A stretch of DNA of 64,000 nt, from NCBI GenBank assembly GCA_024663395.1, contig JANFAH010000014.1, positions 620,001-684,000 on the forward strand. Reading direction: 5' to 3'. Below, piece by piece: positions 1-64,000 of the stretch (the stretch's first letter is position 1; every line of letters starts with the position of its first letter). The position numbers were made by a program, and so were the translations under genes. A model generated the notes under the pieces. The model saw nothing but the letters and a program-made list of their open reading frames with translations, did no database searches and had not been told where the DNA came from. The stretch is from Pisolithus tinctorius. Its lineage: Eukaryota > Basidiomycota > Agaricomycetes > Boletales > Pisolithaceae.

Positions 1-412
1 GAGGCCGTTTTCATTTCATGCCGCTCTATTCCTCTTCCAACCGATATGTTATGTGAAAGAACCGAGTGGAAATACGCTGATTTGTACAAATTTATCAATA
101 GATGCGCACCTTGTGATCTCTTCCGAGTTGGCTCAGATTCCCCTCTGCAAGGCGGCCGATCAAAGGGTTTCGGTGAACTGCATGATTCCCGGTAAATTTT
201 TTTGTCCTGTCTCCACGACGGCATCAATGTTTGTTTTTGAGGGAATACCTGTGTGTCGCCGCTATATTTCTGATGCATGATAGGTTGACGCTATCTCCCA
301 TTGCCGCGCATGGCCCCATACGGATTAGATACTGGACACTCAGCCAGATTACTTATAGGGCTGCACCCTACTCGAAACTAGGTACACCTTCGGGTCCCCC
401 GTTGGAGGCACC
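1..412. other. 5' flank of the carboxypeptidase gene
   Basis: I see no supported gene here. The short open frames do not resemble any family and overlap each other. The sequence keeps many CG dinucleotides, as in host DNA. It should hold the promoter and 5' UTR of the gene that starts at 413. No convincing TATA box could be assigned. Confidence 0.5.
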
Positions 413-2635
413 ATGCGAATTACACCCCTGATTTTGCCCAGTCTTATCACGGCGCTCGCGAGCGCCGCTTTCGCCAAGACCAGCATTATTGGCCGAGACG
501 CTGGATCATCATATGTCCAGTTTACCTCCACCAAGTTCAATGGCACAGACCTGCGCTATGTCATGGACTCTGGTATCTGTGAGACTACGCCGAACGTAAC
601 ACAGTATTCTGGATATGTTGAGGTGGGGAAGAATATGTCCATGGTAAAGTTCGACTTCCTTGTTGGCATGACGGGTCCATGGCTGACGTTGACACAGTGG
701 TTTTGGTTCTTTGAGGCACGCAACTCGCCCGAGACGGCACCTTTCACTCTCTGGTGGGGCACTCTGTTCCGTTGGTTCACAAGTGCTGACACGCCGACTG
801 CAACTTAGGTTAAATGGTGGGCCAGGATGTTCGTCCATGATAGGTCTTTTCCAAGGTAAAAGGTACTGGAAAGCAGTACTACTGTGGAGTGCTGAAGGTT
901 TTTCCTCAGAAAACGGGCCTTGCAAGGTCAATCCAGATGGGGAAACGACCTATCTAAACCCGTACAGGTGATGTGCCAAGTCGCCGTTTAAGCGGTAACG
1001 TGTTGCTGAGTAATTGTCCTCTGAAGTTGGAACAACGTGAGCAATAGTACGTATAATTAGACCCAGTGCACGCTGATATCAAGGTATCTCAAACTTCTTT
1101 TCTCCGAAGTGATCTATATCGATCAGCCTATCGGAACGGGCTTCTCCTATGGCACGGACGCAGTGAACAGTACGGAGGCGGCGGCACCTTTCGTCTGGCA
1201 GGCTTTCCAAGTCCTCTTTGAGAGTCAAGCGTTTGCCAAGTATAGCAGTCGCGAGTACGCGTCTTCTGTCCGACCGGCCTTGATGATGTCTGGAAGTAAA
1301 CATTCACCGTCAGGTTCGTGTTTGCAACTGAGAGTTATGGCGGTCATTATGGCCCTGCTTTTGTCACCTATTTCGACCAGCAAAATGCAAAGATCGTGGA
1401 TGGCACTCTTGACGCAGAGTCAATCGCAGTCACTGCGTTATTGATCAACGAGTAAGTATTTTGCGATCGTCCAAACCCCAACTTAAACTCTTTAGTGGAT
1501 GGATGGATCCTCTGATTCAAAACATTGCTTACTACACGTTTGCGGAGAATGCCCCTGGATACGGGCAACTCCTTTCGGACGCAGTTTTGGCAAACATCTC
1601 CCAAGCCCTGTGGGGTGAAGGCGGCTGCGTGCAACAAGAGCAAGCTTGCTACGCTGCTGAAAATTCCACCGCCTCGGATTCGGTTTGCCTCAGTGCCGAC
1701 AACTACTGTGTATGTACTTCACTAGTTCCATTATGATGACCTCACTTAGAACCGGACTATAGGAGAACTACGTGTTGACTGCGGCCATTGGTGACTATGA
1801 TCCGTATGACCTCCGTCAGAACTCTTCAGCCCTATTTCCCCCTGAATACTACGTCAAGTACCTCTCAATTGAGAGTGTGAGAATGCAGATTGGTGCCGAG
1901 ACTATTTATAAAGAATGTCCAAACAGGCCATATTATGAGATTATTAATACTGGTGATGTGAGGGTGCTAGTGATACGGGCCCGAATCGTTAAGCTCATTA
2001 ACTTTTTCTGCCCCTAGGATGCCCGAACCTGGCTGCCAGAGCTGTCTCAGCTAGCCAACTCTGGATTGAAGACCTTGATATGGGTATGTTATGGCACCTT
2101 CGTGTTTGGCAGCCTCTGATTCAGCGTCGCTCGCCAAGGCTGGTGATACTGACATCATGTGAGCCTGCTATTTCTGTTTTCCTTAGTCCCCTGACCGCCT
2201 GCGTGAGCTAGATGCAACTGGGTTGGTGTAAGTAGACTACTAACTGATTCCTCACACATGGAATGACCGTTTGGCCGCTTCCAGAATTATGCAGTTGTTC
2301 TTGCGATGGACTGGTACGGAAAGGAAGAGTTAAATAACACCCTTCTTACCAATATAACCCTCGATGGAACACCTATTGCCTCAGTGGCAAATGTGGACAA
2401 CTTTACCTTTGCGTACGTGCCATCCCCTCCTATCAAGCATAAATGACCATCTGTTCACGATGTTCCATCTCCACAGCAGGGTCTTTGGCGCTGGTCACGA
2501 AGTGGTAAGTGCTCGTCCATCACCTGGTTTTGCGTCACGACGGGTTAAACAAAATTGCAGCCCGCTTTCCAGCCAGCTGCTGCGTTAGAGATGTTCACCC
2601 AAGTCATTCGCGGGGAACAGTTGCACTCGGTGTAA
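413..2635 (+). CDS. Serine carboxypeptidase, peptidase family S10 (15 exons, intact)
   Basis: Secreted or vacuolar serine carboxypeptidase that removes C-terminal residues. I built 15 exons: 413-643, 698-753, 809-855, 910-967, 1027-1046, 1110-1254, 1314-1451, 1496-1709, 1763-1957, 2018-2083, 2139-2158, 2212-2227, 2285-2412, 2477-2504, 2561-2635. They total 1437 nt, or 478 residues plus stop, which stay in frame throughout. All introns are GT..AG and 44-64 nt long. The start codon opens a hydrophobic signal peptide ([16 protein letters not shown]). Family landmarks in order are LNGGPGCSS (oxyanion hole), GTGFSYG, the nucleophile in [10 protein letters not shown], the catalytic Asp in AGDTDIICNW, and the catalytic His in GAGHEVP. 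Several N-x-S/T sites suggest glycosylation. All catalytic residues are present, and the length fits the family (about 450-550). It is the only clearly intact host gene in the window. Confidence 0.93.
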
Positions 2636-3026
2636 AAGTGGAGGGGAAATACTTCGAACGATCTCTTGCCTCCAGCGTCATGACGAAGTGTTACCTACTT
2701 ACCCATCTCGATCGCATGCCCGAGCCTAGCATATGCTGCTTGCTTCCGACCAATTCTGATGACGCCTTGTTTATGCTTGCCTTTGCCCAGAATCGTTCTG
2801 TTTGGGATTCTTACAATCAGGAATATCACGAGACTGTTTTTGTTTGTTGCTTCCAGCAAAAGCAGCGCACGGGTGCAGTGGAACACTATTCGAGCGCGAA
2901 CCGCTTCCCGGGTAAAAAGAACATGTCTAATAAACGATAGCCCAGAGTGAATGAAGTATTGAAAGCCAAGTTCACCTAGACCCGATCGACGTCAGCTGTA
3001 CAGTTTGGTGCCAAGATGAGCTAAAA
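2636..3026. other. Intergenic, carboxypeptidase 3' side to the first transposon
   Basis: I see no gene. The overlapping open frames are out-of-frame continuations of the carboxypeptidase exons. It probably holds the 3' UTR and the junction with the Plavaka-type element, whose CACTG end lies at 3027. Confidence 0.5.
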
Positions 3027-3230
3027 CACTGTAAAAAGTAAAATCACTAAAAATCAGTGTCTGTGACACTGAAATGGACAAATTCAGTGTCCGTGACACT
3101 GAAGTCGTGGACGCGTCTTTTCAGTGTCATCGGTCTGACATTGATTTTAAGTGTCGGTGTAAATTGTGTATATGATTTTCAACGTCAGTCAGGAAAATCA
3201 GTGTCATAGCAATGAAAAATAGCATCAAGT
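3027..3230. repeat. Plavaka terminal and subterminal repeats
   Basis: TCAGTGTC occurs at about 3053, 3083, 3121 and 3198, and its complement GACACTGA occurs twice. The pairs at 3052-3074 and 3080-3102 form near-perfect palindromes around a 3-nt centre (TCAGTGTC-tgt-GACACTGA and TTCAGTGTC-cgt-GACACTGAA). Repeated short subterminal motifs are the usual binding sites of CACTA-type transposases, so that role is inferred. Confidence 0.6.
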
Positions 3231-3392
3231 GTAAAAAAGCTCGTCTACGTCTTCCGTCTCACTCTTGTTCTCCTCTGGAGTGCCCTCCCATGTCCCCATA
3301 TCCGCAAAACCTTGTGCGGACACTGCTGACATTCGATCAATGATACCCCACCGTTTACCTACAGGGACCAGGCCCACCACAGCCTTTAAGCT

Positions 3393-6300
3393 TCACACAT
3401 CGGTGACAATTGTTGCACGGCAGGACAACAAGTAAGTATTCTCACTCGCGGTGTCCTTTCCTTTGGTATTCCATGGTGTGATAAGAGCAAGGACAAGTGT
3501 CTTGCCACTCAGAGAGGCAAAGAATTTGTTTGACGGCAGGGTGAGCACAAATATCTTCTCCAGATCACCATACCTGATAACTCGAACCAAATGATGATTA
3601 CATGCCTCGAGAATTACTTCGTACTGGTCATGTATGATGTCATTAAACTGACTGTGTAGTATTAGTGATATCGAGCACACCTTGATGTAGCAGTTCCTCC
3701 TCGCTGGAGCTGCTGGTCTATGTGAGACAGCTGTTGTCCAGAAGAAATCGCCACCTCCACATATCCGAAGCTTTCCAGCAAATAGGGTTGGGAGTGGCAA
3801 ACAGATTTTCACCTCGCTCTCTTGCTTTCCTAATACCTGAGCCACATATTGAGCAATTTTCTCTGAAGTGAAGGATCCTGCTGAGTGACCCTCTTGAATG
3901 GAGGGCAAATGATATGGTTGGGGTCTGACATTGACAGTACTCAGTTGTGTGTCATGAAACCAGAAATGATGGGTACTTACATCCCTCAAACACACGCTTG
4001 AATGCAGTTGGTCCATCATCTGCATGGTTGTCCCACAAAGCGAGTTCAGCTGAAATGTCATAGTGCACTGACAGCTGCTCGAGTATGATGGAGTGCAGCA
4101 GAGTGTTGTTCAAGTTGCTCTATGGCTGGCATTGGGATCACATCGATCACTGCAATGTCCCACAGTACCTCTCCATGAAGAAACTCCACATTGTCCAAGC
4201 TGGACCACAGTAATGGATTCCCTTGGTGATGTGAAGTAAACCATGGATGGTGTGCATGCTGGCAGACGTTCGATGTGGTACTGATAATAATACCTGGCAA
4301 ACAAAAAAGAGCTTTGATGAGTATCGCTGAAATACTCAGTGTTGAAGGGAAAAAATGAAACACTAACTTCTCATATTTTTGTACCCATTTTCATAACCAT
4401 ACTTCGATGTTGCCCACTTCTTCCTCTGTCAAGTGAAACCGTAACATGAGCTTCATCAACGCACTGAGTTCGCATGCATGCACATAGTACTTCTGCTTTG
4501 GAAACTGGTTTTCAAGTAAAATGGGTGTGACATACAAGAACCAGAAGCACCATGAATCAGCTGTGAATTGCGAGCGATTCATGGCAATGTTCCCTAGAAC
4601 TCATATGAACACTGTGGGTATATGTTGCATGGCAGCCATCATTTCTTGTGTGATCTCTTCCCACACCTTCACTGCAATCGTAAATTTGTCAGTGCTGGAT
4701 TTGAGACCTTTGAACTGTCCAGTCCATAGATTAACGAGGTTTGGGATGACATTCTCCAAAAGGAGGTGAAACCATTCCTAGGGCACTGAGCGTGCATAAT
4801 CCAGTGAACCAACTCTCCACAGTCCAGGTAAACCACGAATACCTGTCTTCTTTGTGATCCTTCCCTTTTGCAGCCTTTGACGGTGCCTTGCTGATGTTCT
4901 CGAAAGTAGAGATAAAATTGAGGTGGGTGCGCATTGGGAGATGTTCTGGATCCCAGATAAGGGGGTTTGGGGTGTTCTTTGGTGGTTGCAGTGCAGCATA
5001 GTGAGTCTTCCCTAAACCACACACTGCCTTTATCTTGCATGATCGGCATGGAAAGATCGAATTATGGCCTTTGATCTCCAGGAATTTTTGGATTGCGAGG
5101 ATATCTCCCAGTTTGAAGATGACATATGTGTGTAGGTCAAATAAGACCCTCTTGTCAGTGTCAAATGTCGGAACTCCGTACGTGAGTTCGGCCAGCTCAT
5201 TGTCAAGAGGTGAGAGGAAAGACGACAGCTCCTTCAGCTGCCTTGGACTGGGAATGATCCCAACACAGATTAGATGTTTGTGACAAGTGCGTTGAGTCAG
5301 CAGAATATTATAGTTTTGCAGTATAACTGGTGTCGCCGTCGGTCTGCCTCGATTACTCTTGTACAACAAATAGCTATCAGTGCAGAGAGTGAGTGCAATG
5401 TCACGGCGATCACAAAAGTAATGATGCAAAAGCCTTTTACCATCCACTTCAATGTATTCCCCTACCAATTTCCTGTAATGAGTGCCATTGAAAACGTCAG
5501 AGATACTGCCGGGGGTTGACTTGTAGCTCGTTTGATAGTCCATCAGGTGGATCATTTGAGGGCTCTGGAAGAGCCCTTGCAGTCATGGGACAAGAGGAAA
5601 ATACATGAATTGACGGCGGGGTTTTTGATTAGGTTTGAACTGCAGTTGATGACAATGTGGGCAAACAAGGAGCTGTTGGTATTTTCTGGCATAGAGAATA
5701 CATGAATCAGGGCAACAATCATACTCGGCAGTGATGACGGCTGCAAGGCATGTGATGCGTTTGAAGATAACATATTCAGAGTCAAGGTTGATTTTGTGAT
5801 GGAATGACCAATGCATCTGCTTGAACGCAGTTTGTGCGATCCTCCCCCTCACGAGCAAATTGAATGCTCGGATGTTGTCCCTGTCACTGTCAGAGAGGAT
5901 GTCATTCCCTATCGCAAAATTCAGTTACAACAGTTGACGAACCAGACATTTTTTACTTGTGAATTTCAAAGAATTCCTCTGCAACCTTTCATTTCTCAGT
6001 GCACTCTAGTGTATCCATAAGTTCCTCCATAGTCCAAAGCTCCTTGTCCGAGTCTCAGTCCTCCACCCAATCCCAGGGACCAAACTCCTCATCTTGCACA
6101 ACTGAGGGCTCCACATGTGAGCTTGAGCTTGAGGATCTATCATTGTTGTCATCAGAGATATCTGGATCGGGACTTGATGAGTCTGCAATACTGTTGCCAT
6201 TGTCTGACAAAGATATCTGATCAGTTAGCTTGTGAGATGGTTAGGCAATTACAGGGACATGAACCTGAGATCTCAGGTGCAGTGGCATCATGCTCTGCAT

Positions 6301-6481
6301 CCAAGTCTGATGGAACACTCTCTGACGCTCGTATCTGCCCCACAAGGCCATTGTTTGCTAGGTCCCTGTAATGCCGGCAGCGCTGCTTGAGGCTAAGTAT
6401 TTTTCTGCATGTTGGGAGACAATGACACCATTTGCAATGGTTTCGACCAGGACGAGTCTTCACCCTGCGCTTGTGCCACAT
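3393..6481 (-). pseudogene. Plavaka/Tnp2-like transposase, decayed
   Basis: Read from 6481 down. The N-terminus has a Cys/His cluster (CKWCHCLPTC) and an acidic stretch containing EFGPWDWVED. The core frame 5858-4731 has VCPHCHQLQF, YRKLVGEY, the DRRDIALTLCTD block, GHNSIFPCRSCKIK and LPMRTH, and holds one in-frame TGA at 5583. The C-terminal part in other frames has LLENVIPNLVNLWTGQFKGL, SWCFWFLYVTPILL and ERLPACT, and runs to a stop near 3393. These blocks and their order match transposases of basidiomycete Plavaka elements, which cut and paste the element in the nucleus. Introns or frameshifts separate the blocks, and several stops interrupt it, so it is unlikely to be functional. Exon limits are not resolved. 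Confidence 0.75.
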
Positions 6482-6633
6482 CGTAACAGCACCATGGCAG
6501 TTGTACCCATGGTTTAGAGACTTGAAGACTTAAACAGAATTTTCACATTGTCTGGTCACATGAGTATCATGTGACCTACCTCATGAACTGTTTCGCATCT
6601 TCCCTTTCCACCCCTAACAGTCATTAATTCACG

Positions 6634-6987
6634 ATGGTCAAAGTGCCAAGACCATATAATGCGAAGCAAGCACTGCAGCTGTCAACCATTAGTCAAGCGA
6701 TTGCTTCAATACAAGAACAATTGGACTCATATACTTGTAAGTCAGATCTTGTGCTGTGTGCCATCTGAATGATTGATAGCATTTATCTTCATATGTAGGA
6801 AACCAGCATGCCGATGACTTGGACCGCTGCAAAAAGAAGACTAATAGAGAACAGGACTCTTTGATAAATGGTAGTAATCAGGATTTGATTCCCTGACCAA
6901 AGGGCTGCCCAGGACGAAGCGATGGAAAGGGCTACAGCATTGTCAAGGTGATGGGCCTCTTGAAGAAGAAGGAATTTTTTAATCACC

Positions 6988-7026
<39 letters not shown>

Positions 7027-9235
7027 CATATGTGACACTGATCTTGCTGATAAAAGTAGCGTGGTATTCGCAAACTCGCAAACCAGAAACTTGATACAAG
7101 TCGAACAATAATGCAGCAAAAAAACAAGCTACTCGTCGAGAAAGTTATTTTTCAGGTATGTCACTGTCATATATATGCATATATGCATTATAATCTCTAT
7201 GTAGGCGCAATTAGAATACAGGATATTACAGAAATACGAGAATGCGTGGCCAGTGCGAGATCTATTGGCACAATATCTGTGCAATAGTTCACAGTTAGAG
7301 AAGAAAGCTACCTCAAACCTTGAGGTGCATAATGCAATAAATGATTTTGTTTGATTCACCAGGACTCGTCACAACTATACAAAACACAGCGCAGGATTGG
7401 GAAATGAAAAGCAGAAGAGATTTGTGGTGACGAAGAGTCGGATTTTTGGGATGCTAACGAGGATGTGTCTGTCGTTGACTTTGATCGTTTGCGCTTGGAA
7501 ACAGATAGCCTGAGTGAAGCAAGTGACAACAACATTGGTGAAGACCCATCAGAAGATGGTCACAACAGTGACAAAGACGAAGACAACAACATGGCGCCGG
7601 TCAAGAGAAAGTCTACAAACCTACCAGCCTCAGAAGTACATAGCAAGATATCCAAGTCTGGTGCATGCAGATCATCAGGTGAGTAGCATAGATGATTTGT
7701 TATGTACTAATCATCTATGGACCATTGTAATAGATCATCATGAACATCCAAGTCATCCTCAAAAAAAACAGCGCAAAGAAGAATCAGAAGACGAGCATGG
7801 CAGCAAAAGCGATGAAGACGACAATCTGGCACCAGTCAAGAGAAAATCTGTCGCACCAGCCTCACCGGAACACACTAAGTGTAGCAAGATGTCCAAGCCC
7901 TCTGGGCGATTATTGGGTGAGCCAGATCAGACCTCGTATGTCACTAACTCTCTCTCTCATCTCACTAGACAATAGCAAACTTTGTCCACAAAAACAGCAG
8001 CGGGAGCGAGCCGACATTGCTGAAAAGAAAAAGGCAGTAATGGCGAAGCCTGGCCCCAAGGCAATTGAGTATAGCAAGCTCGATGACAGTGTAGGAAGTA
8101 TTACCTGCTGTTCAGTCATACTCACCAAAGCAGAATGCTTGAGCAACCAAGGCACGCTCAAATTCAAAGGTATTCTATGTGGGCTAATGACAAACCTGTA
8201 CTGACACCAGCGTTACAGACCGCTGTAGGATGCTCTATCAAGATCATGAATGCGAGTTCGCCTCCAAGCGAGGATGAGGAGAAGGATGACACTGATTATC
8301 ACAAGCTCACCACCACCGCTGATGATGATGACAGTCCCATCACAAGTCACCAGCTGCCAAAGATGTGTCCTGGAATGGACTGTGAAGATGCGATCCCCAA
8401 CAATATTTCTGACCAGCTCAAGACCACCTTGTCCACCTACATTGGCCTCGTCAAGGAAAGGAAGACCAATATTCGTTTGGAGATGGATATCTGTATTTTA
8501 ATCAAATGAGAGCAATGTTGGCTCGAAGCCTTCAATGTCACAAAGGCAAAAGGTTGGCCAGCCACGAAAATTGAGTTCAAAGATATCCCCTCTTGTGTTT
8601 TGGAAATGTATGATGAACTCAAGAAACTCTTGTTCGATGCAGAAGCATGTGAAAACCTCTGGCTCTGGACATGTTTCGAAGCTGACCTCGAAGTGAATCA
8701 TTACACAATAGTGCAATTTGCTTGAATGTGCGTCCCTCCAATGTCTTTGGCAATATGGGAAAACTCATGCTGCGGATAGTAAGTAGTTTGCATTATGTTC
8801 CTTGAGAACATTTAAAACTGATGACATCACAGCTATGGTTTGAAAGGCGCTGCAATTGTTATGCACACACTACTCCAGCTATTTCCACCAACGATGTCCA
8901 CTGACACTTTTCGGCCTCTCTCACTTTTGCAGTACCTAACTTACTTTGTAATTCCCCATGTTGTCTGTCGGTTTATCGCTCAAGACTTCAGCCTTTTGTC
9001 AACCATGCCTGTGCACAGTATCATGGTAGAAAGTAACGATGTTGGCAAACTGATCAATCCCGAGCACAATGATGACAATGAGCTTGATCAGATCAAACAC
9101 ACAACGACATTTGCTCTTAAACAGAGGAACCTCGAGGGCTGAACGATCCATGACGCTGTGAAGGCACTAGTTGTGCTTCAGTATGCAAAGACAACTGACG
9201 TTCCAGGCATGAGTGGCGTGCATTTTTTACTTTGA
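6634..9235 (+). pseudogene. Conserved hypothetical protein (agaricomycete type), decayed
   Basis: The first exon starts at 6634 (MVKVPRPYNAKQALQL) and ends at a GTAAGT donor near 6731. Later exons give LEYRILQKYENAWPVRDLLAQYL (7205-7350, split here only by eye), acidic low-complexity segments with repeated APVKRKS near 7595 and 7830, CPGMDCEDAIP near 8370, a helix-rich block to about 8700, and a C-terminal part near 8870-9140 with PLSLLQYLTYFVIPHVV. I recall similar unnamed proteins in mushroom genomes with the same CPG-x-DC block and acidic middle, but I know no function. The acidic low-complexity middle would suit a nuclear protein. Stops at the first splice junction and near 8508 suggest decay. 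It could be cargo of the neighbouring Plavaka element or a decayed host gene. Confidence 0.45.
6994..7026 (+). repeat. Poly(T) tract of 33
   Basis: An uninterrupted run of 33 T lies inside the decayed gene at 6634-9235, probably in an intron (GT at the start of the run, AG near 7060). Its length may vary between individuals or through sequencing error. Confidence 0.8.
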
Positions 9236-9671
9236 TCTCATAGAGCTGACAGCAATAGGATCAGTCAAATGCTTGCCCAAAACTGCATCTTGTGCTTTGT
9301 CCACCAAAGGAGGGAGCCCCTTGCACGTCTAGTGCTTTGGGTCAGCAAGAAACCATTCAGGTCCATTGAAACATAGCGATCTGACCACGAAATTACTACA
9401 CACCACATTTCAACCATCCAGGTCGCTGCAAGCACTAGTGGTGCTTGCATAAACACAACTATGAGTCATTCTCAGGTGCTGGGGAAGAAGGCTTGTGGCT
9501 GGCGAAGTAAGAAGGCCCCCAGGACGGTTGAGCAGGATCCTCAGGCTGGGGATGCCACAGTGGCAGTAAACCCACTCTCTTACCTCTTGGTTGGCTTGCT
9601 AATGAGGTCGATCCTGACATAATTCAGATACAGGCTCGACGTACACCCCAAAGTGTGCGATCAAAATGTTA
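9236..9671. other. Unassigned stretch before the Harbinger element
   Basis: I see no family match in either strand. It ends with TTA at 9669-9671, the likely target-site copy of the Harbinger element. Confidence 0.4.
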
Positions 9672-9686
9672 GGCGCCGTTCACCCT

Positions 9687-9723
9687 CCGAAGTCGAAGTC
9701 GAAAACTTCGACTTCGACTTCGG
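9687..9723. repeat. Perfect 37-nt hairpin in the Harbinger left end
   Basis: Two 17-nt arms (CCGAAGTCGAAGTCGAA and its complement) flank a 3-nt centre, AAC. They lie 15 nt inside the terminus. The right end keeps only a weak, CpG-depleted trace of the same design near 12775-12800. Confidence 0.85.
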
Positions 9724-9724
9724 C

Positions 9725-9830
9725 AATGTAGTCACGTGATGATTATATAAGCTGTGCACGCCCGTGCAAATGCAAAGTCCAAGTTTCAGGCTTCTGCTTC
9801 AGTAATGTAGTCATGTGATGATTATATAAG
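9725..9830 (+). promoter_or_regulatory. Duplicated TATA promoter of the Harbinger transposase
   Basis: A block AATGTAGTCAYGTGATGATTATATAAG starts at 9725 and again at 9804, a 79-bp spacing. Each copy carries a TATATAA box (about 9744 and 9823). The first copy holds CACGTG, which is CATGTG in the second. The second TATA is about 65 nt before the transposase ATG at 9892, a sensible spacing. Confidence 0.6.
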
Positions 9831-9891
9831 ACAACAACACAACTTGTAGTTCAATAGATAACATTGTGATAACAGATCAAACAACTCTGCT

Positions 9892-11203
9892 ATGGATCTT
9901 GAAGCACAGCAGCTCCAGCACCATTGTTGTCACCGTCTTGCTGCACTTGTAGTAGCAGTGATGATCCAGGTGCTATGCCTCTATGACCTCCTTTTTCATT
10001 CTGACTCAGAACCAATCCCCTACCATACCTCAATCCTGACTGGTGAGGGGTGGATGCTAGAGCTCCTGAATGTCATCCAGACAGGATATGGACTTGCCTT
10101 GGTGTCAGCCATGGGGTTTTTGATCACCTGATGCAGGTGCTCACCCATCATGGTTTTGTGCCTTCTCGCAATGGAATTTCTGTGGAGGAACAACTTGGGA
10201 TATTCCTCTACACCTGTGTTACTGGGTTGTCATCCTGGCATGTTGCTGAGAGGTTCCAACACTCACCAGGGACCATCACTAGGTAGGGAGTTCATTGGAC
10301 TGTCTGATATTTTTCTCACAATTTTTTAGATATTTCAAAGCAATGTTGGCTTTCTTTTCTGGGGGACAATTCTATGCATCCCAAGTGCAATTCCCCACCA
10401 ACAACACTCCCATATCAACTATGATTACTAGTGACCCACACTTCCGATTTTTCCAGGATTGTATTGGTGCAGTTGATGGCACTCATATTTGAGCATTCAC
10501 TGCTGCTGAGGACCAGCCTTACATGAGGAACCGGAAGGGCTACCTATCTCAAAACTGTCTCTTCATCTGTGATTTTGACTTCTTCTTCACATATGCCCTC
10601 ACTGGCTTTGATGGGTCAACTGCAGATGCAACCATGTGGCATGATGCACACAGGAATGACTTGCACATGCCACCTGGGAAGTACCTTCTTGCAGATGCAG
10701 GGTTTGGGACCTGTCATGCACTTCTGGTTCCCTATCGAGGTGTTCATTACCATCTGAAAGAATGGTGCCAGGCTGGATTAAGGTAAGTTGCTATTCCATC
10801 CTGCTCAGTGTACCTGTAACTTCTATTTTATAGACCTCAAAACTGAGAGGAGTTATTCAACCTTTGCCATGCTGGACTTAGAAATGCCATTGAATGGATA
10901 TTTGGTGTTATAAAATGCAGGTGGAGGATTCTTCAAATTCCCCCTGAATATAGCATCCACACCCAAACTCAAGTACCTGCTGCTCTCTGTGCCCTCCACA
11001 ATTTCATATGGCACTATGATCCAGAAGAGTTCTTTGACCCTGAACTTGCCATGGACATAGGAGAGGATGATGGTATTGGAAGCCTTGGTGATGGACCAGT
11101 AGATGCTGCAGAGAGGAGAAGGGCTGATAATAGGTGTGACAACATTGCAGAGGAGATGTGGATTGACTATCAGCACCAGCTTACAATTAGGGGCCTTCTC
11201 TGA
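9892..11203 (+). pseudogene. PIF/Harbinger transposase (HARBI1-like, DDE_Tnp_4), decayed
   Basis: Nuclear DDE nuclease that cuts and joins the element. The ATG at 9892 follows the duplicated TATA boxes. A 1-nt frameshift near 10070 separates the N-terminus from the frame HPDRIW..SRNGISVEEQLGIFL. Introns are 10283-10329 (47 nt) and 10783-10833 (51 nt), both GT..AG. Catalytic blocks are GAVDGTHI (first Asp), LADAGFG (second Asp) and RNAIEWIFGVIKCRW (Glu). Two in-frame TGA codons, just after GAVDGTHI (about 10490) and after PQN (about 10843), sit where Arg CGA would be expected. The coding end is TGA at 11201-11203. It pairs with the SANT gene on the opposite strand, as these transposases need that partner for nuclear import and DNA binding. 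Confidence 0.87.
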
Positions 11204-11341
11204 GCCTGAACATTCAGATTTCATGGTGTACAAATATATGTTCTTACAATTGTTTCACACTCATGTAGAAAAATAACTTCCATTGTCAATAGGAAGCTAG
11301 TCATAGTCATGTACATTTTATTATGGACATATTTGTATAAA

Positions 11342-11392
11342 GGGGGGGGGGGGGGGGGGGGGGGACTTGAAAGGATATGCAGGGGGGGGGGG
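11342..11392 (+). repeat. G tracts (23 G and 11 G) between convergent Harbinger genes
   Basis: 23 consecutive G at 11342-11364 and 11 more at 11382-11392 lie between the ends of the transposase (11203) and the SANT gene (11432). Such runs can fold into G-quadruplexes and often vary in length. Confidence 0.85.
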
Positions 11393-11431
11393 TACATTTG
11401 TATATTGTAAATAAAAAAACAAGACAAACAG

Positions 11432-12742
11432 CTATCTCTGCCCATCCCAGTACTTCATCAGCTGATGCTGCACCCAAATCTGCTTCGCTGGCTCCTGATG
11501 CTTGAGGAAAATATTCACTTCATCTGGGGTCGCACTGAGGAAGTAGTTGCTGATGTTGATCTGATCATCTGTTGAGAGCTGCAGCATGCTGTTGATGTAG
11601 TCCATGGCAGTGTTGATGAGGGGATTGGTAGTGGGTGGTGGGGGCAATGGGGCAGTGATTGCATGCATGAAATTATCAAGCCTGGAGGTGATGGCAGCGA
11701 TGAATGAACTGTGATCTTCTTCAGCACACGCTTTGGCTGATGGGGGCTGAGAGTGCTTTGATCCACCTTCAGACATCACAATGGACTTGGCTTTCCTTTT
11801 TCCACAACTGATGCTGGTGACAGCCGATGACAACGATGACCTGGCTGATGCATGTGACAAAAAACTTGATGGTGCGGAAGGGGGGATGAAGTTTGGATCC
11901 ATGCACTGCATGTCCTCACAATGGTGAGCATTGAGAGCATGTGTCATGTCAAGGAGGGAGAGGGAGGGAGGGGGGGTAGGAATGGTCGAAGCAGTGGGGG
12001 GTGCAGTAGAGGCAGGAGTATTGAAAGCAGAGGTTGTGGTTGTACAAGGTGTGGTAGTGGCATGTGGCTGGTAGATAAACTGACCTCAGCTGTGTGAGGG
12101 GAGAAGGAGCTCTATGCTGGCAAAGTGGGGGAACCCAGAATTGTGAAACAGCTTCGCATCTTTGTGTGCCTGACTAGATGTTAGTGGATGATCTGACAAG
12201 AAAAAAACTACATTACCTTTACATACCGATCCCAAAGATCAGCATTGTCCAGCAAGATCATCACACCATGCTCATCATCATAAGCAAAGCCAGAGGCCAC
12301 TGATTTAAGATTGGTGATGGTGTAGTAGGATTTTTTAAGCTGGATAATTGTTAGCAAGGCAAAAAAAAAGAATGATATGATGACTTACTGCCTTGAACTT
12401 CCACTCACATGATTCAGCTGTCTTATTGCCATTATCTGGACCCAGTGGATAATTATGAGCCATGTGGGCTGCTGTGGCATTCCACATTGCCTTCTTAAAG
12501 TTCCCATTGCCGGCCTGTGAAAGATGAGAGGCCAAGAAATCCAATAATGCACCTTCCTCCTCTGTTGTCCATACTGCAGCTTTCTTGCAAGTCCTGGGGG
12601 GAGGCAGGGGGTTCTGTGGGTCTAGAGGATTGATTGTAAGACCATGCGAGTGCAACAAGCGGGTTGATCCCACAGATGAGCCAGACATTTGATGATTGTA
12701 GTAACCAGGTGACAATGGTTCATACCTCAGGTGGATGCACAT
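11432..12742 (-). pseudogene. Harbinger-associated Myb/SANT-like protein, one premature stop
   Basis: Second gene of PIF/Harbinger elements, a DNA-binding partner of the transposase. Translation may start at 12742 or at the internal Met near 12688 (MSGSSVG). The trihelix-like domain has WTTEEEGALLDFLASH, MWNATAAHM and CEWKFKA. An intron of 49 nt (12340-12388) leads to LKKSYYTITNL and DNADLWDRYVK, then a second intron (donor at 12216, acceptor about 50 nt on) leads to AHKDAKLFHNSGFPHF. One in-frame TGA near 12087 precedes a Ser/Pro/Thr-rich linker. The C-terminal part (11947-11432) has KRKAKS as a possible nuclear signal and a helical tail. Apart from that stop, the frame is kept to the end. 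Confidence 0.75.
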
Positions 12743-12979
12743 GACAGTTCACATCATGTGAACCTCTTAACCGAAGCTGAAGTTGAAAACTTGGACTTCA
12801 CATTTGCAGGGTGAATGGTGCCTTGGCCTTCATAGCAATCATGTGAATCTTAGATAATCTAAGTTGTCCATACTTAGATTATCCCCTGAGAGTCTTCACC
12901 TCTTTGTCTTCGACTTCATCATCTGCACTTGTCCTGTCGGATTTCTTGCACATATACCTTTTGAACTCTGCTCTAAATA

Positions 12980-15025
12980 ATGTCTTCGCTGCCAACAGGT
13001 GTTCCATTCACTCCGAATGTGTCTGCCAACACTTCAGCTCAACCTTCTGTCCCAGCTACCACCAACAATCCTGGTGCATTGCCCACTGCTTCGCAGACTG
13101 GTCCCATGCAGCCTCCCCCTCTCATGCCCATTGGGCAGTCAGTAGCTACCCCCATTGTGCAGGCTCCATCTGTTATTCAGCCTTCTGCACCTACTATTCC
13201 CCAGCATACAGCCACCCCGCATATAGTCACCCCTGCTGCTCAGTCTTCCTCCATTTCCATTGTTCCACCTCCTGTCCCTCCCAAGACTCCAGTGCCTCCT
13301 ACTGGCAACTCTGGGTCTTTGGCTCAACAGTTATTGGCTGCTTATATCCTCATGTCCCCTTCTTTGAAGACCACAGTCAACAACTTCATGGATGCAGAAT
13401 GAGTGCGCTCTTCCTCATCTCACTGATCCAACATCCATCATCCCCTTCTGTTTGACCTTGATGAACACTCCCCACTTGTCACCCCTGACAACACTGCTCT
13501 CCCCATATCCAATTTTATTGATGACCTGGCTGATGCTGGTTATCATGTCCCACTCACACTCTTCACTTATGAAGCCTTGTCTAGACTCCAGAATGAACTG
13601 CATTCCATGAAAATTACGAAGCTCCATCATAAAGGACAAAATGTCTATGTCCTTGACATCAGTCAATTTCCTAAAGAAATGGACATGCGCCCACTAGACT
13701 GGTATTCTGCTTGGGAATGCTATTTAGAATGGATCAATGGTTGTCTCAGTTCAGTCTTGAGACACATGTGGTCATGCCACTTTCACTTCCTCTGTCATAA
13801 CCATGCATTCACTCTAAGTCCTTACTCACTCTGCACCCTCTTCTGCTGGTCATTCACTCACTCCACACCAACTCTGCCCAACTTCTGTTGGTTGCAAGCC
13901 ATCTCCGCTCCAACTGCTGTTGGACTTGTGTTGCTCTCCTACCAGACCAAGCAGACCATTCTCTGAGGGGTCATGTGACTACCTTCAGGCTTCTCCCTGA
14001 CAGTGCATAGTCAGGTACTCTGCAGTGCATGCACCACATGGTCCAGCACCTGGACTGTTTCCTTTTCTGGATGTTCTATGTTACCTGTTCATATGTCTTC
14101 CATTTACCCTTCATTTGTCATCTAGGAAGTTTTTACTTGAAAATTTCTGGGTCTCCATATGTCAGTTCCAATTCCAGTTACTGTACCTCCATAGTAGTAT
14201 AAAAGCATGTATCATACTCTGCCATTCCTCAGTACGAATATCAACTTAGTTCCTACTCCTTCTGTCTCTGACACTCCGTCTGTACTCTCCCTCTGAAATA
14301 CGAGGGCTGAGATCATACAAGGGGGTAGCACACAAGCTAAACCCAACGCCCTCACTCCACTCTGCCTTTGCCTCGGCAGACTTCGTTCCTGCCAATACTC
14401 CACTAGTCAGAGTTCTGCTTCCCTGTGTTGGACTTGCTTCTGAACCCTTCTCTAGACCTTATATAGCATCGGAGTTGGTCAGAGTAGGCCCAGACTTGAC
14501 ATCCTCACCAGGAAGGACAACTTCCTGGAGTCCTTCACCGCTATTCTCAAATTTGATATCAAAGTTTGCAGGAAATGTGCTTCTGACCCCAAGTTCACCC
14601 TTACCATTGACCAATACAAGTCATGCTTCGTTCAACTCCTCATCAAAGTTTCTAATTCCTCCTCCTCATCTGAGAAGTCCTCCTTTCATTCCCAATGCTA
14701 CTCACCTTATGAACACAAGCCATGTCAAGACATGGCTGATGATTCCTTTCAAGGCAATCAGCAATCCCAACCAATTTGTCTCATCTGTACCCACCCTGGC
14801 CACAAATACTCCCTCTGCACTGAAGAGACTATGCTGAAAGGCCAACAAATGTTTGCAAGGTCTTGTGAAGGCAAACTTGTCTGCCATGATAACAACTCCC
14901 CCATCTGCTTCCCCTTTCAACTTGCTGCCACTAAGAAACCCTGCTGCGACAATCACCCTGATCAGCACATTTGTGCTGTCTGCAGTTTGCATGACCATGG
15001 CACCTCTAATCATAAGTCCACTTGA
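12980..15025 (+). pseudogene. DIRS ORF1 (Gag-like, Cys/His-rich), split
   Basis: Starts at 12980 (MSSLPTGVPF) with a long Pro/Thr/Ser-rich N-terminus. TGA codons follow MDAE (13402) and nearby, where CGA is likely ancestral. The frame continues with LDEHSPLVTPDN and PLDWYSAWECYLEWI until a solo LTR cuts it at 13793. It resumes after 14506 with SPSPLF-like and TAILKFDIKVCRKCASDPKF and reaches the Cys/His region: CLICTHPGHKYSLC, then CDNHPDQHICAVCSLHDHG, ending at 15025. The C-x2-C-x4-H-type and second Cys/His clusters match ORF1 proteins of basidiomycete DIRS elements, which probably bind element RNA. Confidence 0.7.
13793..14501 (+). repeat. Solo LTR of the Gypsy C family (709 bp, TSD TCCTC)
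   Basis: Begins TGTCATAACC and ends CAGACTTGACA, flanked by TCCTC at 13788-13792 and 14502-14506. It is closely similar to the LTR of the element at 60044 and, inverted, to 36401-37135, with about 25 bp missing near 14265. TATATAG near 14458 could be its core promoter. It lies inside DIRS ORF1. Confidence 0.93.
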
Positions 15026-15130
15026 ACATGTCATACCTTTCATGCAACCTTTGCATATATTCTCCTCCCATCACATTTTTACCAATTCTGCTCATATCCT
15101 CTCCACTCCTTATGATTCTGCCCAGACTTC

Positions 15131-17030
15131 TTGCACATCATCACCCCTTACTTGGCCTCTGCCTTCGACTCGACCCTCTGCACACTTAACTTATTAGATC
15201 AATATCTGGACTTTCCATCTAAATTAACCCATGGTTTCCCCATTGGAGTTTCTGTACCCCTCAGTGCTTCTTACATTCCTCCTAACCATCAGAGTATTGC
15301 CAACCATTTTGACACTATCCACGATTACATCCAAGACAAAATACATTTGGGTCACATGTCCGGCCCCTTCTCTTCTGGAGAGTTGTATAATAAGATTGGC
15401 CCCTTTCGTTCATCCCCCTTCCAGATCATCATTAAGCCTGGTGTTAACCATGCACTGGACAAGATTCATGTTTGTCACAACTTATCCTATGAAGGCCTTC
15501 CTCACTTCTCTGTCAATGATCAGATTAATTCAGACAACTTTCCCACTCATTGGGGGTTGGCCAAGCTCACCACTTCTATTGTTAGTTTCCCTTCCCTTCT
15601 CTTTCCTCAGTTCCCATGGATGCTCTTTGCATGAAAGGGTTCTAATCCAGCCCTGGAATGTTTGAAGGCACACATTCCATCTTCACCCGCTCTCGTAATA
15701 TTGGGCTGTACCTTACAAATGACTGTCTTCAGTCATTCGCCCTCTCTACTTTCTCTTCCCTTTCTCACGCTCTCACTTACCACCCTCTCTTTTCCCTTCT
15801 CAGATCACCCATGCTCTGCCTGGTACTCAGGCTGCTTCTCTCAATATTGAGGCCACCTACTGTGGCATCCCTATCCTCCCCAATCACAAATGCTTTCTGG
15901 TTGTCATGCTCAATGACCAGTTATATCTTGATCACATTCTTCCTTTCGGACTCTCCCCTGCTTCTGGTTTACAGGGTGAAGTTGCTGACACAGTTATCAA
16001 CATTTGGGATGTGCTTCACATGGGTCCCACCCTCAAATGGGTGGATGACTACAACATCTTTTGTGCCCCTTCTCCTCAAGGACCCTTCATTGGAATTTGC
16101 GACAGCAAGGTCTATCACTATGATTACAACCTTGATCATGCCAAACAGCTCATTTCTCACCTTGGTGTCCCTTTGCATAAAGACAAGGGCCAACCGTTCT
16201 GTGACACTGTCGAATATCTCAGCTTCCTTTGGAAAATCCCCCACAAGACAGTTTCCCTCCTTGAATCCAACCATGCCAAGTACCTAGCCTGCCTCTCCAC
16301 CTTCATCACCTCCACTTCGTCTTGCATGTTCAAGCGTGATGCTGAAAAGATAGCCGGTACCTTGAATCACATCTCTTTTGTGTTCCCTTTTGCCAGCTCC
16401 TTCCTTGCCTCCATTTACCAATGGATCGCTGAATTCCCTGATGAATACAAGCCCCGCTACATTCACCCCTCCATTCTCTCCAACCTTAAATGGTGGTTCA
16501 AGCTCCTCTCGTTTCCATCCCCTCCTACTTCTGTTGCCTTACGTCCCCCTCCTCTGCACCTTCCCATATGGGTTGATGCATCTTCAGACTTTGGAATAGG
16601 CATTCTCATGGAGGACCAGTGAGCAGTGTGGCATCTTATTGACAACTGGCATGGTCCCTATCAGGACATCAGCTTTCCCAAAACTCTTGCCATCAAGCTG
16701 GCCACTCAGCTTGTGATCAACCATGGCCTTTCTCATTCAGTCGTTCTAATCCACAGTGACAATCAGGGTTCTATTGCCACCTTTGAGAAAGGTCACTTGT
16801 GCAACCCCCTGTCAAATTTAGCTATTTGCCACACTTCTCTACTGGCTCATCAGGCATGTGTTCATTTGACCTTTTCTTATGTCACCTCTGCTGACAATCT
16901 GGCAGATGACATCTCCTGCAGTATATATCCTTCCCCTTCTAATCACATTGCAGACCCTCCCATTCTCCACTCCTCCATCACTCACCTCTTTTGGGATGGC
17001 CACTCCATCTCCCATTGATGAGTTTTTGCA
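15131..17030 (+). pseudogene. DIRS reverse transcriptase and RNase H, decayed
   Basis: RT blocks in order: FPIGVSVPLSASYIPPNH, INSDNFPTHWG, GTQAASLNIEATY, PFGLSPASG and the catalytic KWVDDYNIF, then YLSFLWKIPHKTV. RNase H follows with PIWVDASSDFG, AIKLA, VLIHSDNQGSIATF and SADNLADD, so the acidic residues are largely kept. About 220 nt between 15585 and 15803 do not fit the protein and end in a pyrimidine tract plus CAG, so they may be an intron or an insertion. TGA at 16619-16621 interrupts RNase H. The motifs follow the DIRS lineage rather than Gypsy/Copia. The gene would copy element RNA into circular DNA for the recombinase. Confidence 0.8.
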
Positions 17031-17069
17031 GGGAGTGGACCTTCACATGGCTGCTGCCACTCTCCAAGC

Positions 17070-17571
17070 TGTTAAGTCCAGGTCTTTACTGGTCCAAAGC
17101 CAGTCTGGAGTCCGGTTGGAGGTCAGAGGGTAGTATGAGGGGATAAGGGAATTGGACTGTTGGACTTAGTGACTGATGGCACAGTGCTATTCCCTTGCAT
17201 GGGCCATAGTCCAGTTGAGGAGCAGAAGACAGAGGATCAGGGAGACCAGGTTAAGACAAGGACTAGATTGATTTCAGACTGAGGCTAAAACAGATTATCC
17301 TATGACTTAAATACTAGAAGTAACCTAAGTGTAATGTAGCACTGGAGACCAGTCTGTGCTGGTACAGTGATGATTGGTAAACACATTGGTAAGTAGTGTT
17401 ACAAAGAATCTTATCAAGCAAAGACTATGAACAAGGGATTACCAGGAACCAGGGCAGGAAATGTGGCTGGGCCGGGTGTTACACCAGCCCAGTGCTAAAT
17501 GAGGGGACAACTCAACTGGGCACTGCCTTGCAGTGCCTCGCAAGCTAACATGTTTCTGGGTCGAAGGGTTA
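17070..17571 (-). repeat. Gypsy B 3' LTR, first part
   Basis: Begins TGTTAAGTCC. It matches 34696-35197 closely and is broken at 17571 by Gypsy A. The remainder of the same LTR continues at 25145 after the duplicated GGTTA. Confidence 0.93.
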
Positions 17572-18098
17572 TGTCAAGTACGAGGATTGTCCGGGTTGAG
17601 ACCGGACCGGAGACCGAAGCAGGCGCGAGGCCGAGGGGTCGGGATCAGAGGTAAAGATGAAGGTACAGGTGGGTGGACTGTTTGGACTTAGCGACTGAGG
17701 GTACAGCGCTATTCCCTTGCGTGGGTCTCAGTCCGAGTCCGAGGCCGAGACGGGGTTATCAGGAGATACTTAGTTGATTTCAGACTGAAGTCTACAGGCC
17801 GAGTATCTACGAGCTTATATACTAGAGTAGCTATAGTACGGAGACCGGTAATGCCGGTCTCGCAAGGATTGCTAAGAGGATTGGTAAGACAAGGATTACT
17901 AACGTATGACTAAGGTAACGGAGACCGGGACAGGTGGACCGGGGACAGGACCGGGGACAGGACTTAACCAAAATGACAGACACTGCAAAGCAGTGTCTAC
18001 CGCGCTAGACCAACTGGAGATGCGGGACAGGCGAGGCTGAGGCCAGACTGAGTGAGCGCGAGGCCGAGTCCGGCCGGAGTCGAGGCACGACTATGACA
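17572..18098 (-). repeat. Gypsy A 3' LTR (527 bp)
   Basis: Runs TGTCAAG..CTATGACA in plus orientation. Read on the minus strand, TATATAAG (17814-17821) is the probable core promoter. On the plus strand it lies only 137 nt upstream of the antisense accessory gene and could also drive that gene. Confidence 0.95.
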
Positions 18099-18112
18099 GT
18101 ATCCCCCTCTTA
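18099..18112 (-). promoter_or_regulatory. Polypurine tract of Gypsy A
   Basis: Minus-strand TAAGAGGGGGATAC directly precedes the 3' LTR. This is the expected primer for plus-strand DNA synthesis. The same tract (AAGAGGGGGATAC) is kept in Gypsy B at 25230-25243. Confidence 0.75.
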
Positions 18113-18235
18113 GGGGTCGAACCCATGAGACCCCTGCGAGAGTGGCAGGCTGAGTCCGAAAATTGGCTGAGTTTGAAAAACCGATACCTGTGGCTCGCTA
18201 AGCCTTTTGCATCTCTCTTTCTCATCCTAACCATC

Positions 18236-19299
18236 ATGTCCGATTCAAGACCGATCGTCGCCGCTGACAACAACAACGAAGGCCGAGTCGTTGTTGACTG
18301 GGCCCAAGTCCCTGACAACGACACCAGGTACGACACCGATGATGAGGAGGAGGTGATGAGGGCGAAGGCGAAGGAGAGGAAGAGAAGAAAGGCGGCTGAA
18401 CAAGCCCGGCGGGAGGAGCAGGCTCGGCTTGAAGCCGAGAGAGCAGAGAGGGAGAAGGCCGAAGCCAAGAGGGCAGCGCGGGAGGCCGAAGAGGAGAGGG
18501 CGCACGAGGAGGAGGAGAAGCGCAGAGCCGAGGAGGAAAAGGAGGCCGAACGTAAGCGTAAGGCCGAGGCCGACAAGGGAGATGAGGCCGGGGGTGAAGT
18601 AAAGAGGGTGGTAATGGACCCCGGGTAAGTATTTTTGACCTGATGCGCGCTTCTTTTAACCTCCTCTTTAGGTGCACTCGTTGCTCCCAGGCCAAAGTCA
18701 CCTGCGAGTTCCTCGTAGATGGCAACAAGAAACGGGTTGCCTGCGTCCGGTGCAACCAATCGAAGGGCAAATGCCGGTGGCTGGGAGATGGAAAGGACCC
18801 CGAGGTCGGTCCCAGGGTCGTATCCAAGGCCGACAAAGGGAAGAAGCGGAAGGCCGACAATGGGACGCCTGAGCCCGGGCCTAGCAAGAAGAAGGCGAAG
18901 GCCGTTGAGAAGCCGCTGGAGGTGCTGGACGTCGATGAAGATGAGGCCGGTGGGAGCAGACCGAGGGGGCCCAGTGCGACAGCGTTCTCGGGCTTGGAAG
19001 ACAAGCTCGAGCGCTTGATTGACGTCACGGGACTTATCGTGAACAACCTGGCAGGTCTCTTCGAAGCCCATGAGACCGTGGCTGAGAACTCTGGTAGGAT
19101 CGCCGACGCGCTTGAGGCGATGCTCGACGAGTCCTACGGCTTCAGGATGGCAGTGTCGCCCTCGGACTCGGGCTCATCTGAGCTCAACTCCGATGAGCTG
19201 CGTGAGGAGGCCGACTGGCTGAGGGCCCATGGCGAGGAAGAGGAGGAGTCCGAGGGGAAGGACGAAGGGGAGGACGAGACCATGGCCGAGGCTGAGTAG
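18236..19299 (+). CDS. Antisense accessory protein of Gypsy A: coiled coil plus Zn2Cys6-type cluster
   Basis: Exons are 18236-18624 and 18672-19299 around a 47-nt GT..AG intron, giving 338 residues with no stop. I chose the ATG at 18236 because the peptide before it is hydrophobic and lacks counterparts. Residues about 36-120 form a long charged coiled coil rich in A/E/K/R (EEVMRAKAKERKRRKAAEQ). Residues 131-164 hold six Cys with spacing C-x2-C-x6-C-x12-C-x2-C-x6-C, which fits the fungal Zn2Cys6 DNA-binding cluster. A basic KKRKAD/KKKAKA region (possible nuclear signal), a helix near LERLIDVTGLIVNNLAG and an acidic tail follow. The gene runs opposite to gag-pol and meets pol tail to tail. A shorter version persists in Gypsy B. 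I infer a nuclear DNA-binding role; this is unproven. Confidence 0.75.
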
Positions 19300-19481
19300 C
19301 TTGTAGCACAGGCCTTGTAGTACCTTCCTCTGCAAATGACATGTGTCCGGTGTCCAGTGTCCGGTGTTCTATAGTACAGTAAGAGAAGACAAGAAAGAGA
19401 AAACAAAGTAAGTAAGAGATCAAGAAAACTAGATACCGATAGAAGACAGAACAGAGAACTGAGGCCGGTTGAGACCGGTCC

Positions 19482-22400
19482 TCACTGGTATGGGCCGGGT
19501 TTATTGGGATAGCAGGAATGGAACTCTTGGACGAGTTCAGAAGCGTTGTCAAGCTCTGTAGCGAGTACCCAAGTAGTTTCTTCATTGGTCCCCTCGTAGC
19601 CGGTCCACCGGACTAAATACTGAAGCCAACACCGGCGTCGCCGGTCGACCTTAGAGTCGAGGATTTCTGCTACCTCGAACTCTAGATCACCATCGACTTC
19701 GACAGGTGGAGGTGGTGGTTGAGTCCGGTTCGGGATGGTGTTAGGGACGGCCGGCTCGAGTTGGGAAACATGGAAGACCGGGTGGACTGCGCGCATTGAG
19801 TCTGGCAGGCGCAGTGTGAATGAGTGGGTACCGGCCTGAGCTATGACCGGATATGGTCCAAGGTTCTTTTCTGAGAGCTTCTTGGAAGGCCGAGTTGACC
19901 GGAAGTATTTGGCTTTCACATATACCTGGTCACCGACCTTGAAGTCCGGAGCCGGCATGCGTTTAGCATTGGCCGGTCCTTGGTAGCGCTGCTGTGCTAG
20001 GGTCATTTCTTCCCATAGTTATTGATGCAGTGAGTCTAAGTCGACTGCATAATCGCGAGCCTGGGCAGAGGTAAGATCACACTCCGGGTACACCGAGATA
20101 TTAGGATGGTAGCCCTTGTTAGCGAAGAAGGGTGAAACACCGGTAGTAGCGCTAGGGGCATTGTTGTAAGCGAACTCGGCCAAAGGTAGTAGGTTGGCCC
20201 AATTATCCTGCTGGTAGTTGCAGTATACTCGGAGGTATTGCTCAAGAGTTTGGTTAGTCCGCTCGGTCTGGCCATCACCCTCGGGGTGGTAGCCCAAGGT
20301 GAAGTGTAGGCGCATATCTAAGGCCTTGCCGAGTGACCAGAAGAAGTGAGAGATGAACTCCAAGCCTCAGTCTGAGGTTACATGGGCCGGTACTCCGTGC
20401 TTCGAAAAGACATGGAGTAGGAACAATTTGGCGAGTTCTGGGGCTGTTATGGTATCGTGGGTGGGGATGAATATGGCCTGCTTGGAAAGCCGGTCAACTA
20501 CAACGAGGATGGCCGTGAAGCCAGTTGAGGCCGGAAGCTGCTTGATGAAATCCATAGAGATGGAGTTCCACGGCTTCTCTGGCACCGGGAGTTGCTTGAG
20601 GAGGCCGTAAGGCCGATGGTGGGGAACCTTAGCCCAAGCGCAGGCCGTGCAAGACCGGACATAGTCTTTGACGAAGGTCCTGAGGCCGGGCCAGGTGTAT
20701 TCATGCTGAATGAGTTCTAGGGTTCGGTTTTGGCCGAAGTGGCCGGATAGAGGGTGGTCATGCTTAAGCCGCAAGACCCTAAGACGGAGATCATTTGAGT
20801 CCGGGACGTAGATCCTTCCATCAAGACGAAGGAAGCCAGTGTCATCTACTGACCACCGGGGATCAGACATGTCGGACAGGCGGATTTGTGAGACCGGGTC
20901 GTCCGGCAGTGTGGTCAGGATGTCATTATGAAGTTTCTCGACGTCCATTAAGGCAACTGCTCATAAGACTGGGTACTCTAGGTAAGTTGTGCGAAGGGAA
21001 ACCGCTAGTTGCTCTTGGGTGAATACCGGTCTCAGGTTTTGCGGGTTCACTCGGGCGTAGCCGCTATCCCCCTCTTTGGGGTAGACGTCCCATTGTCTAG
21101 TTAGGGCATCGGGCTTAGCCCCGAGCTTACCGGGCCTGAATCTGATGATCATATTGAATTGCGAAAGGAATTCTGACCAGCGAGCTTGGTGGCAGGTGAG
21201 TACTTTGGAGGTAGAGAAGTACTCGAGATTCTTGTGGTCGGTAACAACGTCGACTGGTGAGGCCGAGCCCTCAAGGTAATGGCGCCAGGTCCGGAATGCT
21301 TCGAAAATAGCAAGCAATTCCTTGTCGTGGGTATCATAATTCAATTCCGGGGCCATCAGAGTCCAGGAGTAGAATGCGACCAGATGAATCTGGCCATCGC
21401 CGCAAGTAATAGACAGAATGCTGGCGATGGCGTAGTCCGATGCGTCGGTCTTGACGGTGATAGGGACCCCGGGGATGAAATGAGTTAAGACCGGCGCGGT
21501 AGTGAAGGCGGCCTTGAGGTTGTTGAATGATCAGCGGCACTCCTCAGAGAAGTTCCAAGGAGCCCCTTTGCGGGTAAGCCGAGTCAGTGGTACGACGATG
21601 TCCAAGTAGTTAAAGATAAACTGGCGGTAGAAGTTGGCGAATCCGAGGAAAGACTGAATGTCCTTGACCTTGCGAGGCTCAGGCCAATCGCAGATGGTCT
21701 GGACCTTTTCCTTGGACATTGTGAGGCTGGCAGGGGAGAGGTGGAATCCGAGGTATTCGACTGAGTCCGAGTGGAACTCGCATTTCTCCGGCTTCGCATA
21801 AAGGCCGTGAAGCCGAAGCCGGCGGAGGACTTCTCGGACATGCTGCTTGTGAGACTCCTTATCTCCGGAGTAGATTAAGATGTCATCCAAGTAGACGACT
21901 ACGCAGACATCCAACATATCTGCAAAGATGGTATTCACGAAGCATTGGAAGGCGGCCGGGGCATTGGTAAGGCCGAAGGGCATTACTAACCACTCATAGG
22001 ATCCATACCGAGTCCGGAATGCGGTCTTCCATTCATCGCCCGGAGCAATCTGGACGAGATGGTAGGCATGCCGAAGGTCAATTTTGGTGTAGATCTTGGC
22101 TCGGCTTGGTGAATCCAATAGGTCGGAGATGAGCGGGAGTGGGTAGCGATCCTTCTTAGTGATTTTGTTGAGGCCGCGGAAGTCTACGCAAAGCCGGAGG
22201 GAGCCGTCCTTCTTTTTGACAAAGAGGACCGGTGCAGCATAAGGGGATGAAGTCGGACGAATAAAACCAGTGGTGAGGTTCTCATCGATGAAAGTCCGGA
22301 GAGCTTGCAGCTCAACCGGGGACAGCGAGTAGATAGTGCCGAGAGGCGGGGTAGCTCCTTCTTCAAGCTCTATTTTCAGGTTGTACTCCCGGTGAGGCGG

Positions 22401-23297
22401 GAGTGCCGAGGCCTTGGCCTTGCTGAATACATCAGCGAAGTCGTGATACTCTTCCGGGACATTGGGTAAGGCCGGAGGAGAGGAGGCCGAGGCCGATCGG
22501 GCTTGAGCTGAGTCCGAGGGGCGGAGCTGAAGTTGGAATTGGACGGACCCTTCTAGTTTGCAGGCGTGCACAAAGGCAGCTGCGTTGATCAGGGAAACAA
22601 GAGGGGCCTTCAGAGGGGTGTGAGCTGGGGAGTCGGAGACCGGTACAGATGGCGCGAGGCCGGGTTGGTCACTAGGACCGGGGTCAGGAAGGCCGGTGGA
22701 AACCGGGCTTACAGGGGGTGTCGACGGGGTTGGCATTCCTTGTGCAGGAGTCCAGAATGTTAGACTGCTCAGTACCCAGTCAATCAACGGATTGTAGCGG
22801 GTGAGCCAGTCATGTCCGAGAACTATCTTACACTCGGAATCCAACGGGGCTAAAAACAGGGTTACCGGTGTGACATTGCCGGACGCGAAGCGGATGTTGA
22901 CATCTACTGCTTGGGTTATAGTGAAGGTGGACGTTCCATCGAAGAGCCGGAGTCGGATTGGTGAGACCGAGTAAGGGGTAAACGAGTGTTGATTAACAAA
23001 CTGATTATCTATAAAACAATGGGTGGAACCGGAGTCCACTAAAGTACGAAGCTGAGGTATTTCTGGGTTTTCTATAGTGACATAGGGGGTTAAAGAATTC
23101 GGACTGGAAAGAGCGGACGCATTGAGGCGAGCCTCCAAGTTTGCACAACCGGAGTCAACGCAGCTCCCAGATTGTGCGGAGTCCTGGGAGCCGCTACCTA
23201 TTTTTTTGTCTCGGGGGTAGTACCCGAGCCCGAGGCCAGTGCGGCCTTGGTGGTAGCCGCAGCGCGAGCCTTGGCCTTTCCGGCTTTCTTGGGGCAT
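19482..23297 (-). pseudogene. Gypsy A Pol: protease-RT-RNase H-integrase-chromodomain, four premature stops
   Basis: One frame runs from the gag overlap to 19482, broken by stops at 21531-21533, 20961-20963 and 20367-20369 (TGA) and 20019-20021 (TAA). Domains in order: aspartic protease (TLVDSGSTHCFID), RT (LCVDFRGLNKI, MPFGLTNAPAAF, catalytic [11 protein letters not shown]), RNase H (TDASDYAIASI, THDKELLAI, VVTDHKNLEYF), integrase zinc finger (H..H..CTAC), integrase core (SMDFIKQL, TSD, GDGQTERTN) and chromodomain (EVAEILDSKVD, YLVRWTGYE, TTWVLATEL). The TGA after TSD replaces an Arg codon kept as TGG in Gypsy B. Translation probably needs a -1 frameshift from gag. Restoring four codons would give the usual length of about 1270 residues. 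Confidence 0.92.
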
Positions 23298-24574
23298 TTG
23301 TCAGCGAAGTGACTGGACCCTCCGCAGAACATGCAGAGGTTTCCGTCTAGGCGACGCTTGCGTTCTTCCGGGGTAAGCTTTCCATCTTTGCCGAGTTTGC
23401 TAGGCTCGGGCTTAGATGAATTGCTGTTATTACTATTGCCCGGCTTCGATGAAGCTGGCTTGGGGGAAGAACCGGAGTTGTTATTGTTGCCGGTCTTGGT
23501 CTTTTCTTGACTGGTCTTGGACTGGTTATTGTTGGAACCTCCGGACTTGTTGTTGCTGGAGTTGGACGAGCCTTGGTGCTTACTCGCCCGCTGGACTTCT
23601 TCCTTGCGCTCCCAATAGCGCGCATCTATCTCCTGGGCGAGATGACGGAGCTCGTGTAGAGTCTGCGGTTTACCAACTCGACAGACTTCGTCCTTAATTC
23701 GGTCTGGGAGACCGGAATAGAAATGATGGCGCAGCGCACCGTCACCGTAGCCTCGGACTTGCGAAGCAAGCCGATTAAAGTCAACTACGTACTCATTAAT
23801 GCGCTGACTTTCCTTCATATGTAGATGGTCAAGCTGACTCTCGGCGTCAGTGACCGGGTCGTGGGGGCCAAAGGTGGTTTGCAGCTCTAGGACAAACTCC
23901 CTCCAGGAGTCCATCCAAAGAGGCCGGTCATCGGGGTCGTCGAGCCCGAGTAAGTCCGGCTCGAACCACTCTAAGGCCATGCCTTTGAGGTACGACTGGG
24001 CGAAGATGACCTTGGTGCGGTCGGTCCTGAAAGCCCGGGGTCGGTCTTGGAAGTTAAGTTCGCACTGGATGAAGAATGCGCGAAGCTTCTTGGGGTCGGT
24101 ACCATCAAAGGTATCAGGCTCGCGTAGCTTGGTCCTGCTTGAGGACTCAGGACTAGTACGGGTGTTGCGAGCCAACAGCTTGATGGCCTTTGCGAGACTA
24201 TCGAAGACCGCGACCGCGGGTTCGGTGTCTGGGTCTGGGAAGTCCGGATCGTCTTCTGGATCATCATCTTCCGGGTTATCATCACCGGGACCATTATCAT
24301 CGGGGTCATCATCGTCTGGGTTGTTGTCATCATCGTCGCCCGGCCCGTCATCGCCAGGGTCACCCTCGGGGATGGGAGCAGTGGGACGACGTGGGGTGGG
24401 GGTATTAGAGGTGCGGGCTGAAAAGCCCCTGAAGGGACTAACGGGATTTGGAGAGCACCTAGTGGTGCCCAAAGCAGCAAGTGCTGTTTCGCGGCGAGCC
24501 CCACTGGCTGAAGCGGAGTCGGGATTAGTGGCAGAGCGGCCACGGGGAGGTTGGAAGCGAGTCTTGGTTGCCAT
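23198..24574 (-). CDS. Gypsy A Gag (458 residues, intact)
   Basis: Structural protein that packages element RNA into cytoplasmic particles. The N-terminus is basic. An Asp/Pro-rich repeat (GDDDDNNPDDDDPDD) lies near residues 75-120. The retrotransposon gag domain contains KLREPDTFDGTDPKKLRAF, YLKGMALEWFEPDLL and LPDRIKDEVCRVGKP. A Ser/Asn-rich linker leads to one CCHC zinc knuckle, CMFCGGSSHFADKC, near residue 412. It ends at TAG 23198-23200, directly after a slippery A run. The pol frame overlaps its last 100 nt. No stop or shift is seen, unlike the gag of B and C. Confidence 0.93.
   Translation of the reverse strand: MATKTRFQPPRGRSATNPDSASASGARRETALAALGTTRCSPNPVSPFRGFSARTSNTPTPRRPTAPIPEGDPGDDGPGDDDDNNPDDDDPDDNGPGDDNPEDDDPEDDPDFPDPDTEPAVAVFDSLAKAIKLLARNTRTSPESSSRTKLREPDTFDGTDPKKLRAFFIQCELNFQDRPRAFRTDRTKVIFAQSYLKGMALEWFEPDLLGLDDPDDRPLWMDSWREFVLELQTTFGPHDPVTDAESQLDHLHMKESQRINEYVVDFNRLASQVRGYGDGALRHHFYSGLPDRIKDEVCRVGKPQTLHELRHLAQEIDARYWERKEEVQRASKHQGSSNSSNNKSGGSNNNQSKTSQEKTKTGNNNNSGSSPKPASSKPGNSNNSNSSKPEPSKLGKDGKLTPEERKRRLDGNLCMFCGGSSHFADKCPKKAGKAKARAAATTKAALASGSGTTPETKK
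23201..23207 (-). promoter_or_regulatory. Putative -1 frameshift site at gag/pol junction of Gypsy A
   Basis: Minus-strand heptamer A AAA AAA sits immediately before the gag stop TAG. Slipping back one base enters the pol frame at IGSGSQDS. The equivalent heptamer is kept at 33269-33275 (B) and 62555-62561 (C). Confidence 0.7.
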
Positions 24575-24612
24575 GATGGTTTAGACCCACACAAGTGGCG
24601 AGTCTGAAATAC

Positions 24613-25139
24613 TGTCAAGTACGAGGATTGTCCGGGTTGAGACCGGACCGGAGACCGAAGCGGGCGCGAGGCCGAGGGGTCGGGATCAGAGGTAAAGATG
24701 AAGGTACAGGTGGGTGGACTGTTTGGACTTAGTGACTGAGGGTACAGCGCTATTCCCTTGCGTGGGTCTCAGTCCGAGTCCGAGGCCGAGACGGGGTTAT
24801 CAGGAGATACTTAGTTGATTTCAGACTGAAGTCTACAGGCCGAGTATCTACGAGCTTATATACTAGAGTAGCTATAGTACGGAGACCGGTAATGCCAGTC
24901 TCGCAAGGATTGCTAAGAGGATTGGTAAGACAAGGATTACTAACGTATGACTAAGGTAACGGAGACCGGGACAGGTGGACCGGGGACAGGACCGGGGACA
25001 GGACTTAACCAAAATGACAGACACTGCAAAGCAGTGTCTACCGCGCTAGACCAACTGGAGATGCGGGACAGGCGAGGCCGAGGCCGGACTGAGTGAGTGC
25101 GAGGCCGAGTCCGGCCAGAGTCGAGGCACGACTATGACA
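24613..25139 (-). repeat. Gypsy A 5' LTR (527 bp)
   Basis: Same length as the left LTR with seven substitutions. Minus-strand TATATAAG at 24855-24862 is the probable start-site TATA box. The sequence next to it inside the element reads GTATTTCAGACTC on the minus strand. Gypsy B has the same and C a similar leader, but I could not match it to a tRNA, so the priming mode is unknown. Confidence 0.95.
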
Positions 25140-25144
25140 GGTTA

Positions 25145-25229
25145 AGGCTGGGACCAGGGCAAGGGTTGGATGGGACCAGTTGAGACTGGGGTAGAGCTGG
25201 TCTGGGGTGGTCTGGGCATGGTCATGACA
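25145..25229 (-). repeat. Gypsy B 3' LTR, second part
   Basis: Continues the LTR cut at 17571, matches 35198-35282, and ends GGTCATGACA at 25229 followed by the polypurine tract. Confidence 0.92.
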
Positions 25230-25361
25230 GTATCCCCCTCTTGGAGCCAAGCCCATGAGGCTCCAATAAGGACAATGCTGGGATCAAAAGTTTTGTGTCT
25301 GACCTTGAAAACTGGTGGACTTAAGACTGGTTCACCCCAGGTTTGGTTCTTCACTTCAACA

Positions 25362-25735
25362 TGTCTATTTGCCAGTCCAGAACACCCTACAACCAAGAAC
25401 TCCTGCCCAACCTGACCTGGGCAACAAGTGAAGAGCTGCAAGTTGGCAGCAATGATGATGACAAGGCCATCTGGGGCAAGTTGGCCGAACACAAGAGGCA
25501 CAAGGCGAAGGTGCAGGAGGAAGCCCAGCTGGCTGAAGAAGCCTGGTTGGAGGCTGAGAGGCAGGAGCAAGCCTGGCTCGAAGAGGAAAGGGCATGTGCA
25601 GAGGCAGAGGCACAGAGGGTAGAGGCTGTGTGCCAGGCTGAAGAAGCCAGAAAGGCAGAGGAGAGCTGGTGGGCAGATGCCTTAGTGAGTAGTTCAACCG
25701 GTAGAGTACTGTTTCTTCTTGTATGCACATGCCTG
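25362..25735 (+). pseudogene. Remnant of the antisense accessory gene in Gypsy B
   Basis: MSICQSRTPYNQELL opens a frame that continues into the same charged coiled coil as Gypsy A's accessory gene (EEAWLEAERQEQAWLEEERA). It lies in the same place and orientation, between the 3' LTR and the end of pol. The Zn2Cys6 part and acidic tail are missing: after the coiled coil the sequence jumps to the 3' untranslated part, consistent with an internal deletion. Many Arg and Glu codons have become Trp, Gln or Ala relative to A. Its presence in a diverged element argues that the gene belongs to this Gypsy lineage. Confidence 0.65.
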
Positions 25736-27537
25736 TGAATGCCATCCCTGGTTCCAGTTCTAAGGTGTGAAAGAAAAACAAATAAAGGAAAAGTAGGGGA
25801 AATCAAGACATAGTAACTACGAGATAGGAGAAACAGATAAGGGGAAAAGAAAACTTGAGACCAGTTCTAGATTATTTCTTGAAAGGACCAGGTTTGTCTG
25901 GGTACCGGTCATGATATTCTTGGACGAGTTCAGAGGTGTTGTCCAGCTCTGTAGCTAATACCCAGGTGGTTTCTTCATCAGTTCCCTCATAACCAGTCCA
26001 CCAGACCAGGTACTGCAACCAACACTTTCTGCGCCAGTTGACCTTCGAATCAAGTATCTCTGCTACTTCAAATTCTAAGTTGCCGTTGACATCTACTGGT
26101 GGGGGTGGAGGTTGAGTCCGGTTGGGTATGGTATTTGGGATGGCCAGTTCGAGCTGGGATATGTGGAAGACCAGGTGTACAGTGCACATAGAGTCTGGTA
26201 AATGCAGGGTGAATGAGTGAGAGCTGGCCTGGGCTATTATGGGATAGGGCCCAAGGTTCTTCTCACTCAGTTTCTTGGAGGGCCAGGTTGACTGGAAATA
26301 CTTGGCTTTTACATAGACACTGTCACCCACTTTGAAGTCTGGGGCTGACATATGCTTAGCATCTGCTGGTCCCTGGTAGCATTGCTGGGTGAGAGCCATT
26401 TCTTCACATAGGTACTGGTGCAGTGAATCTAAGTCGACTGCATAATCACAAGCCCAGTTAGATGTGAGGTCATGCTCAGGGAAGACCAATATATTAGGGT
26501 GGTAACCCTTATTAGTGAAGAAGGGTGATAGTCTGGTCATAGTGCTGGGTGCATTGTTGTAAGCAAACTTGGCCAATGGTAGTAACTCGGCCCAGTTATC
26601 CTGTTGGTAGTTACAGTAGACCCAGAGATATTGTTCAAGGGTCTGGTTGGTGTGCTCTGTCTGACCATCCCCCTCTGGGTGATACCCAGAGGTGAAGTGT
26701 AGATGTATGTCTAGAGCTTTACCTAGAGACCAGAAGAAGTGGGACACAAACTCTGATCCCCAGTCTGAGGTTACATGGGCTGGTACACCATGCTTAGAGA
26801 ACATGTGAATGAGGAAGAGCTTGGCGAGCTCAGGGGCTGTGATGGTGTCATGAGTAGGTATGAAGATGGCTTGTTTTGAGAGCTGGTCGACCATGACAAG
26901 GATGGTGGTAAAGCTGGTTGAGCCCAGGAGTTGCTCTATGAAATCCATCGAGATGGAATTCCACAGCTTCTCTGGCACTGGGAGTTGTTTGAGTAGGCCA
27001 TAAGGCCAGTGGTGGGGTACCTTGGCCTGGGCACAGGTAGTACAGGGCTGGACATAGTCTTTGACAAATGTCCTTAGGCCAGGCCAAGTGTATTTGTGCC
27101 AGATGAGCTCTAGAGTTCTGTTCTGGCTGAAGTGGCCAGATAAAGGATGATCATGTTTAAACCTCAAGACACGAAGGTGAAGGTCATTAGAGTCTGGTAC
27201 ATAGATTCTTCCATCTAGACAGAGGAAGCCAGTGTCATCAACTGACCACCAGGAATCTGATGTGTCTGAGAACTGGACTTGGGTGACTGGGTCTGAGGGT
27301 AGGGCTGAGAGAATATCATTATGCAGCTTCTCCATGTCCATCAGTGCAACAGCATGTAGGACTGGGTATTCAAGGTAGGTGGCACACAGGGAGGTGGCTA
27401 GCTGTTCCTGCATGAAGACCAGTCTGAGGTTCTGTGGGTTGACCTGGGCATAGTCACTATCCCCCTCTTTGGGGTAGATGTCCCATCATCTAGTTAGGGC
27501 ATCAGGCTTAGCACTGAGCTTACTGGGTCTGAACCGG

Positions 27538-29397
27538 TGTCACACACCAAAGGTGTTGTGGACATGGTTACAGCTGACTCTGCCTAACTTGTTGACGAGT
27601 TGTGCACAATGCCCAAGCATGCAGATGAAGACTAAAGGCCTCATGCGTAGAAAGACTGTTGGACGTGAACAGTCATCCTTCGCACAAGAACGAGTCGTCA
27701 GTGCTAAAGAGAAAAGAGGAAGCGAGTTAAGCGTGCATTAAAGGTTTTTAGCGCCCGTGTATGGCATTCCGGTTTTCGTCGTATCTCCACCATTTCCAAA
27801 GATATCGACTCCATTCCCATGCTCGCTTAAAGTGCTCAGCCCCACGATTCTTCCTTCCAAATTTGGAGAGGATCCTCGCACCCTGCGCATTTCTACAGCA
27901 CTACATCCATCAGACGCTCATTTCGCTAAGTCCATCAATCATGGCCACCTCTTCATCAATCATCTCACTTGTCTCATTTGCCAGAGACAGTGGCTATGTA
28001 TATCTGCCAGGCGTTCCCACCAGCTTCCGTCCTGAAGCCCCCTGGTTCATCCTGTCGTTGTCAGCCCCATCTCGTCCCATGCAGCTTGGTCAGCATGTTC
28101 TCCTTGTCAGTATGACTTCCAGAAGGACGTTCTTTGGTCGCCTCAGGTCTGTCACTCGGTTAGAAAGGTCTTATGTGGTCATTTCAGTCTCCCCAGTTGA
28201 TGAAGCATATGGATCGTTCCTCCCTGCTCCCTGCACTGTCTTTGTTCCAGTCTCGTCCATCATTCTTCCCACATTGCGACAGCTGCAGTATAATCTACTG
28301 TCCTCCAGCCTCCCTGATCACATTCATGACGAGTATGACATGCATCTTGCCTTCTTACTGCAAGATCCAGCAGAGGACGTCCCCCCTTCTCCTCCTCCTC
28401 CATCAGAGCCCTGTTCATGAAGTTTTTGTTAAGTTCGCTGAGAGGATGGAAGGGTGGGAGACGTGATTGCGTATGCTCTCATTGCCCCACAGACCCCCAA
28501 CGCCCTAGCCCCCTTTGACACCTGACTCATGCCCTTCAATTCTGGAATTAATACTTCCCTATCTGGAAACACCATCCATCTGTCATGCCATCTTTGGATC
28601 TAGAGATGTCTCTGCCGAGATCTAACTTGCATCGCCACCCCCTAATGTGATAACAGTGCACTTACTCAGTTTCTGATTCTATTTGACTCGTTTTGTGATA
28701 TTTTGACTATCCTTGACTCGTTCATTGCCAATACTTACCAATCTTCTTTGCTTGCTTACTTTTCATTTCTTGCTTACTCATCATGATTACTCAGTCCTTA
28801 CTCATTACTTACCAAGTGTTTGTGCCTTGTTTGTCACAAGCTGTGCTCCCCCCTCAGTATATAAACCCCCATGTACTTAGCTACCCACAATCAATCAGAA
28901 TCAATTCAGAAGTCACTCAGCAGCCAGTTCAGTGCATATCTTGTCATTGACAGTTGAGGCTCATTCGGAAGAGTCTATCTGTCTCCATTCATATCATTGG
29001 TAGTTGCGGCTCTACAAAAGGGTCTATCTACCTCCATCATTCATCTGAAGCTTCATCCCCACTTAGTTAGCAAGTCCTGCTTAGTCATCCATCCACTCCT
29101 GCATAACTCGTCATCGACTTGCGCCAGGAGCACATTTTATCAAAGTCCATTACTCCAAGAAGTCCTTTTGGCTGAACACCTTCACTCTGTTCAGCATCCC
29201 CTCCTCAGTCATCATCCATTCATCTACTCCTGCATAACTCGTTGTTGACTTGCGCTAGGAGCACCCTGCCATTGAAGTTTCCCCCTCTTAGGTTTCTGCA
29301 CTCCAGGTTCTGTGGAGGCACACCACCACTCGCTTTACATTTGTCTTTTGTGTTGGTTTTAGTTGGTTTTCACCACCTTTCCACACTTTGACTCACA
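27538..29397 (+). mobile_element. LTR-like insertion 1 with internal ORF (1860 bp, TSD CCGG)
   Basis: Starts TGTCACACACC and ends TTTGACTCACA, with CCGG on both sides (27534-27537, 29398-29401), inside Gypsy B pol. It has TG..CA ends, a TATATAAA box at 28858-28865 in the last third and about 500 nt after it, as in a long LTR. It carries the ORF at 27941-28420 upstream of the TATA box. A related copy lies at 29839-31646. It may be a solo LTR of an unknown element or a non-autonomous element. Confidence 0.8.
27941..28420 (+). CDS. Unknown 159-residue protein encoded in LTR-like insertion 1
   Basis: I do not recognise the family. The frame runs from ATG 27941 (MATSSSIISLV) to TGA 28418-28420. 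The middle looks beta-strand rich: GQHVLLVSMTSRRTFFGRL and YVVISVSP, then GSFLPAPCTVFVPVSSI, which could be a small barrel. The C-terminus is helical (IHDEYDMHLAFLLQD) and ends Pro/Ser-rich. There is no signal peptide or membrane segment. The copy at 30212-30691 has the same length and aligns without gaps. The gene lies in the part of the LTR that would be U3. Confidence 0.55.
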   Translation: MATSSSIISLVSFARDSGYVYLPGVPTSFRPEAPWFILSLSAPSRPMQLGQHVLLVSMTSRRTFFGRLRSVTRLERSYVVISVSPVDEAYGSFLPAPCTVFVPVSSIILPTLRQLQYNLLSSSLPDHIHDEYDMHLAFLLQDPAEDVPPSPPPPSEPCS

Positions 29398-29838
29398 CCG
29401 GATAACCATATTGAATTGTGACAGAAACTCAGACCAGTGCACCTGGCACTGGGTTAATACCTTCGAGGTGGAGAAGTACTCCAGGTTCTTGTGATCAGTG
29501 ACAATGTCAACCGGTACTGCAGAGCCTTCTAAGTAATGCTGCCATGTCCAGAATGCCTTGAAGATCATGAGTAATTCCTTATCATGGGTGTCATAATTTA
29601 GCTCTGGGGCTGTTAATGTGCAAGAGTAGAATGCAACTGGCTGGATTTGACCATCACCACTGGTGATGGACAGAATACTGGCTATGGCATAGTCAGAAGC
29701 ATCAGTCTCGATGGTAATGGGAGCTTCCAGGGAAAAGTGAGTTAGGACCAGGGCAGAAGTGAATGCCTGCTTGAGTTTATTGAAAGACTGGGGCACTCCT
29801 CAGAAAAATTCCAGGGAGCACCTTTGTGTGTCAACTGG

Positions 29839-31646
29839 TGTCACACACCAAAGGTGTTTGGTGAGGTGGACATGGATACAGCTGATGAATGGAGATGAAG
29901 ACCACAGCTCTCATGTGAAGAAGGACAGCCAGAAATGTCGGCAGTCATCCCTTGCACAAGAATGAGTTGTCAATGCCAAAGAAAAAGAAGGGAGTGAGTT
30001 AAGCGCTGGTCAAAATTCTTAAGTGCCCGTGTATGGCATTCCAGTTTTTGACATATCTCCACCATTTCTGCAGATACCGAAACCATTCCCACACTCACTT
30101 GTAGTGCTCAGCCACATGATCCTACCTTCCAAAATTGGAAAGGATTTGCACACTCCACATGTTTCTACAGCACTCCCTCCAAAAGACACTCATTTTGCTA
30201 ATTCTTCTGATATGGCCACCTCCACATCAATCATTTCGCTTGTCCCCTTTGCTAGGGACCATGGCTACATATATCTACCAGGAGTTCCTATCAGCTTCCG
30301 TCCTGAAGTGTCCTGGTACATCCCATCCTCATCTGCCCCCTCTCAGCCCATCCAGCTTGGACAGTGCATTCGTTTTGTCAGTATGACCTCTAGGAGGACA
30401 TTCTTTGGTCGCCTCAGGTCTGTCATTCACTTGGAAAGGTCTTATGTGGTTGTTTCAGTCTCTCCAGTCCAAGAAGCATATGGATCCTTCCTCCCTGCTC
30501 CCTGCAACATCTTCATACCAGTCTCATCCATCATTCTCCCAAAATTGTGACAGCTACAGTATAATCTACTGTTCTCTACTCTCCCTGATCGCATCCATGA
30601 CGAGTATGATGCACATCTTGCCTCCTTGTTGCAAGATACAGCAGAAGATGCTCCCCCTTCATCCTCTCTTCCATCAGAGCCTCATTCATGAAGTTTTTAT
30701 TTGCTTCACTGAGAGGATGGTTTGGGGGGGAAAGTTGTGATCCCCTATGCTCCTGTCACCCCACAGACCCCCAAAGCTTGACCCCTGTTGACATCTGACT
30801 CACCCTGTCCACTTTTGGATGTACTATATTGGCATCAGATCAGCACTGCCTCTCTGTCATCCTACCTTGGCCTAGAAGCGATCCCTTCAAGATGTGACAT
30901 GCACAGCCTCCCCCTAATGTGATTCCAGTGCGCTTTCCCAGTTTCTGACTTTACTTGACTCATACTTTGACATCCTGACTGTCTTTGACTCACTTATTGC
31001 CAATACTTACCAGTCTTTTGGCCTTGCTTACTGATTCTTCACTTTTTGGCTTACTTATCCTTACCAATGCTCACCAATGCTTTCTAAGATGATTACCCAC
31101 CGCTTACATTCCTTACTCATCAGTTACCAATCACTTACCAAGTGTTTGCACCTTGTTTTCCATAGGCAACGCCCCTGTACTGTATATAATCACTGTACTT
31201 AGATAGCTAAAAAAGAAGACATCAGAGAGCCCCTCTTGCTCGCATTTTATCATCTCTCAGTAAATCATTCATCAGCTTCGATAGTTGAGACTTTATTAAG
31301 GGTCTAGCTATCGTCTACTTCACTTATTATCATCTATCATCAATCTACTTCACTCCAAGTCCTCCCTGAGCTCAGTGCAGCTCAGGACATCAAATTAAGT
31401 CGCCATCCATCCTTCTGTAGGCTGACAGCAGTCTACCCTATCACATTCTATCGCATTCCTGCTCCTTCTTCATCAGGAGCATCCCCAATCCTCAGCACTT
31501 GTCTTTGAGTGTTATAGCTTGCAAAAACCCTCCCAAATCAAAGGTTCTACCATCTAGGTACCGCATAGGCACACCACCACTTGCTCTTTTTGTCTTTTGT
31601 GTTGGTTTTGGTTGGTTTCCACCACTGAACCACACTTTGACTCACA
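29839..31646 (+). mobile_element. LTR-like insertion 2 with internal ORF (1808 bp, TSD CTGG/CCGG)
   Basis: Same termini as insertion 1 (TGTCACACACC, TTTGACTCACA). It is flanked by CTGG (29835-29838) and CCGG (31647-31650), a CCGG duplication with one CpG-type change. TATATAAT at 31183-31190 matches the TATA position of copy 1. It lies 433 bp from copy 1 within Gypsy B pol, in the same orientation. Confidence 0.8.
30212..30691 (+). pseudogene. Second copy of the 159-codon unknown ORF, one stop
   Basis: Collinear with 27941-28420 over 480 nt without indels (MATSTSIISLV, RRTFFGRLRSV, GSFLPAPCN). A TGA at 30548-30550 replaces the CGA Arg codon of copy 1, after which the same frame runs to TGA 30689-30691. 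Amino-acid differences are many but conservative. Confidence 0.6.
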
Positions 31647-33265
31647 CCGGGTTAAAGGTACCACTATGTCCGAATAGTTAAAAATGAACTGGTGATAGAA
31701 ATTGGCAAAGCCCAGGAAGGACTGAATGTCCTTTACCTTCTGGGGCTCAGGCCAGTTGCAGATAGCTTTGACCTTCTCTGAAGACATGGTAAGACCAGTT
31801 GGGGACAAGTGGTAACCCAAGTATTCCACAGAGTCTGAGTGGAATTCACACTTCTCTGGTTTGGCATACAGGCCATGCAACTGGAGCTGGCGAAGAACCT
31901 CCCGGATGTGCTGCTTGTGTGATGACTCATCTCCAGAGTAGATTAAGATGTCGTCAAGGTAGATGACAATGCAGACATCTAGCATATCTGCAAAGATTGA
32001 GTTGATGAACTGCTGGAAGGTGGCTGGGGCATTGGTAAGGCCGAAAGGCATCACCAACCACTCATAGGACCCATAGTGCATTCTAAAAGCCATTTTCCAC
32101 TCATCACCAGGTGCAATCTGGACAAGATGGTATGCATGCCTTAAGTCAATCTTAGTGTAGATTTTGGTGTGACTAGGGGAGTCAAGTAGATCAGATATTA
32201 GTGGTAGGGGATACCGGTCTTTCTTGGTGAGCTTGTTAAGGCCCCAGAAGTCAACACATAACTGGAGTGAATCATCCTTCTTTTTTACAAAAAGGACCGG
32301 TGCAGCATAGGGGGAAGAAGTGGGCTGGATGAAACCAGTAGTCAGGTTTTTGTCGATGAAGGCCCAGAGAGCTTGTAGCTTGACCAGGGATAGTGAGTAG
32401 ATGGTTCCTATGGGTGGAGTAGCACCCTCTTCCAACTTGATCTTAAGGTCATACTCCCAGTGTGGGGGGAGAGTAGAAGCCTTGGCCTTGCTAAAGACAT
32501 CAGCAAAATCATGGTAGTCCTTTGGTACACTGGCCAGGTCTGGTGGAGGACTGGTAGAAGTAGACTGGGCCAGGGCTGGGTCCAATGGATGAGGTTGGAA
32601 TTGGGTAGATCCCTCTAGCTTGCAAGCATGTACATATGCAGCTGCATTGATCAGGGCGATAGGGGGAGCTTTCAGGGGGGTGCGAACCGGTGAGTCAACA
32701 GATGGTACAGATGGCACAGGGCCAGGGTTGGGTTGGTTGGGTAGACCAGGTTTGGGAATACTGGTTAAGACCAGTATGGCAGGGGGTGTTGATGGGGTTG
32801 GCATTCCTCCTGTAGATGTCTGGAAAGTTAGACTGCTCAATACCCAATCAATTGATGGATTGTAGTGGGTGAGCCAGTCATGTCCAAGGACTATCTTACA
32901 TTCGGAATCCAATGGGGCTAGAAACAGGGTTACCAGGGTGACATTGCCAGTCGCAAATTGAACTGAAAGATCTACTGCTTGGGTGATAACGAAACTTGAT
33001 GACCCATCAAAGAGCCAGAGTTGGATAGGGGACATGGGATAAGGGGCAAAAGAGTGTTGATTAACAAAATCTTTATCTATGAAACTATGTGTGGAGCCAG
33101 AGTCCACTAGAGTATGAAACCAGGGTAAATCATGACTGACAATAGAAACATGGGGGGTTAACGAGTTTGGATTAGAAAGAGCAGATGTGTTGAGATGAGC
33201 CTCCATGGGTGCACAGCTGGAGTCAATGCAGTGCTCAGTCTGTGTGGAGTCCCGAGAGCTGCTAC

Positions 33266-34628
33266 CTATTTTTTTGCCTTGGGGGCAGAGCCCAAGGTTG
33301 AGGCCAGTGCTGCCTCCAAGGTTGCCACAGCACGAGCTTTGGCTTTGCCAGCTTTCTTTGGGCACTTATCTGCAAAATGTCTGGTGCCCCCACAGAACAT
33401 ACAGAGATTATTATCTCTATGGTGTTTGTGCTCCTCCAGTGTCAACTTGCCATCCTTGCCCAGTTTGTTTGAGTCCAGCTTGGGTGTGTTAGAGCTGGTC
33501 TGACCAGTCGAGGCAGGCTTGGACTGAGGTTGGTTACCGGAGTTGCTATTTCTGGGGTTATTGCCAGTCTTGGGTTTCTCTTGACTGGGCTTAGACTGAT
33601 TATTGTGGCTGGAGTTGGGAGTAGACTTGTTACCAGAGGACAACCCCTGGTGCTTACTGGACTGCTGAACCTCCTCTTTGCATTCCCAGTAGTGCGTGTT
33701 GATCTCCTGAGCTAGGTGGCAAAGCTTGTGAAGGGTTCTTGGTTTGCCAACCTGGCAGACCTCATCTTTGATACAGTCAGGGAGACTGGTGTAAAAGAAG
33801 TGGCGCAGAGTGCCATCACCGTATCTCTGGACTTGTGAGGCAAGCCAGTTGAATTCGACCATGTACTTGTTGACCTGGTGATTCTAGCTGGCTTTCAGTG
33901 TTGGCCACTGGGTCATGATGTCTGAAAGTGGTTTGAAGTTCTATGATGAACTCCTTCCAAGAGTCCATCCAGTAGGGCCAGTCCTCTGGGTCCTCAGTCC
34001 CAAGTAAGTCCAGTTCGAACCACTCGAGAGCCATCCCTTTCAGGAATGACTGCATGAAAGTGACCTTGGCTTGATCACTTTGAAAGGCCTGGGGCTGGTC
34101 CTGGAAGTTAAGTTCGCACTGGATAAGAAATGCGTGCAGCTTCTTTGGGTCTGTCCCATTGAAGGTGTCTGGTTCATGCAACTTGGTTCTGGAGGATGAC
34201 TCAGAGCCAGTGCAAGCATTACATGTGAGGAGCTCAATGGCTTTGGCAAGATTATCAAGCATGGTTACACCAGGCTTGACATCATCCTCTGGGAGGGGTT
34301 CTTCATTGTCATTGTCTGGGTCATCTCCTGGCCTGTCATCACCAGGACCATCATCACCAGGGTCATTACCACCAGGATTGAAGTCATCTGGTTCATCTGG
34401 GTCTGGTTCATTATCCAGATCATTAGTGGGTGTGAGAGGTTGATTAGGGATGGGGGTAGTGGATTTTCAGGCTGAGAAGCCCCTGAAGTTGTTGACTTCA
34501 CTGGGTGACCTTCTGGCTGTCCCTAAGGACACCAGGGCAGCGGTGTGGTGCAAGTTGACTGCTGAAGCAGAATCTGGGTTGGTGGTAGCACATGCCTGTG
34601 CTACTTGAGTTCTGGTTTGGGTAGGCAT
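33266..34628 (-). pseudogene. Gypsy B Gag, broken
   Basis: Starts at 34628 (MPTQTRTQVAQ), the counterpart of the Gypsy A start. TGA at 34467-34469 follows FRGFSA. The Asp-rich segment and gag core (KLHEPDTFNGTDPKKLH, FLKGMALEWFELDLL) run to about 33885. A deletion of roughly ten codons relative to A then shifts the frame. The last part (33862-33266) has LPDCIKDEVCQVGKP and the zinc knuckle CMFCGGTRHFADKC, ending at TAG next to the slippery heptamer. Confidence 0.9.
33269..33275 (-). promoter_or_regulatory. Putative -1 frameshift site of Gypsy B
   Basis: A AAA AAA directly before the gag TAG (33266-33268), as in Gypsy A, with pol continuing in the -1 frame (IGSSSRDS). Confidence 0.65.
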
Positions 34629-34695
34629 GCTGAGGGTGTGATGCTGAGGATTGAGCAGAAGGGTGATGACCCACACAAGTGTGAGTCTGAAATAC

Positions 34696-35282
34696 TGTTA
34701 AGTCCAGGTCTTTACCAGTCCAAAGCCAGTCCAGAGTCTGGTTGGGGGTCAGAGGGTAGTATGAGGGGATAAGGGAATTGGACTGTTGGACTTAGCGACT
34801 GATGGTGCAGCACTATTCCCTTGTGTGGGCCATAGTCCAGTCAAGGAGCAGAAGACAGAGGATCAGGGAGACCAGGTTAAGACAAGGACTAGATTGATTT
34901 CAGACTGAGGCTAAAACAGATTATCCTATGACTTAAATACTAGAAGTAACCTAAGTGTAATGTAGCACTGGAGACCAGTCTGCACTGGTACAGCAATGAT
35001 TGGTAAACACATTGGTAAGTAGTGTTACAAAGAATCTTATCAAGCAAAGACTATGAACAAGGGATTACCAGGAACTGGGGCAGGAAATGTGGCTGGGCCA
35101 GGTGTTACACTGGCCCAGTACTAACTGAGGGGACAACTCGACTGGGCACTGCCTTGCAGTGCCTCACGAGCTAACACATTTCTGGGTCGAAGGGTTAAGG
35201 CCAGGACCAGGGCAAGAGTTGGATGGGACCGGTTGAGACTGGGGTAGAGCCAGTCTGGGGTGGTCTGGGCATGGTCGTGACA
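34696..35282 (-). repeat. Gypsy B 5' LTR (587 bp)
   Basis: TGTTAAGTCC..GTCGTGACA. It is intact, equal in length to the split left LTR, and followed by TSD CAAGC. The TATATAAG of Gypsy A's LTR is TATTTAAG here on the minus strand. Confidence 0.93.
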
Positions 35283-35287
35283 CAAGC

Positions 35288-37271
35288 CAACACTGACACT
35301 CAGCTCCAACATTCGGTTTCCACTTCCCTAGACCCTCTTTGACTCAGAAAGCCTTGCTGTCCCAAACCCAATGCCACCATCCAACCATCATCTTTGTGTC
35401 CCCATGTCACTGCAAGTGATCAACTCATTTGCTGGTCCTCCCCCCACACATCTGATTTTTTGACATTGCTTGAGACCTGTTTCCCCAGCTCATCAGTTTT
35501 TCAGCTGTTTTGGGTCATGTTACAATTGTTGGACATCAACACATGTTCCAATTACAGAGCTGGGTTATTATGCTTTACTCAATTTTGTGACAAGCTGTCC
35601 ATTCCAGAAGTGGACCATATGCCTGCATCTGCTGAGTTGATTGCTGTCTTTGCATCTCATCACACTGGACATTTCTCAGATAAAACTTTAAATAATTGGC
35701 TGGCTGGCTTACACTTCTGGCACATTGCCAATGGTGCTGTTTGGAATGCTGATGGTATGCTTCGTCATGTCCAGAGAGGCTTTGCCAAACTTGTCCCTCC
35801 TCTCTCCAAACTTGCCAAATGTCCACCTGTAACCTTGGAAGCTCTCTGCATTTTGCACAACTGACTCAACCTGGGTAATTCCTTCGACACTGCTGTATGG
35901 GCATTCGCTTCAGTTGCCTTTTGGTCTTGCTGCTGTTTGGGCAAACTACTCATCCCTTCCATTAAGGCATTCGACTCTTCCAAACATGCCTCTTGTTGTA
36001 TTTTACCCCTCTCCATCTCCCTTTTACAAAACAGTATGCACTACTCATCCTTCCATATCACTTGGTCTAAGACTACCCTCAATCTCAGTGCTGACATGTC
36101 CATTACTGCCTGCAACCATCATACTTGTCCTTTAGCTGCCTTTCTCAACCATTGTACTGGAAGCCTCGGTCTCCCCTCACATGCTCCCTTGTTTGCATTC
36201 TGAACCCCTTCCAGCTGGTCTCCTATGACTTGCCCCTGGTTCTTACAAAGATGTAATCAAGTCTGGGTCTCAGCTGGCTACCCTGACATGCTGGGTCATG
36301 CCTTTCGCATTGGAGGTGTGTCTGAGCTTCTTCTCCAAGGAGTCCCCCCTGATGTAGTCACCACACAGGGTCAATGGAAATCCCAAGCTTTTCTGGAATA
36401 TGTCAAGTCTGGGCCTACTCTGACCAACTCTGATGCTATATAAGGTCTAGAGAAAGGTTCAGAAGCAAGTCTGACACAAACAAACAGAACTCTGACTGGC
36501 AGAGTGGTGGCAGGAACAAAGTCCACCAAGGCAAAGGCAGAGCAGAGTGAGGGCATTGGGTTTAGCTCATGTGCTACCCCCTTGCACAATCTCAGCCCTT
36601 GTATTTCAGAGGGAGAGTACAGATGGAATGTCGGAGGTAACTCTGACAGGCAGAAGATGGAGACAGAGGGAGTAGGAACTAAGTTGATATTTGTACTGAG
36701 GGATGGTGGAGTATGATACATGCTTTTATACCACTACGGAGGTACAGTAACTGGAATTGGAACTGACATATGGAGACCCAGAAATTTTCAAGTAAAAACT
36801 TCCTAGACAACGAATGAAGGGTAGATGGAGGACATACAAATGGGTAACATAGAACATCCAGAAAAGGAAACAGTCCAGGTGCCGGACCATGTGGTGCATG
36901 CGCTGTGGAGTACCTGACTGCATGCTGTCAGGGAAAAGTCTGAAGGTAGTCACATGACCCCTCAGAGAACAGTCTGCCCAGTCTGGTAGGAGAGCAACTC
37001 AAGTCTGACAGCAGTTGGAGCAGAGATGGTTTGTAGATGATAGAAGATGGGCAGAGTTGGTGTGGAGTGTGTGAACGACTGGCAGAAAAGGGTGTGGAGT
37101 TAGTGATGACACAGGATGAATGCACAGTCATGACAGAATACTGGCATCAAATTAGTAGCATTCTCCCCCTTTTCATCTCATCATCTGCAGATTCTGCTTG
37201 TTTACTTTCTCTGGATTCTATCATGGACAATTTTGCTCGTCATACCAATGTTTGTACTCTTTCTCATACTT
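35288..37271 (+). pseudogene. DIRS tyrosine recombinase, interrupted by a solo LTR
   Basis: Integrates circular element DNA through a tyrosine nucleophile. N-terminal blocks: TCSNYRAGLLCFTQFCDKL, NNWLAGLHFWHI, KCPPVTLEAL. Catalytic region: SFDTAVWAFASVAFW, then DMLGHAFRIGGVSELL (second catalytic Arg), QGQWKSQAFLEY (Tyr). The solo LTR at 36401 splits the gene right at the Tyr codon; after 37135 the duplicated GAATA restores the codon and the tail WHQISSILPLFISSSADS runs to a stop near 37271. Stops at about 35862 and 36199 also break it. The motifs match YR genes of basidiomycete DIRS elements. Confidence 0.83.
36401..37135 (-). repeat. Inverted solo LTR of the Gypsy C family (735 bp, TSD GAATA)
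   Basis: TGTCAAGTCTGGG..TCATGACA is the reverse complement of the LTR at 60044-60777. GAATA flanks both sides (36396-36400, 37136-37140). It sits in the recombinase gene. Confidence 0.93.
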
Positions 37272-38089
37272 AGGTCTTGTTCTAGCCAACATTGTTCTTG
37301 CAATTGACGGCCCTTTCCCTTTCATATTGATTCTTGCTTGCCTCAGGTGTGTGGGTTGGCATGAAGCCACCTAGTTGTGAGCCAAGCTCTGATTTGGTCA
37401 GTCTGGTGGCCTCCCACCTTTTCTCTTTCCACTCATCTGCTCACTCATGCTCAGAAGGCTGCTCCCCATGCCCTCTGATCCTTTGCACACATGATCTCAC
37501 TCATATTATCTTGTGGGCTGATCACATGACCCCAATCTTGTATCTTTGTTCAGCTTCAGATCATGTGACCCCCCTTCCATGTGCACTACATGCCTCGGCA
37601 TCTCGGCAGCTCAGCATTTTGGGATTCGGTCACTATGCCCAATTGTGTGCTCAGCGACTTGCGGCCTTCCCCCCCCACACCTGATAGATCATACTCATTC
37701 CCATCTCACACATGATCTACTTTTCTTCTATGCATCCCTCTTGTCTCTAGTGTACTTCTCATTCTGTGCTTTCCTTTCTATTAGTCATTTCTCCGAGCAT
37801 TTTCACCTAGCTACAAAGGAGTGTGGTGCAGCATTGCATGCTCCCCATCGTTTTTATTTTATTTTATATTTTATTTCTCAATTTAAAGTGCATGAGGGCT
37901 GATTTGCCCTATGTTGCACTATTCTAACATAAAGCATTCTAACTGTTGGAACATAAAGTGCCCCTGTGGTACTTGACCACTGTGCGATGTTTTGGCTGAT
38001 TACATAAGCTGAAATAGCGCACCTACTTGTAGTATTTTCTACTAGTATTCCCTCAGTAGTTTGTTCACTACTGAGGTAGCCTACAGATA
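37272..38089. other. Unassigned, probably DIRS 3' region and flank
   Basis: I see no recognisable gene. It may include the DIRS terminal and complementary regions, which I could not define. A perfect 10-nt-arm hairpin (CCTCAGTAGT, 6-nt loop) lies at 38051-38076. Confidence 0.35.
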
Positions 38090-38405
38090 TTTCTACACTA
38101 ACTAGGGCCCCCTGTGGCCTGCCTGAACCCCAGCTTCCCTTGCTCAACTGCCCCCTGACATGTCATGTGATGTCATGTGACATACCAGCTGCATCTTTGG
38201 CAGTGTTGTTTGGTGTCTTCTGAGTCTGACATGCACATGTTTTGTACAGTACAACCTTGTTATCTTAGGCCCTGGGCCCACAGAGGTGCCTGCTCCAACT
38301 GTTTGTCATCTCTGGCTAAGCTGCAACTCATCTATTGTTTTTGTATAATAAAAAGTTGAATGCACAAGTATTACTGGGTGCTGACTAAGCATGCAAAAAT
38401 GTGTA

Positions 38406-39038
38406 CTATGAGGCAAAAACATAGCAGTTGTAAGTCAGAAAGGAAAGCAACAGAAGTAAAGCACATGAGCTATACACTGTTTGCAAGGTCTCGTCGAGTG
38501 GTACCATAATCTGAAACAGTGAGAAGTAGGACAGCAAAATGGGCAAGCTATTGCATATGCACCAGTGAGGTATCACATGGGGGAGGGAGAGGGGAGACCC
38601 TCGAGTGACAACAGCTGGGGGGACCAATGCAAAACTATGGTAGATGGTAGGGAACCCAAAGATGTACACCAGAAAAAGGAACCACGCCATTTCGACCACC
38701 CAATCCAGAGCTATACCCAAAGTTGCCTCACCACCCTTTGAATATAAAAACAGGCATATCTCGACAATGGATGCGCAGACCTGGATGACAAAGGTATCCC
38801 CAGGAATGGATAAGTGAGGGGAACAAACTGCCCAAAAAGCGAGAGGAATGGCAGAGAAAGGCATGAGATACAATCTCAAGTCCTCAAAGGTGGGGAGAGG
38901 AGAGTCACCTGAACGACAACGGCTGGAGGGATCAACACAAAACACTGGGAGATGGTAGGGAACACCTATAAGAATGCAGAAAAAAAGGAACCACACTGAC
39001 CTGACCACCCAGTCATGAGGTATGCACAAAAGCATCAC
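38406..39038 (-). CDS. Hydrophobic hypothetical ORF across the tandem duplication
   Basis: 210 codons that I do not recognise. The protein repeats itself: DWVVRSVWFLFFCILIGVP and DWVVEMAWFLFLVYIFGFP are about 100 residues apart because the DNA is duplicated with a 308-bp period. It has several hydrophobic stretches that could be membrane segments. The open frame may be a by-product of the repeat, so I would not rely on it as a gene. Confidence 0.25.
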   Translation of the reverse strand: MMLLCIPHDWVVRSVWFLFFCILIGVPYHLPVFCVDPSSRCRSGDSPLPTFEDLRLYLMPFSAIPLAFWAVCSPHLSIPGDTFVIQVCASIVEICLFLYSKGGEATLGIALDWVVEMAWFLFLVYIFGFPTIYHSFALVPPAVVTRGSPLSLPHVIPHWCICNSLPILLSYFSLFQIMVPLDETLQTVYSSCALLLLLSFLTYNCYVFAS

Positions 39039-39195
39039 ACAGCACTCCTAACACAAAAGTGGTCATATCTCTATAACAAGCACATGGAATTGGATGAATG
39101 AGGCATCCCCAGAGAGGGCTGAGTGAGGGAAACAAACGACCCGAAAGGCGAGAGAAACGGCACAGCAACATGTGAGATACGATGACGAGACCTCA
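38583..39195. repeat. Two direct copies of a 308-bp unit
   Basis: Landmarks recur at a 308-bp offset: GACAAC at 38607 and 38915, then GATGGTAGGGAAC, CATATCTC and AAGCGAGAG blocks in the same order. The copies are diverged. A third partial trace (GCGAGAGACACAGCGCAAC) lies near 39294. Confidence 0.65.
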
Positions 39196-39520
39196 AGGGC
39201 AGGCCTTCCCACAAATATGCAAATAACTTTGGAACTGCTTGGCCTGTCAGGAAGATCCTAGGATCAACAGGAAGCTATTGCCATCTGCAAAAAAGCGAGA
39301 GACACAGCGCAACTTACATCTATTATATTTATGGCACACATATGGTGTGCATCATCGGTAATAGTTTTTTTTTACTGCCTCATCCACACCAACGCTTCCC
39401 CCCAACATTCCTAATTTGGAATACTGCTGGTATGTCACATGATGTCACATGATATGTCAGGGGGCAGTTGAGCTGGGACAGCTCTGAACCCCACAAGTGT
39501 GTGAATGCCCTGGTGGCAGA

Positions 39521-39936
39521 GTTTATGGCTCCCCAACAGTCTGCCATTCCCACCAGCTGTTTTAGACACACTGCCCTGAAGTGGGGGCAGCTTAAGACTT
39601 CTGCTAGCCTGCTTTAATCTATCTACACTGACCCAGCTGCTGTTAGGCTAGCTGATATTGAATATGAACATGTCCTTCTATGTCCCATTGTGTGTGATCA
39701 AGTGTCTATTGCACTAGGTCATTACTTGTGGATGAGGGTAGGTGGTCCAGGGGACATAGGTGTGTTTGTTCAGTGTTATGCCAGATGATATGTGTTGTGA
39801 GGGGGATGGGTGTGTGTGTGGATGAGTGGCTTGGGTATATGATGTGTGCATTCTGGGGCTACTTCCATAGCTCAGAGTGGAGCATAAGGCTCTACTGGTG
39901 GGAGCACTTTGTTGCAGTGCACCTCCTTTGACCCCA
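39521..39936. other. Unassigned stretch left of the KDZ element
   Basis: I see no supported gene or repeat here. Confidence 0.4.
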
Positions 39937-40090
39937 TGTAGTCAGCTTAGTCACAACATATGGGTAGCCTGCACACCAAATTACCATTACTCATGTAGAG
40001 CCTGATGTGGGCCTGTCAAATTAATTAAGTCATAACATATGAAGAGGCCCAGAAGCCCAGAGTGACAGCAGGAAATGAGCAGGCCCATGA
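39937..40090 (+). repeat. KDZ left terminal inverted repeat
   Basis: Matches the complement of about 57040-57186 with scattered differences: GCTTAGTCACAACATATGGG, then ATTACTCAT, AAATTAATTAAG and GAGCAGGCCCATGACA in the same order. Confidence 0.85.
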
Positions 40091-41365
40091 CAAGTATATT
40101 ACAAGAGTCAATCCATTGCAACTTATTGGCAGGCCCATCATGCATACAGCACATGTGCCACAACCCATGGACAGGCCCATCTGAAGCATGCTGCACCCAT
40201 CGAAACTGATAGTCAGGCCCATCAATGGGATAAGGCACCAGTTGGAAAATATGGGCAGGCCCATCACTAATATGGCAGATGATGTGACATCCAATTGACA
40301 GGCCCATCCAAGGGATGTTCTACCCATCTAATCTTATGGGCAGGCCTGTCAGGAAAATATCAGATGATGTTACACCCAAGGGCAGGTCAGTGGGAGGGGT
40401 GTGATAGCTATAAGAAGATATGGGTAGGGCCTGGATCTTATGTGCAGGCCCACCATGTATATCACAGATGGGGTCGCAACCCATGGGTGGGCCTGGGGAA
40501 TGGATGAAACATCCATGGGAACATATGGGCAGGCCCATTGGGTATATAGCAGATGATGTGGTAACATGAGGATGGGCCCATAGAAGGGGTGTGGCATGTA
40601 CACTAACAAATGTCAGGCCCACCATGTATATAATGGATGAGGTCTCAACCCATGGATGGGGCTGTCCATGGGATGATCCATGCAACAAATCTTATGGGCA
40701 GGCCAGTTGGGTATATAGCAGATGATGTGGTAACATGAGGATGGGCCTGTAGAAGGGGTGTGGCATGTATATTAACATATGGCAGGCCCACCAGGTATAT
40801 AATGGATGAGGTCTCAACTGATGGATGGGCCCATGCATGGGAAGAGCCATCCAACAAATCTTATGGGCAGGCCTGTCAGGTAAATATTGGATAATGTTGT
40901 AATACAAGAACAGGCCTGTCCATGGGATGTTCCATCTGAAAAATCATATGGGAAGGCCTGACAGTTGTATCTTGGATGGGGTCAAAACCTATGGATGGGC
41001 CTGTCCATGGTCAATTCTATCCAATGAATGTTATGGGAGGGCCAATCATGTCTATAGCAGATGGTGTTCGAAATCAGGGATGGGCCCATTGAAGGGATAC
41101 AATTTTGATTGGATGATGTGCACAGGCCTGTCAAATATATGTCAGATGAGGTGACAAGCCATGGAAGAGCCCATCCAAGTAATGTTGTGTGCATGAAATG
41201 TTATGGGTGAGCCTGTCAGGTAGATATCAGATGACATTGCAAACCATGGATGGGCCAATAGAAGGAAGATTGCACCAGTCACAACCAATGGGCAGGGCCT
41301 CAGGGATATATCTGATCCAATCAAAAGCAACCAACAGGCCAGTCCATGGGTTGGTCCACAAGTCA
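40091..41365 (+). repeat. KDZ left subterminal tandem array (~43-bp units)
   Basis: About 30 diverged units, each with CAGGCCCATC or a CpG-decayed form such as CAGGCCTGTC. Spacing near 40.1-40.4 kb is 41-44 bp. The units are probably transposase-binding sites. Confidence 0.75.
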
Positions 41366-42075
41366 AACCCAATGGCTGACTGTTGTGTATGTGGCAGATT
41401 CCTCCCCACTCTGCTGACAGGCATCTCCAAGAAGGTTGGGCGAGGTAAAACTGAGATGGAAGACACACTCATTATCAATATGGCGCCTGTTGTCGCAACC
41501 CATGGAGGGGTCTGCTGTTGCTATTGTAAATGATAGCAAAGTATGTGAACAACTGGTAGAGGAAATGTATCCAGCCCATGTCATCACCAAATTGTTGCAG
41601 TATTGAGTGTGGCCTCTGGAAATCATATCTGATCTGATTTTTGAGCTGGAATTGAAGGTGCAATATCAATATACCATTGATAGCTTTGATTGCCTTTCCA
41701 GGCAGTTGACCACATATCGGGTGCCAACTCATGTTGTAAGTCAAAAATTTTCCAAATGCAGTGTCAGTACTCTTGCATCTCAGGATTTCCATCAGGCCAT
41801 CTGCCTCTTGTCTGAAATTGAATGGCTGCCATGTAATGTCCTGCCAACACCTCCAATGATTGGCAAATGCATCTAACAGACACCATCTGCCAGTACATGA
41901 CAGCCAGGCTGCATGAAGAGATAGTGGATGGCCCATGTGCCCTCCCAGCAATATCCATTCCAATGCAAATAGCTTGCAAGGCAAACCACATTGTAGCCAT
42001 CATCATACAAGCATATCGAGAATGTGGTGAGTACACAAGATCTGCCAAATGAAAAGTGGTTAAAAGCATCAACAA
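41366..42075. other. Region between the left array and the TET/JBP exons
   Basis: The N-terminal exons of the plus-strand TET/JBP-like gene should lie here, but I could not identify them. A 169-codon minus-strand open frame (41984-41475) has no family features and is probably chance. Confidence 0.35.
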
Positions 42076-43062
42076 GTGACCCATGACATAAAGCAGGGTG
42101 TTCAGACTGACCCAGCCCATTCAAACAATGTGGAAATTACATGTCCTACAGTGGTGATTGACAAGGAGGGCAGCATCCTGCTATGGTATCTTCCAAATGC
42201 CATCAGCCAAGCCTATCAGGTTGACCTTCTGAATTTTGGATTGCTTGCAATGCTAACATGGGGAGCAGTCAGAAGTTTGGAATTCTCTTGGACTGCTCAG
42301 CATTCCACTTCAACATAGCCTGAAGTTAAATGGAATGGGAGGATGGTGGAATGATGGGAAAAACTTTTGCAATGATGCAAATCTTAAAGGCATGATTGAC
42401 CTCTCACCTGCATGGTTTCAACAAGGGTGTGGGGTAGGGCATACCCTATTTGCACATGGGTCAGGCTGAAATGCAGTTTCAAGCCGAGCAATGATGCACA
42501 TCATCCTGAAGTATCACTACTCTTAAAGTCAAAATTGCAACCAAAGGAGGTACATGAATGGCTGCAGTGCACAGCTGGGCTACAAGCCATCCTATCAGGA
42601 GCACTGCATATCATGCACCTGAAAATGTACCTGCATGGATGGGAGGCAATCACACGACTCAGATCAAAGGCTGCTGAATGGCAGGATGAAGATATGGAGG
42701 CCATCTTGCCAATGTGGAACTCAGTCTACAGTTCTATGTCAGTAATGGTGAATCACACTTCACCCCCACATAAAAATATGAATGGCCAGAAGGTATGGCT
42801 GGATACCTTGCTTACTGTTGGCAACTATCCATGGCTCCACTTCTTGGTCATGGAGCTCGGAATACAGCTGCAGTACAATCTGGGCACTGTAATTGCACTT
42901 GTGGGTTTGGCATTGATTCACCAAGTCAACAGCATAGATGGCAATCGGGCATGCCTGGCATATTACATGCAAGAGAATGTCCATCAATACATTCAAGTCC
43001 CACTATGTGAGAGGCTGCACATATTGGACATAGCAATGGATTTGCAGGCAGTGCAGACATAA
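42076..43062 (+). pseudogene. TET/JBP-like 2-oxoglutarate/Fe(II) dioxygenase, probably decayed
   Basis: TET/JBP enzymes oxidise 5-methylcytosine or thymine in DNA. Blocks in order: CPTVVIDKEGSILLWYLPNA (42145-42210), GMIDLSPAWFQQG in another frame (about 42390-42425), HPEVSLLLKS, HEWLQCTAG, LSGALHIMHLKMY, then VMVNHTSPPHKNMNG with the metal site and ELGIQLQYNLGTVIALVG, ALIHQV (distal His, 42919-42921) and NRACLAYYMQENVH (2-oxoglutarate Arg). This order and wording match basidiomycete TET/JBP proteins linked to KDZ transposons. The metal-binding HxD reads H-K-N (42769-42777), so the Asp is replaced. Frameshifts or unresolved introns lie near 42210-42320 and 42430. The N-terminus is not found. 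Convergent with the gene at 43305-44990. Confidence 0.68.
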
Positions 43063-43304
43063 AGACATAGGCATATCAATTTATTGAGGCATATTGAAAG
43101 ATCATTCTCAATGTTCAGGGTCATCATTGTGCCAAAATCATGGTTCTTTGCATATTGATCTCTGTCATGCCAGGTGCAGTGGGAGATGATTATATCTACT
43201 CTACACAAGTACACAATTCACATCTAGCCCTATTGGTGTACAATCCCAACATCTGTGCCATGCATGTCAACTGCTCAAATAATTCTTCTACTTGTGTGTT
43301 AAGG

Positions 43305-44990
43305 TCAGGGAGTAGTGCCTCTACTCTGCGTGCATTGTTCTTGTAACTCTCCACCCATGATTCCAATGTCCCATGGAGGTGATCCTTGATGGGGGACTTG
43401 TCTGATGGCCAAAAATCCCAAGTATATTATCAGTATGCCCTGCCTATGACAGTTGAAATTCAGAGCTTGTACCCTGAAATACCTTTGCACAATGGTCTGC
43501 ACCTCATTGGAGCACAAAACACACAAGTCACTTGCATAGTTTGATGCAGCTGTCAACCACCACAGAATCACAAACCCACCATCTTCCTGCAGGTGGGGAG
43601 TCCACTGTGGCAGTAATTCCATAACATGTGAGCAGGTATTGGACATCTGTGCCTCTGGAACTTGAGACAGGGCATTGCAGAAGGTTTCTTCTGTCCATCC
43701 CCCCATATGATGCAGCATGTATGATGTGGGAAATGGGAGCCAATAACAATTCTGCATGACTGCTATCAGGATGAGACAGTCCAGCATACTCTGAATAATA
43801 GTGTGTCAATGCCTTGCAATCTCTCTAGCACAGAACACTCACCATATCAATGCAGAGATTGTGATACCAGTTTGCTGGCCATTTGGCCACAGTCAGCAGT
43901 TGTACTAGGTGCCAAATGGCAGTATTGATGCAGCAGCCCATGTACATGATGATCATGTCTATGACTGACTGCCAGGCCAGGTATCAAGGTTGTGCTGCAA
44001 ACTGTTGAAGGCCTATCGCAGCGAATGGGTCATAGAAGTCGTCCAAATCAGTGATTTGATGGAGGGATCTCTCTGCTTCCTTGCAAAGGTCCATCCATCA
44101 TAGTACCACATAGGCAAAATCTGTTGCTGTCCATGCCATTGCATCTGCAACTGCTGGATAAAACTGGTCATTTGGGTGGAAAGGGAAATGATACTGGATG
44201 GGATGACAGGTGAGCCTAAGCTGATGAATGGCCCAATATACTGCATGGGAGTCAAGTGAGGATAGGAACATTGTCTGGGGTGCTTACTGGCATGATCAGC
44301 TCCTGGACATGACATACAAAACCATGCACCTCCATTTCCTGCTTCTCCTCATTGGACAGGTTGTGGCCTGTACTGTGTTGAGCAGCTGAATTAATTGCAT
44401 TCCATAAAATGAAACTCACCCATCCAGGTGGAACATAGGTGCATAAATTTCTGTTGCAGTCAGTGCTGTTCCACACTGATGTCTTCAGCCAAGAATCAGG
44501 TGTCTATACTATCAATGAGAATTACCAACAGGGTTGAATGGGGGTTATGGGGGCAGTTCCAAAGATATGTCCATGTCCATTGCTGTATTTGTCAGACAGC
44601 AATCCCAACATGTACAGAATCAACTTGACATATGGGTATCATTCCCATCTGGTGATGTGACTGAATGGTGGGAGTCAGATTCTTGCAAGGAGGGGGGTGG
44701 AGGTGGGATGAGGGCATTGTCAGTCTCATCTTCATCAGACTGTGGTGGGGGGGGTTGCTCCTTGCTATCGTTGCTGGCTTCACTAGGTTGTGGTGGTGGC
44801 ACCTCCTTGGCCATGTCCTCAAGATTGTTAGGAGGTGGCAGGGGTGGTGGAATGTCATCATCAGGAGGTGGTGGGGGGGTGGAATGTCATTGTCAGGAGG
44901 TGGTGGTGGTGGGGGGGGTGGAATTGGATCAACCATTGATGCAGAAACCTCAGAAAGCTGTGGTTGAGGTGGAAGGTGCTCCAGCATCTG
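43305..44990 (-). pseudogene. Unrecognised KDZ cargo gene 1, decayed
   Basis: Minus-strand coding-like blocks follow one another with stops and frame changes. They are an acidic Pro-rich N-terminus (MAKEVPPPQPSEASND and SDEDETDNALIPPPPP, 44814-44620), WVSFILWNAINSAAQHSTG with EEKQEMEVHGFVCHVQELI (44420-44290), then MGGWTEETFCNALSQVPEA (about 43710) to about 43305. No known domain is evident. The arrangement resembles unnamed proteins next to KDZ transposases, but I cannot give a function. The plus-strand Gly/Val-rich frames here are shadows of the Pro-rich coding. Confidence 0.4.
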
Positions 44991-45249
44991 GCTATGTCAA
45001 CTGTGGCTTGTCAACCATTGGGTGGTTCCTGCCTTTTGACCCTCCTTGAGGGGCCTGTGGATTGCAGAGGGTCCTCCCCCCTGGCTTCAATTTGCCAAAT
45101 ATGAACTACAAATGATTAATGGAATTGTGGTATGAAATTGAATGAACCCAACCTCTGGGATTGAAGCATACTCCATGGGGAATTTGGTCTGCCATAGTGG
45201 ATGGATGCTAAACAATTTCACTTGTTGGAAGCCATTGCCACTCCAAATA

Positions 45250-47350
45250 TCAATGTTCAACACCCAACTGTGGGAACATCTGCCATGAGGCAGGAGTTGT
45301 GAATGTCATGTTTCCATGCCCAGTATGAAAGATAAATGCTGGCTGCCTGGCATATAATCCAGTAGAAATGCCAACAACTACATAGCAATGGCATGGGTGC
45401 CCACAAATGCATGTGTGAGTCAAAATGAAATGATTGGGGCCCTGTGTAACAGGGGTGGGGGATGCACCCTGACATGACTGTTGCAGCCTGAACTGAATCA
45501 ATTATTTCATTGCCTCTATAATATTATATGTACATGCAGATCAAAACTCCATCCAAGATCATTGCATCCTTGCCCTCTTTCCCAGAGAAACACCTGGATC
45601 TGCCAATGTATGCTTCTATGATTGCTTGGATGGGGGTGAAGGGACATCCACATCTGGCCAGGCAGATTTCCAGATGCCCTCCATCATTCCATCTCCACCA
45701 CTCACTGCCAATTACCTCTGTCCTGATTGGGAATCCATACTCTTGCCATTTTGTAAAGGAATTCAATGGCCCTTACTGGCAGTTGCAGAATGATGTTGGG
45801 CTACATCCTGTTTAGCAGGTCCAGGGTTGATCCATGCTTGGCCTCCTTGCTTCAAGGAAGGCTTCAGCCTTACCTCCAGTCGCTTGTTGCCATGTCCAAC
45901 TGGATTTGGAGGTGCATCCTGGGTGATTGGAAGACTTTGCAAATGATCATTGCCCTGGTGCTCAGAACCATCCTTAATCTTTGCAGTGAACTCAATCATC
46001 TCAGCTAATAAATGATAAATATGATAGCCTGTCATGCAATGGAAACAGACCTGGCCTCCTTTTGGAAAGTGTTGGTAATTCATCTGCTGCACCTAGACCT
46101 TCTGATTGATTGACTTCATTGGAATCAGACACTTCTTCTTCAACATACAACACATTGGTTTCTTTCATTGCCCTCCCAGGGAATGGAGTTTTATTGCAGA
46201 CCCAGCAGGTGTCTTTCTGATGCACATCATCAGGCTGAATTGGTGCAGTTGTCTTGTGCAGGAAGGGAGTTGCTTCATGATGCTGGTTTCCAGCAGGTCA
46301 TTGTCATGGTCAGTTTCAACATCTGCAGCTATCTTCCTTCAGTGGAGACATTTCAGGTGGGATGACTTTCCTCCATTACTGACCCAGCCATGCTGATCAT
46401 GGCTCAGACCAGGCACATCTGCAGCTGTGAAGATGACCAGAGATGCCTGTTCAAAGTCATCCATGTCACTGCCTTGGACATTTGGCTGCACTGTGTTCAT
46501 GCTGCCCTTTCCATTTCCCTGCTGATCTGACTTTTGAGTCCTCCCAGCTGGGGCTTTGGATTGGGCTGGAGCAGTTGCAGGCATGTGGGACCTGGATTGC
46601 CAGTCCCTTACAATCTGAAGGGGAATGTCACTGTCCTCTGCTGGTGGCTGCAACTTTCCACCTTGATCCAGCCACTGTGACAATCTGTGCATCTGAGAAC
46701 TCACCTGGCTTTTATTTTGGGGGTGGGTCCTTCCATCCCATTCCATTTGTCAGCTATGTCCTCTGCTGCTGCCAACTGCTTGTCAGAGAGGTCCTCCTGC
46801 ATGAATGCAGTGAGTGCCTGCTGATAGACACCAATTTGCTTGGTGCTTTCTTCATTCCCAGTGTCCTCCCTCATGCTGGCAAGTTTTCTCTGCACACAGT
46901 CATGATACAATTCCTGAACCACTGACCACACAGAATATTTGTATCCAGACTGGAGCATAATTTGGGGCTTCCAGGCACATAACAGCTTCTTCAACCAAGC
47001 TGTGACAAGCTACAAGCAATTTGTTAGTCTTTGAAGACCCATTCAGAGCTGCAACCATGTACCCCAGCCTTCAGCTGCATTTCTGCATGTGACAACTCCA
47101 TGTTCTTGTCTAATTTGTGCAGCTCCCCCAATATTGACTGCAAGATCATTGGTTTTTTTGTCTTTCTGGACTCTTTCCAATCCTTCCATCTGCGAACCAG
47201 CACCTCCAATTCGTTGATGTCAAAGTTCTCCTGGTCCCCATTCCCAGTTACTGACTGCTCAGTGCCTTGTCCGATGATGTTACTCCCATCTTCTACATCT
47301 GTTGGGACCCAATCATCATAGCCATCATCTGCATCATACTGCGAATCCAT
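45250..47350 (-). pseudogene. Unrecognised KDZ cargo gene 2, decayed
   Basis: Starts at 47350 with an acidic segment (MDSQYDADDGYDDW), then NELEVLVRRWKDWKESRKTK. A second block has QKLASMREDTGNEESTKQIGV-like text and YQQALTAFMQEDL, DIADKWNGMEGP (46870-46730). Later blocks are polar (QQGNGKGSMNTVQPN) and carry CWVCNKTPFPGRA (about 46205) and a further part down to about 45500. I recall similar helical IGVYQ..ALTAF..AEDIADKWN segments in proteins near basidiomycete KDZ elements, but no function is known to me. It diverges from the transposase gene at 47771. Stops and frame changes show decay. Confidence 0.45.
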
Positions 47351-47770
47351 GAGGACTTCTGGAATGGAAGAGGGTATCTATGGGCCCTACTACAAGAAGT
47401 ATTATATTAGCCTGAAGGAAGGCATTATGGTATCCATGACATCATTCAAATTGACTCCCAATTGCATCTCCTGCCTTGCTAATTGACTTTGTGCCATCTT
47501 TCCACATTCATTGTTGGGGTTTCAGCAGCCATTAATTCTGTCATGGGTGAGGTGAGCCAATCACACTCATTCTGTTGACTACTCTGAGCCCTAAAAGGTT
47601 AGTGCTAGATGGGTTTAAGTCAGCCACATCAGTTTCGCATTGATACTGAATCTTTGATCTATCATGCTGGGATCATTGATCATGAAATGACTGTCAAGCT
47701 CCATCCAAGATATCTAAGATGATTCCTACCCACATCTGACTTGATCATACTTACCATCAACACCATAGCC
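47351..47770. promoter_or_regulatory. Shared upstream region between cargo gene 2 and the KDZ transposase
   Basis: Two divergent start codons (47350 minus, 47771 plus) lie 420 nt apart with no coding signal between them, so the region probably holds both promoters. I could not fix TATA boxes. Confidence 0.45.
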
Positions 47771-50700
47771 ATGGCCAAACACAGTGCAGGAAAGCACATG
47801 AGAATGATTGGGTGTATGCCTGGCCATCAGGTCAAGCAACTAGAAGTTAAAACTCAGACAACCAGCAGTCAGAGCAGATTGAGATTGGTTGAGGTCATGA
47901 TTGCACAACCTGATGCCACCTCTGCTGTCCATTCACCCTGCTCTTCACCATCCAAGCACTCCCACTTGCCTTCCAAACAGCACATGCATACTGATGAAGA
48001 TGCACTCAACATGGAATATGATGATAATGCTCCTCCTGTAGAGCCATTACAGTTACCTTGAAAAAAGGTACCAAGGGATCCTTCATGCAACAACCCAAGC
48101 TCATTTCCATTGTCAGACACAGAATGATTACATCTGTGAATGGCTTCTGCACAAAGAGGAGTTCATGAGGGTCCTGTTGGAGCTGGAAGCACCTCCTGAC
48201 CCACAGAACTGCATAAGTTGTGGAACAGATGGGTTGTACAGATGTGCAGATTGCTTTCACCAGCCCATATTCTGCAGGGAATGCTGTAGAATGACTCACC
48301 AATGCTTGCTTTTTCACAGAGTGCAGCACTGGAATGGGGAGTTCTTTGAGGAATTGGCACTCCATATGGTGAGAAATGCCCTCATTACTTTGCATTGCAT
48401 TTACAGAGCAGACTCAGACTGGTGCTCAGCTGCACCTCAGGCACACCAGAGCAGCTTTCCTTTCTGATCCATCTCATGTGAATGGCACTGGAGGGCCTGT
48501 CAAAATGAGTGCCCCTGAATGGGAAGATGTTGATGATGTTCCAACCCACATGCATCAGCCTGTCAGGTCAAAATATCTCACTGTCATTGATGTGACCAGG
48601 GTGCATTTCATCACAGTATGTTGGTGCCAGTGCAAAGCTGCAGAAAGCTTCCAGCTACAATTGCTGCAAGCCAAGCTATTTCCTGCTACATTTGAAAAAC
48701 TGAGTACTGCATTTACATTTGTGGTCTTGGATGATTTTGTGGGAGACAACCTGGAATGCAGCACATCTGGGATGAACTATTACTCAAAACTGCAATGGAT
48801 GACTTCTGGTGTCTTTCCTCACCTAATTCCAGTAAGTCATTGGACCACGATGGTTGATTGCAGGGCATCTAAGGCAGTAATATGACCAGGACAGATACTG
48901 GGAGTTGCTGTGAGTTGCAAGGCAATGGCGACTCCTGAAACTGTTGAAATGGAATGGCTTCCTGCAATGTGAGCAGGCTCCTAAAAAAGGGGAGTTGGGG
49001 TTATTTTGTGCAGCATGTCCACAGCCTGGGATCAATGTTGACCTGGCAGAAGATCTGGATCAGTAAGTGTTGGGATTTGGCTCATCCCCTGTCATTAACC
49101 TTCTGAAGCTGGAAATATACCTGCATGCTAGTGATGGATGGAAATTTCAAAGCCAAACATATGCACAACAGGCATCCTGCAGATCAGGTGTGGTTGATGG
49201 ACAGCCATGGATTCATGGTCACAGATCCAGATTATTGGGCATACCTGAATTGCTCATGTGTTAGCTAGAAATTGGCATGCAACAATCATAAGGCAATTAA
49301 TCAGGCCAATGCCCAATGGGGCAGACTTCACTCGACCAGAATTGGTGCAATGGCATGCACCCAGCATGGGTGTTTTTACCTGCATTCTGTGGTTGACTTC
49401 CAAAAAGGGGAAAGGTAGGATATCACATCAATGATGTGCCTCCAGCTCATGGCAGTTCAGGCAGTTAAACATGGATTACTCATTGGCAAATGCATTGCAC
49501 TACAACATGGCAGGAATCAACCATGTCCTATGCTTCTATGACATCAACTGCTCATACATGAAATATTTATGCACATGGGTCTGAAATAGCACATTCATTG
49601 ACATCCCAGATTCAATGCAGATTATGCCAGGAATTGGAATGTGGCATGTGCATGGTCACAAATAGGAATGCTATGCCTGACATGCACCCTTATTCATGCA
49701 AGGCACTGGGTGGGTAGATGGAGAAATTATTGAGACCTTGTGGTCACTACTCAACATTGCATCCACTTCAGCCCAGGGCATGAGTTCCCCACACTGCCAG
49801 GAGCTGTTGGATTTTCAGATCAGTGATTGCAACTTCATGAAGATGATTCACATGGGTATGAGCTTCTATTCATGCACTAACCTTCCTGACTGTTCGTGTT
49901 TGGTCAATAGTCTGATACAGAAACTGACAACCACAAGGGTAGCAGTGGATATGGCAAAATGGGCATTCAAGACATTGGATGAAGCAGTGTCTGTGATGCA
50001 ACATGATACATGGACCTACCAAGAGCAAGTGGCCTTCAGAGACCGAATGGTTTACCCCTCTGCCATGGATATCTTTGAAGTGCAAATGAGGAAGGGTAAG
50101 GTTCACACCTGCTCCTCCTTTTGCAATACATCTGAAGTGTTCATTAGCCCCAACAGTGCATACCATTGAACTGGAGTTTTTGAACAATATCACATCAAGT
50201 GGAGCACAGCATGGGATGGGAAGTTGGCTCACTCATGGTCTCAGGTTGGAAGAAGCAGCAATCACATTGCACATTGATCATCACAATGTCAGTGTACATG
50301 TGCCAGAGCTGAAAAGATTGGTAATTGCATGACACAAGGAGCACTTATTATCAGAGCAGTCAGGTTTTATCACAGATGCTGCCATATACATCAGTCTACA
50401 GCAAGATGTGGGAGGTGATTGGAATCCAATCAATGAGGAAGGCAATGAACTGCAGGACAGCTGATGCATGTCCAACAGATATCTATTGGATGCTGAAGAC
50501 CCAAATGAAAGCTCTGACAAAATGCTCACAGCCAATACTGCTGACCTTGGAGGGATAGCCATGTTGCTGCTTCCATTGAATGTTGGAATGGCTGCTTTCC
50601 ATTCCTGCAATTCAGACTGTCTCCATGATATGGAGCTGAGGCTCTGGATCGGTCAAGTGAATGATGCACTAAACGGGCTTCAGCTTGCATTGGTGGACAA

Positions 50701-51288
50701 GGCTGTGGTCTTCCAGAATGTGGTGTGACATGCCAAAAGCTTTAGTATGAAAATGTGTGCATGGGACATGATCCATACAATTAACAGAGTGGTTCAGAAG
50801 CAAGTTGCAATATACAAGCAATGCCAAAAGGCAATGGTTGCTCTGGGTACAAGTGCCAAGACCCTTACCCATTACCAGCAATTGGAGACATTGGATCTCA
50901 CCATGACCACAGCCACCATAACTCAGAATGCATATGCACACCAGGTCAGCAATTTGCCATGGTTTTGGTCCATTGATGTTCTGACAGATACAGAATCCAT
51001 CACTTGGATGTCAGAATGTATGTCTTTCATCTATGTATGTATAGATCAATGTTGACTGTACACATAGTTTACTGCACTCACTGGCTTCAAGCCAAATCAG
51101 TGCAAGACCATTGGTCACAAGAGGAACAGTTGCTGATGGTTGAATTTCAATGGATGATCAATTAGTTTAATTATCAAGCTGTCCAATGGTGCACCTGCTG
51201 CTTGGAATGCAATGCGCTTGGCACCAGCTGTTATGCTGTGAGGCAGATAGCAGTGTATGAGAGGCTTTTGGAGCATGCTAAGTTGAAA
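47771..51288 (+). pseudogene. KDZ transposase with CxC2-like cysteine cluster, decayed
   Basis: Starts at 47771 (MAKHSAGKHMRMIG). An intron 48068-48122 (55 nt) joins to NDYICEWLLHKEEF and the Cys cluster CISCGTDGLYRCADCF..CRECC..H. WNGEFFEELALHM ends exon 2 at 48368. Further blocks: IDVTRVHFITVCWCQC, LLQAKLFPATF, CEQAPKKGELGLFCAACPQPG. The nuclease core has VMDGNFKAKHM (about 49130), WLMDSHGFMV, CHNHKAINQANA, HGCFYLHSVVDFQKGER, CFYDINCSY (second Asp), HVHGH and VDGEIIETLW (Glu, about 49715), followed by SDCNFMKMIHM. The C-terminal helical part runs to about 51288. Stops (for example TGA 48059-48061, before VPRDP) and frame changes disable it. Block order matches Kyakuja-type KDZ transposases. 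Confidence 0.85.
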
Positions 51289-51570
51289 TAACAGAGCATG
51301 AGCTTGAAGTATATCCCAACTTCAATGGATATTGATGCTAGCCATGCGTAGCTATAGTCAGACGAGTGTCTATCATTCAATATAACCATTCAGGTCGAGT
51401 TCATCAATAGAAATTAAATTGCAGTTGCAGAAGTCCATATCAGCCTTAAGCAATGTTCCATTTTCTGCAATCCAAGCATATCTTCTGAATGGTACCCAAA
51501 TAGAAGTGGTATGAAATTGTCAGGATATGACAATACAGACAGTGGGTATCATAACAGCAAACTTATCCCT

Positions 51571-53943
51571 CTACTGTGAGGGGGGGAACTCTGTATCACT
51601 GAATACACCTTGGACATATCTACCCATTGCACCTACATCCTCACTCTGGCACTCCCACTCCAACCCCACTGGGTGATCTGCCAGGTTGGCCCTTCCATGA
51701 TATGAGTATACTGTGCCCTCAGCTGGCTGAAGTCCTCTGTCAGTCTGGCCAGTGACGTTCAACCTGGATTGGCACTCCTTGGGTGGAGGATTGCAGCAAA
51801 TATTTTGGATTGTTGAGGCAGCTGTTGTGACTTGCATTGCACCTGGTCCCAGTTCCCCATCTCCAGGGTGCCCTTGATCGAATTGGCCCTCTTGCATCGC
51901 CATGGACTCAATGGCCAGGTCACCTTCCATTCTGCTCATCTCGGCATTGCCAGGATGTCCTGAACTCACCATCACATCATTCCCATCATTGCTGGGGGGA
52001 GGTGGTGTGACAAGTCCAGAAGTTGGATTGTCAGGAGGAGGTAGTCGACCTGCAGCCAATGCAACAACTTCCAACTGCAAAGCCTCAATGGCCTGAATCA
52101 CACTATCCAACCTTTGGTCTGACACCATCTGATGTGATGACAATGCTGCAAAGCCTCAATGGCCTGAATCACACTATCCAACCTTTGGTCTGACACCATC
52201 TGATGTGATGACAATGCTGCATATTCATCAGTGATCTGCCATCATCAGCCATGGTTCACATCTGTTCTTCAAACAGGCCAGGCATAGCAGCTTGTTGATG
52301 ACCATCAAAGACATTCAGCCTTGTTTTCACTTCCAGCATTTGTGCTGATATTGCATTGTGGAATTGAAAGAGCTGGTTGAGCTCATTGCAGACATTGACT
52401 TCAAATAGCAATGACAGTTGTCACTGAGGTGTTGGAGCAGATGGTGGGTTGGGGACTGATGGGATGGGAGTGGAATTGGTTGCCATATGTTGATTACATG
52501 TCAGATATTTCAAGCTTGTCATGAGTAGAGGAAGTGGAACATATGATTTGTTCCTCTGGAGGTTGCGATGGCAGATGGTCCAGCTGCCAGAGTCGTTGTG
52601 AGGCTATGTTGGTCGCTTACTGCATGAGAGACATGGGTGGGATTTGGAGCTGGCCTCACTGGGAGATGGATTACTGCCATGGGCTTATCAGTTCAGTTCT
52701 GGGGGAATGGGTACACCTACTTACCAGGCTGTCCATGGGGAATCATTACAACTGGGTGGGACTGGCTTTGTGGAGGACATTTGCTTGCATTGGAGGTGTG
52801 AGGTTTCTTTTCCAGGCAGGTCATCACATAGTCTGCATTGTCATCATCATTAGTGTCTTCATCATCAGGGTGCAGGCTGCTGCAAGACCTTTTCTTTGTT
52901 CGTGCATGGGAGGGATTCCATTGTGAGGGAGTGGCAGGTGTTTTGTCTTTAGGCAGATGAGGAGTTGCAAACATGCACCAGATCTTGCATTTTTTGCATT
53001 GCTGACATGCACCTTTTGGTTTCCAAATGCAGGGTGCATTGGCATTGGTACACTTGTTGCAACGATTTTCACTGGGAACTATGGTTGGCCCAGATGGGTC
53101 TGTCACTGGATGGACCTGATCGCCAGTTTGACTCCTGCCTTGCCCTGTCGATTGAGGTGTTGGACAGCTAGACATACCTGGCCTGTCCATGTCCACATCC
53201 TCCTCCTGATCCTCTTCCTCATCCAACTCATCAACTTCCTCCTGCTTGACTAACTTAGGTTTTGGTGTCCAAGACAGACAAGCAGGCTGGCATGAGCCAG
53301 AAGTGGCTACTTGTCACATCAATGGCCATCCCCAAGCAGGCTTGTAGCAAACAGTATCCCCTCCCATCTCTGCATCCTCATCCACCAGTTCATCCTCCCC
53401 ATTGTCATCTCCAGTCATCACCTTCACTTCAGCATCCAACACCTTTTCTTTGCCTTTACAACTCACAGCCTTCAGTAGTGTTTCCAATGACAGTTCTGCA
53501 GCAGGTGGGAAGGCAGATGTCTTGAAGCTGGTATGCTGCAAGTCGGAGTGTCTTCCTACCATCTGCAGCCATGGATGGTCTTCAAAGGTGGCCTTGCCTG
53601 GGTGCATGATTAGTCTCCACTTTGGAAATGGGAGACCCTTGTTCTCCTGTCCAACCCTCTCATGCCATTTGCAGAACCTTTTGGCCACAATGACAGTGAG
53701 TGGGATCTCATGTGTCATCCTTGCAATTTTGCACATGGAATCCTATATTCCTCAGAGGTGCAACATGTGGGATGATATTCGGACTTACCACTACTTCCAC
53801 TACCCCTCACACAGCCTCCTTCCAAGCTGCAAACCTTGGCTTGTCAGCCAAGTCCTTTGTTCCAAGGACTTGCCAATCAATGATTTTGATGATGGAGTTT
53901 GCTGCAGCTGTGAGCTCGTTGCATTTGGTGTAGGTCTTCATTG
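51571..53943 (-). pseudogene. KDZ cargo: Zn2Cys6-type, acidic protein
   Basis: Read from about 53943: MKTYTKCNELTAAAN to RFAAWKEAV, intron, MTHEIPLTVIVAKRFCKWHE and FPKWRLIMHPGKA (53716 on), an acidic segment, MDEEEDQEEDVDMDRP (53226), then the cluster with spacing C-x2-C-x6-C-x7-C-x2-C-x6-C (about 53065-52975). A basic TKKRS segment follows. The last block (52143-51571) begins with a helix RLDSVIQAIEALQLEVVAL and ends with SDTEFPPSQ. Cys spacing fits a fungal Zn2Cys6 cluster, so DNA binding in the nucleus is inferred. It faces the transposase tail to tail. Introns are not resolved, and a 71-bp tandem duplication touches the last exon. Confidence 0.55.
52075..52220. repeat. Perfect 71-bp tandem duplication
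   Basis: 52075-52145 and 52146-52216 are identical, with a few bases of a third copy. The unit lies at the start of the last block of the Zn2Cys6 cargo gene. Being exact, it must be recent or conserved by conversion. Confidence 0.95.
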
Positions 53944-54049
53944 CACTGTTGAGACAGACATGGGTAAGGTCGGAGTTGTTGGTGTGAGGTACTTTGTGGG
54001 AAATAATGCCAATGGAAGATGTGACATGTAACTTCCACACATTTACTTT

Positions 54050-54440
54050 GTGTTTGTTGTTCCCTGAAACCTTCCCATGGAGTATCTATATCAACATGTA
54101 ATACCCTGTTTGCTACAACATGGAAAGGATAGATCGCAGTACAATCATATTACCACTTACTTAATAGTAATTGCAATAGATTGGTGAACACATCAGGACT
54201 TACAGACTGGTCTCAAAGTTGTGGAATCAATTCATTATGCCAGCTGTCCCATGCATGGGATGTGACCTCCGACAGAATGCATGGAATACCACCTATGATC
54301 GCTCAGAACCATAAGACTATCTTCTGCATCAATGCGACCTATTCTACAGCCTGATATATTTGATCCCATGTCATTATTGATGTAGCTATGGGTCCATCTG
54401 TATTTGTCGATCTGCCTGATCCTCCCATTGTTGGACCCAT
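54050..54440. other. Unassigned stretch before the right array
   Basis: I see no gene. It probably holds the promoter of the minus-strand Zn2Cys6 gene. Confidence 0.35.
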
Positions 54441-56486
54441 CCATTTGATCTGAACTGGTTCATGCCATGTTGATGGCCCCATCAATATGATGCATCATAA
54501 TACCTTGATATGGCTGATGGGCCCATTTTTACATGTTAATCAGCCCAACCACATCATCGATGGCTCCATTTATTTGATCCAACATGATCTTCAACATATA
54601 TACCAGCCCATCCATATGTGGTGATCACACAGATGACACCATAGATGGGCCCATCTATATGATGCATCATACTGCATGGATATGATGGATGGGCCCATGT
54701 GTATATGTCACTATGCCTGATGATACTCTTGACAGGCCTGTCCATCTGATGCAACATTATCCATGCCTTAGTGACAGGCCCATTTATATGATGCATCATA
54801 ATGCACCCATATGACAGACAGGCCCATTTGTATGTGTTGCTAAGCCTGATCATACTCTCCACAGGCCCATCCATTTGATGTGACGTTATCTGCATCTTAG
54901 TGACAGGCCTGTCTTTGTGTGTTGATATTCCTGATTATACCCTCAATGGGCCCATTCATTCCACACAACCTTATCCACCACCTGGTGTCATGCCCATCCT
55001 TATGTGTTGACTTGCCTTACCATACCATCAAAGGGCCTGTCCATTTGATGTGACATTATCCATGCCTTGTTGACAGGCCTGTCTATATGATCTGTCATAA
55101 TACATGCATATGACAGACAGGCCCATGTGTATGTGTTTCTAAGCTTGATGATACTCTCAATAGGCCCATCCATTTGATAGGACAGTATCCATGCCTTAGT
55201 GACAGGCCTGTCTATATGATGTGTCATAATGCAGGCATATGACAGATGGGCCCATTTGTATGTGTTGCTATGCCTGATCATACTCTCAACAGGCCCATCC
55301 ATTTGATGTGACATTATCCATGCCATAGTAATGGGCCTGTCTATATGATGCATCATAATCCATGGATATGACAGACAGGCCCTGTGCATATGTGTTGCTG
55401 AGCTTGATGATACTCTCAATGGGCCCATCCATTTGATGCAACATTATCTGTGCCTTAGCGATGGGCCTGTTTATATCAAGCATCATAATGCACAGATATG
55501 ACAGACAGCCTCATGTGTATGTGTTGCTAATCTTGATGATACTCACGACAGGCCCATCAATTTTATGGGACATTATCTGCACCTTAGTGATGGGCCTGTG
55601 TGTATATGTCACTATGCTTGATGATACTCTCGATGGGCCTGTCTATTTCATGTGACATCATCCACACCTTCCTGACAGGCCCATCTATATGATGTGTCAT
55701 AATGCATGCATATGATGGACAGGCCCATTTGTATGTGTTGCTATGCCTGATCATACTCTCAACAGGCCTGTCCATTTGGTGTGACATTATCCTTGCCTTA
55801 GTAATGGGCCCATTCATATAATGTGTCATAATACATGGATATGATGGACAGGCCCATGTGTATGTGTTGCTATGCCTGATCATACTCTCAACAGGCCCAT
55901 CCATTTGATGTGACATTATCCTTGCCTTAGTAATGGGCCCATTCATATAATGTGTTATAATACACAGATATGATGGATGGGCCCATGTGTATGTGTTGCT
56001 ATGCCTGATCATACCCACAATGGTCCTGTTCATTCTATGTGACCTTATCTACCACCTGGTGATGGCTCCATCCTTATGCATTGCCTGCCTTATGATCTGA
56101 TGATACTATCAACAGGCCCATCCTTATGCATTGATCTTCCAGATCATACCATCACTAGGCCCTTTCATTTGATTTGATGCCATCCATGATATGATGATGG
56201 GCCTGTAGTTATCTCCTTGTCTGCATGATCATACTCTCGACTATCCTGTCCATTCAATTCTGCATTATCTACATCATGGTGACAGGCCCATCTATATCAT
56301 GCACCATAATCCATAATATGTCTGATGGGCTGTCCATCTGATGCAGCATCATCAGCAATATCATGCACAGGCCTGTCCATTTGATGTAACACCGTCTGCA
56401 ATATGCTGGACAGGCCAGTATATATGTTGTGATCTGGCTGATCAAACCATCAATGGGCCCATCTATTTGTTCCTGTGTCATTTGTG
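54441..56486 (-). repeat. KDZ right subterminal tandem array (130-bp higher-order repeat)
   Basis: Units with GGGCCCATC or GGCCTGTC recur every ~43 bp. Three unit types alternate (CCATTTGATGTGAC, TATATGATGCATCATAAT, TGTATGTGTTGCTA), giving a period close to 130 bp (for example GGCCCATCCATTTGAT near 55163, 55293, 55423, 55893). Orientation is opposite to the left array. Confidence 0.85.
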
Positions 56487-56490
56487 ACGG

Positions 56491-56956
56491 TGTAGGGAAC
56501 GAGTTCGAGTTCCCTAGGAGAATCCGTCTTGGTCAGGAGTTTAGGGGTGGAAGGACTTGTTTTATTTCTTGCCTTTGTTTTTGTGTTTGTACCCCTGGAC
56601 TTGGTGGCGAGCAGCCACATCGCTGACTAAGCGCGTGTGCTGTGTTTGCGCGGGTTCAGTTTACCAAACAACCAGTACATGTCACAGGCCCTCAGTAGTA
56701 GGGTGATTCAGTCTCGCATTTCGGCGAGTTTTAGAAGTTAGATTTATTACTTTGGGGAGTACCCAAAGTGCCAGGAGGACTGGCAAGAGTATTAGACAGG
56801 CACAGCTAAGTATCCTTTTTCTAGTTCGCATTTTTTACTTTTTACTACACTTCTTTCTCCAGAGAGAACCTCCCTTTTGGGTCGAGCACTAAACTTGCCC
56901 ATTACTGACTGTTACTATTTCTAGGTACTAGGTACCTTATTTTACCTATTCCTACA
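56491..56956 (+). repeat. Solo LTR, TGTAGGGAA family, CpG-rich (466 bp, TSD ACGG)
   Basis: TGTAGGGAACGAG..CCTACA flanked by ACGG (56487-56490, 56957-56960). It keeps CG dinucleotides, unlike the array around it, so it inserted recently. It starts like 61683-62121. Confidence 0.85.
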
Positions 56957-57039
56957 ACGGGCCCATCAATTTGTTGCAATGTTGCATCCCCCAAATGTCA
57001 GAAGGGCCTGCACATAGTTGTGACAGCTCTGTCATGGGC

Positions 57040-57186
57040 CTGCTCTTATGTTGCTGTCACTCCAGGTCCTCAGGCCTGTTTATGTGCCATGGCTTAATTA
57101 ATTTGATGGGCCTGCACCAGGCTTTATATGAGTAATGTTAATTTGGCATGTGGGCTACCCATATGTTGTGACTAAGCATGACTACA
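57040..57186 (-). repeat. KDZ right terminal inverted repeat
   Basis: Complement of 39937-40090. The outermost shared bases read TGTAGTCA on the minus strand. Confidence 0.85.
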
Positions 57187-57297
57187 CTATGTGCTCCTTT
57201 CTGGCAGTCTTTGGCTCCAATTTGTCATAATTCCCTGTGGGGTGTGTTATCATTTGTTCAGGTTTTGTCTGGGGTTCCCACTGTGTGTGTGTTGTAA

Positions 57298-60043
57298 TCA
57301 TTTCATGGCCATTATGTATTTGAATAGATGGGCTTTCTTGTTTGAAAGAAGGAATGTCAATGAGTTGGCATCCCTTCCCAGCATGTTGCGAAGCATATGA
57401 CATTCTCTGTCATATCTTGGGCACTAGTAAATGTAGTGGTGCATGTTTTCTGGCCTGTTATCTCTGCACTGTAGGCAGTATGGTGAGTTGCTTCGCTTGA
57501 ATCAGTGGAGGTAGCTGTTAAGTGGAATGTGGCCTGTGCAGAGTTGTATGTACATTCCAGTTTGCTTCTTTGGTAGCAGAGCAGCTAGTTTTGTGAATGA
57601 GTTGCTGGGCAGTTGGGGGTCTATGGTGGATATGTGACAATAGCAGGGGGAGCTTTTCCACCCCTTTGCTCATAGAGTCTTTAGTCTTGCAGTGTGGACT
57701 TGCTTGAGAGCAGATATGCTTTGAGGTAGTCAGTTCCTCAATGGAAGGGGTAGATCCTTCAGCAGGCTGGAGGAATCAGGTCTTGTTGTGGCTGTTTTTG
57801 CTTCTCTGTCAGTGAGCTTGTTCCCCTCCACATCCATATGTCCTGCTATCCAATGAATCATGATATCTTTCCTTGTGAGCTCTTGTCTATACAGAATTTT
57901 GCAGATGGACAATCTGAAATGCAAGAGTAGGTGGTGGCCTGGTTTGGCAGATGGGTGCTCACTAGATCTTATCACTGCCTGGTTGTTGACAAGTATGGTA
58001 GCTGGGAACATGGCTTCATTTCTTGTTTTCAGGAGTTGAGTTGCTAGCAGCATCACTACCACTTCTGCTTCAAAGACTGTGTGTTCTGATTCATGGCCAA
58101 GGTGATAGTGGAGTGTGGCAATGTGTTGGTGGTCCACAAACAGGGCTGCAGCTGCACCCACATGGCCTCCTGTGCAGGATCTGTCAGTGAATACAAGTGT
58201 GCAATCTGAGACTTTCCTGAGGTCTTCGATTGCCTCCTTTTTGCTTGTGGCAATTGCGATTGTGTGCAAGGGGAGGGCGCTGGGCAGTATTGGGTAGGGG
58301 TTGATAGTTTCAATATCTTCTGGTGAGATGTTCAGGTCATGTATTAGCCAGTGGAGGGCTGCTTGATGTCTCTTGATGTTCATTCTGGTGATCCTTCTTA
58401 CATGTGGGTGCAGTGGGTGTGACTCCAGTAGCAAGGATAGTTGTAGTGTGGCTCTGTAAAGCATATGTTGAATGAGTAGGGGTGCTGGTAGGATATTTGC
58501 ATGTGCTAGGAGTGTGTCAGTGGGGGTAGTTTTCAAGGCTCCTGTCACTGCCAGGGCTGCTGTTCTCTGTACTGTCAATATGCATTTTGCTATACCTTTC
58601 AAACCTCTTGTTTTGGACAGGTGGTCACCAGTGTAGGTTGGCTGGAGCCAGACAGAGGCAGCATACAACACCTTTGGGACTACTACTGATTGGTACAGTT
58701 GGTGCATGAGTTTCAGGGGGATACCCCATGATGCTGTAGACAGTCTCCTCAGGAGGAGAGCTTGCTTTGTTCCTTTCACTACTGCCTGAGCTGTGTGTGT
58801 TTTCCACCTTAGCTCTTGATTGAGTATTATGCCTAGAAACTTGTGGTTAGCAGATGGCATTATGGTAAAGTTCCTTAGCATGAGGGGGAGCCTGGTTTTC
58901 ATTTTGCTGAGTGTGAAATCCATGAGGGCAAACTTGCTTGTTTTGAAGTGTGAGTTGTGCTTGTCTGATCAGTTGTATCTGCCTTCTTCTCTTTCCATCA
59001 TGTTGGCTAGTGTAGCATGGGTGTCTGTGAAGGTTTTGCCTATGGCTATGAAGGCCATGTCATCTACAAATGCTAGCATTAGTTCTTTTCTACCCTTTGC
59101 TGTATCAGCCAGATCCAAGCTATATATGATGTAGAGTATCATTGATAGGGGGTCACCCTGTCCAATTCCATTCTGGATGGGGAACCAGCTGGACTTGTAG
59201 TCATCGAAACGTATCTTGGTTTTCCTGTTCATTAGCAAATGTTCCATGTATTGGACTATTTCCAGTGGGAGCCTTCATTTTCTCATGTTGTGTAGAAGTT
59301 GGTCTTTGACTGTGTTTGGGAATGCTCCTTCAATGTCTAGGAACAGGGCCAACACCACCTGCTTTTGCCTCCAGGCATGTCAGATGGTGGTTTTGAGTAA
59401 TAACAGTGAATCTTCTGTTGAGCATCCTGGTCTTCCCCTGAAGTGCATTGCCAGGAGTAGCTGGTGTTTCTCCAGTATGTATGATGTGTGGTCAGCCACT
59501 ACTGCTGAGAGTAGCTTTGCCATGGTGTTAAGTAGCACTATTGGGCAGTAAGCTTTAGGAGTTGTGTAATCTGGTTTACCTGGCTTTTGAAGTATGACCA
59601 TTGTTGACTCTCTCCACAGGTCATAGTAAGTTCCGAGTGTGAATACTGCATTGAAAAGGGGTAGTAGGTGGTCAGTGAGGATGGGGGTTCTTTGGAAGAT
59701 GATGTTGGCTACTCCATCAGGTCCCAGTGCCTTGTAGGGGCTGAGGCCTTTGATCATGTGTGTCAGTTGGTCTTGTGTGATTTGGGTCCAGGTAGTCAAG
59801 GGTACTGACAAGTGGGTCGGGGGAGGCAGGAAGAGTGCCTGCGTGAAGGCCTTGCTTTTGTCTTCATTTGAGCTGAGTGTGGTTTCTTCACCTTCTTCAT
59901 TTGTTCCCTTGAGCATTGGTATCCTGGTCTTGCTACCATCTCCGTAGGGCTTGGAGATGTATCCATTCACTATCCATAGGTCTTCATTGTTAGCTTCTTC
60001 AAGCCAGTCTTGCCAGTGGGTCTTCTTGGCTTCCTGGATGGCC
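57298..60043 (-). pseudogene. LINE (Tad1-like) reverse transcriptase with RNase H and C-terminal Cys/His motif, decayed
   Basis: A single minus-strand frame from 60043 to TGA 57298-57300, with stops at 59380, about 59272, 58969, 57730 and near 57430. RT blocks: LSPYKALGPDGVANIIFQ, FRGRPGCSTEDSLLLL, NGIGQGDPLSMILY and the catalytic FVDDMAF. RNase H follows: CTLVFTDRSCTGG, FEAEVVVMLLA, TILVNNQAVI (the expected Asp reads Asn) and HWIAGHMDVEGNKLTDREA. The tail has LCTGHIPLNSYLHRF and C-x2-C..MHHYIY..CPRYD, typical of Tad1-type LINEs. The endonuclease part is absent because Gypsy C inserted at 60044. The 3' end lies only about 110 bp from the KDZ end. Confidence 0.88.
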
Positions 60044-60777
60044 TGTCATAACCATGTGTTCACTCTAAGTCCTTACTCACTCTGCACCCTCTTCTGCCAG
60101 TCATTCACTCACTCCACACCAACTCCACCCAACTTCTGTTGGTTGCAAACCATCTCCACTCTGACTGCTGCCAGACTTGTGTTGCTCTCCTACTGGACCA
60201 AGCAGACTGTTCTCTGAGGGGTCATGTGACTACCTTCAGACTTCTCCCTGAAAGAATGCAGTCAGGTACTCTGCAGTGTGTGCACCACATGGTCCAGCAC
60301 CTGGACTGTTTCCTTTTCTGGATGTTCTATGTTACCCATTCGTATGTCCTCTGTCTACCCTTTGTCTGTCATCTAGGAAGTTTTACTTGAAAATTTCTGG
60401 GTCTCTGTATGTCAGTTCCAATTCCAGTTACTGTACCTCCATAGTAGTATAAAAGCATGTATCATACTCTGCCATTCCTCAGTATGAATATCAACTTAGT
60501 TCCTACTCCCTCTGTCTCTGTCTTCTGCCTGTTGGAGTTACCTCTGACATTCTGTCTGTACTCTCCCTCTGAAATACAAGGGCTGAGATCATGCAAGGGG
60601 GTAGCACACGAGCTAAACCTGATGCCCTCACTCCACTCCACCTTTGTCTCAGTGGACTTCATTTCTGCCAACACTCTGCCAGTTGGAGTTCTATCCCTTT
60701 GAGTCGGACTTGCTTCTGAACCCCTCTCCAGACCTTATATAGCATCAGAGTTGGTCGGAGTAGGCCTGGACTTGACA
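60044..60777 (+). repeat. Gypsy C 5' LTR (734 bp)
   Basis: TGTCATAACC..GACTTGACA. TATATAG near 60737 is a likely core promoter. The adjacent inner sequence GTATATTCATACTCAC resembles the leader of Gypsy A and B. Confidence 0.92.
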
Positions 60778-61682
60778 GTATATTCATACTCACATTTGTC
60801 GATCTCGTTTTCTGTCTTCTGAAAAACTTACACCATTATGAGGACTCAAGCTCAATCCCAGAGAGAGGTTGCTGAGAACCTCGCTGCTGTGCTAGCTAAT
60901 CTGTGTCGACTCCCTTCCATCATCAAACAGTTCCAATCATTCTCCGCTCAACACCACTCTTGTGCTGAAGGCAAAAGTGCTTTGCAAGCTGGTCGCTCTG
61001 ACCTCCATCCAACAACCTTCCATACTCTGTCTCCTCATAATTGAGATGATGGACCCAACCCCAACCCTGATTATCCTGATGGTGATCCTGATGGCAGGGG
61101 TAGCAGTGATGGGGATATCCCCAAAGACCCAGCTGAACCACCAGAGGATCCCCTCATAGCTCTTGCTAGAGCTGTCCATGTGCTTGTGCAGTCTAGTTCA
61201 TGCACTGGGGACTCCACTCCAAAAACCAAAGTCCACAAGCCTGACACCTTCAATGGCTCTGACCCTAAGAAACTCTGTGGGTTCCTTGTACAATGTGAGC
61301 TGAACTTCCAAGACCACCCCCATGCATTCTGCTCTGACAGGGTGAAGGTTACCTTCGCTCAGTCCTACCTTAAGGGTATGGCTCTGGCTTGGTTTGAGCC
61401 AGACCTGCTAAACCCCAAAAATTATGACCACCCACTCTGGATGGACAACTATCACAAGTTCTTGCAAGAGCTCACAGCTAATTTCAGTCTGCATGATGCC
61501 ATAGCAGATGCCATGCAACAACTCGAGAACCTTACTATGAAGGATGGCTCTTGAATCACCAAATATGTCATGGAGTTCAATCACTGGGCTTCACAGGTCA
61601 AGGACTACAGTGTTGGTGCACTCTGCCACCGCTTCTATAGCAGACTTCCAGACTGCATCAAAGACAAGATCACTTGAGTCAG

Positions 61683-62121
61683 TGTAGGGAATAAGTACTC
61701 CCTACTGAGGTGATTTAATTATTTTTATCCTTTCTACTGTGTTTTTGCTTTGATTTACATTAGTAATACTTAGCCTACCTTGGTGGTGCATTTTTGGTAG
61801 CTTAGTCAGCATTTTTGCCCACTAGTGTAGGTCAACAGTACACAACAAAAAAGAAGAAGAACCAGACAGCAAAAGGACTGCAACATCAAAGACTGCGAAC
61901 GAAAGATAGCAAAAAGCCCTCACTGAGGCACCCCTAGACAACCCTCCAGACACCTTTACTTGCTCATTTTCCCACTCCATTCTTTTTGACCAACTCCAGT
62001 CACTCCTTCACTTCTTTTCACCAATCCAAGCTCAGAGTCCCTTTGGGTCGAACTAGACCCTTTTCTATCAAGCCCTGGGAGTCCCCTGCACTCCCTAGCA
62101 TCGCTATATACCAAACTTACA
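61683..62121 (+). repeat. Solo LTR, TGTAGGGAA family (439 bp, TSD TCAG)
   Basis: TGTAGGGAATAAG..ACTTACA flanked by TCAG (61679-61682, 62122-62125), inside Gypsy C gag. It shares its start with 56491-56956. Confidence 0.82.
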
Positions 62122-62554
62122 TCAGAAAGCCTTCTACTCTGGCACAACTCTGCAAACTTGCCCAGACTATCAATGTGCACTACTGGGAATGTAAAGCAGA
62201 AATTTTGCACACCAACAAGTCCACCACTGACAAGTCACAGTCTTCCAACTCCAACAGTAAAGCTAAATTGTTGTCCTCTGCCTCTGCTCCAAAGTCTGAT
62301 GCCAAGGGCAAGGGCAAACAGAAAGAACTGCCCAAGTCTGATGTGTCCAAGTCCAACATTGCCCATCTTCTGGGCAAGGATGGCAAACTCACCTCCACTG
62401 AATGCCAGTGCAGGATGAAGAACAACCTCTGCCTCTTCTGTGGCAAGGCTGGCCACTCTGCCAAAGACTGTCCCAAGTCTACCTCCTGCACAGCCAAAGC
62501 CTGTGCAGCTATGGCTGGAACTCTGCCTCCTCTGCCTATGGAGAAGGCAGAGCC

Positions 62555-62561
62555 AAAAAAT
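62555..62561 (+). promoter_or_regulatory. Putative -1 frameshift site of Gypsy C
   Basis: A AAA AAT directly before the gag TAG; the pol frame is -1 relative to gag, as in A and B. Confidence 0.6.
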
Positions 62562-64000
62562 TAGTCCACTCCTCCAGGGAGCTTGCATAGCCTGGAGGAA
62601 GCATTGATCCCAACTGTGTGCAACTGGACATCTGACTCAACATGTCCACTCTCTCTAGTCCAAACTCTTTACTTCCATCTGTAACTCTTCTTGACTATTC
62701 TGTTGATACTGTTCCTGTGTTGATTGATTCCAGCTCTTCTCATTGTTTTGTAGACCCATCTATAATCAAAAAATATGCTATTCCTGTTTCATCTGTTTCT
62801 CTGCCAATTCTGCTCTGCTTGTTTGATGGTAGTACAAATGCTGTCATTTCCCAAGAAGTAGATCTTTCCCTCCACTTTCCTTCCAGTGATGTCAACTCTG
62901 TTTCATGTTATGTTACTCCATTGGATTCTTCATGTTCACTGGTATTAGGACACAACTGGCTCACCTGCTTCAATCCATCAATTGACTGGGTACTGGGCAG
63001 TATATTGTTCAAACCATCGTTATGGGGAATGCTGACACCCCAGGTGCCTTCATCACCTTCCACTGCAACCTCTGCTCTGGATCTGACACCCTCCGCTCTG
63101 TCTGCAGCTCTGACTGCAGCTCCAACAGACTTGCCATGCTCCACTCTGCTTGTCCCACTCATCAATGCTGCTGTGTATGTCAGAGCCTGTGCTCTCCCTG
63201 GCTCTAGACAGTTCCACTTGCAGCTCTCTGCTGATGATGTGAAGCTTCATGCATCCTCTGCCTTTTCTCTGCCTCCTGACCTCTCCATGGTTCCTCCTGA
63301 GTATCACGAGTTTGCTGATGTCTTTAGTAAAGACAAGGCTACTGAACTTCTGCCACACCACTCATTCAATCTCAAGATCGATCTCAAGGAAGGAGCTTCT
63401 CTTCCAGAGCTTGAAGCTCTCTGCACTTTCATTGATGAGCATCTTGGCTATGGTTTCATCAAGCAGTCCACCTCTGCTCATGGTGCCCCTGTCCTCTTCA
63501 TAAAGAAGAAGGATGGTTCACTCTGCCTCTGCATAGACTATTGAGGACTCAACAAAATCACAAAAAAAAATCACTATCCACTGCTGCTCATCTCCAACCT
63601 ACTTGACTCTCCAAGCCATGCTAAAGTCTATACTAAGATCAACCTCTGCCATGCCTATCATCTAGTCCGCATAGCAGATGGAGATGAATGGAAAATGGCT
63701 TTCTGCACTTGTTATGGTTCTTATGAGTGGCAGGTAATGCCATTTGGCCTGACTAATGTGCCTGCAGCCTTCCAGCAATTCATCAATAGCATCTTTGCAG
63801 ACATGCTTGATGTCTGCATCATGGTATACCTTGATGACATCCTAATTTATTCACAGGACATGGAGTCACACCACAAACATGTAAAAGAGGTACTCCACCA
63901 CCTTTGAAAGCATGGTCTTTATGCCAAGCCAAAGAAGTGTGAGTTTCACTCTGATCATTGAGTACCTCAGTTATGTTCTTTCTCCCTCCAGTCTCACCAT
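62562..64000 (+). pseudogene. Gypsy C Pol (protease and RT visible), partial and decayed
   Basis: The -1 frame continues from the gag end, with TGA/TAG codons before MSTLSSPNSLLPS (62642). Protease: VLIDSSSSHCFVD, where the usual D-S-G is D-S-S. RT: FIKKKDGSLCLCIDY, TGA 63542-63544, then [23 protein letters not shown] and the intact catalytic [11 protein letters not shown]. Stop near 63905 and a small indel near 63956 (before EYLSYVLSPSSLT) follow. RNase H and integrase lie beyond the window. Confidence 0.88.

Follow-up and report, generated by a model that had tools for sequence, protein, structure and literature searches.

TET genes on fungal transposons have reportedly been in print since 2014, when Iyer is said to have described TET-bearing Kyakuja transposons of Agaricomycetes. 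KDZ elements with a TET gene are already known, and 11 lineages of DNA transposons in fungi carry TET genes (PMC12730594). The TET-bearing Kyakuja elements (Kojima 2025, PMC12730594) share with the Pisolithus element described here a KDZ transposase together with an AG-type, CcTET-like TET, and a 7-bp target-site duplication. However, two Kyakuja families of Laccaria have 5'-CA..TG-3' termini without terminal inverted repeats (TIRs) (PMC12730594), whereas the Pisolithus element runs from GACCCCA to YTATGTG and has an imperfect 148-nt TIR. In view of these ends we filed it under KDZ and dropped the assignment to Kyakuja, because it has a TIR and its termini are not CA..TG. Zisupton/Dileera, which have an 8-bp duplication, were ruled out by the 7 bp found in the 20 copies read. 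The main text of PMC12730594, supplements aside, has no mention of Pisolithus, zinc or subterminal. According to the accessible portion of PMC12810828, Cryptococcus KDZ1 (~11 kb) likewise has a KDZ transposase with a zinc-chelating cluster and long TIRs, but the latter are of 241 bp, the duplication is of 8 bp, and the cluster is CxC1 rather than CxC2.

Two plant systems offer a comparison on the side of silencing. In anti-silencing by VANC of the Arabidopsis VANDAL elements, as presented in the available portion of PMC5735166, the motif likewise lies in tandem repeats inside the element, and the system that we propose for Pisolithus may work like it without being one of its kind: that portion mentions no oxygenase, whereas demethylation in Pisolithus would be enzymatic, and we claim no homology. 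The likeness to CACTA/Spm TNPA, going by the accessible part of PMC2613891, would be that of a large DNA transposon whose subterminal repeats are read by a second element-encoded DNA-binding protein, and methylation of these GC-rich repeats could hinder binding. This system differs in its transposase and in the 3-bp duplication of the soybean element, and no TET gene is mentioned in that part. Our literature search found no description of a unit of TET, Zn2Cys6 and palindrome arrays, and the route by which TET reaches its own element is not stated in the literature examined.

Within the window, which is the whole stretch of 64,000 nt of Pisolithus tinctorius DNA that was analysed, lies a decayed 17.3-kb KDZ copy (Table 1). 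Near-identical proteins bear the name of this species. In our judgement there is about an even chance that its family uses a Zn2Cys6-like protein to bind the subterminal arrays and the oxygenase to demethylate there. A fixed unit of TET, Zn2Cys6-like gene and CpG palindrome arrays would be a concrete and testable answer to the question of how TET reaches its own element.

Table 1. Features of the KDZ element in the window (positions are those of the window)
Feature	Position	Strand	Description
Whole transposon copy (window copy)	39930..57193	.	17,264 bp; borders from comparison of left ends and complete copies
Target-site duplication, left	39923..39929	.	CTCCTTT, same 7 bp beyond either end
Target-site duplication, right	57194..57200	.	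CTCCTTT
Left end	39930..40092	+	7-bp terminal GACCCCA and imperfect TIR
Left subterminal array	40116..41514	.	units of ~42-43 bp, decayed GACGGGCCCGTC palindromes
TET/JBP-like dioxygenase gene	41684..43059	+	upstream region and catalytic frame 42400-43062
Gene B (or 3' part of joint C-B gene)	43199..44619	-	no Pfam family
Gene C	45562..47424	-	no Pfam family
KDZ transposase gene with CxC2 zinc cluster	47723..51342	+	mapped from copy C24
Zn2Cys6-like gene	51574..54085	-	N-terminal part 53717-54085, acidic and cysteine-cluster frame 52696-53742, C-terminal part 51574-52603
Right subterminal array	54386..56467	.	mirrored, units of ~43 bp
Right end	57030..57193	-	TIR and 7-bp terminal CTATGTG

The mirrored arrays, which had been noticed in a first, sequence-only reading of the window, are real, and in the window copy they consist of degenerate versions of the palindrome GACGGGCCCGTC, which is new here. 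This palindrome contains two CpGs and CGG/CCG half-sites and recurs at a spacing of ~43 bp. With up to two mismatches allowed, the copy C24 has 20 sites in its left array (0.08 expected in shuffles), 30 in its right array (0.06 expected), and none in its middle. We picked this motif out of C24 and the window copy, where it was first counted; the counts in C4 (37 sites), in C53 (70-71 sites) and in the whole genome (403 exact copies, with 3 of the reversed control) came later. It is common to three divergent subfamilies. In C96, a compact KDZ-TET family, there is a six-cysteine gene but no GACGGGCCCGTC-type motif in the 5 kb read; thus, the zinc gene alone is no predictor of the palindrome.

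The CGG triplet is a typical target of Zn2Cys6 proteins, whose cluster has the spacing C-x2-C-x6-C-x5-12-C-x2-C-x6-9-C. The sequence-only reading had proposed a Zn2Cys6 gene, and a six-cysteine motif is indeed present in the minus-strand frame 52696-53742 of the window; the spacing is found in 23 of the 24 copies read, with a stop inside the cluster in two (C196 and C53), and is absent from the C12 copy. The Pfam profile Zn_clus, however, stays below its cut-off (best 19.2 vs 21; 11.2 in C24; no match for the gene model P0001, which joins the corresponding N-terminal, cysteine-cluster and C-terminal parts), and for this reason we call the gene Zn2Cys6-like. The predicted structure of the protein is confident only in the cluster (pLDDT ~80), and a fold search with it gave weak PDB matches (E 0.77-4.1), five out of six to Zn2Cys6 proteins with GAL4 first. 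The protein is poorly conserved: that of C24 is ~38% identical to those of C53-type copies. It is likely a DNA reader.

The second partner was correctly assigned to the TET/JBP family from the letters: Tet_JBP scores 40.7 bits in the window copy (E 1.9e-10 at 42400-43062) and 61.3 bits in C24, with a cut-off of 34.9. The TET of C24 matches CcTET at E 1.1e-23. CcTET is a 5mC oxidase with a solved structure, in which the roles of HxD, G331 and D337 have been described (PMC12730594), and the aligned C24 protein keeps HKD and the distal H as well as the equivalents of G331 and D337. The HxD...H iron triad is thus present in the family and broken in the window copy, where the iron-binding Asp has become Asn (HKN, codon at 42775). 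The family TET is predicted to oxidise methylated DNA.

We propose that the host would methylate the CpGs of the arrays and that this methylation would silence the element, that the Zn2Cys6-like protein would read the palindrome GACGGGCCCGTC, and that TET would act at or near the arrays, upon which the transposase could work or be expressed. In this way the element would probably lift host silencing from its own ends. A more specific form of the proposal, which we put forward only tentatively, is that the Zn2Cys6-like protein might read the CpG palindromes, helically spaced in either array, that the B/C protein might link it to TET, and that TET might oxidise 5-methylcytosine in these very sites, in which case the element would bring along both its reader and its eraser. 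If right, this would be a demethylation system with natural targeting, invented in fungi in parallel with VANC and Spm TNPA of plants and equipped with an enzyme of its own.

The arrays could also be sites that the KDZ transposase binds through CxC2 for the pairing of the ends, in which case the Zn2Cys6-like protein would activate transcription of the element and TET would be untargeted. CxC2 is indeed present: the transposase claimed earlier is borne out by a KDZ domain (E 3.7e-25, 89.4 bits, cut-off 26.6) and a CxC2 cluster (E 4.5e-26, above cut-off) in C24. Moreover, a box GTCACAACATATGG adjoins each palindrome (clearest in C53) and also occurs in the terminal repeat, and the array units read inward from both ends alike, as would suit such a role. 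We nevertheless find this explanation doubtful, as a compact KDZ family (C27) has 0 GACGGGCCCGTC sites in 18 kb and a CGG/CCG palindrome is more typical of Zn2Cys6 sites. Alternatively, TET may be general anti-silencing cargo that acts genome-wide or over all related copies, the arrays being expanded transposition signals only. The wide spread of TET over fungal transposon lineages would fit, as would the absence of the term "subterminal" from the main text of PMC12730594, but TET, the Zn-like gene and the arrays are found together in the three subfamilies read, down to the low Zn identity given above, and we therefore regard this explanation as unlikely.

Returning to targeted demethylation by the element, its gene set recurs as one block, as had been supposed. 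The TET/JBP, B, C, KDZ and Zn2Cys6-like genes occur together in at least 37 clusters of the genome, with order and strands identical in 36 of them; the exception consists of two elements tail to tail. Both ends are among the matches listed for 16 of these clusters. All copy counts are lower bounds, since the matches were the best 150 of 186 for TET, the best 150 of 365 for KDZ, and the best 40 of 216 and of 215 candidates for the left end (88-100% identity) and the right end. Clustering had a 9-kb limit and used 150/150 matches for TET, 93/102 for Zn, 111/130 for C, 83/88 for B, 125/151 for KDZ, 40/40 for the left end and 29/40 for the right end (the 11 removed were left ends); the gene matches left out were fragments, most of the matches near 40% identity, and matches not listed. 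The sequence-only reading had named ends without the inner genes, and inner genes at unlinked places, as observations that would speak against a unit. Both exist in places. An 8.4-kb palindromic derivative (C1:224368-232725) has ends and arrays and no match to the five genes among the matches listed, and the 248 clusters of the matches listed include single-gene clusters (TET 54, Zn 23, KDZ 11, C 7, B 7), some of which are other KDZ-TET families and whose number is swollen by the limit on scored matches, the clustering limit and the matches left out.

Purifying selection acts on all five genes. Between C24 and C4, which are CpG-rich copies of different subfamilies, dN/dS was 0.26 for TET, 0.30 for B, 0.31 for C, 0.25 for KDZ and 0.34 for Zn, and it exceeded 0.6 in 2 of the 18 segments of this comparison set. 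Values for C24 vs C19 were discarded, because C19 has many indels that scrambled the frames. Gene-by-gene co-divergence over 24 elements, picked and typed by hand, gave rank correlations of 0.88-0.98, and since these elements are related copies it is no independent test. Genes B and C, described at first as two unknown genes, indeed have no Pfam family above cut-off, but they may be a single gene, as two gene models of P. orientalis extend from C into B. A protein search with gene B gave three matches, one of them in Pisolithus tinctorius, and an AlphaFold prediction for the gene C model P0020 (mean pLDDT 33) was set aside. Since no function has been assigned to B/C or to the Zn-like gene, the cargo might be of use to the host or to other elements and hitch-hike passively, but the fixed order and strands and a dN/dS of ~0.3 for every gene make this very improbable.

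The inverted ends of a single mobile unit, inferred from the letters, were confirmed by TIRs, duplications and ends shared among copies, although the coordinates first given (39937..57186) fell 7 bp short at each side. The TIR arms (39945-40092 and 57030-57177) are 148 nt long and 80% complementary. [G/A]ACCCCA precedes the TIR in 13/13 left-end loci read in that orientation (30 loci, the other 17 being on the opposite strand), and YTATGTG follows the right TIR in complete copies; because both motifs lie beyond the TIRs in the compared copies, the borders of the element are those of Table 1. The 7-bp target-site duplication was exact in 16 of the 20 copies read and had one mismatch in four. 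The sample comprised 14 copies (10 exact, four with one mismatch), one C3 copy, the window copy, C19 and C24 (by eye), and C4 and C53, that is, copies with both ends among the matches listed, leaving out the candidate pairs C75 and C1, whose ends are 54 and 65 kb apart. The duplication is common to C12 and C166 and to C19 and C196, so that the 20 copies represent 18 distinct sites. A search for empty sites, which had been recommended at the outset, used the joined flanks of the window copy (220 bp, with one copy of the duplication) and gave 12 matches: two are the window's own flanks, and 10 are paralogous sites that cross the junction uninterrupted at 75-89% identity. The duplications in 20 copies and the empty sites rule out a chance inverted repeat, and they also refute a chance composite or nested insertion, to which we give practically no credence even though several other transposons lie in the neighbourhood.

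The methylation-type decay reported from the sequence is evident in the CpG observed/expected ratio, which is 0.09 in the window element and 0.33 in the whole window vs 0.91 in C24. Between the window copy and C24 there are 1,201 differences, and 707 of them are CpG transitions. The window copy had been seen as a carrier of tools, but it looks dead and very likely has none that work: stops lie in the mapped frames of all five genes (for KDZ in six of eight mapped stretches, which overlap and in which some stops may be intronic), 752 bp of the C24 gene C are missing, and TET has lost its metal ligand. Since many copies at differing stages of CpG decay are present in one symbiotic fungus, cases and controls are available within the same genome. 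The host genome has three DNA_methylase matches above cut-off, two of which are alike.

The mobile unit in the window (C14:620001-684000) is the element at 39930-57193, as its terminal motifs, 7-bp duplications and empty sites together establish. The left repeat is preceded by [G/A]ACCCCA in 13 left-end loci (those of 30 that were printed in the reading direction), and YTATGTG follows the right repeat in complete copies. The direct duplication CTCCTTT flanks both ends of the window copy, and 7-bp duplications also border copies on other contigs, namely GGAGGAC (C24), TTCCTAT (C19), ACGTTGC (C4), ATGGAGA (C53) and TGCACAG (at either end of another C3 copy); 14 further copies have them as well, 10 exact and 4 with one mismatch. 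The joined window flanks gave 12 matches, 2 of them the window's own flanks and 10 running uninterrupted through the junction elsewhere, which are the empty sites that the sequence-only reading had proposed to look for. That reading's mobile element therefore stands, with inverted ends confirmed (148 nt, 80% in the window), but its limits of 39937..57186 do not. The insertion host is another repeat family. A shared duplication was seen in the copy pairs C12/C166 and C19/C196, each pair on different contigs, which are probably allelic or duplicated contigs of the assembly.

Decay of the window copy precludes clean gene finding (CpG observed/expected 0.09 vs 0.91 in the CpG-rich copy C24), and C24 was therefore used as a guide. 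Its genes are, in order, TET/JBP (+), B (-), C (-), KDZ transposase (+) and Zn2Cys6-like (-). The suggested profile search recovered Tet_JBP (8.4e-17), CxC2 (4.5e-26) and KDZ (3.7e-25) from Pfam in C24, and no Pfam family passed the cut-off for B or C. The TET protein matches the solved enzyme CcTET (1.1e-23) and keeps the HxD pair and the equivalents of G331 and D337, residues described as important (PMC12730594). The two unknown genes reported earlier are both present, but their separateness is in doubt: two Pisolithus orientalis gene models (P0024 and P0025) extend from C into B, so the two may form a single long gene. The model P0001, with the UniRef label Zn(2)-C6 fungal-type, unites three parts of the Zn gene, whose product has 91-99% identical proteins in Pisolithus tinctorius and relatives in P. 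orientalis. In the latter species the C/B model and the Zn model have adjacent locus tags (F5J12DRAFT_782058 and F5J12DRAFT_782059), and therefore the five-gene unit probably exists there too.

A search with the five genes and both ends (9-kb gap), whose cluster counts are lower bounds, gave at least 248 clusters, at least 37 of them with all five genes. The order and strands were those of C24 in 36 of these 37, the remaining one being two elements tail to tail, which bears out the proposal of one shared gene block. Loci that had been named as arguing against such a unit do occur, since TET stands alone in 54 clusters among the matches listed and one derivative on contig C1 has the ends with no match listed from the five gene searches; other clusters carry other subsets, and at least 19 belong to compact families (C- KDZ+ TET+). 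Identity to C24 drops in parallel for Zn, C, B and KDZ (rank correlation 0.88-0.98 in 24 hand-picked elements). Between C24 and C4, dN/dS is 0.26 (TET), 0.30 (B), 0.31 (C), 0.25 (KDZ) and 0.34 (Zn), exceeding 0.6 in 2 of 18 segments, and third positions hold about half of the changes (47-51%). Judged from these sequences, all five genes look like maintained proteins.

Over 13,124 aligned bases, with the arrays left out and C24 as reference, the window copy is changed at 734 of 1,554 CpG positions (47%) and at 467 of 11,570 others (4.0%). CpG transitions make up 707 of all 1,201 differences, in agreement with the methylation-type decay noticed earlier. Stops fall within the mapped frames of all five genes (some perhaps inside introns), gene C lacks a 752-bp stretch, and TET has Asn in place of its iron-binding Asp. 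In the host genome, three matches to DNA_methylase pass the cut-off, two of which resemble each other. Unlike the window copy with its CpG decay, the C19 copy has a fairly high CpG ratio (0.71) and many small indels relative to C24.

The mirrored arrays of C24 are built around GACGGGCCCGTC, a perfect palindrome that recurs there, exactly or in near copies, at a spacing of about 42-43 bp; it has CGG-GC-CCG within GA..TC and one CpG per half. Allowing up to 2 mismatches, the left 2.3 kb has 20 sites, the right array 30 and the middle 13.7 kb none, against 0.08, 0.06 and 0.64, respectively, in mononucleotide shuffles; our measure of palindrome information is biased, as the array units were chosen by the palindrome itself. 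The window copy has 12 CpG-decayed palindromes (GACAGGCCCATC, GACAGGCCTGTC etc.) vs 0.004 on average with scrambled motifs, and C4 has 37 sites. In the C53 subfamily, where the Zn protein shares only about 38% identity with the C24 type, the ends, 7-bp rule, period-43 arrays and palindrome (71 sites) are all as in C24. A less conserved box, GTCACAACATATGG, adjoins each palindrome, most clearly in C53, and is present in the terminal repeat too. The exact palindrome occurs 403 times in the 92.5-Mb genome vs 3 times for the reversed control; the first 73 places listed are all on C1, and for 65 of them one of the five genes is no more than 9 kb away, while 6 of the other 8 fall inside the 8.4-kb derivative. 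This derivative has ends of the same kind, 33 palindrome sites, 3-kb inverted arms (97.8% identical) and no matches listed from the five gene searches, and may be a naturally occurring non-autonomous form.

Zn2Cys6 proteins typically recognise CGG triplets, in many cases arranged as inverted pairs. The cysteine pattern is present in 23 of 24 copies examined, two of these with a stop inside the cluster, which is the sole confidently modelled part of the protein's predicted structure; five of its six PDB fold matches are GAL4, Pho7, AlcR, PPR1 and Gal4, none significant. The simplest reading of these sequence features is that the Zn2Cys6-like protein may mark the element's ends at the array palindromes, that CpG methylation there would interfere with it or attract silencing, and that TET, drawn near by this protein or by B/C, would clear the marks. 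Among the rivals, we give most weight to the KDZ transposase itself binding the arrays. An end-marking Zn2Cys6-like protein with TET as eraser would resemble in logic, with no homology claimed, the Arabidopsis transposon protein VANC, which binds a short, tandemly amplified motif and brings about loss of methylation (PMC5735166), and the CACTA-element protein TNPA, a reader of subterminal repeats (PMC2613891). Transposable elements of two other basidiomycetes are enriched in oxidised methylcytosines (PMC8889193). TET genes on KDZ elements are already known (PMC12730594, whose main text has no mention of Pisolithus, zinc or subterminal), and the five-gene and palindrome-array combination appeared in none of the titles or abstract openings among the matches listed, a scope outside which subscription papers such as Iyer 2014 lie. 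What looks new is the combination, not the KDZ-TET pairing. Transposon-encoded targeted demethylation is a bold reading and a testable hypothesis.

The palindrome is absent from the regions examined of two compact families (18 kb on C27, 5 kb on C96), and other KDZ-TET families may use other reader sites. The C27 family has an array of a different kind, built of 223-bp units with GGCCGG/CCGGCC sites, and the C96 family a diverged six-cysteine gene (CDRCTEKNLPC..).

Coordinates of neighbouring features in the window and of related loci
Feature	Location	Strand	Remark
Transposase_21 (tnp2) fragment	window 4734-5582	-	
Ty3-type retrotransposon parts	window 21534-27485, 31557-33365	-	gag, protease, reverse transcriptase, integrase, chromodomain
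Insertion host repeat	window 39820-39929, 57194-57310		10 uninterrupted matches elsewhere
Frame just outside the element's right end	window 57733-58968	-	sub-threshold RNase_H match
Aspartyl-protease frame	window 62636-63541	+	
Derivative	C1:224368-232725		L076
Copy with fairly high CpG	C19:491210-509526		L049, L050
Compact family (C- KDZ+ TET+)	C27:173500-191500		L055, L056
Compact family	C96:59500-64499		L097
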